Positions 1 to 64,000 of a stretch of 64,000 nt of DNA are shown here, in pieces. How positions within the stretch are numbered: position 1 is the first letter of the stretch; each line of letters opens with the position of its first letter. This DNA comes from Symbiodinium sp. CCMP2592. Taxonomy: Eukaryota > Sar > Dinophyceae > Suessiales > Symbiodiniaceae. A program made the translations under genes and the position numbers. Below the pieces are notes generated by a model. It did no database searches and had not been told where the DNA came from. It saw only the letters and a program-made list of their open reading frames with translations. The DNA lies in contig CAJNDT010003168.1 in assembly GCA_905221615.1 (NCBI GenBank), positions 181,923-245,922 on the forward strand. The letters are read 5' to 3'.

Positions 1-41
1 CACCCGGCGCCCGGAACCCCTCGGCCAATCGGACCAGCTCT

Positions 42-659
42 TCACACCTCAGCAGACACAGTTTGGCCGCAGGCTCGGATGTCCTTCACCACAAGTCCCC
101 CACAGGCGCGGGTGCGCGCTTTTCGCAGAAGCGGTTTGAGCCTCCTTAAGGAACGTTGCCGTATCCTGCGGGACAAGACACATCTGGATGCACTGCGATA
201 ATGGATTTTCAAGATGAAGCAATGCCTGGGGAGCAGCTGCTTGAAGCACCGCATAGATGCCCTGCTGAATCTGCGGCAGCGGGATGAATCAACCGTCTCA
301 GCCAAGCCGAGGCTCATCGCCAAGTGTCTGAAAATGGCCTCTGGGTTAGGATCATCCAAGTGGACGAAGAGATTGCGGAGGATGTACCTGCAAAGGGTCT
401 GCACTGCAAGCGTGAGGACGAAGCCGCGTTGTAAGTACAGTAGGGCACTCGTACAAAGTGCGGCTCCAATTTTGTGGAAGGCATTTGAAGAATACGTCCA
501 GCGCCTGCAGCAGCTGCGGCAGCAGCTCAGAGCCCCATGCAGCCACAACTGCCGAAACCAAGTAGATGCCTCGCACACTGCAACCCGGATCTTGTCGTTC
601 GAGTCATCCAGCCGCTTCAGAAGTTCTGGGTAGACCTTTTCGAAAAAGAAAGCTCTCAC
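42..659 (-). CDS. HEAT-repeat protein, C-terminal exons (DNAAF5/HEATR2-like), fragmentary
   Basis: Minus-strand coding pieces that look like helical HEAT repeats. One frame carries YPELLKRLDDSNDKIRVAVCEA near 650-560; a second frame (about 576-440) carries LLQALDVFFKCLPQNW; the first frame resumes near 410-340 with LFVHLDDPNPEAIFRHL. A short GT...AG intron of about 60 nt could join the second and third pieces; the join between the first and second is unexplained and may be a frameshift. The LDD and HLDDP-PE patterns recall DNAAF5/HEATR2, a cytoplasmic factor for axonemal dynein preassembly, which would suit a flagellate. Assignment is from memory of the family, not from a search. It could be another HEAT protein or a decaying copy. 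Confidence 0.45.
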   Translation of the reverse strand: MRAFFFEKVYPELLKRLDDSNDKIRVAVCEASTWFRQLWLHGALSCCRSCCRRWTYSSNAFHKIGAALCTSALLYLQRGFVLTLAVQTLCRYILRNLFVHLDDPNPEAIFRHLAMSLGLAETVDSSRCRRFSRASMRCFKQLLPRHCFILKIHYRSASRCVLSRRIRQRSLRRLKPLLRKARTRACGGLVVKDIRACGQTVSAEV

Positions 660-956
660 TCTGGAACACAGTCAGCAGCACAACCAAAGGACCTCCAAAC
701 CCAAACACATAGCCCAGCAGGATTGCTGGCATCTAGGTCAACTTACCTAGCACGACTAGCGTCCAGCCATACTCACTCATTTCCTTGATTCCGACATCCC
801 TCCTCACCCGTGCCCGCGCCTCTCGGAGTTGCTCTCCGTTGATCTCGGCCTGAAACTCGGAGCTTGACCGTGCGGGGCGCTCGTGTGCGCTCGGGCAGCA
901 CTGGTAAAGTCGCGGTTTTGAGGACATGTGGAGACACGTCTAGACATTCTTGGTAA

Positions 957-1268
957 CTAGGGCCAGGCAGGACCGGGATTCAGATTTCGGCCTGCAAGTC
1001 TGCAAGGGTGCACGAGAGCACCAAGCAGGCGATCATGCGGTTGTCTGGCGACCTGGCTGCAAATGGTGGCAACACTTGCAGCCTTACCAATTTCCCTCTG
1101 AGTCAAGCGCCAGCTGTCGTCAAGGCAGCCCTTGAGGATTGGCATCAAGTCAACGAAGACCTGGCGCAAAGGGGCCATGGCCAGCAGAAACAGCCTGCAG
1201 CATTGCAGCATGCGCCTCGTTGAGAACTGCAGAAGGCACAAGATGGCGTCGGAGAAGTGAATGGACAC
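957..1268 (-). CDS. HEAT-repeat exon of the same minus-strand gene
   Basis: The minus frame contains LRQVFVDLMPILKGCLDDSW followed by RLTQREIGKAASVATICSQV, an amphipathic helix-turn-helix of HEAT type with the LxxCLDDS turn seen in DNAAF5/HEATR2-like proteins. It lies upstream (higher coordinate, same strand) of the exons at 42-659 and fits the same multi-exon gene. Exon ends are not resolved: the frame stays open past the likely coding part and degenerates toward both ends, as expected when introns are read through. Confidence 0.4.
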   Translation of the reverse strand: MSIHFSDAILCLLQFSTRRMLQCCRLFLLAMAPLRQVFVDLMPILKGCLDDSWRLTQREIGKAASVATICSQVARQPHDRLLGALVHPCRLAGRNLNPGPAWP

Positions 1269-1345
1269 AAACCTAAAAGCTGACCGGTATCTGCTGTCAA
1301 CGGCAAGCTCTGCCTGAGCGCCTCACCATGGCACCTCTTCGAATT

Positions 1346-1645
1346 TTACCGTTGGACTGTCCAGGCCTTATTGACATAAGGTCTCAAATCAGCATCAAAA
1401 CCAGAGCCGACGTTCCTCACACGCGCCCCCAAATTATCCACAGCCTCCAAGAGCAGTTTGGCAGCAAGACGCCTGAGGCTGCAAATCCACCAAATGGCTG
1501 GACGTTCGACTTCCATGCAGAGCTGCCGGCCGTCGAGCAACGGTAGAGCATGTGCTTTGAGGGCGCTAGCCAGAGCTTCGTCCTGCGGAGATGCATTCGA
1601 AATTTCAGCCGGTCGGGAACTCGCGCTGTGCCGATGCATTGACAT
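1346..1645 (-). CDS. Probable exon of the HEAT-repeat gene
   Basis: Two overlapping minus frames carry coding-like helical segments, ALASALKAHALPLLDG and RLAAKLLLEAVDNLG, between longer non-coding-like stretches. Position and strand match the neighbouring HEAT exons. No family motif is decisive here, so this is a position-based guess. Confidence 0.25.
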   Translation of the reverse strand: MSMHRHSASSRPAEISNASPQDEALASALKAHALPLLDGRQLCMEVERPAIWWICSLRRLAAKLLLEAVDNLGARVRNVGSGFDADLRPYVNKAWTVQR

Positions 1646-1689
1646 GAGGGCAACGATCTGGCATACTACGAAAGCTCATCGCACTTGAT

Positions 1690-4600
1690 GGTGCGTTGTG
1701 CAGATGCTTGCATGCAGAACTTTCTTGTCCAGACGGCTAGACACTTCAGTTGCTCGCACTGTCATTGTACATGACATTAACTGACGGCATATGCACTCCT
1801 ATTCTTAGATCATGAATTGCATTCTTGCTAACGCACCAAACTGCACGACGTGAACCATGAATCGAAGTCACAAGTTCAAGATTATGGAACATGAAACTCT
1901 AAAAAAAAAACACTGAAGGCACATTGGTGTTCAAGTACCTCATGTGGCCTCTTCGTTCACCAGGAAGTGGACCAAGCCCAAAAGGTCGACGCGAGCCGTA
2001 GCGCTGGCATCCTTGAAATTTGTTCACATACGTTCCCATCGCAGCCATGGCACGTCGACATACGTCGACGCCATCAGCAGACAAGGACACAGTTGGCTGA
2101 CCAGCACCATGCCGCAGTGCCTCCGGGCTCGCCTGACGTGCCAGCACTGGCACCAGGCCCCCAACCTTAGCTCGCACTCCATTGCAGGCTTGGGCGGCTT
2201 GGGCTCAGGGGCTAGGCTCTGAAATCCAAAATCGCTTGGGCATGTAAGTGGTGTGGCCCAGCACTCTGACCATTCAGCTTGCTTCAACCCATGTTCTGCA
2301 CGTGTACGCACAGCATCTTCGGCATCTGCTGTCAAGTCAGAAGCTCAGCGTCTTGCATGATCCGCAACTGCTGGACCAGCATTTCTGAGCCTGGGTTTTG
2401 AATTGAAGGTGCCCATCAAATGCATCGATCAAGACTTTCTGTCACGAGAGAAGCACAAGGTTGTAGGGGATGATGAAGCTGATTTACGGTTCTTGCCAGC
2501 ATGTTTCTGAGTGCAGCAGAGTCGCAAGGTCTCCAAGACGTGACGGTTTGGGCTTGCGTCCTACAGCGCAGAGAGCTTTTACTTCTGCTCCTTATGGGAG
2601 CACGATATGCTGTTATCATCGATGCTGCACAATCCTGACCCTCGACATATCTTGACACATGCTGCCGATGTTGCAATCTGCATTAGTACTTGCGCACCAG
2701 CTCTTTCTTGTCTTACAGTTCTTCTTGGACGATTCTGTTCGCCACGTCGGCTCGTATACTTCCGTTTTCAACATAGCAAGACACAGCGATGCTGCGCTTG
2801 TCAAGAGCACGCACTGCACATCCTTTCCGAACCCTGAACCGACTGCTGTCCTCCCACAACACGGCCTCTCCTCCCTGCAGAAGGTCGGCGAGACGAGTCC
2901 TGCGAAAGAACACGCACAAAACCGCGGCACAAAACAATTTTTGAGCTCCACTGCCTGCCGTCGTCAGCACGCAGCCCCGATGTACCACTCGTACCCCAGT
3001 GTACCCACCCCTTTTGTTCTTCCCGACAACCCTGACTACAGGGGAGACTTGCTGTGCAGGCGGGGGCCTCAGATGCTCCTCGTAAAGCTGCCGGCGCGAC
3101 CTGCAGGGAGAAAATGCGCCAGGCCGGTTCCGATTTTCATTCGGGCGCCCTGGGCCCTTCCTCAGGCCTTAGCCTTAGACCGGCCCTTGCACATGCCGAG
3201 CCTACCCAGGAGCTGCGACAAGTGCTCAATGTTTGCATCCACGATCTGCGCATTGCACTCCTCGAAAACTCAAGTTCCGGCGCCGATAGGACCGACAGAT
3301 GCAATTCGTCCTCACTGCTCTTCATCCGCAGGAGCAGGTCGAAAATCCGTGGCCAGTCTTCTATGCACGCCTCCCTGCCTGCGCTGCTGAAATTAAGACA
3401 CCGGATGACTCTCGGAAAATCAAGTCAGCGCTGTTGACAACTTTATCGACCTGCCTGCTTTCAGCAAGGATTCCGTGGCACCAAGTACAGATGTCAGCAA
3501 CTCGCTGTGAATGCCCTCCTCACGACGCCAGGTACGTGGCAGAAGCTGAGCATCTCGGGCATGAAACCATGAGAATGTTGTGAGAATGGGTGCTTCGCCG
3601 AATTCGCAGGAACCGCGCCTCTCGAGTCACTACCCACCCCATGCAAGGCATTCAGGCACGCACAGCCCAAAAATCCTCCAAGAAGCGCAGGGCCAGCTTG
3701 ACTTCCTTGGGCTTCAGGCGACGGCAGAAATCGTCAGTGCCAGTGCACCTCAGCTTTCTCAGCTTTGATCTTCTTGCCAGCGCTCGCCCGCGATGCTCCA
3801 CGTTGGATGTATGCGACAGGTACAAACTACCAGATCCGGTGTTCGTTCTGAATTCCGGCTCCCTCAGTCTCGGGGATCGACGGATGTATCAACCTCGCGA
3901 GCACCATGAAAACTTGCCGTCGCGACTCGGCCTGACCAGTCGCAGCAGCTGGAAAAACAAATGGCATCACAATGCGCAGGTTCTGGGGCCGCCACAGTCA
4001 TCGCAGCAAAGTTCTTGACCCCTGCCAGTACGTCCTGTAGCGCGACACAAGAGGCTGCTTCAGAGTGTTCGAGCTGTCGGAAACTTCTCCTGAACCGTTC
4101 GCGTCGTTTGGCCTTGAAACGTGCCAAAAAGCTCGCAAGATCTATGACTTCGTAAGAGCCTGAGCCGATGGCGACCTTGCTTGTCTTGCGGCCACAGCTC
4201 GTCAAAGGATGTGCCCTTGCGCTGTCCGCCTGGACACCCGCCGCCGGCCCCAGGTTCAACATGCGCAAGTCTAAGTCCTAAGTGGCAACTTCGCGATTTT
4301 GTCGGCCAGCCTTCGTGTTTGAGGCCCAGGTGCCTGCCCACTACTTCCAGTACCTAGGAGGCAGCAGCCAGCGCAAGAACAACCCACGTCAGTCTCTTGC
4401 ACGGGTTCCGACCAGCTCCGCATCAATGAAGACACCAACCATGCTCGCGCCTTCAGGCAAGGCGCAGCAAGGCGCAGCAAGGCGCGGCCGTGCCCAGAGC
4501 CCGCGACCAGGAGGCCGGGGTCCGCACTCAGCAGCGCGGCCTTGGCCACTTTCTGATCATCGTCAGCCTGGGCCTGGCAGTCCCCTCCAATACGTGGCCC

Positions 4601-6630
4601 CACGCACATTGTGAAGGCGCACTGTGCCTTGTACAAGTGCACCAGCACACCATCCAGAAAAGGCGCAACTTGCTGATTGGTGATGACCTTGCTGCTGGAG
4701 AATCTGGAAAAGCGCAGCAGCCGCAACGAGAAACACTCAACAAGCGAAGCTGTGGTGTCCACCAGCAGCACTTGCAGTAGTCTGGCCTCAATCAAAGAGA
4801 GTCAGGCTTGCACTGGGTGGCACTGAGGCAGCCGCCTTTGTGAGTGCTTCGGTCGTTATCCCACTTTAGCCATCGCCGGCAGAAGTCACAGACGAGGTAA
4901 GAGCGATGCTTGTTCGAGGCTTGGCATCCGGCCGCTGCTTCCCGGATATCTGTTGTCCACTGCGTCAGGTTCGCCAACACCTCGCAGGCACAGAAACATC
5001 AGCCCTGCGCTTCCTGATGCTTCTGGTCTTGCAGTGCCTTCCGCATGAACAACTAATTCGAACATGCCCTGCCCCTTTGCTTATGCAGCCTGAGGAAGGA
5101 CGCTTGCCAGATGATATCTCACCTGCAGAGGACTCCACTCGAAACTAAATAGATCGCCTTCAAGCACGGATGTCTTTGCATGAAGCAGTAGATGCATTTA
5201 GGCGGTGCTACATGACTGCAGCACTCTGAAGCACTCTGAGCCTGATCTGTGTTGCGAGTATCCCAAGTAAGCTGCCAGCATAGGTGGTGGTCAAAGCTGC
5301 TGGCAGCCGTCCGGCTGCGAATGGCTGTGGCCTACAGCAGCACGCGCATTAGTCAGGAATCGGCACCCAATCCAATGCTCCTGGCTCAAGTCAATCCATG
5401 CAATGCCATGCCATGCCATACCAGACCATCATCTTTGCCATTGGCCAACAATAGGTCTTCTGGGGAGATGGCAGAAGTGGCAACACAGAAGTATAGTCAA
5501 AGGCGGGTGCGACCTGCCACACCACAGTTCGAAAAGAAGTCGCAAGTGGTAGTCGTTCTAGAATCTACGAGTAACATGTTACGGACTGAGCATACCTGCG
5601 AAGGTTGCAGAGCAAGTCCGGGCAGCGGTGCAAGGAAACAAACAGAAAGTGCACCGATGCTGCATCGGTGCTGTTGCCCGGGCAGGGCCAAAAGTTCGAA
5701 GCATCGCAAGAGTTGAAGGGGGGGAGGAAATACCCTCAATATGGACTGTGAGGTCTAGCCGTCTAGCCATCTCTCTCGGGCCGTAGCCGTAGCCGGGCTC
5801 TGACTCGATTGCACCTCGGGGTCTTTGCACTTCTGGTTGACCTTCTCCTGCATCGCTGGGGTGAGCTGGCTGCACTTTCTGGGAGATTGCAACATCCTCC
5901 AGGACCGTGGTGTTGTCGGGATCCTCGCTGTAGCCAGCCTCCATGAATACAGGTTCTAGTTCTCCATGCAAAATCCAAATCATCTCGAAGTTGGAATCAG
6001 CAAGTCTGCCGTGCGTGTCTGGGAATCAAGCAGCTTCAGGCATGGGTGCCTTGTTCTCCCTTGCCTCCTTCGCTTTTTGCTTGGCTTCCTCCACTGCATC
6101 AACATTACATTCACAACAGTAATGCCACCTGCTGGTGGAGAATGTCCTCCCGCTCTCGCTCTCTCTGCGCCCGCTTGAGCAGCACCTGTCAGAAATATCG
6201 CCACAAGGCAACGGAGTGCAACGAGGTGCTTCCATGTCCTCTTGTGTCCCGCCTCGTGCTTTAACGCAGCCACGCGCTCAAGACCACCAAAAGCAACTGC
6301 ACCAACCTGTGATACGAGGGACCGGACGAGAACGCAGACTCAAAGTCGATACGCCAAAGCCGGGGCGCCAAAGCACAAGTGAGGGCAACAGTAGCAACTT
6401 CTGCACTCGCGGCCTGTTCAGCCTCTTCATCCGAACAAACGCCTTCGTCAAGCAGTTGCAGACCACAGGCGTGGATCCCGGTTCCACACTGGGCAGACCT
6501 AGTAGGAGAAGAAGCAACCGTGGTTCGAACTTGTCGAAACCTTCCGGCCTCAAAAGCAGATGGTGAACAAACGTAACGCTGTCGGCGATTCCCGGTGCAT
6601 CGAATGATGTGAGTAAGGTGCAGGCCCATC
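1690..6630. other. Intron-like or intergenic DNA without a confident gene
   Basis: Only short frames in all six phases. A few minus-strand stretches have coding-like composition (for example about 4,270-4,290 to 4,790, starting MIEARLLQVLLVD, and about 5,900-5,983, starting MIWILHGELEPVFMEAG) and could be exons of the HEAT gene, but nothing is identifiable. No mobile-element ends were seen. Confidence 0.4.
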
Positions 6631-6631
6631 A

Positions 6632-6940
6632 TCATTCAAGTTGCTGACCAATGGAGCTCGAAAGCTCAAGCCTTTCAGCAGCCACCTGCGAGCGAAGTCT
6701 CAAAATTAACAATCCCAAGCACCAAAACACGGGAAAGGGATCCAAGGGATTCCCGTCCTTTCCAGAGTTTCTGCGAGGCTTTGCCGGACGCCAGGTGTCC
6801 TCGCATGCACTCAAGAACTTCCAAAGACTCTCGCATGAGTGCTCCATCCTGTCGCCAAGAAGTGCATTGAGATGTGGGAGTATGTCCTCCACGTGTGGCA
6901 CAAAGTGCGCAGCAAAGTCCAGCATGTCCAGCACTCTCAC
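6632..6940 (-). CDS. Possible HEAT-repeat exon
   Basis: The N-terminal half of this minus frame reads VLDMLDFAAHFVPHVEDILP then HLNALLGDRMEHSCESLWKF, two amphipathic helices consistent with a HEAT unit; the rest looks like intron read-through. Same strand as the flanking candidate exons. Supported only by helix pattern and position. Confidence 0.3.
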   Translation of the reverse strand: MRVLDMLDFAAHFVPHVEDILPHLNALLGDRMEHSCESLWKFLSACEDTWRPAKPRRNSGKDGNPLDPFPVFWCLGLLILRLRSQVAAERLELSSSIGQQLE

Positions 6941-8113
6941 TCAGTGTACTGTTCGCTCCCACATTGCAGAGCTATCAGAAAGGTGTCGAGGCTTGTGCAA
7001 CAACTGAAACGCAAGCCTTAACTTCACATTGACATGTGGCACGGATGCTACAGAGGCAACGAAAAATGTGTCAAAACCGCGAATGGGTTGCGGCAAGCCT
7101 CCATGTGGTCCATCATTGGAGCTTCTTGCAAAAGCAAGGCACCGATGCTCTCAAGCGTTGCTCTTCTCACCTGACCAGCTCAGGCTATCCGTCACGGCAG
7201 AGGCTATGATGGGAGCGTCATCGGGCGGTGCAGAGATTGTCGGAATTTCTTTCTGTTGGGGAGAATGGCACTGGTGTCTCCTGATATGTCCGAAAGCTGG
7301 CTCATATCGGCCTCATTCGTGCCTTGTCTACCTTCTCGCGAAACTCCGAAGGCCAATGGTGTGTGACAGTGTGGGTTGCCCGAGTTGATCTTTCGTGTGC
7401 CATCTTCCATGCTGATTTTCCTGAGGCTGACAACGCCCCCACCCCCTGCCAGCGATGCTTTACTGGGACCTTCTCACCCGACCTGAACGAGATCGAAACT
7501 GGCTAGGCTGCTAGGGCTGTGATGGTCAGCGGAAACTTATAAAAAGGCAGTCGGAAACACTCGGCCAGCCGAGAACACGGTTCGACACTTCAGCACCGGA
7601 CTCCTAATGCAGCATCTGTTGCACCGTAAAACGAAAAGAGTCGAAGGTATACACCTTGCGAGTGTGATGACAGATGTTCGTCGCTCGGTGTCCTGTAGCC
7701 TTATCCAACGGAACAAGGGTAACAACATGAACTGCTGTACCCAAAAGCACGTCGTGCATCATCGAACTCCAAATCCATGGTACAACATCGAAAACAACAA
7801 AAGACCTTGTCTTGAGCGCACACGCAGCTTCGAAAGGGCGGACTCTGAAGAAGGGATGCAGCCTTCCACTGCTGATGTTTCAGGTTGGCCAGAAGCGACC
7901 CCACCTTGGCTTTGTTCACAATCTTCACGTGGCTCTACGCCCTCACATGTCACAGCGTTTGTCTGTTCACTGCTTAGGGCTTATGGACTTCCATGCTGAA
8001 ATTGGAAGCTGCCTACGACAGCCAGGGACGAGGCAAGAGGACCACATGCACGGCTGACTCGCTCTGCCTCAAAGTACTGGCTCACCTGCTTTGGTGGCAC
8101 GGTCGGGGGGTGC

Positions 8114-8440
8114 TCAACATGGGAAGCTCCCGGCTGCCTTCTTAGTGATCTCGCAGCACTCCTTCTTTGCGTCAGGGCAGGTGTCCGTCAAAGCCTGACA
8201 CGCGCAGGAGAATAGGATTGCAGCGGCTCGCCGAAGCAAAGAACATCTGAGCATCCGCATCTGCAAAGAACCATGCGAGGCGGAGCCTTTGAGAGTGCAT
8301 CCAGGACGTCGCTCGCAAAAGGACTGAGCCGCTCCTGAAGTCGGGAACACCCGGAACACCCGCATCCACTCCAGACGGAGGGTGTTCAACGTTTGTCGGA
8401 GCTCCTTGCAGAGATCGAAGAGGTGGCTCAGAAGTCGCAA
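8114..8440 (-). CDS. Possible HEAT-repeat exon
   Basis: The C-terminal part of the minus frame contains CQALTDTCPDAKKECCEITK, which matches the common HEAT-repeat pattern (ALxDPxPxVKxxCCxxI). The N-terminal part (LLSHLFDLCKELRQTLNTLR) is also helical but may be a separate exon. Consistent with a long intron-rich minus-strand gene across the first 12 kb. Confidence 0.35.
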   Translation of the reverse strand: MRLLSHLFDLCKELRQTLNTLRLEWMRVFRVFPTSGAAQSFCERRPGCTLKGSASHGSLQMRMLRCSLLRRAAAILFSCACQALTDTCPDAKKECCEITKKAAGSFPC

Positions 8441-8629
8441 CGCCTCACAAGGGTGCTGGATGCTGCTAGGCTGGGCATCGTGGGCTGCAGCACGTCCTCG
8501 AGCCGCAACTCTTCGCTCTGCTCAGGAAAAGGGTGGCCTGGGCACAAGGCAATCCAACTACATGAAGTCCAGCAGCAAAAGCCCTCGAAAGGTGCAGTGA
8601 TGCAGCCAGGCTTCTTCTAAATCTGCCTA

Positions 8630-11600
8630 GCAGAGCCGCCAGCAACAGCCTGGAAGGACTCTGACTCTCCGATCAAAGTCGACAAAACAACCACCCTGCA
8701 CGCATTGCACGCTGCACGCCCTTACCATTATCCTCAGCAGCCAGCGGGAGAACATTCTCCAGATCTTGCACCTGGTGTACACAAGTACTTGCTGACAAAC
8801 TGCTTCCATCAGAGATACGACCGCACGACCAGGGCAGCAACCGGCAACAGATCTGCAAAGCGTAGCGTCATTGACAGCGAAACTTCGCGACACTTCTCAC
8901 CCTGATCGGCGAACCTGGCGCATGAAACCAAACCGCTTGCTGAACCACCGCCACCTGTATGAATACAGCTCTTCCTAACTTATGCTCTGCACTTATGTGA
9001 CTTATCGCTCATGGCGCTTGCACTCGCTCTTTCGTGTGAGTCACCAATCAAGCCGCTGCCGCATTCTGAATAGAGGCTTGTGCAGCTCCTCCAGAAAGAC
9101 TCTTCTGACATACTCTGGCGAGGCCTTGCTGCCTCAAGGTTCACCCCACCACAAGTAGAATTGCCCAGATCAGTGAAGACAAGATCACAATGAAGAGACG
9201 GGTAAGCGCACGACTGCTCAGCAGTGCCTTGTCCTTACCGAGGCTGTATTCGACCCAACTGTCTTGCAGCTTCAACACCATTTCCTCCTCATGAAGTCTA
9301 GCCCTGGCCGGCTGGCCTAAGCCTTCGAGCTATGCGGAACAAGTTCTGAGCAGTGGAGTCAGTTTTGGACAAGCAAGTCTTGGCCAGAACACAACCACCA
9401 GGTGTGCAAAGACCGAGTAGTTCTGCACAGGTGACAAAACGTAGTCTGCACTTCGGAATTCTGCCGAGGCCGGAACGAGCTTGACTATGGCTCCTCTTCT
9501 GACTGCCCGGTCGTTGTCTGTGAGACCTGCAGCGAGTTACTGCTCCCGACTGAAAGTAGGACTTTGACTTTGACATGCTCAAGTTGCTGGACATCTGCCT
9601 GATGCATCTCGACCATGCAAAACGAGGCCCAAACAGTTTATGTCTCTCCGAACAGTAAGCAGGAATTCCTGCACAAGATGATTCACAATCAGAAGCAGAG
9701 CTGATTTTCCGAACAGTTGAGGAACACGGAGTAGAGTAAAGTGGTCCTTGAATGAGCTTGAAGTGTGACGTCGTGCAGGGTCGGGTCGAACGTTGTGAAA
9801 TGGCCCAGGTTGGTGTGTGGTGGGAGGGTGGTGAAGTGCCGTTGAATGAAGTGCCGTTGAGCCATCGGTGTCCTCAGCTAATCCATGAGGGAGGCCGACC
9901 GGAGCCTTGAACAGCCTGCAGGGACCTTGGAGGGGGCCTTGGGTGGCAAAGATACTTTGCGGATCGTATCGTGCCGCAAGGATTTGAAGCTCTTGTGCAA
10001 TATACTGTGCTGGCTAACTGTATGTCATTCAAAAGCCCTACGAGTATGTGGAACTCATAGTAAGTCCGAGAAGGCCCGTTGACAAAAACTAGCGGCCCTT
10101 GGATAATCAGCGAGTAGATAACCAGTCAGCTCTAGTGTGTAGTGATGTAGCACACGCTAACCATTGCTGAAACCGCCAGAAATACTGACCATACAACAAG
10201 CGAACATGTGCGTGTGCATGTGTCTCTGTGTGTGTGTGTGACAAACACCACTGGAGTGACTCTCTGGCGAAGATCCAACATATTCCAACATGAGCGACTA
10301 TGCCACTGCTCACCAACAAAGGGACCCCTGACAGCTCAGTGCGTTGTCTAGGCAAACGTCCTGGTAGCCGTCCATGCTTCGGCAGCCAAACCTTTATGGC
10401 AAGCGGAACGTAAGGGACTTGTAGATGCACACATGCTTCCTGCTGCATGCCATAACCACTCGCCAACTTGCTAAGGCAAGCGCTGCTGCACCGAACAACG
10501 AATCTGCGAATTCTTTGTTAAAACTCCAGCTAGTGGTATACGCGCGAGTGTGTTGAAGCTTCTACAGCCGCTGGGTATGGGGTGGCTTGCTAGCGCCGGA
10601 CGCTTGACGATAAAATCCGACAAATGCTGAAGAACGTCTGAGACATGGCTATTTGTCGTTCGTATTGGTGTTGCGAGATGATACCAAAAGTCTGTCTCTG
10701 AACGGACGTGTGCGTGCGGGTGCGTTGCAGTGACCCTTACCTTATGTCTGGTAACATGGATGCGCATGTGTCGCTGTAAGCTGGGGAAGTGGAAAAAACA
10801 GGGTGGGCATTCTGGAAGACATCCCGACATCATCGGTGACAAAGGCTTTGACCACGCCCAAAGCGTTTGGTTTTGCGAGACCTTGGCTCTGAGCCTCGAA
10901 GTCTTGTCTGGCGCTTTGTGGCACTTTGGCCTGCGACTAAAGTGGGCGAAAGAAGACCTCCGCCTTGATGTTGTTGACGAATCGGAAGGGAAGCCTCGAC
11001 TCTCTACTTCCATGCAAAGTCACAACAGAATCCATGCAAAGTGGCACAGCCAGGCGGCCAGGATCTGTACAAGTCTGTTCCGACGTCCACCAGCAGCACA
11101 CCAGCTAGGCTGTAACCATTGCGCTCCTCGGTTGGGCTTCGTGCGCGGGCCCGGGGCCCCGAATACCACAGCATACCACAGCAGAGGGAAGCCAGGGAGT
11201 CGAACGCTTGTAAGGAGCAGCTGAGGCTCCATTAATTCTATGAGCTGCTGCGTGTGGTCCTTCTGTGCACCTTCGGTTGTACCCGCAGATGCTCGCAAGA
11301 TGTCGATTGGATGTTTCGGGGCTGTCAAGCTGCCAGCACTTGGGTTCTCTGTCGTTGAATTCTAGGATTGCGAATCCCATCTTGGCGGCCTGGGCATTGA
11401 GCACTTCACTCATTGACCAGGTTCCATCCTATCTAGTTTTTTAAACATCAGAGGAGCAGGACCAGTGCCACGATCTCCACGAGACCAAGTTTCGGCGCAG
11501 ATCTGCTGCGAACTTGCACCTTCAGGTGCCAAACCCGGGGTCTGTTTGCAGAACCCGTCATTCAACCAACGATCAACTTAGGATGTTGTTGGCTCTCAAT

Positions 11601-12488
11601 CTTCAAATTCCGCTTACCCTTTTCCAGAGAGGATTGGGTCAGGTAGTTTGACACCTGAAGGGAATCTAGCAGTCGAAGGACGCAAAGCGTCTACAGATTC
11701 CTGGAAGTCAACCTTGGCCCAGCTGCCGAAACCCACATGTCTTGCAAAACATGGAACACGAGCTGGTGGACGTATGCTACATGCTACAACTTCGGTGTTG
11801 CGAGGACTCGCCTGAAAAACACTACAGCCTGGGTGCAGATGCTTTTCGGCCTTGATTGGTAAGTTCCCACTTGAACCAGGTCGACGTCCACGTCTTTGAA
11901 AGGAAGCTGCGCCAGAACCTCTGTGAGCTGTAGAATATCAGGGAATTCTGTAAGCAGGAGTCACATCAGCGCAGTCGCGTGATGTGGGGCCACAGGCCCA
12001 GGTGTCTTGGGGGTTAGCCCAGGTACCTAATCTTCGTCCCTGCAACCCGAAAGTTTGGGTTTTGCTCCCCCTGCCCCGCCCCCCCCTGCCTCCCCCGCAT
12101 CCCCTGCACCTCCTCCCTCCCGCTTCTGCAACCGCACTGCTCTTTCACATCGCAGAGCAAGTCGATGAGTTCTGTCACAGTGCTGGTCTCCGGCAAGCCG
12201 AGGCGGGCGGCGTAGTGCTAAAATTGGAATTGTACAAGTAGGATGTTTATTGGATTGTGTATGGGATTTGCCGATATTTGTAAGACTTTCAGGATATTAA
12301 GGATACTTTATCAATACTACATAGTTTGATTGTCTTGTTCAGGGTTTTAAGGGTTTAGGATACAGGAGTACTGGGTTCAGGAACCCAAAACCTGCTGCAC
12401 TTGGGCCTGAGCTGAGTCCAAGAGGCTCTCAGGAACGCCTGACAGGCCGTGACTCTCACTGCTGACAACATGCTTGACAAGCGACATG
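8630..12488. other. Intron-like DNA up to YR element 1
   Basis: No confident gene. Short coding-like minus pieces occur at about 11,340-11,413 (MSEVLNAQAAKMGFAILEF) and 12,130-12,196 (PETSTVTELIDLLCDVKEQ). They could be further exons of the HEAT-repeat gene. Short GT and CA simple repeats occur near 10,200-10,240. Confidence 0.35.
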
Positions 12489-12623
12489 ACACGCTCCCTA
12501 CACCGCAGCCTAACAGCATCAAGTTCCACGCGCCCGTGACCTTCCTTTTACAAGAATGCACACTGGTCGCAGGCAGGCGGCGCAACGAGGTCGCAACTTC
12601 TAAGCTGCTGGCCTCGTGCACCC
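12489..12623 (-). repeat. Split direct repeat B2 (terminal) of YR element 1
   Basis: Identical by eye over 135 bp to 12,771-12,905 (offset 282). In minus orientation it closes the 3' end of the element. A 50-bp segment (12,624-12,673) separates it from A2. Confidence 0.85.
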
Positions 12624-12673
12624 CACCTGCTAGACGTCTTCGAAGCTTGGAAAAGAATTGGGTGGCGAGGGTG

Positions 12674-12770
12674 GGCTTTCAAAAGGCAGGCACCCCCCTG
12701 CCCAACCCTAGCTTGCGCGGCTGCGGAAGCGGTCGCAGCCGTGTCATTACGTGCACACGTGCACTACAAG
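12674..12770 (-). repeat. Split direct repeat A2 of YR element 1
   Basis: Identical by eye over 97 bp to A1 at 20,424-20,520. It contains a 7-bp-stem hairpin (GGCTGCG...CGCAGCC) and a tandem ACGTGCAC octamer. It abuts B1 directly; that B1/A2 joint should equal the head-to-tail junction of a circular intermediate. Confidence 0.85.
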
Positions 12771-12905
12771 ACACGCTCCCTACACCGCAGCCTAACAGCA
12801 TCAAGTTCCACGCGCCCGTGACCTTCCTTTTACAAGAATGCACACTGGTCGCAGGCAGGCGGCGCAACGAGGTCGCAACTTCTAAGCTGCTGGCCTCGTG
12901 CACCC
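12771..12905 (-). repeat. Split direct repeat B1 (internal) of YR element 1
   Basis: Second copy of the 135-bp B repeat, lying between the end of the pol ORF (stop near 12,969) and A2. Confidence 0.85.
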
Positions 12906-12968
12906 AAAGGTGCGACGACTGCGGCCCTCAACCATAAAATTCGCACCTGAGGCCCTCAGCCCACAGAC

Positions 12969-15900
12969 TTAGCATGGGCAAACGAGGGGACCTTCCTGCA
13001 CGGCTCTCAGTAGGGCATGAAAGACGGCGTCCCAATCCTGCTGCAGCCACGTCCAACCTTGTCGTTCGGCTTCTGAGAAATCGAAGCGGCTCACTTTGTC
13101 GCTGATGTTGGCTGAGGAAGCCACGCGTTGCCACTCTGGCCGGAACTCTGCCTCCTCGAAAAATCGCCAAGCCACCTGCATCAACTTGTTCACGTTGATG
13201 TCCTTGCCGTAGCCCTTGACGAGGGCTCGTCGAGAAGGCTCGTTGTCCATGAACATGAGAAGCTGCTTCGGCAAGTGAGCCTTCAACACGAAGACGGGCA
13301 GGATCTGCGCTATCGCTTCCAGAATGAAGATGTATGCTCGTTTGGAACAGAAATGTCTCGTGAACCAGTACGGCACGCTGCCAGCTGCATACCACGTGTG
13401 TTGCTTGGTTTTGACCACGAAGCCGAAGCCATTGTAGAAGGCTGCCGGGTTGCTGTCGCCCCAATCATGGCCGGCCTCCGCATCTGCGATCTTGATCACC
13501 TGGCCATTCAGTTGGAAGAAGGCGTCCGCATAGATGATGGCTCGATCCGCTGCTGCAAACGGGATCTTCCGTGGTTTTTGCGTAGCAAGTGCGAAACGAA
13601 GGAACTCAAGTGCACTTCTCAGTCCAGGGCTGAGCTTCCATCCAACCTGAGACGACTTGTAGTACGCTGCAGCTGCTCGTTGGTGTAGAGGGCGAAGTGA
13701 CGCTCTGCTGGATTGCCCAAACAATGACTGTGCCACAAACTGTAGTTTCCCCGCCAGTGTCGCTGCTTGCGACGGTGTCAATCTGTCTTCAACAAGGGCC
13801 TCTGCGATCTGGTTGTCCAAGCGGGTGACCCTCTCCTTCGTCGCCTGCACCAAGACGTGGTCCTGATAGGCTGTCAACTCCACGCCTTGTAGTTGCTGAG
13901 TCTGGGCCGGCGGCTGAGCTTTGGATGACTTGAAACGGAAGCCCAAATCAGAGCCCACGCTTTGCACGCTGACAAAACTGGCGCATGCTTCTTGCTGCGT
14001 TTCCGAGGCACCAAAGTCATCTACAAAGTGAAGCGCCGGGGACAGGAGCATGCAGCGAGTAGCCCATGCAATCCAATCGGCTACACGACAGTAGCCCCAC
14101 ACGCTTGCCACTGAACCAAACATCAGAACCCGGTGCCTCCATAACGTGGGCCCCCTCGGCGTTTGCAATACAACATATGTGTCATCGGGTCGCTGTACTG
14201 GAAGCTGACGGTAGGCCGACTCGTGATCCAGCCCCCACGTCGCTATGACTCCGTGCTGTCCTTGCCGTCGAAGTGCCCGTATGACCGCGATGAAAGCCTC
14301 GATGCTGTGGTATGCTGGCGTGTCCGGCACATTGATGGTTTTGTTGCCGCCAGAGCGTCTCCAATCTTCCGCTCGGCGGACTTTGCGACGTCCGTCTGAT
14401 CCGACCTGCTGAACCGAAAAAGCAAAGCAGGTGTGCTCATGACATGCTGGGGCCGGCAGGAGGTCGCTTGTGTGGGCGTAGTCTGGTAAAGCAACCGTTG
14501 CCTTGTTCCATGACGACGGTGCCGCGAAAGGGCCTTCCATCCTGCCGGCTTTCACCTCCGCTGCAATCTCTTCGGCCATGACCTGCCAAAAGGGATCTAC
14601 CCTAGCTCGCTTCAACTTCTGCTGCACGTAGTGGAAGTTGTCTGTGAGGAGCGTCTCAAGGTCGATCGGGTCGTTATACTTGTTGTCTTTGCGAAGGCGC
14701 CACCCCAGCCCCGGGTTGATGCGCCCTAGAACTGGGAAACCGCTCGTCATTTCCTGAAAAAGAGAACCGTCTTGCCAACCAAACATGCCAGCCAGCTTCG
14801 CGATGACGGGGACCTGGACAGTGCATGCACCTGTTTTTGAGCTATACGCAAGCCGCACATGAGGCTCCAGGCTGTTGAACCAGTCGTCCACTTCCGGCTG
14901 CATGTTTTCCACGAGCTCCTTGATGTCGGCTGCCACCTGCTGTCTCATTTCTGTTAAGTACGGCTTCCAATGCAACCACAACGGTAGCCATTGAGCTAGG
15001 CCTGGCTCGAGAAGAGGCTGAGATTGATCGGAGTGTAAGGCAAACTCGGCAGCGGCCCAATGCTCGTTTGCGTCTTCGATGGCAGAGAGATCCAATGCTT
15101 CAGCAAGTACTGGAACTCCAGGTCCCGTCAACAACGGCGCCGACTCCCAAAGCCGGGCCATGCCCTCCAAAGCACTTGGCCCCAACAATGAAAGCTCTCG
15201 ACACGGCGACGCAGAAGTCCCATTAGGTGTTGCCGCAAAGATCCCGAGGACGAAGAACCATCTAGCTATCCCAATGTGCCACGCGTTAGCTACTGTGCGG
15301 TGTCGCTGCTTATCTTGAAGTGAAGCGGTCCAGCCTCTGGGAAAGTGCTGCAACTGCTCTTTCACTTCTGCCGGGGCAATCACCAGCGAATTCGTTGTGG
15401 ATTCCACGAACAGGTTCCCGTCCTCGTAGTGCCATGGCGCATATTGACGATTGTCATTCAGCCACCTTGCTTGCGTCTGGGAGTCCACGCGTCCTTTACA
15501 GCTTCTGGGAGCCTCTCGTCCACGTGGATCTTCTGCAGGAGTCGTCAAGCACGGCAACGTTTTGCCAAGCGCAAGGTTGCTTGGCCACTGTAGATTCCCC
15601 AGCACATATTCGTTGAGGTCGTCCTTGGTCACGTCGAAGCTTGCTCGTGGAATCCCTTGGTACGTCGACCATCGGACGCCGGTCGGGCAATCGCGCCTGT
15701 TGGACAACTCTTGCCAAGGGACACGTGTCCACCAGAGACGAGGCCGCGAGATGACCCCGAAGTCAGCTGCATCGGCCACCACGGCAGACGCGGAGAGCTT
15801 GGTCTCGAGTACTCGCACGTCCTGCTTGTTCTGCGGCACCACATTCTCGACAACCAAGATGGCCTGCGGGTAGTCCCAGGTTGCCTCGAGCTTGCGCACG

Positions 15901-16442
15901 AACTCTGCAAAGCGCACGGCCTTGGATCCTTCTTCACCTCGAGCTCCTGGAGCATTATGCCGTATGCGTGAATGGTCATGACAGGGCGGGCCTCCGGCGA
16001 TCACAATCTTGGACTCGTGGCGTGGGTCCAACTGCTGCAGTCTTCCTATGACTTTGCTCACGTCCTCATGATCGAAGTCCCCTCTGTGCTCCAGGCTCTT
16101 GAAACGCTGAGTGGTCAACTTCACGAGGTCCTCTTCCGTCTCCCAAGCAAGAGCGTGCCATTTCCAATTTTTCTGACGACATATGTCCTCGCAGATGAGC
16201 AGCGCTGAACCGATTCCATCGAAGAAGCTCAGGAGGATGAGGTCGTACTTGTCACCTGCAAACTCGCTCTCCTTTCCACGGCGCATCCTCTTCAAAACTG
16301 ACCGTGAACGTGGGCGATCTCGCGGTTGCTTTTGCACGGCCTCTTGTTCAGCCAACCACCTTTCACTGGGTTTCAAGGTGATGCTCTGCTCCTGGCAAAC
16401 GCCCCCGGGTCCACCCACGTGGGTAGGTGGCCCGCGCTGTCC
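12969..16442 (-). CDS. Pol of YR element 1: C5 cytosine methyltransferase - reverse transcriptase - RNase H
   Basis: About 1,150 residues, numbered from a GTG at 16,418; the frame is open back to the Gag stop, so translation probably enters by readthrough. Residues 57-395 are a full C5-MTase: motif I FFDGIG (65-70), motif IV GGPPC with catalytic Cys146, motif VI ENV (191-193), motif VIII-like SRPRLWWTRV (224-233), motif IX-like EVKEQLQHFPRGW and motif X-like RTVANAWH. RT follows: motif A ATWGLDHESAYRQL (Asp731), motif B around VLMFGSVAS, motif C FVDDFG (798-803). The RNase H fold has D965, E1034, D1058 and a SANISDKVSR segment. Canonical DIRS elements carry an N6-adenine-type MTase domain; a C5 enzyme N-terminal to RT is different. 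Retroelement-borne DNMTs are known from dinoflagellates and charophytes. Confidence 0.9.
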   Translation of the reverse strand, partial: GQRGPPTHVGGPGGVCQEQSITLKPSERWLAEQEAVQKQPRDRPRSRSVLKRMRRGKESEFAGDKYDLILLSFFDGIGSALLICEDICRQKNWKWHALAWETEEDLVKLTTQRFKSLEHRGDFDHEDVSKVIGRLQQLDPRHESKIVIAGGPPCHDHSRIRHNAPGARGEEGSKAVRFAEFVRKLEATWDYPQAILVVENVVPQNKQDVRVLETKLSASAVVADAADFGVISRPRLWWTRVPWQELSNRRDCPTGVRWSTYQGIPRASFDVTKDDLNEYVLGNLQWPSNLALGKTLPCLTTPAEDPRGREAPRSCKGRVDSQTQARWLNDNRQYAPWHYEDGNLFVESTTNSLVIAPAEVKEQLQHFPRGWTASLQDKQRHRTVANAWHIGIARWFFVLGIFAATPNGTSASPCRELSLLGPSALEGMARLWESAPLLTGPGVPVLAEALDLSAIEDANEHWAAAEFALHSDQSQPLLEPGLAQWLPLWLHWKPYLTEMRQQVAADIKELVENMQPEVDDWFNSLEPHVRLAYSSKTGACTVQVPVIAKLAGMFGWQDGSLFQEMTSGFPVLGRINPGLGWRLRKDNKYNDPIDLETLLTDNFHYVQQKLKRARVDPFWQVMAEEIAAEVKAGRMEGPFAAPSSWNKATVALPDYAHTSDLLPAPACHEHTCFAFSVQQVGSDGRRKVRRAEDWRRSGGNKTINVPDTPAYHSIEAFIAVIRALRRQGQHGVIATWGLDHESAYRQLPVQRPDDTYVVLQTPRGPTLWRHRVLMFGSVASVWGYCRVADWIAWATRCMLLSPALHFVDDFGASETQQEACASFVSVQSVGSDLGFRFKSSKAQPPAQTQQLQGVELTAYQDHVLVQATKERVTRLDNQIAEALVEDRLTPSQAATLAGKLQFVAQSLFGQSSRASLRPLHQRAAAAYYKSSQVGWKLSPGLRSALEFLRFALATQKPRKIPFAAADRAIIYADAFFQLNGQVIKIADAEAGHDWGDSNPAAFYNGFGFVVKTKQHTWYAAGSVPYWFTRHFCSKRAYIFILEAIAQILPVFVLKAHLPKQLLMFMDNEPSRRALVKGYGKDINVNKLMQVAWRFFEEAEFRPEWQRVASSANISDKVSRFDFSEAERQGWTWLQQDWDAVFHALLRAVQEGPLVCPC

Positions 16443-17684
16443 CTACTCCTGGTTCTGCTGCTGTCGGTGGTAGTAGGCGCCGTACTGGTTGTTGCCGCCG
16501 AAGCCGAAGCCAGTTGGTTGGCACTGCTGCTGCCAAGAGGGACTCCACGAACCATAACCAGCTCCGGAGTTGTTGTATGGTCGCCATCGTGCGTCCCGGT
16601 TGTCGTCGAAGCGGCGCCACCTGCCCTTGCCTTTGCCCTTCCCTTTTCCTTTCTCGCTCGTTTCGAAGGCCTTGCCGAACGTCTTGTCGCCATTGAGCTT
16701 GAAGGGCTTCTTGGTTGGCTTGTCCGGCACGATCTCTCGTGCCACAGCTTCCTGGAGTGCTTGAGTGTCCTGCATGAGCTCGGCAACGACAGTCGCGAAC
16801 GGTTTCTTTGTGCGCAGTGCGATGGCCACTCTCCACGACGTAGCTTCCCAATACAAGCGTAGCTGCTCCAGCTTCTGTGGACGGTTGCGAACTTGTTTGA
16901 CCCACCAATCTATGTAGGACGTGATGGCCTGCTCACTCCCAATGCCCACTAACAAGTACGCGTAGCGGATGGACTCGAGGCAATCAATGAAGGCCAGCAC
17001 GCTGCGCGGATGCCACGGCGTCTCCGGCTCGGCTTCCAGTTGGTTGTCCTCATTGACGGTCAGGACCGTGAGGCTTTGCCTGTTTTTCTTTCGCGCCGAA
17101 TTGAGGGAATTCGGCTCCCCGCCCGCGTTGAAGAAACGGGCCTGCACAAACTCTTGCAAGCCAACAGCCGTATGCTGCATAGTCTTCATCTCGTGAACCA
17201 ATCTGGCCAGCACAGACTCAGCGCCTAGGAGAACTTCTTGAGGAAATGTCCTGCACTCGCCGGCAACGACCACTGCCTCGTACTGGGCGATCTTCTGCTG
17301 CCACCATCCAGGAGGTAGTTCCTTGGAACTCTTGGAGGAGCCCGAAGAAGACGTTGCAGAGCCCGTCATCGCTGTCGCCCCTGTCAGTGTTGCACAGGGG
17401 GCAGGCGCCATGCCTTCGACTTTGACGCACTCGCGCCAGAGCACTCTGAACTTGGCTCGCACGATTGGAAGATCCAGCGGGTCGACCTTCACGATTTGGC
17501 CGGCCCCCACTTCGAAGCCTGTCAGCAAGGGCGCAACGATGGCATCGTGGAGCTCCTCAGGTTTGTCGGCTAAAGCTGCAAAGAGCGCTGTCGAATTGAT
17601 GCCCCTCACCTTGAGATACTGCTGGATGTCGTCGGACAAGCCTGCGTCCTCCATCAGCTTCTGAAAGTCTCTCCTGACTGACAT
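16443..17684 (-). CDS. Gag-like protein of YR element 1
   Basis: About 413 residues from the ATG at 17,684 (a GTG at 17,699 would add five residues). No zinc knuckle or named domain is recognisable. The middle is helical; the C-terminus is basic and low-complexity, with KGKGKGKGRWRR and then a G/N/Q-rich tail, typical of nucleic-acid binding Gag tails in these elements. It ends in TAG followed by GGA CAG, and the frame continues without another stop into the DNMT-RT polyprotein, so Gag and Pol are one frame interrupted by a single UAG. Its role as Gag is inferred from position (between YR and Pol) and the basic tail. Confidence 0.75.
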   Translation of the reverse strand: MSVRRDFQKLMEDAGLSDDIQQYLKVRGINSTALFAALADKPEELHDAIVAPLLTGFEVGAGQIVKVDPLDLPIVRAKFRVLWRECVKVEGMAPAPCATLTGATAMTGSATSSSGSSKSSKELPPGWWQQKIAQYEAVVVAGECRTFPQEVLLGAESVLARLVHEMKTMQHTAVGLQEFVQARFFNAGGEPNSLNSARKKNRQSLTVLTVNEDNQLEAEPETPWHPRSVLAFIDCLESIRYAYLLVGIGSEQAITSYIDWWVKQVRNRPQKLEQLRLYWEATSWRVAIALRTKKPFATVVAELMQDTQALQEAVAREIVPDKPTKKPFKLNGDKTFGKAFETSEKGKGKGKGKGRWRRFDDNRDARWRPYNNSGAGYGSWSPSWQQQCQPTGFGFGGNNQYGAYYHRQQQNQE

Positions 17685-18273
17685 GGCTGTGGGTGTCACA
17701 GGATATCAACGGCGGTCTATCCCTTGCAGCTACTCAATGTTCGCGCGGGCCCAAATCCACCACGAAGAACAACTGACACAGGCTGACGTGGATAGGGCTG
17801 TAACGCTCTGCAACGGCTCCACACCTGGCACACAAGAAAGACTGCGAAAGTTCCTATTGCAACACGCAGATTCCTCAAATTCACAAGCACGAATCAGGTA
17901 AAAATCAGGCCGCATTTAGCGAGTTGTAAATTTGATGCTGCTGGTTCGCGCGACCGCAGCCGTTATATGTCCTCCACAAAACACGCGCTGCCGAACAATA
18001 CACAGACTGCTGCCACCTTGCAAACGTGTCTAATGTGCTCAACTGCATCCACCGTTATAAAGCAAGTACCCAGCATGCATACCACGCAGCTGTTCTGAGA
18101 TAGCCTCTGTAAGCATTAGCTCAAGCTAAATCCTGCATGGATTTTCTTGCCCGATAGGCGGTCAGCGCGACTGCCCCAAGTCTGCTCTCGACAGCTCACC
18201 ACCCTAGCACGGGTGGGCTTAGCGGCACTGCCTGACACGGCTAGTGACTTGCTTATTTGCCACGCGCGGGCTT

Positions 18274-20046
18274 CTAGTTTGCTTTGCTCGATGCCGATGA
18301 GCTGGAAGAGCTGGTGCTCACGGCTCCAGACTCGCTCGATGACTCATCTTCGGTGACTTCTGGGTCTACGAAGATATCTTCGGGGAAGCAACGCTTGCAC
18401 TTCATCCAACCGTCCGTACTGGCACACCGAGTGAAGGTTGATGCTCCATAGGGCCAACCGCAACCTTGGGCTCGCCACTGCAGCGGGAGTTTGTTGACCT
18501 CGTTCTCATCTCTGCAGTGCACCTTCTTTGCTGCAACGAATGCTGGGCGCCTTTGCATCTCCTCGACAGACTGGGCCAGCTTCTTTACTTGTTCACGCAA
18601 CTCCTTGATGATGTGATCACTGGGTGCGCTACTTCCACCGCTGCTGCCATCTCGGCCGCTGTCTTGGCGCAGCGGTTGAGGCTTCTGCATGACAATGTCA
18701 AAGCTATCCAGAGCAGCATCTTGCACGTAACGTTCGATTGCCCCACTACCCCAGCGGCCAATGAGCATCACCGTCGGCAGTGGGACGTGTAGACGGGTCA
18801 GAAACTGCGAGCCAGCCACACGGAGTACATGCCCACCGAAACGCTGCACCTGGCCTGACCCGTGCGGTCCCGGCCTGGTCAGTGCTACGCCATGCTTGCG
18901 CAACACACGCCTAATGATTTCCACGGTTTCGTTCTTCTCCAACTCCACTCCTGGAACTTTCGCGAAGAGCGGGTCGTCAAGGTCTCCTTTGAAGTTCTTG
19001 ATGAAAGCGGCGGCGGTATGATACGGACAAATTCCGGCGTGCAACACTCCACAGCAGCATCTATGTGTCCTGGTAACCAAGCTCCCCACCGTGTCGGTCT
19101 TGGAAGCCCACAAGGTTAACGAGACCTGTTGCTTGTCGTGGTCGATGATGAGATGGCCTCGACGGAGTGCGGCTAACTCGATTTCTCGCATTAGGAACCA
19201 GGATCCGAGCACCACGATGGCCTGCTCGAGGTTTCCGCAGCTTTCTAGCTCCAGGAAGAGACTCTCCAACTGGAAAGAATCCTTTAGCGGCGTGCCGCCT
19301 ATACCTCGCTCCACCGAACGAATAGCATCCTTCAAAGCTAACTCAGCCTCGGCTGAGAGAGCGGTGCGAGTTGCTTCAACATGAGCTCTACGCAGGCGGC
19401 TCAAGTACTGTCGGGCTGACCGGTACCCCCCAGCTTTGAGGCCGGCCGCGATCTGATGCACGACATCCTTGGTCACAGGCGTGAGGCTAATCTTCCACGC
19501 GGCTGCCAACGACTCTAAAGTGCGAAGACGAGCACCTTGGGATGCCCTCGCACTGTTGGCCCAGATGTCTCTCTTGTACTTGGCCATGGTGTTCTCTTGG
19601 TTTTCAGGCTGTAAGGCTGCAAGCGCACGCTGCAAAGATCCCCCTGCTGACGGCTGGGGACGCGGCATGTCTTCACGCAGCTTCTTTCGTGGCCTATGCA
19701 CATCTCCATCTTTGGCACCATCGGAATGTCGTTGCGCCACGGAGCCCACGAACTGCTTCCCAAACGCGACAATCATGATTGCCTCTGCATTGGTTGTAAA
19801 GTCTGATCTCTCGTCGCTCGCCATCCAAGCAACCTTGAGCTCGGCAAGCGACATGACCCCTGCTTTCTCAAATTCCTCGATTGTGACGGCACTGAGCCCG
19901 GCATCCAGGGCTGCTTTCACAAATCCTGCGAACGTGTTCTGATAGTTGGTGTCCATGGCGAGCGGTGCTAAGGTTTCCTGACCGACCGATGTTCTCTGCT
20001 TGCCTGACGACACTGCTGAAGATGCACCTGTTGGCTGGCACAACAT
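18274..20046 (-). CDS. Tyrosine recombinase of YR element 1
   Basis: About 590 residues; ATG candidates at 20,046 and 19,956 (GTG at 20,058). Numbered from 20,058, the catalytic set is visible: Arg291 in WFLMREIELAALRRG, Lys320 in WASKTD, His410 and Arg413 in GGHVLRVAGSQ, Trp436 in GRWGSGAIERYV and nucleophile Tyr444. This is a complete R-K-HxxR-W-Y site, expected to integrate a circular DNA copy without target duplication. The N-terminal 160 residues are family-specific. After the catalytic domain come a coiled-coil-like stretch, a Cys-rich segment ending KCKRCF (probable zinc finger) and an acidic/serine tail. Its place as the first ORF differs from DIRS and Ngaro, where the recombinase comes last. 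Confidence 0.9.
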   Translation of the reverse strand: MLCQPTGASSAVSSGKQRTSVGQETLAPLAMDTNYQNTFAGFVKAALDAGLSAVTIEEFEKAGVMSLAELKVAWMASDERSDFTTNAEAIMIVAFGKQFVGSVAQRHSDGAKDGDVHRPRKKLREDMPRPQPSAGGSLQRALAALQPENQENTMAKYKRDIWANSARASQGARLRTLESLAAAWKISLTPVTKDVVHQIAAGLKAGGYRSARQYLSRLRRAHVEATRTALSAEAELALKDAIRSVERGIGGTPLKDSFQLESLFLELESCGNLEQAIVVLGSWFLMREIELAALRRGHLIIDHDKQQVSLTLWASKTDTVGSLVTRTHRCCCGVLHAGICPYHTAAAFIKNFKGDLDDPLFAKVPGVELEKNETVEIIRRVLRKHGVALTRPGPHGSGQVQRFGGHVLRVAGSQFLTRLHVPLPTVMLIGRWGSGAIERYVQDAALDSFDIVMQKPQPLRQDSGRDGSSGGSSAPSDHIIKELREQVKKLAQSVEEMQRRPAFVAAKKVHCRDENEVNKLPLQWRAQGCGWPYGASTFTRCASTDGWMKCKRCFPEDIFVDPEVTEDESSSESGAVSTSSSSSSASSKAN

Positions 20047-20423
20047 ACAGTAGCCCACTCATGCACAGACAGTCCACACGACCAATGCACACCAGACAAC
20101 TTGAAGAACGCACCTAATGCAACAGTCCCTCTCACAGCTACTGCGTCACGCAAAACTTTCGGCACTGCCAGCACACGGTTTGCAATTGCGAGAGACCAGC
20201 CAAGCAGACAGGCATCTGCCTACCTCCACTAAGCTATTCACAACACTTCACCCAAGTATCTCATTCAAGGACGCTCATGAAGAGGGAGGCAACGCGAGCT
20301 CCACCGATGAGCAAGGGGTCAGGCAAACGTCGAAGACACCGCCCGGGATCAGCTTGGCATGCTCGAGCACCGTTGTTGGCAGCTGCCGCGCAACAGCCAT
20401 GGCACGAAGCAGGGAGTTGGCAT

Positions 20424-20520
20424 GGCTTTCAAAAGGCAGGCACCCCCCTGCCCAACCCTAGCTTGCGCGGCTGCGGAAGCGGTCGCAGCCGTGTCATTAC
20501 GTGCACACGTGCACTACAAG
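20424..20520 (-). repeat. Split direct repeat A1 (5' end) of YR element 1
   Basis: 97 bp identical by eye to 12,674-12,770. The match stops exactly at 20,520 on the outer side and at 20,424 on the inner side, which fixes the 5' boundary of the element. Confidence 0.85.
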
Positions 20521-21318
20521 TCCTTAAGGCTTATGGTTGTCACAAGTCTCTCGGAGACAACAGCTTGCTGGCATTCGTATGCAACGTGAGGAAGCTGCGC
20601 GAGCAGCCATGACGGCTCCGTGTAGCAGTGTCAGCACTTCCCGCCGGGCCCCGGGAGCCTCGAGCTCGGATCCCCCCAAATTCGCCACGAGGTAGTTCAC
20701 ACGGTGCCGGTGCAGTCCTCCCTCCTCCAATGTTAGACCCCCCAAAGCCAACATGGCCATCTGTCTTCACTGCCGGCAGATCTAAACGCTAAGCAAGGTC
20801 TGGCAAGGTCATAGGACTTGTGCGGTCATGTGCCTCGAACTCATGTCTGTGCCAGTAGCTACAAGACATGCAGCCTCCCACGAGAACCTCGAAGTCAAAA
20901 CATGCACCGCCACGACATATGTGTGCGCTGCAGCGAATCTAAAAGCTGCACAAACGGCAGCAGTGTTGCAGCCCAGCATATTGATACTCGAGATCCCTCA
21001 GAACTCTACAGACTGGTCCCTTCAATTGTGCGGGCCACAATGCTTCTCCGTAGATGTCTTTCAAACCAGCCGAAAAGGGGAGTGGGGGCAATGTTGGAGC
21101 ATGGACGTTGCAGATGAACTTAAAGCTGATGTTGCAGGTCTGCTGACTCCTGAAGCAGCTGCTGCAGAGAGCGGCACGGAGGGTCTGCTGCCGCTGCATT
21201 CTGGCCGCAGAGAACCCCTTGAAGGCTCACACTCCTTGGTCGGGGTCAACTGCGGCAAGTTCAGATGTCACAGAGCTAGTTGCGTTGAAACGGCAAGCCG
21301 CCAGCCGTGCACAGGCCC
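20521..21318. other. Host flank of YR element 1 with a possible exon
   Basis: Minus-strand sequence at about 20,590-20,760 reads VNYLVANLGGSELEAPGARR and then EVLTLLHGAVMAAR, which is coding-like and helical and could be an early exon of the HEAT gene whose other exons lie below 8.5 kb. If so, YR element 1 sits in an intron. Nothing else is recognisable here, including no continuation of the FkbM domain of the neighbouring gene. Confidence 0.25.
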
Positions 21319-21322
21319 TCAC

Positions 21323-22647
21323 CTCCTTGGGCACCTTTCCAATGCTTCGAGATTCTTTGGGCGGTTGGCCGTCAACTGCGCGATTTGAGCTTCGGAAGAC
21401 TCGGGGAGGATCTGGATGCCATGCCAGCCGAGCTCCTTCTCCAAGAAGTAGGTGCTGGTGTTCGTCAAACCGTCTGAGGCTCCCAGCTCCACAAACTTCC
21501 CAGAACGTGGCATCGGTCCACTGGAAAGCGCATCCGACTGGAAAAAGTTCTTCAGAACCCAAAGATCTTCTCCATTCGGAGCTCGTACGCTCGGATGCGT
21601 GAACACAGAGGGCCTCGAGAACTGCTGTCCACGGAAAGCCGAGAACCATGCAGCACATTGCTCTTGAGGATCTTTGCCACTGGCTTTCAGCTGTCGGTTG
21701 ATCACATTGATGCTGAAATCTTGCCGATCCTCCGGCGTCGAAGGGCCATCTTGGGCAGAAAAGAAGCCGGCATTGATCAGATATGGAGTGTTCCCCTTAC
21801 TCAAGAGATGGCCGCCAAACCACACGTCGTCATGCACCGCGCAGCCATCTGGCGCATCAGCAAAGTTGAAGACGGTCTCGTCAAAAAACCAGCGCTTGAA
21901 TAGCACCCCTGCAAAGCCACCGCACCATCCGTGCACAGTGCCCTCTGTTGCATCGGACATGATTTCAAGAGTCTGCCATTGGATTTGATCGGAAGCGACA
22001 CCGGTGGCTCGTGCCTCCTCGCACCAGAAACCTGGAGCGGCATGGCTCGGCAAGGCACTTGCAGCTAAGACCAAAGCCAAGACAGTGTCCTGATGATATG
22101 TCGTGTCGTCGTCCACGGTGATGAGCCAGGTGTTTGGGTCCTCCTCGACCTTCAGCGCCGCCAGAAGCTTCGTGCCGGGACCCCAGTCCTCGTCGGTAAA
22201 GCGGACGATAACGCGGTCGCTCAAATCACGGAGGGACTCCAACGCCTCGGTCGTGTCCACACCATCACCGTGGCCACCGAAGCCTGCGCCGGTGCGTTTT
22301 GTCCGAGGCCTTCGGCTCAGGAAGATGTAAATTGCGTCAGGCATGCAGCTCTGAGCTGACAGGGATGCTACCGTCCCCTTCAGCCTTCCCAGGCGTCCCT
22401 CGAAAGTTGAAAGTGTCACAACAACGCGGGTGGGCTTAGGACAGTGTCCTCCCGATGCCAAAGAAGAAGTGGCAGAGGCAATCAGCTGTGCCAGCGGCTC
22501 TTTGGATAAACTTTCCCGTTTCGGTATGGCCCGCACCTGAAACTCTTGCCAGGCGCTGGAAAGAGGAAGCCAAGACAGTAACACTGGGAGGGCCACAAAT
22601 ACAGCGAATGTGGAAAGCCTCCACCATGCCATGCGAGATGCGGCCAT
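21323..22647 (-). CDS. Type II membrane glycosyltransferase with start of an FkbM methyltransferase domain (first large exon)
   Basis: ATG at 22,647, 442 codons in the open frame. Residues 10-31 are a hydrophobic signal anchor. The body resembles a GT-A glycosyltransferase: TRVVVTLSTFEGRLGRLK at the start of the fold and a metal-binding VDDD at 178-181, followed by a loop with W-C-Cys pattern and NAGFFSAQDG. From about residue 381, GKFVELGASDGLTNT then YFLEKELGWHGI match the SAM-binding start of FkbM-type methyltransferases, but the domain is cut short. At 21,322 the minus strand has GTGAGG after AAGGAG, a good 5' splice site, so the last codons and stop are probably intron. The missing downstream exons were not found. 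Likely a Golgi glycan-modifying enzyme. Confidence 0.7.
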
Positions 22648-23590
22648 TACGAGTTTCGCAGAGGTCGAGACGAAAAGAACCTTGAGATTTTGGGGTGCAG
22701 GTTATCTGGGTAAAGGCACCATTTCCTGAAGCGGACAAGGCTGTAGTCTTACGACTCCGATGTCAGAAAACTCCCAGTGTGCAGCTTTATGCAACCTGAG
22801 GGGCAAGAAGATCTGGAATGCCCTCCGGATTTTTCTGTCAGGCTAGCCTAGTCAGAATGCAAGACACGTCCTTGCAAAACTGGTCTTTGTATAATGCAGC
22901 GGGTCAATGTGAAAGAGCAGCAGGAAGCTGGCCATCGATATCTTCAAGCACACCGAATTACTTTGGGCTTCGTTTGCCGCCGAACCTACACATTTTCAAC
23001 GCAAGCCTTGAAGCTACAAGCGGACTTGAGTCTCTGCAGCATCCGCAACCCTACTGTAAGCACACATCCTTGCCAGGAGAAGCGGGCTGCCATGCTGGGT
23101 TCTTTTGCTTCCGCATAGCCACACATAGCTACACTTCGCATGATTCTGGTTTCACCGGCCACGGCCTCGCATATACCGCTGGCAAATGTGTGGGCAAGTG
23201 CGGTAAGGCAACGGCAGATGCTGGCCTGCAAGAGCCTCTTGATCGCATCCCGCACCTGTCTGTGCAGTGCATTGAACATTCCGCTTCTCGGCCGAAGTGT
23301 AGTGAGCTCCGCTGGTATGAACGAAGCTTTCAACAGGCATCCTAAGCACCGCCCTTCAACAACCCCAAGCGAAACGTCAACCCAAATGCATCTGAGCAGC
23401 CAGACGCAGAAGGCAAGGACAACAGCACACACATCCACCGTCACAAGGCCACCTTGCAAGCTTGGAGCCAATTTTCAACTGACTGATGCATCAAAACTCT
23501 GATACCCCCAACCTCGGGAAGTTGCTCTTGGAAGGAAATGCTAACAGTGGGTCGGCTCGAGCACTCTCAGCCAAACAGCGTCCCTGCCGC
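22648..23590. other. Upstream DNA of the glycosyltransferase gene, no gene recognised
   Basis: Short frames only on both strands. No promoter element is identifiable; dinoflagellate promoters lack consensus motifs that can be read by eye. Confidence 0.4.
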
Positions 23591-23624
23591 CATTTCAACG
23601 CCTAAAAAAGGCCCTCGCAACAGT

Positions 23625-24580
23625 GGTGGTCGTCGTGGTCGTCGTAGTCGTCGTAGTCGTCGTTATGGTCATTATGGTCGTCGGCATGGTCGTCGGTGTG
23701 CCGGTAGTTTCGGGGTTTTAGTTTCGGATCCTCTGCCGGGGTTTCGGATCAAAGAAGGTTCTGGGTTCGAAGTCCGCAGCTTCAGTCCGCAAAGCTCTGT
23801 TTTCTCCGCACTCCACATGCGACTAAACCTTTCCTTCTCCAATCCCTCCAGCGCATGGCACAGCCTTCATTGTGTTTGTGGTTGCGGTTGTAGTACGAGT
23901 AGCAGTAGCAGTAGCAGTAGCGGTAGGCAGAAGCAGTAGCAGTAGCAGTAGTAGCAGCAGCTGTAGTAGTAGTAGTAGCAGTAGTAGTAGTAGCAGCTGT
24001 TGTTGCTGTAGTTGCTGTTGCTGTTGTTTCTGTAGTTGTAGTTGTAGCTTTAGCTGCAGTTGTAGTTGTTGTTGGTGTTTGTCTTGCTGTTGTCGCTGTT
24101 GTTGTTGTTGCTGTTGTTGTTGTTGTTGTTGTTGATTTTGTTGTTGTCTCTCACGATGTCGATGCTGATGCCGATGGTGCTGTTGTTGCTGTTGCTGCTG
24201 CTGTTGCTGCCAAGAGAGCAGCAGCGGCAGCAGCAGAGGTCACCCGCAACTGCATGTCCGATCATCATACTCATCGTCTTCGTCATCATCCTCGGACTGA
24301 TACCACCGTGATTTTGCCGGAAGATCAACATCCGCTGCAAGAAACAGAAGAGCTAGCAGAATGCTTTTATGCAACGCAGGTGCAACACACACACACACAC
24401 ACACCGACTACAACAACACAACCCAACCACCACCAAGACCAACAACAACAAGAACAACAACACAGCAGCAGCAGCAGCAGCTGCAGCAGCTGCAACAGCA
24501 ACAGCGACAGCAACAGCGACAGCAACAACAAAAACAACAGCAGCCACCACCAAAACCCTCTGCAACTAGCACCACGAGCA
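23625..24580. repeat. Compound microsatellite tract
   Basis: Successive simple-sequence blocks: GTC/GTA-rich triplets (about 23,630-23,700), AGT/AGC triplets (about 23,895-24,000), TGT/TGC triplets (about 24,000-24,230), a CA dinucleotide run near 24,390-24,405 and CAA/CAG triplets (about 24,440-24,545). The long Ser, Cys, Asn or Gln runs in its translations come from these repeats and are not protein evidence. Confidence 0.9.
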
Positions 24581-24599
24581 CCATCAGCACCACTTCACT

Positions 24600-27500
24600 A
24601 GCACCACTAACACAAACTCACCAACAGACCAACCAAGCACAGCAGTGCCGGCTCAGCGGCCATACTGGGCTGGCACAGAAACAACAAAGCAACTTCGGTG
24701 ATTTTCCCTGGGCTGACCGTGGCAATTCAAAAATTAATACGCTGGCAAGTTACAGATCATGTGCTCGCGATCCTTCATCTTGTCCCTCAGATGATTTCTC
24801 AGACCAGCTTAGATGGCAACTCCTCGACTCGGCCACCGCACCATAACTTACGAGCAATATCGAGCAAAACCAAGCATCATTAAGAGGGCAATGTCAGCTC
24901 CGGTAATGGACTCAGTGTACAGTCCCTACATGGCTAAGTGTGGCGGTCGTCAACAGGTCGAGGCGGGGTTCGCACCCGACTGAGACGTTGGGATGACACG
25001 ACTCCAAGTACTGTGGACATCACCTCGAGTGAATCGAGTGGGCAAAACCATACAGGGAATCCCACAAGGAGCTGGGCGGGATGTCTTATTGCATGGAAAG
25101 CCTCTGCAAGGTAGCCAAGCTCACGACTAATGACTAATGCTGCTCGCAGATTCAAGCTGCACTTCCCTTTCAAATTTGATCCCTGAGGTCCGCAAGCCCA
25201 TCCTGACTAATTACAGTGTGCAAAGGAACACAAGTGCAGACATTTTCTGCACGTGGATGTAATCGTCGCGGGTCCATCGCCAGAGCCGCCTTAGCACGCA
25301 TGCTGCAGCTGGAACGGCTCTGTCACATGACTCGCTGCAATGGGCGGCATGCACTCAAGTACTGCTCATGTCTGGTCCCCATTCTATCACCACAAGCCGA
25401 TTCAGCTGGACTAGCCGATGACCCGACATGTCGACATGTTCAGACTGGTTGGCCGCTACAGTATTTATTTGCTTCATGGAGTCGACGAGGAATCCCGCTC
25501 AAGCTGCAACAGCATGTGCAAAAGTCCGATAGCTACCCGCCGAGGCGAGAATGCCGCCCCTTGGAACGGAACGAGAAGTCAACTACTTCATGCTCATGGA
25601 AAAACATCAGGAAAAGCTTGGGCACAGCCCTGCTACTTCATGTTCTTTTCTGCCTTTATCTCAAAACCCACCCAGAAATGTGCAGCATGTCCTGCCAAGG
25701 GTGAAACCCAACATTGGGCGGAAAAGATGCAACATGCTCCTTGGCGCCAGGCGAAGTGTCCACGTCGTCGAAGCTACTCTGCAGAGAGCGGAGCTGCCAG
25801 CCCTCGATTGCAAAAATCTGCCACGCTCTACCATCCTGCGTTGTTGCGGACACCTCACATAGCCTTGTACTTTGAGGTATCTGCGACATGATCAACCGGA
25901 CCGGCAAAGCGTCCTAGCTTCTTGGGATTGGCAAGAAAAGCGTTTGCTTGTTGGGTCTGCCGGTTGGCTCGTGTGATTTAAACAAGCAGTAGCTGCATCA
26001 TCCTTGCGGTGCACATGCCCTGATGGAGCGAAGGTTCAAAGCTTCACATACAAGTACAGACCAGATTCAGAACACGATGATGATGCGTGTAGCGTCGGTA
26101 AGATAAACATGTGAGTGTGACTGCGAGGTTCGTGTCTCGATCCTCCAGAGATTTCATCCAACGCATCTTAAAACATTGGGACATCCAGCCTCGTAGGCAT
26201 CTGGCAGAAAGAGGCGAACAACTTCAAACGGTAGAGATCCTTGGCAGCAGATCTGTTCAAGCTCCACCTGTGCCAAAACCCCCAAAACCAATGACAGAGA
26301 GCCAGGCGACAGCCAGACAAGAGAAGCGAAGACAGACTGAATCTCGAGTGGATCACTACAATCCTGCATTTTGTAGAATCTCGACTGTTTGGCTGCCTTG
26401 CAGCCATACCTGAAGCCACGACGAAGAAAGAGCCAGGCGAGACGTACTTGTACCGCCGACATCCCCTTCACTTAGGAATGAATGCTTGACCAGTGTCGAT
26501 GGCACTCTAGCCAAGGCCGGCCAGGGCAAGTCGTTACTTTGCCGAACTTGCCTCCGGGAGGGACGGTGGGTGCGCCTAACAGCGTTCCTAAGGTTGGCTG
26601 CGATTGGATTCTTTGGAATGAACTGAAGTCTGAAGTGCGAGATCTGGGCACAACACTTAGCCCAGGCCTGGTCCAGGAAAGTGGAGCACGATCGGACGCG
26701 ATTTCGTCAGCCTGTGACGAGATGCGGCGAGAGAATAGAAAAGCCGTATGCCTCAGATCTTAGCCTTTAGACAACGAAGTCTAGGCGATGAAACTCAAAG
26801 CCATGGGGCTCTCGGGCAGTGTTCTCAGGAAAGTTGGTTATCTTGCTGCCTGCATGTCACCTTACCGGGGCCTTGACCTTCAGCTTCCAAGTGCATCTGC
26901 AGCCTGTCACCGCATAACAACCTCCTCAGCCCTAAACTTCCTAAACCCTGCAGTCTCGAGTCTCGAGCAAGAAATGCAGCCAAACAGCCAAACAGAACTT
27001 CCCAACTGCACCACGAAGCGGCGCGCGGGCCTGGCCTGTTTTCGATCCAACGGCTGCCTTCGGCCTGTACAGCAGCTCAGCACGTATCCGCAAGCCATCC
27101 GCAAGCTCTGGCAAAACGTGCGGTGTCCTCCGTCCTCCGCCGTCCCCGGCAGTCCAAGCCTCCACTAAGACGACAGATCCTGCTGGCTGCAGCAACTCCT
27201 CAAGCACTTGTTGCACAGACACGGAGCTGGAAGGAAAAGCTCGAACTCGTCGATGTGCACACATGTCACACATCGTGGGGGCGGGCTGCAACCAAAGGAA
27301 CAGCCCGTCCCCACGTCAAAGGAGCAGAAAATTCCATGACTCTTTCCACGGCAATTCCCTCAAAACTCCTCTGCCCACGGTCCGTCCAGGATGCCCTCGA
27401 TGCCTGGTGGGGGCAAAGCATACGAGAGCTGTCTAGCACGAAGTCAGAGTCTTCGTGTGTCTTCCTCTGCCCCTTCACAGTCACGGGTGAGGGTCGTTTC

Positions 27501-28790
27501 CAGGCTCCTAATGCAGGCTCGGAGCCGTATGCATTCAAGAACAGCTCGCTGCGGTAGTCCTTGACAGGGAAAGGCTTCAAGCTCAATTTCACAGCTGTTC
27601 CAATTGAGGTCCAGCATTGCTTTGAATGTCTGCCACACCACGCTGATCTCAAAATGCCGGGACAACCGAAAAATGTCCATCGTCCCAATTCAAAAATGCA
27701 GCAGTGCAGCGATGTCTCACCCTATTGTCTGTACTGTGTCCCTTCCAAGTGGTTCAACAACTACGTTTCTTCATCAGATGCGACGTATGCTTCGAGCATG
27801 GGCTTGCGAAGCTTTTGACGGTTGAGTTCTTGGCTCCGAAACGGCTATCAAACCTCTAACTGGAGAAAAACACTTGTCGCAGACGGAAATCTCTGCCACA
27901 TTCTCCACACATATCAAATCCCTCAGCCCCCGAAACGGCGCTGTCCAGGCTGGCCAACTGGGGCTTGTGGTACAACATGACCTCGGTGACGAAAACCTGC
28001 GAACATTCAAGGAAGTCTAATCAGCTATGGTCCAGTAAGACTCTCGACTCCTTGAAGTGCAGTGGCACTCTCAGACTTGCGTCCCTTTGAGATTCGGAGC
28101 CCAAGGGCCGGCCTGGTCGTTAGCGTCTTGTTGAATGGGCACCTCGGCAAGCGGTTCAGGCGAGACCTGTATAGGGGCTGGAAACATCGAAAGAAAGTCT
28201 CACTCTGCCAGCTTCTGCCAAGGTGCGGAGAGGAAGTCTCGCAGGGCCCAGACCCTGCCAGCCATGAGCCCCGCGTTAAGGAAGCGCCAAGGGCCATCTG
28301 GGCTGCTGAGCATTTTCGGGTCTTGCTACAGTAACCGTGGCGTTCGAGGGTCCAGAGATCTTCGGAAGAACACAGCTTCTGTTTTTCGGCATGACATGCT
28401 TACACGGCAGAGAGAATCCCGAAGACGCTACGTACGTCGACCTGGGCCGCAAAATGCCACAGGGTCGCCTTGCACATCCTGAAACCTGGCCGGCCTGTGG
28501 AACTATCCGAGAGGTCGAGGCACTCGCGTTCATTTGCTTGGCGCGGGCCTCTTGCTCCTTTGACCGTCGGCAACAGTCGAGGAATCAAACTGGTTTGCCT
28601 GTTTGCGCGAGAAAAGTCGCCTTGGAGTCCCTCCATCCCCCAAGCTGGGGACACTTCTTGCCTGGCTCCTCAAACAACCCCAAGCCGCCCAAGCCAGCGC
28701 TGACAAGCCACCTCCACCTGAGCTTCGGAGTTGCATGCATGACCTCGCACCTGCAAATGAAAGCTCTGAGGTTCGCAACAAGACATCGGA
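24600..28790. other. Unassigned host DNA
   Basis: No confident gene. One minus-strand stretch at about 27,340-27,560 is coding-like (SELFLNAYGSEPALGAWKRP) and vaguely recalls a starch-binding CBM20 strand pattern, but it is too short to call. Everything else is short frames. Confidence 0.35.
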
Positions 28791-28841
28791 CAAGCAAATG
28801 CAGAGATGAGCAGTGAAGCCTTTGTTCAAGTGCCCCCCAAC

Positions 28842-29529
28842 TCAAATTCTCCGAGTTGCAAGGTCCCCTTTCCAGGTCTCAGCACCGAAGAAGACCGACC
28901 GCCCAGAGTCGGCCTCCAGGCGCCTCAGAGGCTTCCGAGGGGCCAGGCCGCTGGGCCACCGGTGAAGCAGGCACCATGGTGCAGGCAACCAAGCTGCTCC
29001 AGCCGCACACAAATGTCTGCCTCCTTGCCGATGATGACACTGTCCTCGACTTCTGACGCGGGACGGTTCCAGCCAGACCGCGAAGAGACCCACGCCGACA
29101 AGAACCCTTCCCTGATGCAAATAAAGCCCAGGCGCATAGCAGTCCACGAAGACAACCCAGTCACACTGCTGTGCAGGCAGCATCTGGCTGAGGTATCGGT
29201 TCAGCGCATGGAGCCTCCCACAGATGCTGGTTCAATGGAGCCTGTTCACTTGGCGAGGCTGAATGCACGTGATTCGTGCCCTGTCGTCGAGAAGTCAACG
29301 CCCAATGGCTGGTGGTCAAGCGCCTGATTGTGAGGTTCCCCCAATTGGCGCCCAGGCCGTAGTCCAGAAGCATCACCTGCGCAAAACGTTCGGTCGACAG
29401 GCTGACAGTCTGGACGTGCGCTTGAAGGCTCCGAGAAAGTGGAAAGTGGGGACATACGCTTCTGTGTTGACACAGTGTACTCTCTGGAGCAGGGTTCAAC
29501 AGCCGCCATGCCCCGTCACCTGGTGTCAA
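28842..29529 (-). CDS. Possible exons of a PLOD-like glycosyltransferase
   Basis: Three short minus-strand pieces in order recall the N-terminal glycosyltransferase domain of PLOD (procollagen lysyl hydroxylase) and GT25-type enzymes. They are LLDYGLGANWGN near 29,370, LPAQQCDWVVFVDCYA near 29,150 (like the family's FTDxYD strand) and SGRSVFFGAETW near 28,880 (like VVFGAExxCWP). Frames differ and exon ends are unresolved. The order and spacing fit the family, but each match is short, so this is a weak call. Confidence 0.3.
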
Positions 29530-31855
29530 GCAAGTTTCATATTACCTGGAAAGCCTTACCAGACCTGTTTCTGCTTACACCATGCTTCGGCTACCTTTTC
29601 GGAACTGACTCTGCCTGGCCAATCGTCGCAGCCGCCGACGCGAAGAAAGAGGACCTGTTGACAGTGTGTTCACTCATCCAAACACACCAAACACACATGT
29701 CGCATGCACACGCACACATCCTCACGCGCGCGCAAACACACGTATATACACATCCTTCCATGCACCCTTCAAGTCGCTTCAATGTCGTTCATCGCTACCT
29801 GTTTGATTTTCGTTTCGAAGTTCGTTGAATGTCCGCTACCTGTTGCTTGTTGGGGTTGGGCGGCCTTCTCGAGGCTCAACCTATGGGGAAAGTAGCTCCA
29901 GCTGCAAGGCTGCACATGCCGCATGCCCATCCAAGGCACATCCCCAGATCGAGCTGACTGGCGAATGTCGCCACATGCACTCGAGCGCCTGAGCCTGCAC
30001 CTGAGTTCAGGAAAGTTCGCAAGTTTCACAGGACATTGACTGACGAAGTTCTATATCCAGATGCCGGGGAGTTTCGCACAAGTTCCGATTCCAGCCGGAG
30101 GGATCAAGCTGCAAGAAGGTAAACATGCACGGATCTTCAACAAGCATTGAAACTAGCAGCTTGAGGGCATCCCGGCACCAGATGTGGTATGGCACATACG
30201 GCATAGACTCCACGCTCTCCACATGCTGAAGTCGAACTCTAGGCGAAACAAGTTCCGAAATCCGGCACGGTTTTTGACTAGTGACTAGGAGTATACGTAT
30301 GCCCAGTCTTTTGAACACATACCGGTGCATCTCAGGCATCTTGCCTCAATGTTGTACATGCAATGCAAGATCTGGTCAAACCATCGCAAGAAAAGTCAGT
30401 CTAGCCGTGTCTGTCAGTCACTGTCGCTGGAAACCCACAGAAGGACAGGCATACCAAGCCAATCCATGATCGAAGCCACTTTTGAAGTGGACAACGCAAG
30501 CACTGGTATGAAGACAAAGGCTACTGAGGCTGGCGGAAGACAGGCTCGTACACCCACGACGCTTGCAGCCCAGCTGAGCATCCGACAGGGCGGTGCAGCA
30601 CCTTCACCTGGAACTCACATTAAATTGCAAGCTCTTCCCGTCGCTTGAATGCGTCATGTTTCCACACTGTTCCCTTCTCTTCTGTTCGTGTGCTTCCCGT
30701 TTGACGCTGGTGGTGACACTGAAGCTTGCCCTCTGGAATGACAATGTAAGCACTGAAATCAGCGATGCCCTGCAACCGGTATGCCGAAGCCATTAGATTC
30801 ATGGGACAGTAAACCGACATCACATGATGTGCCGTACATCCCGTCTGATGTTACATCTCTGCTTCCAGGGTTCAAGCCTCATCTTTCCGAACAACTGGAC
30901 AACTGGAAAGGGTTGCAGTGAGGAGTGGCATCTGTAGTTGTGGAAACCTGAAACCTCAATGCCTACAAGCCTCGGCGTGCGATGCACCATTAAGTTAAGG
31001 CCTTACGACATCCTTGGAGCCGTAGTGCGGCACACACAGGTGCAGAAGGACACGAAGCCATGGATTTTAGAAATCGGCAAGTGGTGATTCTGCGCGAACC
31101 GCATAGGCTTTAGAACCTTAAGGAGAATAGAGATTTGCGCCAGGCCAGGTTGCGCATTCACAGACCTCCGATGTAAGCAAGACTTTCACATCCAAAATGC
31201 TGTTCCCCAACCCTCCACTGTTCGTGACTCATTGCTTCGTTCGACATGCTCGGCGAAGCCTCTAGCATGTTGAAGCAGCAAGAAAGCGCCATGCAGAGCC
31301 AGCGACAGGCCCATCTGAAAGATTACAGTACAACCGCAGACAGATGTCGAAAGGTTCGGCTGTTTCGTGTCTCCCCGGAACCGCGGCTTACCCTTTTGTT
31401 GAACCGTGAATGCGACTTGCCGTGTCAAACGACAACCTGCCTCAAGGATATGTGCTTTCTAACCTACGGCTACCAAATTCCGCTTCGTGTTCCAGCAGAC
31501 CGATGTCATTCACCCACAAGTTGGCAGGAGCAGACGAAAAACACACATGTTCAGCACGTAACTTGAAGTCTACGTGAACTTCTGAGAACAAAATCTGCTT
31601 GCAGGATTTTTCCAACTACCGACGCCTGAAACCATAGCAGTCTTGTGCAAGTAGTTTGTCGAAGAGCCATCTGCAAATGGCCATCTTGGATGGTGTTTGT
31701 GTGCAAGCAACCAATCGGCACGATAAGCATCTGGCCCAAATAACAACACTCGCCTTGTCATCTTGCCGAAACTCCAAATACTGGAGACTTGAAAGGGAAA
31801 GAAAGGTTTGATCAAAAACGGCCAACATGCTGCAGCACCCTACCTTCCTTTCGGC
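29530..31855. other. Unassigned host DNA left of the copia element
   Basis: Contains a CA/CG-rich simple repeat at about 29,680-29,760 and short frames only. Nothing recognisable. Confidence 0.4.
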
Positions 31856-31860
31856 GGAAA
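31856..31860. repeat. Target-site duplication, left copy (GGAAA)
   Basis: GGAAA directly before the left LTR matches GGAAA directly after the right LTR at 53,939-53,943. Five bases is the normal length for Ty1/copia integrases. Confidence 0.85.
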
Positions 31861-32038
31861 TGTTAAAGAACGGGCTTCACTAAGGGTTCCTACCCACAAA
31901 GACTGTCGGACACTTTTGTTCCTGGGCACGGTGTGTCCTGGGGTCTCGAGCCTGCACGTCGCGTGTGCGTGACGGCTGTTCCTGTACATTAACTGTACTG
32001 CACTAGCTGTGTTACTGTTCCTGGCAGAATGTTTAACA
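31861..32038 (-). repeat. 3' LTR of the copia element
   Basis: 178 bp, identical by eye to 53,761-53,938, with TG...CA ends inside a 7-bp inverted repeat (TGTTAAA/TTTAACA). In minus orientation it is preceded by a purine-rich stretch (GAAGGCGGGG) at 32,039-32,048, the likely polypurine tract for plus-strand priming. The LTR itself holds four GTTCCT motifs. Confidence 0.95.
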
Positions 32039-32332
32039 CCCCGCCTTCGGAGTTAGCGAAAGTTCCTCGACTGAGGTGACTCCGACTTTTCCTTGACAAA
32101 CAGTAAACACGCTGCAGTTCCTTTTCACTTGCAAAACAAACACTGTTCCTCATCGCAAACGTATGCGCACGTTCACTCGCAATCCTCTCCAAGGTTGCTC
32201 GACTGTACAAAAGACGTTCCTGCACTTTACCTAGATCACCACAGAAACAAAAAGGGCTGTGCCACGGTTCCTGTGTCCTGCTGCTTCTTTCCTCGGCTCT
32301 CTGGCCTCAGTACTGCTCGCGGTTCCTTTGCT
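32039..32332 (-). other. 3' untranslated region of the copia element
   Basis: No ORF of note. Lies between the polyprotein stop and the 3' LTR and carries about seven TTCCT motifs (AGGAA on the element's sense strand) in 294 bp. Confidence 0.7.
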
Positions 32333-35085
32333 TCACTGGAAGGTTACTTTGCCTTCCTCTTCGCTGTCTTTAGCTTCCTCTTGGTCGTGAAGCTGTTCCT
32401 TTAGCCACTCTTCTTTCATCTTTGCTTGCGCTTTGCACTTTTCTTTTCCTTGCTTGTCCTTTGACGCTGCTTTCCAACCTGTTTCCTTTGATCCTGAATA
32501 CCAGTACCACTGTGCCTTGGCTTCGTTCCACTTCCACTGGTATTTCCTGTTCTGGAAACTGTAGACTGCAAACCAGTTTCCTTCAAACTCTCCTTTTCCT
32601 TTTCCTTTCATGAACGATGCTTCGTTCACTGGTCCTTTGGCGGACAGTTCTGGGTCGTCCTTGTCTTCTTCCTTCTGCTTGTGCTGTGTGACGTTCGGTG
32701 GCTCCTTTCCTGTTGCTTTTCCTGTTCCTTTTGCTTCTGGCTTCTCCTCTTCCTTTGCTGGTGTTGTGTCTGGCTCTGTGGGTGCCTGCGACCCGGCTGC
32801 TGATCCTCTGCTCTCAAGCTCCTGTGTAAGGCTTGCAATCCTTTCTTTATCCTCTTTGCGTTCCTTCATCATCTCCTTCATCATCTCTTCAAGCTTCTGG
32901 ATCCTGTCTCCTTCACCTGATCCTGTTGCTGTTGTTGCTGCTGCCTTCTTTTCTGCTTCCTTCTTGGCAATGTACGCTGACGCTGCCTTTTGATCTTCCT
33001 CTCTTTTCTTCCTGGCTTCCTTCTCCTTTCTTTTCTTCTCCTGCTCCTTTCTTTCCTTTTCCTCTTTGGCTGCTGCGGCTGCTGCTTTCTCCTCTGCCTC
33101 CTTTGCTGCTGCCGCTTCGGTCTCCTCCTTTTCCTTTGCTTCTCTCTCTGCTTTGGCTTTGGCTGCTGCTTCTACCTCTCGCCTTCTCTCGGCGGCTGCG
33201 GCTGCTTCCTGCCTTGCTGCTTCCTTGTCTCTCTTCTCCTGTTCTTCTGCTGCCGCTTCCAGAATCAACCTTGCTTTGGCAATCTGCTCCTCTTTTGCCT
33301 TCTTCTCCTCTTCTGCTTTTGCTTTTGCTTCTCTTTGTTCCTTTGAGATCCTGTCCTGTTCTTCCCAGTATTTGCGATCATCTTCATCTCGAGGTCGAAA
33401 TCCTGTGCTTTCTGCTCTTGCCTTTGGCTTTCCTTTTCCTTTTCCTTCCTTCTTTCCTTTTGTTCCTTTCTCGTGCTTGTACGTGTAGTCCTTGTCGACC
33501 CACTGCTTTTCTCCTGTAACTCTGTGTTGCCTGTAGATCTCGCCGTTCTCGGAGTATTCCTTCCATTCGCTGGCGTAGTCGTAGGGGTACGGAAAAAGCT
33601 TCTTCTCCTCTTCCTTTTCCTTGAGCCTTTGCTTGCTTTTGGCGTTGATCTCCGCGATCTTCTTCTTCCTTCTCTCTTCCTTTGCTTCCTCACTTTCTTC
33701 TTCCTCTGCTGCTGCTGCTGTTCCTTCATCGGGGTACTCCCCGGGATCTTCTCCTCCAACGTAGCTGTTGACGTAGGCCTCGTTCTCGTTGCCGGCTTCC
33801 TGCTCTCGTTCCTGGATGCCCTCGAAGTAGCCTCGGTCCGAATATTCCTTCCTTTCCTGGGACGTAGGTGACGTAGCTCTCGACGGTGCTGTTCCTTGTC
33901 CGTGTCCTTCACGACGTAGTTCACCTTCTAGTTCTCGGTCCTTGGCTTCTCTTTTCCTTTGTTCTTCTTCGTCTTCTTCCTCTTCTTCTTGTTCCTCTTG
34001 CTGCTGCTCGTAGAAGTCCTGCATCATCTGGTTCAGCTGTTCCTTTACGGCGTCACATGTACCTAGGACGAAGGCCATGTGTTCCTTGACTTGTTGCCGG
34101 TCTCTGTCGTTCTGTTCGGCCATTTCCTGAACCTGGTGCTTGACGTCGTAGATTTGTCCTGTCAAGGACTCCACACAACCAGCCACGTGTTCCTGGCTTT
34201 TGCGCAAACGCGCAGCTTCCTCTGTGTTCTTCCTGATCGACTCCGCGATCAAGTTCCTTTCATCAGAAGCGTTCCTTAAGGCTGTCGCCGCTTCCTTCAA
34301 AATTTCCAGTTCCTTGAAAACTTCCGCTGTGTTCTTGCTCGAACTCGCGCTTGCTTCCATGGCTGCTAAGGTTCCTTGGCTCTGTCGTTCTAAGGTTCCT
34401 TGACCTTCTGCTACCGGGCGAACTAGTTCCTGGATACCTGAGCGTTCCGCGAGTGTTCCGCAGAGTTCCTTGAGCTGCGAAGGCATCTCACAACATGTTG
34501 TTCCATGCGCTGTTCCTGCAGACGTTCCTAGCTCACATGCACTCATGTCACTGCACATGCCGTCCTGCTCACATGCACTTGCACAACAGAAAACATGTTC
34601 CTGAAAGTCTGGCTGAAACTCTTCTTCCTGAACACAACTCTCAAAACACTGTTCCTTGAAACTCTGAATCTGAAGACTGTCTGAAATACCTGAAATTCCT
34701 GCAAACAACAAAGCTGCAAAAGACAAAGTTCCTGGGCTCTTGATCATTCTTACAACTGCTTTAGCTTGTGTTTGGGCCTTGTGTTCCTTGAGCTCTTCTC
34801 TGCCTACTGGTTCATTCTCGCTGGTTTGAAAACCTAGCCAGTGCAACAACAGTCTGATACGTTTCGCTGAAAGGGGCTTGGTACCTATGTCGGCTGTGTT
34901 CTCCTTGGTTCCTACTGGGTGAACACTAATTGTTCCTTCTTTGTGGAGGTCTTGAAGAAAAAGGGTCCTGATCTGCAAATGCTTGACTCTTCCTACACCT
35001 TGCCTTGTAATAATTCCTCTAGCTGCAGAAGAATCCATGTACAAGTGTACCTTGCATTGTTTCCTGGTCAAGAATTCCACTGCTT
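32333..35085 (-). CDS. Copia polyprotein, 3' part: end of RNase H plus long coiled-coil/WW-like extension
   Basis: An open frame runs from 35,245, but its first 54 codons belong to the nested insertion; copia coding resumes at 35,085. The segment has AVEFLTRKQC and the third RNase H catalytic Asp in LYMDSSAARG, then NTADIGTKPL, the usual C-terminal RNase H signature. Beyond RNase H are about 800 extra residues: a hydrophobic segment (GTLSFAALLFAGISG), a Cys-rich stretch, long Glu/Lys/Arg/Ala coiled-coil regions, a WW-domain-like unit (two Trp 21 residues apart with GEIYRQHRVTG between, start-of-frame residues 561-582) and a Trp-rich C-terminus (YQWKWNEAKAQWYWY). The extension occupies the position of env-like ORFs in other elements; its function is unknown. 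Confidence 0.85.
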
Positions 35086-35303
35086 TATTTCCCAACGAAA
35101 CTTCCGTTTGCGCGCGTAACGGGAAACCCTTAACCGCGCTGCAGTTAAACCCTGTGCAAGCACTCTCTTTTTTTTCTCCTAGCGGACATGGGGGGTCAGT
35201 TCGGGCCCGATCTTCGGGCACTGAAACGAAGGATGCCGCTGGCATCTGTCTGAAAAGAACGACCGCTGGTCGCAGGTAAGGCGAACGACTGGTTCACCCC
35301 CCT
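35086..35303. repeat. Terminal repeat Q of the nested element, copy 1
   Basis: Matches 35,720-35,936 except for one T in a T run. Starts TATTTCCCAACGAAAC. Contains perfect hairpins with three-base loops: GCCCGA-TCT-TCGGGC (35,205-35,219), GATGCC-GCT-GGCATC (35,232-35,246) and CGACC-GCT-GGTCG (35,260-35,272). Confidence 0.9.
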
Positions 35304-35552
35304 CCTGCCCCCTACCAGGGGTGTCTCAGTACTACTGGAGACAAAGGTGAAACTTTCTTCGACCCACAGGGTCGCTGCAGTCTACTACTAGCTACTCTGC
35401 GTTGTTGACGGCCTACGGCCTATGTACAGCAAAGCACGCTGTGCTGAAGATGAGATCTCTGCTAGAGATAGAACAAGGAGCGCTGCTCCGGCAGCTCTGC
35501 TGCCACAAGCGTGGTCCCAGACCCCGCATACTATACAGGGTGTGGTGGGTGG
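35304..35552. repeat. Interior of short copy: string of small hairpins
   Basis: Successive perfect stems with three-base loops at 35,309-35,321 (loop ACC), 35,327-35,337 (ACT), 35,360-35,374 (ACA), 35,433-35,445 (GCT), 35,455-35,469 (GCT), 35,477-35,489 (GCT) and 35,490-35,504 (TCT). There is no coding potential. Confidence 0.8.
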
Positions 35553-35719
35553 GATAAAAACTTTTGGATCACAGATCCACTTCAAGCCGAAAGCTGCACG
35601 GCAAAGTTTGTCTAGTGTTCACAACACACAAGTGAAAACACTGTTTTCCTTTTACGACAAAACTTTGTCTACACTTTCGGCGGGAAATAAAACCCATTCA
35701 CGCACGCATGATGGAAGCT
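35553..35719. repeat. Terminal repeat P of the nested element, copy 1
   Basis: 167 bp identical by eye to 46,080-46,246 (offset 10,527). Ends CATGATGGAAGCT. Contains TGGATC-ACA-GATCCA at 35,575-35,589 and, in inverted orientation, a TTTATTTCCC..CGAAA motif also found at the Q terminus. Confidence 0.9.
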
Positions 35720-35936
35720 TATTTCCCAACGAAACTTCCGTTTGCGCGCGTAACGGGAAACCCTTAACCGCGCTGCAGTTAAACCCTGTGCAAGCACTCT
35801 CTTTTTTTCTCCTAGCGGACATGGGGGGTCAGTTCGGGCCCGATCTTCGGGCACTGAAACGAAGGATGCCGCTGGCATCTGTCTGAAAAGAACGACCGCT
35901 GGTCGCAGGTAAGGCGAACGACTGGTTCACCCCCCT
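35720..35936. repeat. Terminal repeat Q of the nested element, copy 2
   Basis: Second copy of Q, directly abutting P of copy 1. The joint reads GGAAGCT then TATTTCCC. Confidence 0.9.
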
Positions 35937-36019
35937 TCAAGGCACTCGAAGCCTTACTCACCCCCCATCTAGTCCGCGCCGAGTGACAAGGCCAACAGCA
36001 CTGCGTTGGGAGGAAGGAA

Positions 36020-36331
36020 TTAGCGCTCTGCGCCAAGTTTCTCAGTCTCTTCCCACCAGTCTCTGCTGGGGCCATCAGTAATGTTGCTGACGGTGGGCAC
36101 GCGGAAGAAAGCAGCCCTGCACTGCAGGGACTCCTCCACGTCGACTGCCTGCGATACTATCGCGGCGCCTGCCGCCTTCCTTGTGAAGGCTTTGTGTAGG
36201 GATGTACGCGCTGCGTCATTGTCAATCCACACGAACAGGTCACTGCCTGCTATGTGCTTCGCCCACAACTGTAGGCTCAGCAAGTATGGCAGCAGCTCGC
36301 ACTCGAAACGAGCTGTTGCTTCTGAGCTCTA
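36020..36331 (-). pseudogene. RNase H C-terminal fragment of a YR-type retroelement
   Basis: The minus frame reads SSEATARFECELLPYLLSLQ, then LFVWIDNDAARTSLHKAF and RVPTVSNITDGPSRDWW before a stop. The E, the IDND aspartate and the NITDGPSR segment match the RNase H end of elements 1 (MDNEPSRR...SANISDKVSR) and 2 (IDNVPAQ...SNVADAPSR). Upstream the frame is cut at a perfect 9-bp hairpin with loop ACT (36,330-36,350); the rest of a pol gene is absent. It identifies copy 2 as derived from a YR-type retroelement. Confidence 0.7.
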
Positions 36332-36350
36332 GCGACCCACTGGGTCGCTA
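36330..36350. repeat. Perfect 9-bp hairpin, loop ACT
   Basis: TAGCGACCC-ACT-GGGTCGCTA. One of the clearest members of the hairpin family, at the broken edge of the RNase H fragment. Confidence 0.9.
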
Positions 36351-39300
36351 CGTGGCGGCTAATCTGTAGCCCCCAGGGTGCTTGCGATTCCCTTGCCTAT
36401 GGGCACTGCTCCAAGGCCGCACTTGGGGAACAGACGTGGGGATTCACACGACGTTTATGCCTGCAAAAGAGCAAGGGAGAGGGCCCTTAGCAACCCGCAG
36501 TGGCCCTTACGGACTCGCAGCGGGCTTGTACAACAAAAAATCGGCCATTTGCAGGCAATTTAAGGACTAAAAGTACCTGCTCGCACTGTGAGACAGGTGC
36601 TGGAGAAAGGAGTCTGCACTTGTGCCTCCCAGAGCTGAGAAGCGGCGGCTGCTGCACTGCAGCAGCGGGCACGAACGGGTGATACAAGCCCCTTCGTTGC
36701 GCGTTGCGCGGCAGAGCAGCGCACTGCGTTTGATGTGCAATGTTCTTCCCCCAGTCTCGGTTGGGGCCAGCAGTGCAAGTAACATCAGGCTCTGGGGCCT
36801 TGTGCGCGCACTGCGCGGCGCTGTCTTAAAGCAACACAGAAGCTCGTCATTACTAACGCGAGCCCACAGAAAATCAGCGGGCAGGGGGCCCTTAGCAGCT
36901 CGCAGGGGCGCTTAGGGACTCGCAGCGGGTCCTTGCACCAAAAGGTTCGCCATTTACGAGCAAATTTAGGCTTGAAACCACCTGCCCGCACTGTGAGTCA
37001 GGTGCGGTAGAAAACAGTTTCCACCGGAGCCTTCCAAAGCTCAGCACGCTTCAACTGAGGCTGAGCAGATAGGGTGGAACACGAGCTGCGGTTTCTGCCA
37101 GATTGCTCCCAGCAGTTTTACAACTGCCTCACTGAGGCAATTCAGCAAGGAAAGCACCTAAAGCCTCACTGAGGTCAGTCGATGCACCGCCCTGGTAAGT
37201 AACAGATCTCCGGGGCACTGCCCTGGCGTATGGAGTGAAAGCGTTACTTTCACTGCTGTTCGCGCGCCAGTCGCGCCGCCAAAGGCGCAGTTGAACCAGT
37301 GCTGCAGACACTGCAGGGCACGGCGCGGACTCCGCGCAAGAGTCCCAAGCGGCGTGGTTGGCAGCACTGCTGTGCGCAGGGCTAGGCAGGGCACTGCAGG
37401 GCGCATGCTGCCGCCAAGAAAACCGCATGGTTGGCCACTGGGCTCTCGCTGTGGGGCCCTTAGAGACTCGCAGCGGGCCGTTAGGGACTCGCAGTTGACC
37501 CTGGGACAGGAAAGTCAGCAAAACGCGACCATTTGAAGTGCAATTTAAGCAGCACCTCGCGCGACGGCGCTACAGGGCAGGCCTACTAGGCCTGGGGCCT
37601 GGCGGCCTACAAGGTTTCAGGAGTCACTTGCGGGCGCTCCTTTTGCCAGGCAGACAGAACAAGAGGCCTACTAGGCCTGAGTCTGTTATACCAGAAAATT
37701 GTGAGCTGCAAGGCCATAGGGACACCAGTGAAGACCTCTCTGCCAGTGATGACCACGCGCCGACTGGGCAGACATAAGGAGAATCCTACTAGGTTTGGGG
37801 CCAGTTGCCTTTGAAGCTGGGAGCCTACAAGGCCACAGAAGTCTCCTGTCATCACTTTCACTGACGATTCACATCGCGATGACACAACAACAAGCCAGCC
37901 AGGCTTGGGGCTACTAGGCCTGACGTAGAATAACGTGCCTACCAGGCACGTTAACGAGAGCCGACTAGGCCTCGCGCCAGGCCTTGGCAACATCTGCCTC
38001 TGACGATCGTATGCCGACTCGGCGCGTGAGACCTACGAGGTTTAATGAGGCCGCTGGGGGGCCTAAAGGCCGCGGGCCTGCGAGGTTGCAAGAGTCTCCT
38101 CTCTGTTACCGGTGACGAGACACAACACAAGCCTGCTAGGCTAGAGGCCAGCAAGCCTGCTTGAAAACAACCTGCCTACCGGGCACACAAGCGGGAAGCC
38201 GACCCAGGCCGGCAGGCCTTGGCGACTTCTGCCCCTGACAACTGAATGCCTCGCCCCAGACATTCATCTCAACCGGAGGTAGGCGAACCGAAACCACGAC
38301 CGTCTCTGACAGTTGGTCTGGGCCGGGGGCCACTGGCCCCGCAGGACTCCCGCTGGAAGAAGCCCCTGTGAGCAACGCCTCTGCTAAGGCACCTGCTTGC
38401 GGTGCGGTCGGTACTGCCGGAAAGACCCTGGGCGAGACTTCCCGAAGCGCTTCGAAGCCGAGAGGCGGGCCTGGGGCCGACTGGGCCACTGGGGATGCCC
38501 CACGCAGACTTAGCGAAGCAGATGCAAGACCAAAGCTTACTAAGCCGGATAATTGGAGCCAGCGCGAACAGAGCCTACCAGGCGCGAAAACTGTAAACCT
38601 ACTAGGTCACAAAGACAGCTATCGGCCCTTTTCCTGCACGGACGAACACGTGCCTATCAAAGGGAAAGAAAAACAGGGCCTATTGGTGCCCACCGTAAAA
38701 CCAGCTTAAACAGAGCCTACTAGGTTTGGAAACTGTGAGCCTACAAGGTCACAGAGTCAGCTGTTTTCCGCCACTGGCGCGTGCCTACGAGGCAGATGCA
38801 GAAACAGAGGCTACTAAGCCGGATGATGTGAACCCACTGTGAAGACAGCGCGAGCAGAGCCTGCTAGGCCTGAAAACTGTGAACCTAAAAGGTCACAGAG
38901 TCAGTCGTTCTCCGCTACTGCTAGCCTCTAAGGCTAGGACCGTCAGCTATGTTGCTGTCGGCGGGGACTCGAAAGAAGGCCGCTCTGCACTGCAAAGTTT
39001 CCTCCATGTCCACTGCCTGTTGATACTATCACGGCCTTGTGTAGAGACGAGAGCGCTGCGACGTCTATCACTGACAGCTGCATGCCTCGTCCAAGACATT
39101 CCTTGTCCCAGACCTCACCTAGACCGCTCCCGGTCCAGGGTGGGCGAGCCGAAACCAAGACCGTCTCTGACGGTTGGTTTGGGCTGGGAACCACGGGCTC
39201 CGCACGACTTCCACTGGAAGAAGCCCCTGTGAGCAAGGCATCTGCTGGAGCAGCTGCTTGCGGTGTGGCCGGCACTGCTGGCACGAGCTTGGGCGAAAGC

Positions 39301-41860
39301 TCCAGGCGGGGCTGGGGCCGACTGGGCCACTGGAGCTGCCCCACGGCAAACGGAGTTTCTGTGCTGAGTGCGGCGCGTGGTCTACTAGACCGGGGGCAGG
39401 TTTCCAGCGGGCTGCCACTGGCAGGGATTTGGGCCAGGCCGTGTCTAGCGCCAAGCCGTGTTCGGCGAGAACAAGTCCGTTAATAGAAGACTGCCTGCGC
39501 CGGCCGGCCTCTGGCACGGGGCCTGGGAAGAAGCAAGAGCCAATGGCCTTGGCTTCTACACGAGAGCGCTCACGCGAGGAACGCAAGCGGTCCCACCAGA
39601 ACGAAGACCAACAGAGGCAGCGCAATGCGCACACCAGAGGAGTGCACTGGGTTCACTGCAGTTTCCGCAAAGTGGCAGGCAAGAACGCACTGCGCTCGGC
39701 CTGCTGTTTGTTCCCAGTGGGCTCTGGGGCTGTCTTACTAAGGCAATTTTTTAATTGCAGTAATTAATTAACCACCAAATTGCGGGCAGCAACGCGCTTC
39801 ACTGAGCGTGCTGTTTGTTTTCCCAGTAGCCTCTCGGGCTGCCTTACCGAGGCAAGTTTCCACCGTAGCAACCGCAAGCTGGCAGGTAGCAACGCACTGC
39901 GCTGAACTTGCTGTTTGTACACAGTATTTACTGCTGCGGCCTTCCGAAAGCAACTTTGCATTGCCGCAACCGCAAAGTGGCAGGCAGCAACGCATCTAGC
40001 CTGCTGTTTGTTCCCAGTGTTCACTGGGTCTGCCTCACTGAGGCGATATGTCACTGTAGCAGCCACGTATTGGCAGGTAGGAACGCACTGCATTCAGCCT
40101 GCTGTTTGTTCCCAGTAATCTCTGGGACCGCCTTACTAAGGCAACTGTAATGTTGTGGCTTCACAACGACAAAGCAGCAGGCAGCGAGGCACTGCGGTTG
40201 CACTGCGCACTGCGCAGTACTAGCCGGTGCCGGATGACTGCCAGGGAACGCTGAGCACAGGGTACTAACTGCCACTGGCAGGAACCACCGGTAGAAGTGG
40301 CTACTGCCCACGGCAACCAGCAGAAAGCTAGAAGCCGTGATTTAACCCGCTGGCTGCCTTGCAGCGGCAGCCTTGTCGGGCTGTGGAGGCCTTCTGCACT
40401 GCAAACTTTGCAGTTGTCTCCAAGCACGCGTTCGCTGCAGTCCGCCTTGGCGAGTGCGCCAGACGAAGTGGCGCATGTAACTGCGTACACTGACGCGTTC
40501 GCGCAGCCTGTCTGAGATTGAAGGGCCCGCACAATTGCATCTTTGAGCATGCTGTAGTGCACCTGCACCAGATTCGCTGGCTCTGTTATCCTTAAACCAA
40601 AACTGAGCTCCGCGAAAACGTGTTTTAGCGGACAAAGGCCGCTCGCAGCAGACACTGTCTGCGAGTTTGTCTGCGTGCGTACGCACTGTGTGTGCGCTCT
40701 TGCAGTGCCTGCGTGAACGTGGTCGTCCTGTGGAGAGGCCGCCCGCGGCAGACGCTGTCTGCGGAGGTGTCTGCGGCGTCCGCACTGCGTGTGCGTCTTC
40801 CTGTTTCCAAGGCACTGTGCGGGACGGGGCTATGCGAGGGCCATTGGCTGGTTTACTTGAAACGAAACCAGGCATCTTATAGAGCATCTCAGGGCCGTGT
40901 GCAACACACACAGCTCGCAGAGCTGTCTGTGTGAGTCCGCGCTGTGAGTGCGCTCCCACGTTGAAAGGAACTGGCGGGATGAGGGAGCTATGTAAAAGCC
41001 ACTGGCTCTCGTCTCTTGAAGCAAAAACTGAGATTCACGAAAGCGCGGCACGCGGACAGAGGCCGCTCGCAGCAGACACTGTCTGCGAGGCTGTCTGTGT
41101 GCATCTGAGGGCCCTTAGGGATTCGCAGCGGGCCCTTACACCAAAAAGTCGGCCATTCGCACACAATTTGAAGCCTAAAACTGCCTGCTCACACTGTGAG
41201 TCACGCGGTGAAATCGAATCTCTGCTGGTGCTGCTCAGAGCTGAGAAGCAACGGCTCCTGCGCTGCAGCCAAAGGTGCCACCTGCGTCTTGGAAGCACGC
41301 ACAGGCACACGTCACGGACTCAGAGGGCGCGTAGCAAGAGAGTGGCCCATAGTATGGGTTGCGCATCACGGACGCGCGAGGACTTGCTTGCTGGAGCCCT
41401 CCGAGTCTGCAACTGTCATTATAGACACTGTCCAGTTAGAAAACCGGGCGTAGAGAGGCCGCAGACACTGTCCGAGCGCTGGGCTGGACCGGCGGTAGCC
41501 CAGGAAGCACACAGAGGCGAGTTTGCTTACGAGCAAGCATTTGCTTGGGGCGACGCGCCTCGTCAAGGCAGGGCATGAGGCACTGCAACTGCCAAGCCTG
41601 CTTGAGATGCCTGCGGTCCCGGGCACTGCCCTGGGATGACCAATAGGCCCACTCGTGCAGCAGTGGCGCTGCCACAGGAACGCATGCTGTCTGCCCATCG
41701 ACCCGAGAGTGCTTTGTGGGCACTGCCCTTAAAAATGGCTGCATGACCACTGCATCGCTTCCCTAGCAGGTTGAGCACTGCTCGAAACTGCTGGGGTGTG
41801 CCGCAGCGGCAGCAGGGCCTGGCGCGTACTCCACACAAAGACCCATGACCGACGTCAAGC
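36351..41860. repeat. Hairpin-rich degenerate repeat field, left part
   Basis: No gene. Dense perfect hairpins with three-base loops, for example 36,648-36,666 (8 bp, ACT), 37,125-37,139 (6 bp, ACT), 37,323-37,337 (6 bp, ACT), 37,578-37,594 (7 bp, ACT), 37,931-37,953 (10 bp, ACC), 40,202-40,218 (7 bp, ACT), 40,398-40,414 (7 bp, ACT) and 40,910-40,926 (7 bp, GCA). A block around GCCTACTAGGC recurs between 37.58 and 38.95 kb. A phrase of type CTTAGGGACTCGCAGCGGG recurs near 36.5, 36.9, 37.45, 41.1 and 43.8 kb. The stretch at 38,943-39,080 is a diverged copy of the RNase H region 36,069-36,225. Confidence 0.8.
36796..37041. repeat. Diverged duplication, copy 1 (pair with 43,690-43,950)
   Basis: About 250 bp, recognisable along its whole length in 43,690-43,950 with substitutions and small indels. 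Starts GGGCCTTGTGCGCGCACTGC and ends in a CCCAGAGCTCA/CCAAAGCTCA phrase. Confidence 0.8.
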
Positions 41861-44800
41861 GTGGCCTAACTGTTTGCTAAACAGTACGGACCCCGCATGA
41901 AGGTCGCAGGCCTCAGGGCGCTGCCCTGAGGTTTAGGACGCGAAGAAACGACAGCACTGCTGCCTGCTTGTCGACAGCCCTGCTGCACAAAACTGGAAGC
42001 CCCGCAACAGCAACAGCCGGACTCCGCACCAAGATCTTGACGGGCAACAGGCACCGCCATCACTGCTTACTCAACAGTGAGCAGCATGCATGAAGATCTC
42101 AAGCCATGAGGCACGCGACCTGCACTAAACCTGGCCGTTTGTTTACTAAACGGGAAGGAACGTGCATGAGGACCGCACGCTCCGCCTGCACTCCTCGGGG
42201 CGCTGCCCTGAGGTTTGACATGCGAGGCAGCAGCGGCACTGCTGCATGCTTGGCATTAGCGCGGTCGTACGTTTACGCTGTGTTGTAGGACAGCAGTGAC
42301 CGCGGTGCTCGACGCGAACGCCGCACCAAAACAAACGATGCCACACTATTTGCGAAACGAAAAGAAACCACATCACATGCCTGTTTGCTGCTGGCCTGCA
42401 GCACGGCTGCATACGCAGGGTTGGCGCGAACTTCGCACCAAAATCCCGACCGGGACGAAGCATTGCCATAACTGTTTACCAAACCGAACGCCGCGCCAAA
42501 ACCACGGCCGGCAACATCGTTGTCACACTGCTCACGAAACAGCAGGGAGCCGCGTGAACATTCCAAGCCTCGAGGCACTGCCCTGAGGTTTAGGATAGAG
42601 GCAACGGCAGCACTGCGACCTGTTTGCCTGTAGCACTGCTACATCCACAGGGCTTTGCGCGAACTTCGCACCAAAATCCCAACCGGGACGAAGCGTCGCA
42701 GCATTGTGGACCAAACAGTAGGAAGCATGCAAAAACACTTCCTGCTTGGGCAAGGCACTGCCCTGAGGATAAGTATGCCAGACATTAGCAGCGCTGCTGC
42801 ATGCTGACACGTAACACGGCTACAAACCACGCTACACTCGAAAGTCTGAAGGCCTCAAACCTCAGGGCACTTTTTTCAGGCGTATGAGGCGAGGCATTAG
42901 CAGCACCGCTGCATGCGTGCCTGCAGCACTGCGCTGCGAACAACATGCTTTGGGGGCCGACCCTGCAACAGCAACGGTCGCAGGGCCTAGCGCGGAGTTA
43001 ACAACAAGACCCTGACGGACACCAAGCATTGACAAACTGTTTACTAAACAGCAAGAAGCAGGCGAAGGAGTGCAAGCCTCGATGCACTGCCCTGAGGTGT
43101 AGGATGCGCAGGCAAAACTGCCGCCTGCATGCCTGTAGCACTGCTACACGCACGGCTGCCTTGGGGGAAAACAAGAGCAGAGGTTCAGAGCTTATTGCGG
43201 ACTCCGCACGAAAGCCTGGACCCACACCAAGCATTGGCAGACAGTGCACTAACCACCAAGAATCAAGCGGAGGGCCCTACTCCTCGAGGCACTGCCCCGG
43301 GGTTTAGGAAGTGAGGCATCGGCAGCACTGCTGCCTGCCGAAGCTGCACTGAAGGACCTGCGGGAGCAGTCCGCGCCAAAACTTGACAGCATGGAGCATT
43401 CACAACACAGTTTACTGAAAACTAAGAAGCCTGTAGGGCGGCCTCAGGCCTCGGGACACTGCCCCCCAGCTGACATCCAGCATATTTATGACTGCGAAAA
43501 GGAGATAACTTATCTCCTAATGTTGACATCCTCACGAACATCCACGTGAGCACACTGGAGGAATCGAGGGACAAGCGGCACTGCCGAGTCCGTGCTGGCG
43601 TCACTCACGAAGCGAATGGATACCAGCGACGCCAAGCTTTGGCCAAGGTGCCAACGCAAACTTTGCATTAAGGGCTCGGGCTCTGGGGCCTTGTGCGCGC
43701 ACTGCACGGCACTGCCTTAAGGCAACACAGAAGCTCGTCATTACTAATGCGAGCCCACAGGAAAAGGCGGCCAGGGGGCCCTTAGCAACTGGCAGGGGCC
43801 CTTAGGGACACGCAGGGGCCCTTAGGGACTCGCAGCGGGTCCTCACACCAAAAAGCACACCATTTACGAGCACTTTAGGCTTGGAACTACAAAACTGCAC
43901 TGTGAGTCAGACACGGCGGAAAACAGACCCCACCGAGGCCTCCCAGAGCTCATTCAACGGCGAAATCGGAGTGATCGTCACTGACGTCCTCCGCAACGAC
44001 GCGGGTGGCACTGCTCACAACCCACAAGAGATAACTTACCTCTTCATTGCATACCTCTCGCAAGGCCTGCTCGAGGATATCTGGCAGACTGCGCTGCGAA
44101 CAAAAAGCAAAGCGACACGGCACTGCCGAAGACGCCTCGGTGCATGCCGCTGGCCAAAGGGTTACTAACCCCAGTACTGCAAGGCTACAGTGCCAGTATG
44201 GACTCCGGTTGCACGTGCGCCCTGCGTTGTCCATGGCTCTGCCGGACAGTGATGCTAGGAGGTGGCATTGCACCGGGACCGACGACGTACGTGGAGGCTG
44301 CAGCAGCCGCTGGCCCTGCGCTTTCCCACTGGCAGGCCGAGGCTGCGTTTTCCTGTGTTTACTCCCTTCGCTGAGGGTGCGAACAAAGCTACCCGTGCCA
44401 TTGTCTTTACCATCCTTGTGGTAGGCGTAGCCACTGGCCTCCATTTTCTTTCTGACGCGCCCTTCTCAGGCAAGGACGTGCTTAAGCCTCGACTGTAACT
44501 TAGCGTGTCATCTTCCTCCCCACTGGGGGGGCCAAGCACACGCGGCGCTGCTTGTGCGTGCTTGCAGCACTGCCACAGGCACAAGCCAGCAGGTGCACCC
44601 AACAAGAGAAGAATGCATGACCACCTGGAGCCTTGGGGTGCAGACGTGAGGCCTAGGATGCCAGGCATCGGCCGCACTGCTGCCTGCCTGCTCGCAGCAC
44701 TTTCTCGTGCAGAACCTGCACGCAAAACCTCCAACGGCGCTGCCGCAGAAGTGGCAATGGGCAGCCACAATACTGTTGACACAATTGTCTAACCAGCAGA
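41861..44800. repeat. Hairpin-rich degenerate repeat field, middle part
   Basis: Recurring unit with a CCTCRGGGC-(ACT/GCT)-GCCCTGAGG hairpin, a GGATGCGAGGC phrase and a GGCAGC-ACT-GCTGCC or GTAGC-ACT-GCTAC hairpin. Clear examples: 41,869-41,885 (7 bp, GCT), 41,911-41,931 (9 bp, GCT), about 42,628-42,642 and 43,133-43,147 (6 bp, ACT), 43,500-43,518 (8 bp, ACT). No coding potential recognised. Confidence 0.75.
43690..43950. repeat. Diverged duplication, copy 2 (pair with 36,796-37,041)
   Basis: See the pair. In this copy CATT-ACT-AATG is a perfect stem where the other copy has a mismatch, while the CGCGC-ACT-GCGCG stem of the other copy is broken here. Confidence 0.8.
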
Positions 44801-44814
44801 TGCCTGCAAGGCGG

Positions 44815-45850
44815 AAACCTCGGGGCACTGCCCTGGGGTTTAGGACGCGAGGCGTATGCAGTGCTGCTGCCTGCGTGCCTGCAGTACTAAACGGATGAAC
44901 CTGAAGCCTCGGGGCACTGACCTGAGGCTAAGGACGCAAGGTAGCGGCATCACTGCTGCCTGCCTCCTCGCAGCACTGCTGCATGCATAAGCTGCACTGC
45001 AGAACCACCAACAGCGCGGCTGCAGGGACACTGTCACAAAGCAGCAGATGCCGGGAAGGGGGCTTCAGACCTCGGGGCACTGCCCTGGGCGTTGGGATGC
45101 GAGGCGTAGGCAGTGCCGCTGCCTGCCGGCCTGCAGCACCAAAAACATGAACCTGGAGCCTCGGGACACTGAGGTTTATAATGCTATGCATCGGCAGCAC
45201 TGCTGCCTGGTTACTTGCAGCACTGCTGCATGCAGAAGCTGAACTGCAGAACCACCAATAGCACTGCTGCAAGGACGCTGTTTACAGCGGGGCACTGCCC
45301 TGGGGTTTAGGATGCGAGGCGTAGGCGGCGCTGCTGCCTTCCCGCCTGCAGCATGAAAACCAAAACCTGTAGCCTCGGGGCACTGACCGGAAGTTTTGAC
45401 ACTAGGCCTCGGCAGCACTGCTACCGGGTTACTCGCAGCACGGCCGCACGCAGAAGCTGCACTGCAGAACCACCCTGTTAACTGAACAGCCGATGCCTGC
45501 AAGGAGGCCACGAACCCCGAGGCACTGCCTCGAGGTTGAGGATGCGAGGCTTAGGCAGTGCTGCTGCCTGCCAGCCTGCCTGCAGAACGAAAAACATGAA
45601 CCTGAAGCCTCAGGGCACTGACCTAAGGCGTATGATACTAGGCATCGGCAGCACTGCTGCCTGGTTACGTGCAGCACTGCTGCTTGCAGAAGCCGAACTG
45701 CAGAACCACCAACAGTGCCGCTGCAGAGCGACACCGAGCAGCACAACACCGCTTACTAAACAGTGAGCAAACCGCATGAGGGTCCCAAGCTTCGGGGCAC
45801 TGCCCTGAAGTTTCGGATGAAAGGCATGGGCAGCACTGCTGCCTGCCTGC
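44815..45850. repeat. Tandem array of 213-274-bp units with two GCACTG boxes each
   Basis: The GGGGCACTGCCCTGGGGTTT-type box recurs near 44,823, 45,077, 45,290, 45,522 and 45,796. A second box (GGCACTGACC-type) follows each of the first four by about 90 bp (44,913, 45,167, 45,380, 45,612). GGCAGC-ACT-GCTGCC hairpins recur near 45,192, 45,650 and 45,830. Confidence 0.8.
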
Positions 45851-45906
45851 CAGTAGCGCTGCTACGGCACCGTCCATGGCACTACAGAAACTACCAGCCC
45901 GACAGA

Positions 45907-46071
45907 GGGGCTACTAGCCCAGCACTAATCTACCAGAAAATCACTTTGGATCAAAGGGGCTATTAGCCCACCGCTACTCTACCAGAAAATCACTTTGGAT
46001 CAAAGGGGCTACTAGCCCGCCGCTACTCTACTAGAAGATCACTTTAGATTAAAGGGACTACTAGCCCACCA
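45907..46071. repeat. 49-bp tandem repeat, 3.4 copies
   Basis: Units start at 45,907, 45,956, 46,005 and 46,054, each opening GGGGCTACTAGCCC (a GGGCT-ACT-AGCCC hairpin; loop ATT in unit 2) followed by CTACCAGAAAATCACTTTGG. Divergence is low, so this array is younger than the rest of the field. Confidence 0.9.
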
Positions 46072-46079
46072 GCACAAGA

Positions 46080-46246
46080 GATAAAAACTTTTGGATCACA
46101 GATCCACTTCAAGCCGAAAGCTGCACGGCAAAGTTTGTCTAGTGTTCACAACACACAAGTGAAAACACTGTTTTCCTTTTACGACAAAACTTTGTCTACA
46201 CTTTCGGCGGGAAATAAAACCCATTCACGCACGCATGATGGAAGCT
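46080..46246. repeat. Terminal repeat P of the nested element, copy 2
   Basis: 167 bp identical by eye to 35,553-35,719. Its outer end is the right-hand boundary of the insertion; copia coding resumes at 46,247. Confidence 0.9.
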
Positions 46247-49200
46247 CCTTCAACAATATAGAATCTGACGCTGCTGACGCTCCTGCATAGTACTCTGCTT
46301 CACCACTGCTCAAGCTAACCGACTTCTGGTTCCTAGAAAAGGAGTAAATGCACTGACCGTCTAGGCAAACAATTCCTGAAGATGTTGAGCGCCTTGTGTC
46401 CTTCTTTCCTGCCCAATCTGAATCGCTGAAGACTTCCAAAAGGTGGTGTTCCTTGGGCCTTATTCCTGTAAAGTCGTAGTTACCATTCCTGATGGATTCA
46501 TGGAGATTACTGAGTCCTCTAGGCGTTTTCCTGTACACTAAATGGTATCCTTCAGTTCTCGACATGTACTGCACTAGGTGGACTAAGTGTTTCCAAGAAC
46601 CATGTGTTGGTTCCGACATCTTGGAGGCCAAACCTCTCACGGCAAACTGCACGTCTGCTTGTTCCTGGTTCAAGGTCTGAGTGTTGTCCTGTTCCTGCGA
46701 CTCTTGGGTGCACGGAGTTGGCTTCGAGGCTTTGCTGGTAAGCTTCAGTTCTTCCTTAAGCTTCACAAGATACTTCGGGTCACTCGTGATGTGGAGCTCG
46801 TGATTGTGGTAGCTGAATTTCCTTTTAAGGAATCGGATTGTCTGGTGTGACTCTCCTATCTCAAGTTCCTGCTCTGTCAAGAAGGGGCCTTCAACCTTTA
46901 GCTCGTAGGTTTCTCCTAGCTTTCCTAGCTTGGGCTCTAGGTGCCTTGTTTTCCCTGCTGCCTGAATGTCATCTACATGCACAACAAGTATGCTGTTCCT
47001 GTCGTCACGAAACAAAGTAGGGCAAGCTTTGCTCCTATCAAAGTTCTGCTCTTTGAGGGTTCCTGCAAAATGATCACTCCATAGTAGTGCTGCATCTCGC
47101 TGTCCTGGAAGTACTCTAAGCAGTAACAAACCTTCGTTCCTACAACTGGGGTCCTGGTCGCCAAACAGATCCACATATTCCTTCGGGAATTGACATGCAC
47201 ATCGAGTCCTTTGTGGGACCTGCAAGAATGCGTCCTTGACATCAATGGAGTACAGGGAATGTTCCTGTTGTAATCCCAAGATCGGGATAAGTCTCACCAA
47301 CGATGCGCTCGTAGCTGGGCTGAACGTGTCGTTCCTTACTTCTGCTCCTTTGAACTCTCTCGCTACTAACCTAGCTCTCCGCATCCATCGGCCGTTCCTG
47401 AATCGCCAATCGAAGACGAATTTCGTCGTCAACCACTTTGTTCCTTGGTTGCTCTCTTCTTCTTCTGTCTCTCTCTCCTCTTCTCTCTCGAGTTCTTGCA
47501 AGGGTTTCCTTGCCAGTGCCTTCATCTCGGTGAGTCTGTTGATCTCTGTGAGCATTGCCTCACGATCCAGTTCCTGCAACTGGGCTTCTGCAACTTCTGG
47601 AGGTCCAGAATCTTCGCTCTTGAAGATGTCTTGTTCCTCATCGGAATCGCCAATGTCCGAATATGAATCTTCCCAGAAAATGTCCTCTGTACCTGGTTCT
47701 GCTTCAGGTAGTTCTTCATCATTGTGCTCAAATACTCTTCCTACGTTGAACGGAGGGTACTTCTTCTTCGGAGAATCAATCTTCGGGATCTTGGAACCTG
47801 TTCCTACATCGTCAAATTCCATTTTCCTAAGAGGTGCTGGTCCTCTAGCTGAAAGAAGCTCACTTGCCATTGCGCTGTCTGGGATGAGTTCTTCTTCTGA
47901 GGCTGCGTCCATTTCCTTACTGCTGCTACTAGAAGACGTTGGGTCTGAAGCTGCTTCGTCGTGTTTGTTTTGGTCGTATTCCTGCTCAAGTTCTTCTTCT
48001 GCTTTTCTCTTGCTCTGTGCCTGCTTCGCTTTGCTCTCTAGGTAGGTTGTCCTAGTAGGTCCTGACTTCCCTGCAGAGTCCCCGCCTTGGATGACAATCG
48101 GTCCTGCGATCGGTCCTGAAGGTGCGGAAGGTGCCGAGTCCTCAACCGACTGTTCCTGAGTTGCTCCATCCATGACAGGTGGCGCCTCTGCAATTGGTCC
48201 TGGAATGTTCTTCCTGGGAATGTTCCTTGTTGCCAGTGTAGTGTGCTTCACTTCCCAAGTGTGAATTCCTACGCTACTTATTCCTTTCACGTCGAAGTGT
48301 TCCAAGCAACGTTTTGCGCTACGGCTTGTCTTGATGCCGTCCATGTGCCAAGTAATGAAGAGGTTGTTGTCTGTTTTTCCTAAAAACACTCCTCTCAACC
48401 AAATAGGGTCACCTTTCCTATTGGCACGTGTTCCTGAACGATTGGTCAAAACCAAAAGTGATTCGCCAAATTCGGCGAGTTGGCCCTCATAAGGCCTTCC
48501 TGCCATGAATTCATACGGAGTCATTCCTGTGGAGGAATGGCGATGGTACCTGTTCAAGGTCCATGCCGAGTGCCTGAAAGCCCAACTGAAGATTGGATGA
48601 GTATGAGCAATATATGTTCCTGTTCTGTGTTCAAGGTGCCTAATCAGGGTTGTTCCTTGTCTCCTAATGGTCTGAATTGCTCTCTCTGCCATGCCGTTGG
48701 TTTCCTTCTGGCCACTGACTGCGTCCTGCAAGACTGTTCCTAGACCTAAAGCTGCTCGCTGCTTCTGGATGACCTGTTTCAGCTTCATCATTGTTCCTTC
48801 GTTGTCTGCCTTCAAGTTGATGGTTCCATATCCAAGCTGAGTACTCAAGTAGGTCACTCCTTCGCAAAGGTGCTCTACAAGATCCTTTCCTTTAGATGCT
48901 GTCGGGATACAGACCATGTTCCTACTCCAAGAATCAACACACACAAGACTTACTGCCGCTGGTGCCTCATCATGACTTGTTCCTGTAAAACAGAAATCCA
49001 TACAGAAAGTTGGTCTTGAAGATCTTTCCTTCTCTGGGTTCTCACGAAGGTGTGGAGACTCTTTTCCTTTGCATGCTACACACGTCGGACACCACGATGC
49101 ATAAGGTAAGTGTGTGAGATTATGCACTGCAACTTCCTCCGGCTTTGGCTGTTTGGGTACCTTCAGAGGTTCAGCTTCTAGAAACTCTTTGTACTTCTTC

Positions 49201-52200
49201 TGGCCTGAAACAAGTTCCATGTGCCTTTCTGCTTCCATAATGGATCTACTGAGCCTTCTAAGAATCTCTTGCTTAGAGCCAGCTTTTGAGACTCCTAGTT
49301 CCTTGCACAACTCTCTCAGGGCCTTGAGGCTGTTCTGCTGGTTGTACTCATGACCGTTGAATGTAAAAGACAATTCTCCTGCAAGTTCATGCCTGTGTGC
49401 TGGTGCTTGGGCCTCTGAGGTCTCTTCCTGTTCTTCTTCCTGTTCTGGAATCGTGTCCAGTTGGTGAACCTTCTGTTTTGGTCTTCTGGCCTTGGGGTTC
49501 ACTGGTTCAATGAGTTCGAATACACTACGTCCTGTCCAGGATAAACCTCCTAGTGGTTCTGGGTCTCTGTGAGGCTCATCCAAAGTCCAGAACTTGTCAT
49601 CCTCAAAGAAATCCTTATTGATCGGTTCTTCTCCATACGTGTACCTGTCTGGTTTGAGGTTTCCAATGTCTACTGGAATGTCATTGGTATCTCGAGGATT
49701 GAACAAAGTCTTCCTCAACGAGTTGTGGTACCTCGTGAGTGTAGTGCCATCCATGCTGATTGACCATGCATCCTCAGTGTACTCTTCAAACATCTTTCGA
49801 TCCTCATCTTCCTTGGGGGTGCCTATGAGGTTCAGCGGAAATTCCTTGAGCGATACTAGCGTAAGCGTGCGGTACTCCTTACTGCCATCGAAGATTGTTC
49901 CAAACGGTTCCTCAAGTTCCTCAAACATGATGCTGTGATGCAACAAATACCACTGATCATCATCCTCAATAAGCACTGCTCGATATGCGAACTTTCCTGG
50001 TGGAAACATCAAGTAAGTATCAACGTGTTCTGAGGTTCCTAGGCTGAAGTGGACTTGGTAAGGGTCTCGCCAGTTGGTCCAACCAACACGCTGTTCTTCA
50101 ATGAGTTCCTTCAAGTTCTCGCACAAGTACATAGGGATAGGTTTTGCTTCTGCTTCCCAGTTGACTGCTCTCACAAAGGCTTTTGTTGTAAGTGAGTTGT
50201 TGTTGTAGTTCACTGCGATCTTGGTTGTTCCTTCTGTTAGGAAAGTGCCTGTTGCTGTTCCATCTCTGAACTCCCAGCCTTTCTTCAACAGTTTACCTAC
50301 TGCCAAAAGAGGGTGCACAACCGATGAAATCAAGAACACTTCTTCAACCTTCACAATGTTTCCTTGAACATCCCGAAACTCAACCTCAATGATCCTTTGG
50401 TCTGAAACCTTGATCCGAGATCCTTGTGCATCTCGCAAAACTACCTTGGTAGTGTTGGGTGCCTTTCTTCCATACTTCTTCATCCACATCGGTGCCAACG
50501 AAATGTCGGCTCCTGAATCCAGCACAACCTCGATTTCTCGACTTCTCGCGTTCCTTGCTGCACGCGCAAACCTGGTGATGGTCCTTGAGGGTGCTGTTCT
50601 CTCTACTCTGTTCCTTCTAGGAGGATGGTGACATCCGTTCTCACATTCCTGCATGTTTGGGTGCCACGGTGTTTCATGACATCCATTGGGACACTCAAAG
50701 TAGTATCCACGATCCTGAGTTCCTATCGGAGTTCCTGCTAGATGCCATTGCAACCATGCATCATCACTCACCTCATCACAGTCCTGAAACTCATCATCTT
50801 CATCACCAATCCAAAACTCTTCTGTCTCACTCCTCTCTTCCTGAACTTCTTCACCAACAACCCGCAAAACTCTTCCGAAGTACTCAATCTCTATCTCTTC
50901 AGAGTTCTCACTCAGCGCGAATTCCTCCGGAAAGCTTGTGGGCTCGTCTCCCATGTGGTACATGGAGACCATCCTAATCACTGGTCTTTGGGTTCCTTGG
51001 CTTGCTTGGCTTGTTGAGGTCTTGTTGGCTGACGAAGGGGCCTGAGTAGAAGTACCTGTAGTGCTCGCTTGCTCGCTCTGGTTTTCAAGGTCAACGTTCC
51101 TGGCCTGGTAACCCATGTCACGCATCTTCTGTCTGCACTGTGCTTCGAAATGTCCATACTTATGACAGTAGTGACACACTCCTGTAGCTGCTTGGGCTTT
51201 GCCTTTACCTTTTCCTTTGTGTCTGAAGAAACCTCTTCCTCGACCTTTGCCTTTTCCTTTGTAACCTCTGAAACCTCTACCTCGGCCTTTCCAGTTGCCT
51301 CGACCTCTGCCTTTGCCAAAACCTCCGAAACCTTTACCTTTACCTTTGCCTTTGCTGTCAAAGCCGTAACCTTTTCCAAAGTCCTTTCCACCTTTCTTGC
51401 CTTTTCCTTTACCTTTGCCTTTATGGTGAACATAACCTTTGCCATAGCCTTTCTTTCCTTTGTACCATGCTTGGTTGATATCCATTGCTGCAAGACCACC
51501 ATGGTCATCACCTTTGTCGATCAAGTCTGTTGTGGTTCGGTGAGGTGTTCCTTGCTGGGCTGCTAAAGAGTTAGTCCAACGCTCGGTTGACTCATAGTTC
51601 ACAAGGTACTGACGAAGAGTATTGTACTGTGTCTTCTCATCCATGTTGAGCAACAAGTGCCTTTTCACGTCAGGTTTCATACCTTGGATAAGAGTAGATA
51701 CTTTCAAATTCTCCTGTACCTTTTCTCCAGTAGCCTTCTCGTACTTCTCGATGTGTTCCTCATATTCGAGGATATTCTCAGCAATTCCTTTGTTGTGAGC
51801 GAATTTGTAGTTGAGAATGTTGTGAAACAACTCCAACGATCTCGCACGATTCGTTGGTTGATATTCCTTGAGTAGCATACGGTAAGCTTCCATACCGTTC
51901 TCCTCAGCTACATGCTTTACAACTCGGTACGGCCTTCCTTTAGTGTATGAACAAAGAACACTGTACAGGCGTCTGCTTGTTTCCTTTGCTTCTGCAGACA
52001 TCTCAGCCATCTTCACTTGCTTATCATCTTTTAAGTTCCTTTCTGCGATGTCCATGATCTTCACCATGTTGGAATCCACTGCTCCAAGCCAGATCCGCAT
52101 CCTGTTCCTGAACTCTGTCCATCCACTCTTCTCTTCTTGCCATGTTCCTGGGGAAAATGCTTCGGGGCTTTTAATCAGCTTGTGCAACTCCACTTCTCCA

Positions 52201-53000
52201 GGCTTTCTTTGTTCCTTTACTGCTTTCTCCAGAGATGCTCCTATCTCCTCAAGTGTCGTTGCTGCATTCGTGTGGGCGTCTGCCAACGCTGTTTGCGCTG
52301 TCTTCTGCTGTTCCTGAACTGCTGTCAGGGTTTCCTGGAATGCTTGTGTAAGTCCTGCTTCTCTTTGACTTCCTGAAGCTGCTGAGTTCCTGATCTCCTC
52401 TGCTAGTGTTTGTATTCCTTGTAAGGTCTGTGCATTGATCTCGGCAAGTGCCTTCAATGCATCCTCCATTCCTTTTGCTGTTTCAAGGTTGCTGTACACT
52501 AGTGCTGCTAAAAGTAGCGACTTGCACTGTTTCCTGCACACTGCTTGTGCTCTCCTTTCTCCTCTTGTCTTCCTTTGGTGCTTTGAGCGGTTGCTTGCTC
52601 TTGCGAAAAACACACTAGAATAGTACGACAGGGTGATCCAAGTAATCAGTCCCATTGGGGTTCCTAAGAACACTGCTATGCGAATTCCTTGAAATACAAC
52701 TCTGTTGGAAATGACTTCCTGAACTATCACATGCACGACGTCGTGAAACTTCTTTCCTACAGTTGCTAGCTTTTCTACGAAACTGTGAACATGTTCCTGT
52801 ACAAATTTCCTCAGTACTTCTCGCTGTTGTTTTACTAGGTACCTAGGGGCGTAGCCTGACTCAAGGCTCTCACTCTCCTGGTTCTCGGTGTTCTGGTTGC
52901 CGTTCCTGTTCTCTTCCGTGTAGTACTCGCCGGTCACGCTAACGACGCTGTAGAGCTCGTTCATCACTTGGTTCATGCACAACAAAGCGTACGGTACCAT
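46247..53000 (-). CDS. Copia Gag-Pol polyprotein: Gag, protease, SAP, integrase, RT, start of RNase H
   Basis: The frame is open from 53,180; ATG at 53,000 lies 9 nt past the stop of the preceding ORF. Numbered from 53,180: hydrophobic segment about 162-193; helical Gag core about 330-540; KG/RG-rich 575-661; zinc knuckle CHYCHKYGHFEAQC (669-682); protease DSGAD (888-892); a SAP-like DNA-binding unit LRELCKELGVSKAGSKQEIL (1288-1307); integrase HHCC (H1353, H1357, C1364, C1367) and catalytic D1395, D1459, E1499; RT Asp1980 and VDD (2069-2071); RNase H D2253 and E2294. Copia coding stops at codon 2312; the frame then runs into insertion sequence to a stop at 46,179. The ORF shows no internal stop, so it was functional until the insertion removed the last RNase H Asp from the reading frame. 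Confidence 0.93.
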
Positions 53001-53008
53001 GACTTTTC

Positions 53009-53761
53009 CTATCTCCACATAGTCCTTAATCGTGTACGCGTTGTGTTCCTGATCGTGTTCACGTTGGTGCCGTCGGGGTTCACGCTGCACTCGTTGTAGC
53101 CTTGCTGGTAGTACTCGCCGTACACGTCGTAGTTCCTGTAGCGGTTCCGGTGCGTATTGGGCTTCCTTCTGCTCGACCACACTGCCATGAGCTCGCTCTC
53201 GTCACTCTCTACGTAAGTGAGTTCCTTTCTCCCACGGCTCGCATCCTTGGAGGGTAAGGCGTCTCCAAGGGCAAGTTCTTCCTTGGTCTCCACGTTGTTG
53301 CCAAGGGCCTGCCACGGTCTCACCGCCATACTTCTTGCTCCTGGGACCAAGATCATCCCGCACAAAGTTGCGAGGCTTCCCAGTGCGAAACCAACCAGCA
53401 GCACCATACATGCTGCCAAACCGTAGCACTTCATGTTCCTTTTCTCTCTCTCTTCCACCAACACTCGGTCGGGGTAGCAATCGCTGCAAGCGTCAAAGTC
53501 TCGCGCGTTTCCTGCTGTCACGTTGTGGTTGCGAAGGTGTCCACAACCTCTGCGGTGGTACTTTGTTCCTGAACGGACTGCGATCCTGAGCGTGGGCATG
53601 TTGAGCACTGTCTCCGTCTTCTTGGTGATCTGCTCATTTGCGCGCATCTGCTTCCATCCGGCAACGAGGCAAACTGCCATGGCGCCGAGCATCATGGTTC
53701 CTATGGCTACGAGTAGCATCATCGCTGCCAAGGAGGTTCCTGGAGGCAGCTCCGCTACCAT
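53009..53761 (-). CDS. Copia 5' ORF: small two-pass membrane protein with an H-C-C-C motif
   Basis: 250 residues from the ATG whose A is in the last CA of the 5' LTR (53,761). Two hydrophobic segments at about 11-35 and 112-139 flank a compact motif, GTKYHRRGCGHLR followed by ACSDCYPD (H69, C73, C92, C95), which looks like a small metal site of the YHxxxCxxL...CxxC type found attached to some nucleases. It overlaps the open Gag frame by 172 bp in a different phase (a -1 relation). No classic slippery heptamer is visible, so separate initiation at 53,000, reinitiation or splicing are alternatives. Not a standard copia gene; function unknown. Confidence 0.6.
   Translation of the reverse strand: MVAELPPGTSLAAMMLLVAIGTMMLGAMAVCLVAGWKQMRANEQITKKTETVLNMPTLRIAVRSGTKYHRRGCGHLRNHNVTAGNARDFDACSDCYPDRVLVEEREKRNMKCYGLAACMVLLVGFALGSLATLCGMILVPGARSMAVRPWQALGNNVETKEELALGDALPSKDASRGRKELTYVESDESELMAVWSSRRKPNTHRNRYRNYDVYGEYYQQGYNECSVNPDGTNVNTIRNTTRTRLRTMWR
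53743..53760 (-). promoter_or_regulatory. Primer-binding site of the copia element
   Basis: Immediately after the 5' LTR the minus strand reads TGGTAGCGGAGCTGCC. It starts with TGGTA like the common initiator-Met tRNA primer site (TGGTATCAGAGC) and matches it at 10 of 12 positions. Likely complementary to the 3' end of a dinoflagellate tRNA, probably initiator Met. Confidence 0.65.
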
Positions 53762-53938
53762 GTTAAAGAACGGGCTTCACTAAGGGTTCCTACCCACAAA
53801 GACTGTCGGACACTTTTGTTCCTGGGCACGGTGTGTCCTGGGGTCTCGAGCCTGCACGTCGCGTGTGCGTGACGGCTGTTCCTGTACATTAACTGTACTG
53901 CACTAGCTGTGTTACTGTTCCTGGCAGAATGTTTAACA
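53761..53938 (-). repeat. 5' LTR of the copia element
   Basis: 178 bp, identical by eye to 31,861-32,038. In minus orientation it drives the element; no TATA box is obvious. Confidence 0.95.
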
Positions 53939-53943
53939 GGAAA
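53939..53943. repeat. Target-site duplication, right copy (GGAAA)
   Basis: Matches 31,856-31,860. Confidence 0.85.
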
Positions 53944-54211
53944 GCTATGTTCCCAACATCTCAAACACACTCATAAAACCAAACCAAACAAATTCAAGAT
54001 TGCCAGCATGCGTTGTTTTTGGCGACCTGGAGTCCCCTGCAGCACGATGAACTTCTGATCCATGCAGCTGCAGAAAAGAATTCGTGTTGGCTCTGAAACA
54101 GGGAGCATTGGGTCCTCGGAAGCTAAACAATAATGCATGTGCTTCGTTCTGACAAAATGTATAGGAGTATGAGTCTTAGTGAAACCAAAACAATCGGTTA
54201 AAAACAGTTTA

Positions 54212-54454
54212 ACATGTTATGTTCCCTGCTCCTCCCTCAAAGTCACACGCTCTCCACACTTTTTCAAGCATGCCTCGCGAAGCGTACACAGGTTTGCCAC
54301 TGCATCGAAACTTCGTAAGAGAGAGAGCTCGCCGCACTGGTGCCGAAAGGCTGTAGCAGAAAGCGGCCGCCGAGGCGGGCCGAAAGCAAGTAGCCAAACC
54401 AGGTCGTAGGCAGCGAGCTCGCAAAACAAAGCGAAGTCCCACTGTAGCAGCATC
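54212..54454 (-). repeat. Direct repeat B2-like of YR element 3
   Basis: 243 bp matching 54,510-54,750 except for a 2-bp GA difference. With the 55-bp segment between them the arrangement repeats the B1-A2-B2 plan of elements 1 and 2. Confidence 0.8.
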
Positions 54455-54509
54455 TCCGGGAGGGTGGGCGGGCCATCAAAGCTTCGTCGCAACCACAGAA
54501 CATGGGGAG

Positions 54510-54750
54510 ACATGTTATGTTCCCTGCTCCTCCCTCAAAGTCACACGCTCTCCACACTTTTTCAAGCATGCCTCGCGAAGCGTACACAGGTTTGCCACTG
54601 CATCGAAACTTCGTAAGAGAGAGCTCGCCGCACTGGTGCCGAAAGGCTGTAGCAGAAAGCGGCCGCCGAGGCGGGCCGAAAGCAAGTAGCCAAACCAGGT
54701 CGTAGGCAGCGAGCTCGCAAAACAAAGCGAAGTCCCACTGTAGCAGCATC
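54510..54750 (-). repeat. Direct repeat B1-like of YR element 3
   Basis: 241-bp partner of 54,212-54,454, about 115 bp past the stop of the recombinase ORF. Confidence 0.8.
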
Positions 54751-54864
54751 CGCCCATTGCTTCAGGGCCAGCCGGCCGTTCAGGGCGGCGAGCACCACCA
54801 AAAAGCGCCTGAGAGCAAGAGCTCACAGGCGGCCGCAAGCCCGGCATGCCGAGGAGAGGGGCTA

Positions 54865-56148
54865 TCATTGGTTAGCCGCAACCGCCGAGACGAAAGGGTA
54901 CGTCGCAGCCACGGCACGGATCTTTCTCGACGACGTGTCGCCGAGGTGGTTCAAGGCCGACAGGGCCCCGACTTCCTGCAGGTAGAACTCGAGAGTGGCC
55001 TGGTGCTTCAACCGCATCCGCCACTGGATGTCGGCCACGCTCAAGCCCAAACGGTAGCAGTGCACTGCCCCGCCTCCACGTAGTCCGCCCGGAGTCAGTC
55101 GCAGTTCGCTGTCGATAGAGAGCAGCTGCAAAAACTTATTCCAGCGGTACCTGTAGGCAGACGGGGTCTTGGCGAAAAGTCGGGCACCGTGGTCGGTTCC
55201 TCGAAAAGCCTTCGAAATAAGGTCGACAGCATGCCTGTCTGAAATCTTCAAATGTTGCACTCGGCTGCGTCCTCTCGTGGCCGTTTTGGAAGAGCGCAGC
55301 CGCAGGTATACGTCCTCGCCTTGATCCCAGAGGTCCTCTTCAGGTAAGAGGAGGTCGGCGCGGTCCGAGTTCAAGACCTCACCGATCCTACCCAGGCCGT
55401 AAAACGAAAGTAACGTAACCCCGGCAAAATCGAAGTATCCAGTCATCCATGCCAAAGCGACCAGAGCCTTTAGCACTGGTTCCGGGATAGGAACGCGGTG
55501 GGCCGGCGGCTCCAAGTACTCCCACCTGCTCACAATCTCCCAGGCCACCCCGCTCAAGGGCTTCAGGTTCATGAACCGCCTCTGCGCAGCAAGTATTGTG
55601 TGCCGCAGTTCGTGCAGTGTCCCGCCAGTCTTGTAGAGCCAGTTCCCGTAAGCTCGCAGAGCCATGGCTAAGAGGGCGGGGGCGCGGCTGAAGACCTCGA
55701 CCGGGACAAAGGAGACGGAGGAAGAGAGCCAGACGAGAAACGACGACCAAGCTCTTTCCCCTAAAGCCCTGGAGATCCCTGAAAGGAGCGGCTGTGCTTC
55801 GAGATCGGGGCCTTCGCGAAGCTTCCTTGGTCCGGGTCGTCGCGGTCCAGGGTGCTGAGCCTCGCCAACGCGGGCGGCAGTTTGCCTGGCCAAGCTAGCG
55901 CACAAGGGGAGCCCGGCAAGTCTATAAGCTCCGGCCGCGCTTACGGCAAGCTCCCACGCGAGGAGCCCAGGGCAGGTCCCCGCAACCTCTGTCCAGGAGG
56001 CCCCGTTTGGCCCAAAGCGGCCACGCAGTCGCTGGTGTCCTTTCCGGCACTGGCAGAACTCTCTCGCTCCGCCAAGGCTGGTGCTGGTAGCAATGCGCAG
56101 CCGTTTGCGCCATGAGGTCCCGTACCGACAGCTGTCGGCACGAAACAC
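54865..56148 (-). CDS. Tyrosine recombinase of a truncated YR element (element 3)
   Basis: 427 codons, opening at a GTG; the true N-terminus is probably lost. Recombinase signature, numbered from that GTG: Arg254 in FYGLGRIGEVL, Lys288 in RSSKT, GGLRGGGA with Arg357 but Gly where the HxxR histidine usually is, then His382 and Tyr389 in KHQATLEFYL. The N-terminal half contains VGEAQHPGPRR, close to the 2A-like NPGP peptides seen in non-viral retroelements. No Gag or RT accompanies it: element 2 begins only about 70 bp upstream, so element 3 is either a recombinase-only element or was truncated by element 2. The missing His may mean reduced activity. Confidence 0.75.
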   Translation of the reverse strand: MFRADSCRYGTSWRKRLRIATSTSLGGAREFCQCRKGHQRLRGRFGPNGASWTEVAGTCPGLLAWELAVSAAGAYRLAGLPLCASLARQTAARVGEAQHPGPRRPGPRKLREGPDLEAQPLLSGISRALGERAWSSFLVWLSSSVSFVPVEVFSRAPALLAMALRAYGNWLYKTGGTLHELRHTILAAQRRFMNLKPLSGVAWEIVSRWEYLEPPAHRVPIPEPVLKALVALAWMTGYFDFAGVTLLSFYGLGRIGEVLNSDRADLLLPEEDLWDQGEDVYLRLRSSKTATRGRSRVQHLKISDRHAVDLISKAFRGTDHGARLFAKTPSAYRYRWNKFLQLLSIDSELRLTPGGLRGGGAVHCYRLGLSVADIQWRMRLKHQATLEFYLQEVGALSALNHLGDTSSRKIRAVAATYPFVSAVAANQ

Positions 56149-56215
56149 GCAGAGGGAATCGGGCCCGAACTCGGCAAAGGAAGGCAGGTTCCAAAGGTGG
56201 GAGCTATCAGGATTT

Positions 56216-56385
56216 TTTTCATAATCGGATTTTCAAACATATGCAAAGGGAAAAAGGACTCAAAGTCTATTTGCAAATGAATCCAATCACAAGTAACATA
56301 AGATTCCAAGTAATCCGGCATAAGATGCATCGCACTGTCCTTCATTTTGCACGGGGCGAAACACGGTCTGGCGACCGCCCCCTTC
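56216..56385 (-). repeat. Split direct repeat B2 (terminal) of YR element 2
   Basis: 170 bp identical by eye to 56,982-57,151 (offset 766). Forms the 3' end of element 2 in minus orientation. Confidence 0.85.
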
Positions 56386-56981
56386 GGGGGCGTGGGTGAG
56401 GAGGGTGGGACCAGTGCAGTAGCACGTACGCCAGCTACGGACTACCACAAGTGAAACGGACTGCAAGAGTAGACAGATGCGGATCGCATCAAAGCGCAAG
56501 CAGCTGAGCACAGCGTACTGGGCACAGCCTACGGCAACAACTACGCAGCTACACCTACGGCAGGCACAGGTGGAACTCACAAGAGAGCTCAACACCGGCA
56601 GCACGCAAAGCGAGTGCGGCGGAACACAAGTTTGTTAGCGCAATGCAATGGAAGTGGAGCTCAGAGGAGAGCTCGACGCTTCAAGTAGGCAACATGAGAA
56701 GTTGCAAGCTCAATGGCACGGAGAGCCAGAGCAGCACATAGGGAGTGGAGGGCGGGCAGAAAATTCTTTCACAACTCAGCTCGAGCACTGAGCTGCCGCA
56801 TGCCAAGGTTGTGTCATCAAGACCAAAAGAGGCGATGCGCTGAAGTCAATGCAAAAATTGTCACGTGCAAAAACAAGCCATGCCAAGTTTTTGAAACCAA
56901 GTTTGAAAATGCTCGCTTCAAGCTCGCGGTCCTTTTATGAAAAAGGGATCGCAGATGGCGCAGGCTTGTCTGCTGAGATCC
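56386..56981 (-). repeat. A2 segment of YR element 2
   Basis: 596 bp between the two B copies with no coding potential. By the split-repeat plan it should recur at the 5' end of the element, beyond the right edge. The B2/A2 joint forms a hairpin CGCCCCC-TTC-GGGGGCG. Confidence 0.6.
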
Positions 56982-57151
56982 TTTTCATAATCGGATTTTC
57001 AAACATATGCAAAGGGAAAAAGGACTCAAAGTCTATTTGCAAATGAATCCAATCACAAGTAACATAAGATTCCAAGTAATCCGGCATAAGATGCATCGCA
57101 CTGTCCTTCATTTTGCACGGGGCGAAACACGGTCTGGCGACCGCCCCCTTC
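56982..57151 (-). repeat. Split direct repeat B1 (internal) of YR element 2
   Basis: 170-bp copy of B; its first bases overlap the stop codon of the RNase H frame at 57,150-57,152. Confidence 0.85.
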
Positions 57152-57758
57152 ACCCCTTCTTAGTAATCCCTGCGGGAGCCAGGAGGGCCTTAAGGTCACA
57201 ACCCGACAAGGGGCACGAGGGACTAACCCTACGACACCCAGAATTAAGCAGATCAGCGAAGTCGCCACGCGACGGAGCATCCGCCACATTGCTCTGGCTG
57301 GCTACACGGGCGAACCAAGACCAAGAAGCACTGAGCTCTTCGGCCGCCTCGAAAGACAACAAGATGTCCCTGACATGATGATTTACAGAGGTGCCCTTGA
57401 TAAAGGCGTCTTGCGCTGGCACATTGTCTATGTAGAAGATACATCTGTGTCCCGCGATGAATTGGTGCCAAGCCTTCCTCGCGACGGCAACAGCATAGGC
57501 CTCAATGGGCCCGATGAAGTGACACATGGATTCAGCCCAACGCGAGACTAGGACATCAGGGACAGAGCAACCAAAGTAAGCGTGAACCTGATTCTGAATC
57601 ATCAACACCCCGCCAACGGTGTGAGAGCTACCTTCGCTCGCTCCATCAGTGTAAATGTGCACAACATGATCGGCGACAGAGCAAGGGACATGGCGAGGCG
57701 TGCCACAACGAAGTCGTTTCAGCAACCGCTCAAGAGATCCGAACAAACTCATCAAGCT
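57150..57758 (-). CDS. RNase H domain of YR element 2, in the +1 frame relative to Pol
   Basis: About 200 residues; the first codon of the open part is not ATG, though ATG occurs at 57,752. RNase H motifs in order: HIYTDGASEGSSHTVGGVL (first Asp), EAYAVAVARKAW (Glu), CIFYIDNVPAQDAFI (second Asp) and ASQSNVADAPSR (last Asp). Pol ends at TGA 57,732-57,730, and the two frames overlap only in about 26 nt. The Pol end reads ATC TCT TGA; a +1 slip at TCT-TGA would continue into RNase H, similar to antizyme-type sites. Alternatives are a simple frameshift mutation or separate initiation at 57,752. Confidence 0.85.
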   Translation of the reverse strand, partial: SLMSLFGSLERLLKRLRCGTPRHVPCSVADHVVHIYTDGASEGSSHTVGGVLMIQNQVHAYFGCSVPDVLVSRWAESMCHFIGPIEAYAVAVARKAWHQFIAGHRCIFYIDNVPAQDAFIKGTSVNHHVRDILLSFEAAEELSASWSWFARVASQSNVADAPSRGDFADLLNSGCRRVSPSCPLSGCDLKALLAPAGITKKG

Positions 57759-60700
57759 TCAACTCAGGTCCAGAATGCGACTTTGCCCACGACCTGACCT
57801 CGGCCATGAAGAGCCGTCCAGCCTTGCCAAGGATGTACGAGTCGGTGTAATGCAAGCGACCCATTAAGCTAAGATACCGCTTCCGAGAAATCAAACCTTC
57901 CTCAAGGACTTCGTCAAGAGAGGCAATGAGCTCTTCGGCCCGGCCAGGCTTGTTCCGGACTAGGACCAGGCCTTCGGAAAAGCGAGAGCAATCAACCTCC
58001 ACTCCAAGCATCGTGGCTTGGGCCTTAAAGGGGGAAAGTTTATCAGAGGCGAACCTAAACCCCAACAGGTTACACAGGGCAATCATGGTCTCCATGGTGT
58101 TGTCAGCAATGCCACTCGGAGACATGACAGGGAAGTCATCGTAAAAGTTGCACCAAGGCACACACAGCTCCACGCCGATGCGCCAGAATAGGCGCGCAAG
58201 GCGATTGAAGTGAAGCACCGAAGCGGAACTCCCGAAAGGTAGGGCCTTCGACTCAAAGAATCCAGGCTCAGCAGTCGAAGGGTCAAGCAATGCGATTATT
58301 GCCAGGGCCCGCGACTTCGCAGAAACCGCAAATTGCTTATAAGCCGCTCGGAGGTCCAAGGTAGTGAGGAGAGGCTCGCACCCCACCTTCTTCCAGCCGT
58401 CATGCCGACGACCACTCAAGGATTCACCAGTTGAGAGAGGGATTGTGAAATCGGGCGGCCCGTTCAGAACCCGAATCCACAACCTGCTGATCCCAATCAA
58501 CTCGTCAAGCACGTTAAGATCAAGCTTATCCATCGAGCCGAAAGCCAAATTGACCTTGTTCTCAGTGAAATCATCAACAGGTCTAAGTTTACGGCCGGCA
58601 GAGGAAGTCTGTTCAACGCCGAACCGGCGAGTAGGGAGCCAGCACGGCCCGTGTCGAGACAACAACTCCTCAGCAGAAAGCGGTCCCTCAAGAATGCCAT
58701 CAGCCACCTCATCAAGAGTCTTGTCCCACAGCTCGCGAGCATTCGCATCGGATGCAGAAGCACGAATCTTTCCAAGTAAAGCGGGCTGCAGAAACTGTGC
58801 GGCACTAATGAAATCACTTTCAGCCAACTTAGGTGGCCTGGGCTCGTGAGCGAAAACTCCAGTGTGTTCATGATGGCCCACCAAGTCAAAACCATTGCGC
58901 AGTTCATCGAAAACCTTCATGTCAACCCAACCAAGGGAGCCGGCAATACGCTCCAGAAGCTTTAGCCTTTTTCCTTGCAAAACCTTGGCGACCTGAGGAT
59001 CAAGCGCCTCCTTCAAAGCACGTTCCTCGCCTTCGAGGTCGGAGGCCCAGGACGTCCACTTCCTGAGTAGGGCCGCCCTCCGTTGCACAACCCAGGTCGG
59101 GCCATTGACCAACATGTCAAAAATGCATTGTTTGAGACGATCAGGAGCGGCATGCAGGTGATCGAAAGGATGAGTAACCCTTCTGCACCCATCAAGAAAT
59201 TCATCGGGAGAGGCGTACACACCAAGGCGAACCTCAAAAGCTCTCGCATCGCAAGTAGGCTCCAAGGTCCGCGCACAGGAGGCATCACTGTCAGAACCGT
59301 GCACGGATTCGCAACTGCTGGCATCACTGCTAGAACTATCCGAGTGCACAACCTCATCCCGGGAAAACTTCAACGAAGACCCAGAACCACCCCCGCTTAG
59401 CAGTAAAGAGGTCGAAGAGAGAAGTTTGGACCCAGAAGGAGCATCGCGGAGGGGCTGCAAAATGCACCGCTTGGAATCAACAGGCGGCAGAGCATGAACT
59501 TGGTAGACAAGCACACGCTTGAACTCAGGCATAACAGGAGGCAGTTTACGCCCGCGAGGTTGCCGAGCAGAAGAAGTGGCAGCAGCGGCAGGCGTGGCCG
59601 CAGTAGGATGCACAGGCAAGGGACGACCCAAGTGCCTAAAGACCAGCGCCACGAACTGTTGGCAAAAGGGCCTGGGGTAGGCTGCCTCCTGCGCAGTAGG
59701 AAAAGACATCGTGCCATCAGCGCGGCGCTGTGGCTTCCACGGAAGGTGGTCGTGCCCACCCGGACAGCGCTGGCGAAAATGTTCGATGGCATCACAAGAA
59801 GTAAGCAGCGTACGGTGAGTCAATCGTGCACCACCATAGCAACACATGTCGAAATTGACCCTCGGAAAATTCTTTACCAAATGAGCAAAACAGGGCAGCT
59901 GCCAAAGCATGCTTGACTCAGGATTCTCAACTGTCCATGGGATGTTGGACCTGCAAAGCAAATCAAGAAACTGGGCAAGGCCGACGTAAATTTTGTTTGC
60001 AGCCTTGACCTTGTCAAGATTGACACCAGTCAGCGAAGGCAAACCCATGGGATGCTCAGGAGAGCGAAGCGGGGCCACGGACACCCCTTTTCGCTTTATG
60101 TTACGCGCTGGGGAGCACGTGCCACAAGGCGGGGCAGCGTGCACGAAGAGTATAGGATGATCACGCACCAAATTGCGCAAGAAGACCCAAGTGGACTCCT
60201 CGGTCAAGCTGAGATTGCAGACCTGCGCCAACGGATGATGGCGGTTGTGCTGGTGATCAATGGGCATGACAGGCACACCCGCTTCACGAAAGCAGCGAGA
60301 AAGCATGGCGCTGCCGGCACATAGCTCAAGAAAAAGTGGTTCTTTGGGAACCAACGCCGCGGTAACAGCCTTGGTTGCTGAAGCACTCGACAGCAGAGGG
60401 AAACGCGGCGGCCACGGCAGGCGAGCAGGCAGCTGTGGGTTCTCACGGAAGTGCTCGACCTCTGGCTCAGTTGGCAAGGCAAAATCAAGTGAAATCAAGC
60501 GTTGCGAAGCCTCGAGAGACAACTTATCAAAGGCCGAAATAGAGAAAGCAACCAAAATGACCCTCCTGCCCTGCCACGAATCAGTGAGGTGCATTTGCCT
60601 GCGTGCATCAAACAGGACAGGGCCATCTGACACAGGCAATGCCACCCCTTGAAGGGTTGCACCATCAACAGTCCGAGTGTGGGGACCCTTGCTGGATTGC

Positions 60701-61191
60701 ACCCAAATTGAACCTTTAGTAAAACTGGACAAGGGAATGGCCAAATTAGGCAAGAAGGAATTCTGCTGATCGCGATGCGGGGCCGTGCGAACACCATCAA
60801 AAAGCACGACGGTTGTGAACTTGTGGGCAGGAGCAGACTGCCTTACAAAAGCAGCCAGCACCTGCGTGGACTTTGGAAAAACAGCAACATTGCTCCTGAG
60901 TCCCACCTTGACCTTGGCAAAGGCCCCAGTGGTAAATGAAATGCCGCCACCGGAGCCGCGTTGCGGCGCAGCCTTCGGGAGGCAATCGAAAAGCTTCAAA
61001 ACATCAGCCTGTTCAATCCACTTCCCAATCAGACTTGAAGCGAATTCTTCAGCGGAAGGCAACCCATTTGGACCTGCATGCAAAACTTCCCCTTCAGGGA
61101 CACTGCATTCAGAAGAAGAGCGCACGAGTGGCTCACCGCTCGGCGCAGCATCTTTCTCGTCAGTCGTTTGGTCCATGGATTGCACACCTAG
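57730..61191 (-). CDS. Pol of YR element 2: 2OG-Fe(II) dioxygenase-like - C5-MTase-like - reverse transcriptase
   Basis: About 1,150 residues; ATG at 61,176, but the frame is open from the Gag TGA at 61,192-61,194. Numbered from 61,185. Residues about 80-225 have the 2OG-Fe(II) dioxygenase signature: APHRDQQN (H137, D139), a GSIWVQ strand, then RRQMHLTDSWQGRRVILVAF with distal His199 and the 2OG-binding Arg (207/208). HRDQQN resembles the HRDxHN of TET/JBP DNA-base oxygenases. Residues about 283-470 resemble a C5-MTase: FLELCAGSAMLS (motif I), APPCGTC (motif IV, Cys354), VENPESS (motif VI), ARLTHRTLLTS (VIII-like). RT: TTLDLRAAYKQF (Asp944), ALPFGSSAS, FYDDF (1014-1018). A Ser-rich acidic linker (about 590-640) separates MTase and RT. 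Whether the modifying domains are active cannot be told from sequence alone. Confidence 0.85.
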   Translation of the reverse strand, partial: LGVQSMDQTTDEKDAAPSGEPLVRSSSECSVPEGEVLHAGPNGLPSAEEFASSLIGKWIEQADVLKLFDCLPKAAPQRGSGGGISFTTGAFAKVKVGLRSNVAVFPKSTQVLAAFVRQSAPAHKFTTVVLFDGVRTAPHRDQQNSFLPNLAIPLSSFTKGSIWVQSSKGPHTRTVDGATLQGVALPVSDGPVLFDARRQMHLTDSWQGRRVILVAFSISAFDKLSLEASQRLISLDFALPTEPEVEHFRENPQLPARLPWPPRFPLLSSASATKAVTAALVPKEPLFLELCAGSAMLSRCFREAGVPVMPIDHQHNRHHPLAQVCNLSLTEESTWVFLRNLVRDHPILFVHAAPPCGTCSPARNIKRKGVSVAPLRSPEHPMGLPSLTGVNLDKVKAANKIYVGLAQFLDLLCRSNIPWTVENPESSMLWQLPCFAHLVKNFPRVNFDMCCYGGARLTHRTLLTSCDAIEHFRQRCPGGHDHLPWKPQRRADGTMSFPTAQEAAYPRPFCQQFVALVFRHLGRPLPVHPTAATPAAAATSSARQPRGRKLPPVMPEFKRVLVYQVHALPPVDSKRCILQPLRDAPSGSKLLSSTSLLLSGGGSGSSLKFSRDEVVHSDSSSSDASSCESVHGSDSDASCARTLEPTCDARAFEVRLGVYASPDEFLDGCRRVTHPFDHLHAAPDRLKQCIFDMLVNGPTWVVQRRAALLRKWTSWASDLEGEERALKEALDPQVAKVLQGKRLKLLERIAGSLGWVDMKVFDELRNGFDLVGHHEHTGVFAHEPRPPKLAESDFISAAQFLQPALLGKIRASASDANARELWDKTLDEVADGILEGPLSAEELLSRHGPCWLPTRRFGVEQTSSAGRKLRPVDDFTENKVNLAFGSMDKLDLNVLDELIGISRLWIRVLNGPPDFTIPLSTGESLSGRRHDGWKKVGCEPLLTTLDLRAAYKQFAVSAKSRALAIIALLDPSTAEPGFFESKALPFGSSASVLHFNRLARLFWRIGVELCVPWCNFYDDFPVMSPSGIADNTMETMIALCNLLGFRFASDKLSPFKAQATMLGVEVDCSRFSEGLVLVRNKPGRAEELIASLDEVLEEGLISRKRYLSLMGRLHYTDSYILGKAGRLFMAEVRSWAKSHSGPELKLDEFVRIS

Positions 61192-62388
61192 TCACTCCTT
61201 CTTGCGTTTGGGACACGCCGTGTATCCATGATCTCTCTTGAAACATCCTTTGATGCAGCAGACATGGAGTCCTCGCTCGCACTTCCCATTGGATACAGCT
61301 CTCTGGCAACGGCCTAAGTTAAAGTCGAAACAGATTGGCAATCCGCGAGTCGTGGATGGAACCCCGTCTGCAAGCTCAGCGGGCATACGGACATTGTTCT
61401 TGCTCTTTCCTTTACCCTTGCCTTTCCCCTTGCCTTTCCAGGGCCTGCGGTCATCGTACGGGCCAGGCCTGAAAGGAGCCGGAGGGGCTGCGACCAAAGG
61501 CTGCAAAAGGTGTGTTACATTATTACAATTCATTGCCTCGTTCCAAATCTTATCAACAGGCTTGCCGTCAGAAACAAGTTGGATTCCATGCCGAGTGCGA
61601 TCAGCTGCTTCCACAAACAGCTGCCGATCAGCCTGCATAAGCTGCTGCAGCATCACACGTGCATAGTTATCAGGTGGATCCCTGAAACGCGCGGTAAAGA
61701 GTGCTTCCACCCACCGCTCGTGCTCCGAAAAGGTGACAATCCCTGCCTGGTCTAGGGCCAAACCTCGACGGGTCAATGCCAGCTTGAGGAGAAGGTCTGA
61801 GGACACATCAGCATCAACCTTTGCAACCTGGGTGCGTAGAGACACATGGCCGGCACCATCAACGGACAACATCTTATCATCGCGATCCTTCTTGAACTTG
61901 ACCTCATCATCAGGGCAAGGGCACGACTGAGGCGGTAAGTAATGAAGCACGTTATCCTCATACATCTGAACGCACTTATCGATCACGGCATGACCCGGAA
62001 GAGTCGGGCCGTGGATCGTCAAACCACTCAGCCGAACCTGCTGTCGCTGCAACCGGTCGGCCCGGTCGGGCGCTGCGAGCTTTCTCGGAGCAGAGTCATC
62101 AGTCCTTTCAACCTGTGATTGCAATTCAGACACAGTTAGGTTGTAGCTCTCATGCAGCAAGCGGCGAAGCACACTGAGCTCCGCAATCGAAGGGTCACGC
62201 CCAAGCACTTTGACGATGGCAGCAGTGAATGGGCTCTCATCCGTGCTCCCGGGCACGTATGAGCTCAAGAAAGCATACTTGCTCATGCAATCAATGCCAG
62301 CGTCAACGAACTTCACCAGCACTGGATCCTCCAAACCAAGAGCCTTCGCCCTCGAAGAGAAGTTCGCCTTGCTCTCTGTGACGGCCAT
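61192..62388 (-). CDS. Gag-like protein of YR element 2 with CCCH-type zinc finger
   Basis: 399 codons including the stop, from the ATG at 62,388; the open frame extends to a GTG at 62,484. Helical body, KGKGKGKGKGKSK basic run, then a Cys/His module (CFDFNLGRCQ ... KCERGLHVC ... GCFKRDHGYTAC) that resembles CCCH fingers and should bind RNA. Ends in TGA followed by CTAG in the same frame as Pol, a strong readthrough context. No sequence likeness to Gag of element 1 beyond the KG run. Role as Gag is from position and the nucleic-acid-binding tail. Confidence 0.8.
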   Translation of the reverse strand: MAVTESKANFSSRAKALGLEDPVLVKFVDAGIDCMSKYAFLSSYVPGSTDESPFTAAIVKVLGRDPSIAELSVLRRLLHESYNLTVSELQSQVERTDDSAPRKLAAPDRADRLQRQQVRLSGLTIHGPTLPGHAVIDKCVQMYEDNVLHYLPPQSCPCPDDEVKFKKDRDDKMLSVDGAGHVSLRTQVAKVDADVSSDLLLKLALTRRGLALDQAGIVTFSEHERWVEALFTARFRDPPDNYARVMLQQLMQADRQLFVEAADRTRHGIQLVSDGKPVDKIWNEAMNCNNVTHLLQPLVAAPPAPFRPGPYDDRRPWKGKGKGKGKGKSKNNVRMPAELADGVPSTTRGLPICFDFNLGRCQRAVSNGKCERGLHVCCIKGCFKRDHGYTACPKRKKE

Positions 62389-62828
62389 GGCACAAAAACC
62401 TGTCAAGGCACTATGGGTCTCCAGCCAAAGTGCACACTCACCGCAAACGTCAATTGCACTTGCAAACCGCTGACTGTCGGACACAAGTTCAGCACGAACT
62501 CACATACTTGACGGCGCCCGGCAAGTATTTCACACGACACTCGTGTTCAGCATGTTCTAAAAACTCGCATGACACCGGACAAGTAAGTCGGTGCCACATC
62601 AAAACCAGGCCAGTGCCCGAAATTCGTACATGTGCCACCGCGTGGACCGGTGGCATCACGCACTCACGCACATCGTACCCGCAAGGGTCAGACAATTGAG
62701 CCGAGTGGGTCCAGCTCATCCAAATCCAAGCCGCGAAGTCCGGCAAACCACAAGTGCGCAAGCACATCAAACCATCACCGAGTGAGTCCGGTGAGCACCG
62801 CGTGTACCGGCTTCCACAAGTGCGCACA

Positions 62829-63983
62829 TCACTTGAAACAGTTTTGGCACATGTCTGCCATAAACCTAGGCCTCTCAGCAAGACGCTCGAACTTCTTTGA
62901 GCACCTCTTCCCACAGCGAAGCCGATTCCCGCCCTCATCAGCGAGACGGTGAAGCTTGCGGGAAGTAATGTGCCTGATGTACACATGGGCATCAGGGTCT
63001 CCCACAGCTAACTCGGCCCAAGGCGGTATGATCTCATCAGCAGCAGCCTCTTCAGCACGAAGGTCCTGAACGTTGTCCTCTTCGTCCAATGACGCCTCCG
63101 AGGCCGACGGTTCATCATTGAACTCCGGACCTGGTTCGCGCTCAGGATCAGTTGGGAAATAGCCCGAACGCGTGGTGTCCGGGAGGAACTTGCCGATCCT
63201 TATATCGGCGAGCACGTACTCAAGAGACCTCAGAGCAGGCGCAACATTGTCACGCCCATAGATGTGCATCATCTCATCCTGCGGAGCCTTGTGATATCCC
63301 AAAATCCTCCGGTGCAGCGCGTCAACACCATACTTTGACATCCAAGACAAAGTCGTAGCCTTACAGCTGTGAGTACCAAGCTTTGAGGCTTCAGGGAAAC
63401 CTCTGGCAGACAAAATCCCGCGCAACCAACCAGCTGCTACAGTGGCCGTGGGCGGAACACCTGACCATCCGCCCTCCTGACCACGGCTGGGCAGGAGAGG
63501 AAAATCTTCCCCTTCGGGAATGGCGAGGTCCTCACGAAGGCTCATCCACGTCCTGAACCAAGGCACGGACGCCACCCCGCACAATGGCCCCACCATAGGA
63601 AGCAATGCTGTTTTCCTCTCCAAGGAGAAACTGGTCTTCGTCCTTGAAGTCTCACCTTGGAAGTACCCTGCAAGTGGTCCCATGAAAGAGTCCGGCTCAT
63701 CCAAAACCAGATTCATCAAAGCCTGGCCATCGCTGTATCTAGCACGAAGATAAATGCAGAGTAAGAAAAAGCCTGCACACAGCCTGTCAACATCATTATC
63801 TGACTCATCCACAACAAGGCGCTCCAATCTCTTGACCATAGCAACGGTGAGTGGCGGCTTCTGTCGCCTCTTCCTCTTTTTAAGAAAAGAGGCACGCGCA
63901 AGCCCTGTAAGGCGGCCACTGCAAAGGGAGTCAGAGAAAGACTCAGCACCCAAAACGAACTTGCAAAACGCCAACGAGGACAT
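62829..63983 (-). CDS. Tyrosine recombinase of YR element 2 (N-terminus may continue past the edge)
   Basis: 384 residues from ATG 63,983, but the frame is still open to the right edge (preceding codons read FGKAL), so the protein may be longer. Motifs: Arg82 in YLRARYSDGQ, HSCK (205-208, Lys in place of the second Arg of HxxR), His231 in RILGYHKAP and Tyr242 in MHIYGRD. Acidic linker about 285-315, then a Cys-rich end RCGKRC...MCQNCF, a probable zinc finger comparable to KCKRCF at the end of the element 1 recombinase. First in gene order, as in element 1. Confidence 0.85.
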   Translation of the reverse strand: MSSLAFCKFVLGAESFSDSLCSGRLTGLARASFLKKRKRRQKPPLTVAMVKRLERLVVDESDNDVDRLCAGFFLLCIYLRARYSDGQALMNLVLDEPDSFMGPLAGYFQGETSRTKTSFSLERKTALLPMVGPLCGVASVPWFRTWMSLREDLAIPEGEDFPLLPSRGQEGGWSGVPPTATVAAGWLRGILSARGFPEASKLGTHSCKATTLSWMSKYGVDALHRRILGYHKAPQDEMMHIYGRDNVAPALRSLEYVLADIRIGKFLPDTTRSGYFPTDPEREPGPEFNDEPSASEASLDEEDNVQDLRAEEAAADEIIPPWAELAVGDPDAHVYIRHITSRKLHRLADEGGNRLRCGKRCSKKFERLAERPRFMADMCQNCFK

Positions 63984-64000
63984 GAGTGCCTTGCCGAAAG

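Follow-up and report, generated by a model that had tools for sequence, protein, structure and literature searches.

The 11-kb insertion carried by a 64,000-nucleotide stretch of the genome of Symbiodinium sp. CCMP2592 (hereafter the window) is an amplified element, non-autonomous, with split direct repeats and precise ends, and along its length it carries a large excess of perfect hairpins with a three-base loop of preferred sequence and polarity. Such hairpins are also present in the RT-coding DNA of relatives and nearly absent from neighbouring and nested DNA, while their stems are conserved in the repeat region and show compensatory changes. That the insertion is a non-autonomous PAT/Ngaro/DIRS-like retroelement, in which the hairpins serve as selected, strand-polar, dispersed recognition structures of the family, is in our judgement close to an even call, falling slightly short of it; these structures are perhaps packaging signals.

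Anatomy, copies and insertion sites

The element carries split direct repeats in the order A1-B1-A2-B2, in which A2 equals A1 and B2 equals B1 (Table 1), and once it is removed, the copia reading frame is intact across the insertion site. The initial annotation spoke of a short copy and a long copy; what it could not see is that the insertion is a retroelement built on split direct repeats, that the genome holds at least 40 related places, and that the same hairpins occur in the coding DNA of relatives. The extent it gave, 35086 to 46246, was roughly right, the exact ends lying one base away. That a short and a long copy came to lie in tandem by chance is ruled out: of 438 candidate places for the Q-P unit 40 were scored, the window among them, and 38 of these share the layout, the unit being followed immediately by another Q. 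A terminal P' is present as well in C1, C1191, C2557 and C1466 among the fetched copies, and C3469 breaks off inside it. Both ends are readable at 13 of 17 insertion sites, the four with an unread end being dropped, and the bases repeated across the insertion number 0 at ten sites, 1 at one and 2 at two, so that target duplication is at most 2 bp at all 13, as in integration without target duplication; no target base is common to the 13 sites. Close to both element ends there is an asymmetric inverted repeat, matching by eye at 14 of 16 bases, and the window site reads T/T.

Split direct repeats of this form are described for the tyrosine-recombinase retrotransposons of the PAT/DIRS group in the available part of PMC4157794, and the likeness extends to the RT-RNase H of relatives and the lack of target duplication. 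The present element differs in its 249-bp spacer between A2 and B2, in that no recombinase came to light in those hairpin-bearing copies that were fetched, all interrupted by inserts, and in its fixed-triloop hairpins throughout, of which that part of the source makes no mention. A rolling-circle element of the Helentron/Helitron2 kind was hinted at by three features (T/T at the insertion site, an asymmetric repeat at the termini, units arranged head to tail), and Helentrons/HINEs, as portrayed in the accessible text of PMC4067079, resemble the element in an asymmetric inverted repeat near both ends, in the T/T of the window site and in central repeats; this candidate was rejected, because the 13 sites follow no TT rule (T|T at 2) and relatives encode RT-RNase H; the split direct repeats are a further difference. 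An organellar origin is disfavoured by the sharp element ends and by the number of copies, and an Rfam search of 34500-46800 gave no match up to an E of 1.

Table 1. Features of the element, selected hairpins and the interrupted host gene (positions in the window)
Feature	Position	Strand	Remarks
Whole element, 11,161 bp	35085..46245	-	sense runs along the minus strand of the window; nearly identical copies lie at other genomic places
Q, outer repeat B2	35085..35303	-	+ strand starts TTATTTCCC
Spacer B2/A2, 249 bp	35304..35552	-	hairpin-dense
P, inner repeat A2	35553..35718	-	+ strand ends GGAAGC
Q', inner repeat B1	35719..35936	-	abuts A2 directly
RNase H end of autonomous relative, decayed	35972..36445	-	75% amino-acid identity to C1225 ORF; three hairpins inside
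Hairpin TAGCGACCC[ACT]GGGTCGCTA	36330..36350	+	within RNase H remnant
Hairpin GCTGCTGC[ACT]GCAGCAGC	36648..36666	+	
Hairpin, 10-bp stem, loop ACC	37931..37953	+	
Second, short RNase H remnant	38933..39019	-	86% over 29 aa
Diverged repeated units	41906..45880	.	several hairpins per unit
Hairpin, 9-bp stem, loop GCT	41911..41931	+	
Hairpin, 8-bp stem, loop ACT	43500..43518	+	
Remnant resembling C1225 ORF 11765-12478	44235..44504	-	31% over 90 aa; C1225 ORF without assigned function
P', outer repeat A1	46080..46245	-	
Host copia polyprotein ORF, upstream part	46246..53201	-	cut by the insertion inside the RNase H region
Host copia ORF, downstream part	32333..35084	-	flanks join with no base gained or lost

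Coding content of relatives

The amplified 11-kb copies have kept repeats and hairpins, with coding sequence down to remnants. A diverged copy, C5309, encodes RT-RNase H, its ORF matching RVT_1 at E 2.5e-5 with 24.5 bits, below the curated 29.6. The ORF of C1225 matches two window ORFs, the RT ORF 57730-61191 (27%, 3e-46) and ORF 57150-57758 (7e-9); residues 362-505 of the former are matched by C1225 ORF 2973-3626, and a short ORF matches the window ORF 61192-62499. From the match between the C1225 and window ORFs, together with characteristic motifs, we take the relatives' ORF to include an RNase H. The RT-RNase H of the hairpin-bearing family is homologous to that of a separate window element with an integrase-like ORF: beside the related RT ORF, the window ORF 54865-56232 matches a phage integrase family at 2.4e-4. 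Another recombinase-like window ORF, 18274-20058, has no profile match, and the fetched hairpin-bearing copies, broken by inserts, match neither of the two. Other ORFs of the relatives stand at what are presumably the gag and methyltransferase positions of the PAT/DIRS group. A methyltransferase domain separates DIRS from Ngaro; the window ORF 57730-61191 has no Pfam methyltransferase match.

Excess, loop sequence and polarity of the hairpins

The insertion contains 89 perfect stems of at least 5 bp around a three-base loop, where 40 dinucleotide-shuffled versions of the same sequence give 14.4 ± 3.8 and never more than 24, and the remaining 52.8 kb of the window holds 60. Loop sizes 2 and 4 are near shuffle level (20 and 17), and sizes 1, 5 and 7 are elevated (76, 62 and 33), which in our reading is mostly a recount of the same odd-centred palindromes, the overlap being contained in these counts. 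By loop, the 89 comprise ACT 39, GCT 15, TCT 4, ACA 4, ACC 3 and 24 others. The excess of three-base loops, the preference for ACT and the figure of at least 30 ACT hairpins beside GCT, ACC, ACA and TCT loops, all put forward by the initial annotation from reading by eye, stand up to systematic counting. So does its contrast between a fixed loop length and diverse stems: there are 55 distinct inner 5-bp arms among the 89 hairpins (41 within the five main loop types), the loop at first sighting being ACT for 22 of the 55. The hairpins are accordingly not descended from one ancestral hairpin, even if some are array copies, the inner arm GCAGC alone occurring 11 times.

Of 528 RCT triplets within the insertion, 54 lie at the centre of a stem of at least 5 bp, whereas none of the 1925 elsewhere in the window does (Fisher 1e-37), and AGY triplets do so within the insertion in only 2 of 396 (Fisher 8e-12 against RCT), from which it follows that the signal is strand-polar. 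On the sense strand the loop is mostly AGN (mostly NCT on the + strand), and the stem is often closed by C-G. In the copia coding DNA, where the initial annotation had noticed no such signal, the first 6900 bases of the cut ORF hold no sense-type hairpin and 2 of opposite polarity, for 0.70 expected.

Hairpins in coding DNA and confinement to the family

Compared with synonymous shuffles, the RT-coding DNA of relatives has 11 hairpins for 0.93 and 8 for 0.50, whereas two other RT ORFs, a recombinase-like ORF and copia each have 0 or 1 of the same polarity; hairpins of opposite polarity in the C1225 RT ORF number 2, for 0.20 expected. Since the excess persists against synonymous shuffles and the loops of these hairpins occupy all three codon phases, a codon or peptide cause is ruled out. 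At the peptides encoded by hairpins, residues differ from RT relatives (e.g. DFSEV versus PFAEV) in an alignment of 22 of 38 relatives that is of protein only and in which hairpins cannot be judged.

In seven other copies, the 17,223 bases that belong to the element contain 150 hairpins and the 80,422 bases that do not, among them nested inserts, contain 7; 3 of these 7 lie less than 200 bp from a recognised element segment; hairpins are thus roughly a hundredfold rarer in neighbouring DNA. Many occupy matching places across diverged families, and among the fetched copies and the window no individual insertion of hairpins at unrelated places was seen, the hairpins being nearly confined to the element.

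Evolution of the stems

Between families, stem columns of the repeat region vary at 11.5% and other sites at 25.4% (p 1e-4; p 0.0012 and 0.0006 with two other callers), a comparison excluding C1466, which has a more diverged outer Q-P unit but was kept in the young-copy set. Within that set the two rates are similar, with 10 of 754 for stems and 163 of 10108 for the rest. In coding DNA the figures are 13% and 23%, with p 0.036 for one of three callers and 0.44 and 0.52 for the others.

Pairs altered on both sides and still paired were found in 35 of 2945 comparisons, the comparison of the window copy with C1466 being excluded, and the offset control gave both-side changes in 3 of 2440. Compensation is seen in 10 of 218 testable pairs, those present in at least three copies (108 of 326 were dropped as seen in fewer). 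In the main array, double changes (28 of 781) are little above an offset control that is itself weak (14 of 649). The array, compensation and wobble counts cover hairpins mapped without gaps, and the pair counts are not independent, the copies being related and part of the hairpins being array duplicates. Single mismatches of the + strand, given as G-T/A-C, were 12/13, 43/59 and 2/6 in separate tallies, and 20/26 and 19/27 as distinct states. Tested on the 19/27 tally only, the wobble preference is not significant (27 sense G-U versus 19 sense A-C states, p 0.30), and a 3:1 preference for G-U over A-C is disfavoured (p 0.011). In the main array + strand G-T is the commoner mismatch, largely owing to one pair in 9 of 15 rows.

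Of the three causes proposed at the outset, selection for structure has the strongest backing: in the repeat region the stems change less than other sites from family to family, a difference that young copies do not show, and compensatory changes are enriched across families. Its RNA version fared less well, there being no clear preference for G-U, and template switching, which is possible, does not explain the loop sequence by itself.

A proposed family-wide recognition code and its rivals

More tentatively, and as a possibility rather than an expectation, we propose a structural code running along the whole family, in which stems are nearly free, selection maintains the AGN triloop, the RT gene included, the family's own protein reads it, and the non-autonomous form amounts to little more than repeats and reader sites. 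In the main reading each hairpin is, on the sense strand, a short stem of nearly free sequence below a mostly AGN triloop, often closed by C-G, and a protein of the element, most likely Gag or RT, would recognise that triloop on its stem; that there is a protein reader, which protein it is, and whether it reads RNA or cDNA are inferences. With many such sites per molecule, the RNA of the element or its first-strand cDNA could be collected into a particle or a complex for replication. Dispersed packaging signals of RNA viruses and of hepatitis B virus, as treated in the available parts of PMC6281560 and PMC8677749, similarly comprise many stem-loops with a shared loop motif and varying stems, coding sequence included. 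Many stem-loops with a shared loop motif are found in the element too, and as to conserved structure in which wobble is tolerated, the repeat-region stems are conserved and the G-U preference is not significant; the hairpins here differ in their perfect stems, their three-base loops and that absence of a significant wobble preference. If they are reader sites, signals of the packaging type would be densely written into the coding and noncoding sequence of a retrotransposon, which could explain the abundance of an 11-kb element without intact genes.

The main rival is template switching, by which snap-back synthesis by RT or a DNA polymerase makes and perfects neutral hairpins, one arm being rewritten from the other, and a loop that folds easily in cDNA starts the event and so becomes common. 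We consider it unlikely, albeit not greatly so: perfect pairing, compensatory changes and the lack of significant wobble bias all suit it, the polarity is compatible with reverse transcription, and the process is reported to be able to create and keep hairpins, with enrichment of some DNA-stable loops (PMC8794818), and is named as a possible cause of the coding palindromes of hairworm mitochondria (PMC6649704). Those cases share perfect inverted repeats, coding DNA included, but a fixed three-base loop of one sequence is not described in the available part of either source. Moreover, six young copies show no paired double change, although 14 of 795 stem columns vary, and neutral sequence would not be expected to combine slow long-term evolution of repeat-region stems with an undiminished rate in young copies; the loop rule (on the + strand mostly NCT) and the two other RT ORFs without sense-type hairpins beyond chance each need an extra assumption. 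Were it correct, the family would be an unusually clear natural record of the process, with the loop rule naming its starting motif. On either reading the loop rule yields predictions testable on short oligonucleotides.

Less probable again is that the reader is a DNA-binding factor of the host or the element, rather than a packaging protein, and acts on hairpin-containing cDNA or on extruded double-stranded DNA in integration or second-strand synthesis. The near-symmetry of mismatch types suits DNA, and DIRS1-like elements integrate via a circular intermediate without target duplication according to the part of PMC3266345 available; yet the factor would be a putative one, and the hairpins lie along the whole element and not just at the repeat junctions.

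Selection on RNA secondary structure itself, for example for transcript protection or escape from small-RNA silencing with no loop-specific reader, we hold to be very improbable, despite the presence of hairpins in both coding and noncoding parts and a folding energy that, within the element, falls below that of shuffled sequence (over 74 segments z averages -1.17 on one strand and -1.11 on the other; about 0 in 117 outside). The z values do not differ between strands (p 0.68), and the loop rule goes beyond what plain stability requires; equal folding on both strands and the absence of a significant wobble bias together argue against ordinary RNA-structure selection and are compatible with RNA and DNA alike as the structured molecule.

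Least credible is that ordinary satellite or self-mobile palindromic repeats filled the element and were multiplied by array duplication and insertion, for although repeated units do occur in 41906-45880 and 39653-40144 and the palindromes of Volvox organelles, in the accessible text of PMC2670323, are likewise dense, with short, often constant loops and stems of variable length, the latter are apparently selfish units of intergenic and intronic DNA, whereas the present hairpins often recur at corresponding positions across one retroelement family, occur within an open RT frame too and are about a hundredfold fewer in neighbouring DNA. Their five main loop types alone include 41 different inner arms, which rules out array copies as a full account.

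Occurrence elsewhere

A phage search with a 635-base unit and a plasmid search with 40000-46300 gave no match, viral contigs contained no RT relative, and no comparable element appeared among the matches listed from the open-licence literature, which is no proof of its being unpublished. The viral contigs did yield five matches to the pattern, without further similarity. Inverted-repeat elements are mentioned for dinoflagellate mitochondrial DNA in PMC4558855.

Hairpin excess, loops and polarity

The initial annotation had described, in the 11-kb non-autonomous insertion, a swarm of perfect hairpins with a fixed three-base loop, most often ACT, and this description withstood comparison with dinucleotide-shuffled controls: positions 35086-46246 hold 89 perfect stems of at least 5 bp around a three-base loop, against 14.4 +/- 3.8 in 40 shuffles. 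In the same region loops of 2 and 4 bases do not rise over the shuffles, and the odd sizes 1, 5 and 7 are raised. Five loops, read on the plus strand, cover 65 of the 89 stems (ACT 39, GCT 15, TCT 4, ACA 4, ACC 3), so that ACT is indeed the commonest. These five types comprise 41 distinct inner arms, in agreement with the earlier remark that the stems are mostly different, and 34 of the 41 have C or T immediately 5' of the loop. RCT triplets are stem centres in 54 of 528 cases in the element versus 0 of 1925 in the remaining window, and AGY triplets in the element in 2 of 396.

Features of the window
Feature	Position	Strand
Q repeat	35085-35303 and 35719-35936	
P repeat	35553-35718 and 46080-46245	
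Decayed RNase H end retained by the 11-kb element	35972-36445	
Three to four 49-bp tandem units with GGGCTACTAGCCC-type hairpins, adjoining the outer P (A1)	45906-46070	
Second element of this group	54865-62499	-
Its integrase-like ORF	54865-56232	
Its RT ORF	57730-61191	
ORF in gag position	61192-62499	
ORFs of another such element	12969-20058	-
Its ORF resembling the C1225 RT ORF (22%, 3e-21)	12969-16442	
296-bp unit, 1.8 repeats, 99% matches	54212-54750	

Hairpins in other copies and in coding DNA

Seven other fetched copies contain 150 hairpins in 17,223 recognised element bases versus 7 in 80,422 other bases. One of these copies, C5151, is broken up by nested inserts and has 36 inside the element and 3 outside, all three lying no more than 200 bp from element sequence that was recognised. 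Pooled distinct hairpins of at least 6 bp include 63 with a three-base loop; 48 of them (ACT 20, GCT 19, TCT 9) carry AGN on the sense strand, and 42 of the 63 close the loop with a C-G pair. Coding DNA is likewise occupied. The RT ORF of the related copy C1225 holds 11 sense-kind hairpins versus 0.93 +/- 0.92 expected from 300 synonymous shuffles, and that of C5309 holds 8 versus 0.50; the loops occupy each of the three codon phases, and stems are up to 11 bp long. None of four control ORFs has more than one; among them, the RT ORF of the second window element has one (0.39 expected) and two tested ORFs of the 12969-20058 element have none. C1225 and copia each have 2 hairpins of opposite polarity, where 0.20 and 0.70 respectively would be expected.

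Evolution of the stems

Between families, in the repeat region and with the window copy defining the stem columns, 18 of 157 stem columns vary versus 171 of 673 others (p 1e-4), and the contrast is similar when two other copies define them. For coding DNA, C1225 gives 12 of 90 versus 305 of 1314 (p 0.036); two other defining copies give 7/40 versus 103/422 and 18/89 versus 315/1313, neither significant. In young full-length copies stems (10/754) and other columns (163/10108) vary alike, and the stems are therefore not mutationally cold.

Counted across related and hence non-independent copies, pairing survives a change on both sides in 20 of 2235 pair comparisons and in 15 of 710, and the offset control has both-side changes in 3 of 1842 and 0 of 598; among pairs with at least three copies, 10 of 218 are compensated. 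Pairing is kept in 22 of 28 double changes in the long-copy array, where double changes stand little above the offset control (28/781 versus 14/649), and no paired double change occurs among the 14 variable stem columns of six young copies. The two strands do not differ in their folding energy, which is low on each.

The slow stems of the repeat region, the loop rule, the polarity and the compensation together argue for the hairpins being a selected recognition site, consisting of structure plus loop. Wobble preference in single mismatches is not significant (p 0.30; distinct states 27 sense G-U, 19 sense A-C, 36 other), which argues against ordinary selection on RNA; first-strand cDNA may thus be what is read, or else an RNA whose helices are strict. 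The main rival to selected recognition sites is template switching (PMC8794818), and the hairpins under selection could also have arisen by it. For a selected site, the nearest functional likeness would be dispersed packaging signals sharing a loop motif (PMC6281560 and PMC8677749); membership of that class is not claimed.

Structure, insertion and relatives of the element

Along the window the repeats run Q-P-Q-P, and on the sense (minus) strand they read A1 ... B1-A2 ... B2, which is the split-direct-repeat layout that PAT and Ngaro elements have (PMC4157794). A Helentron, considered first, was rejected because neither the target site nor what the relatives encode agrees with it. The insertion splits a copia polyprotein within its RNase H region. 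Its flanks join into LLKE-AVEFL, and of 66 relatives the seven closest have LLKEAI there; hence the insertion neither added nor removed a base. Among the 66 matches, the best-scoring named ones are from Symbiodinium, Cladocopium and Polarella, with weaker ones from plants, a fungus and an arachnid, which suggests a dinoflagellate as the source organism. By eye, this host ORF lacks, in frame, about 16 residues near 46658 (-) that are present in P0001, P0002 and P0004.

In the 1.1-Gb assembly the Q-P unit has 438 candidate places, of which 40, including the window, were scored; a second Q, in some cases diverged or incomplete, directly follows the unit in 38. The same terminal P' (outer P) is found in the fetched copies C1, C1191, C2557 and C1466, and C3469 stops inside it. 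C3691 (L057) 101-746 is a solo Q-P unit devoid of the long part and resembles the solo repeats that recombination leaves behind. Both ends were readable at 13 of 17 insertion sites examined. Ten of the 13 have no base repeated across the insertion, one has a single repeated base and two have 2; they share no common target base.

Relatives were fetched by Q-P unit identity (86-94%). In C5309 a minus-strand RT ORF follows the unit; its RVT_1 match, at E 2.5e-5, scores under the curated threshold. The 739-aa ORF of C1225 matches the RT ORF of the second window element at 3e-46, and shorter ORFs match the middle region of that element and its gag-position ORF. The names gag and methyltransferase are provisional and given by position. 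The ORF beside the second element's RT ORF matches a phage integrase family; no recombinase was found in the fetched hairpin-bearing copies. The 12969-20058 element has a gag-position ORF and a possible recombinase ORF, presumed from a motif, which has no Pfam or PHROG match. C1225 3474-8899 (L030) and C4981 2470-7868 (L026/L027) are one 5.4-kb sequence, 94.6% identical and LINE-like by eye, which lies close to the RT in each of these two copies.
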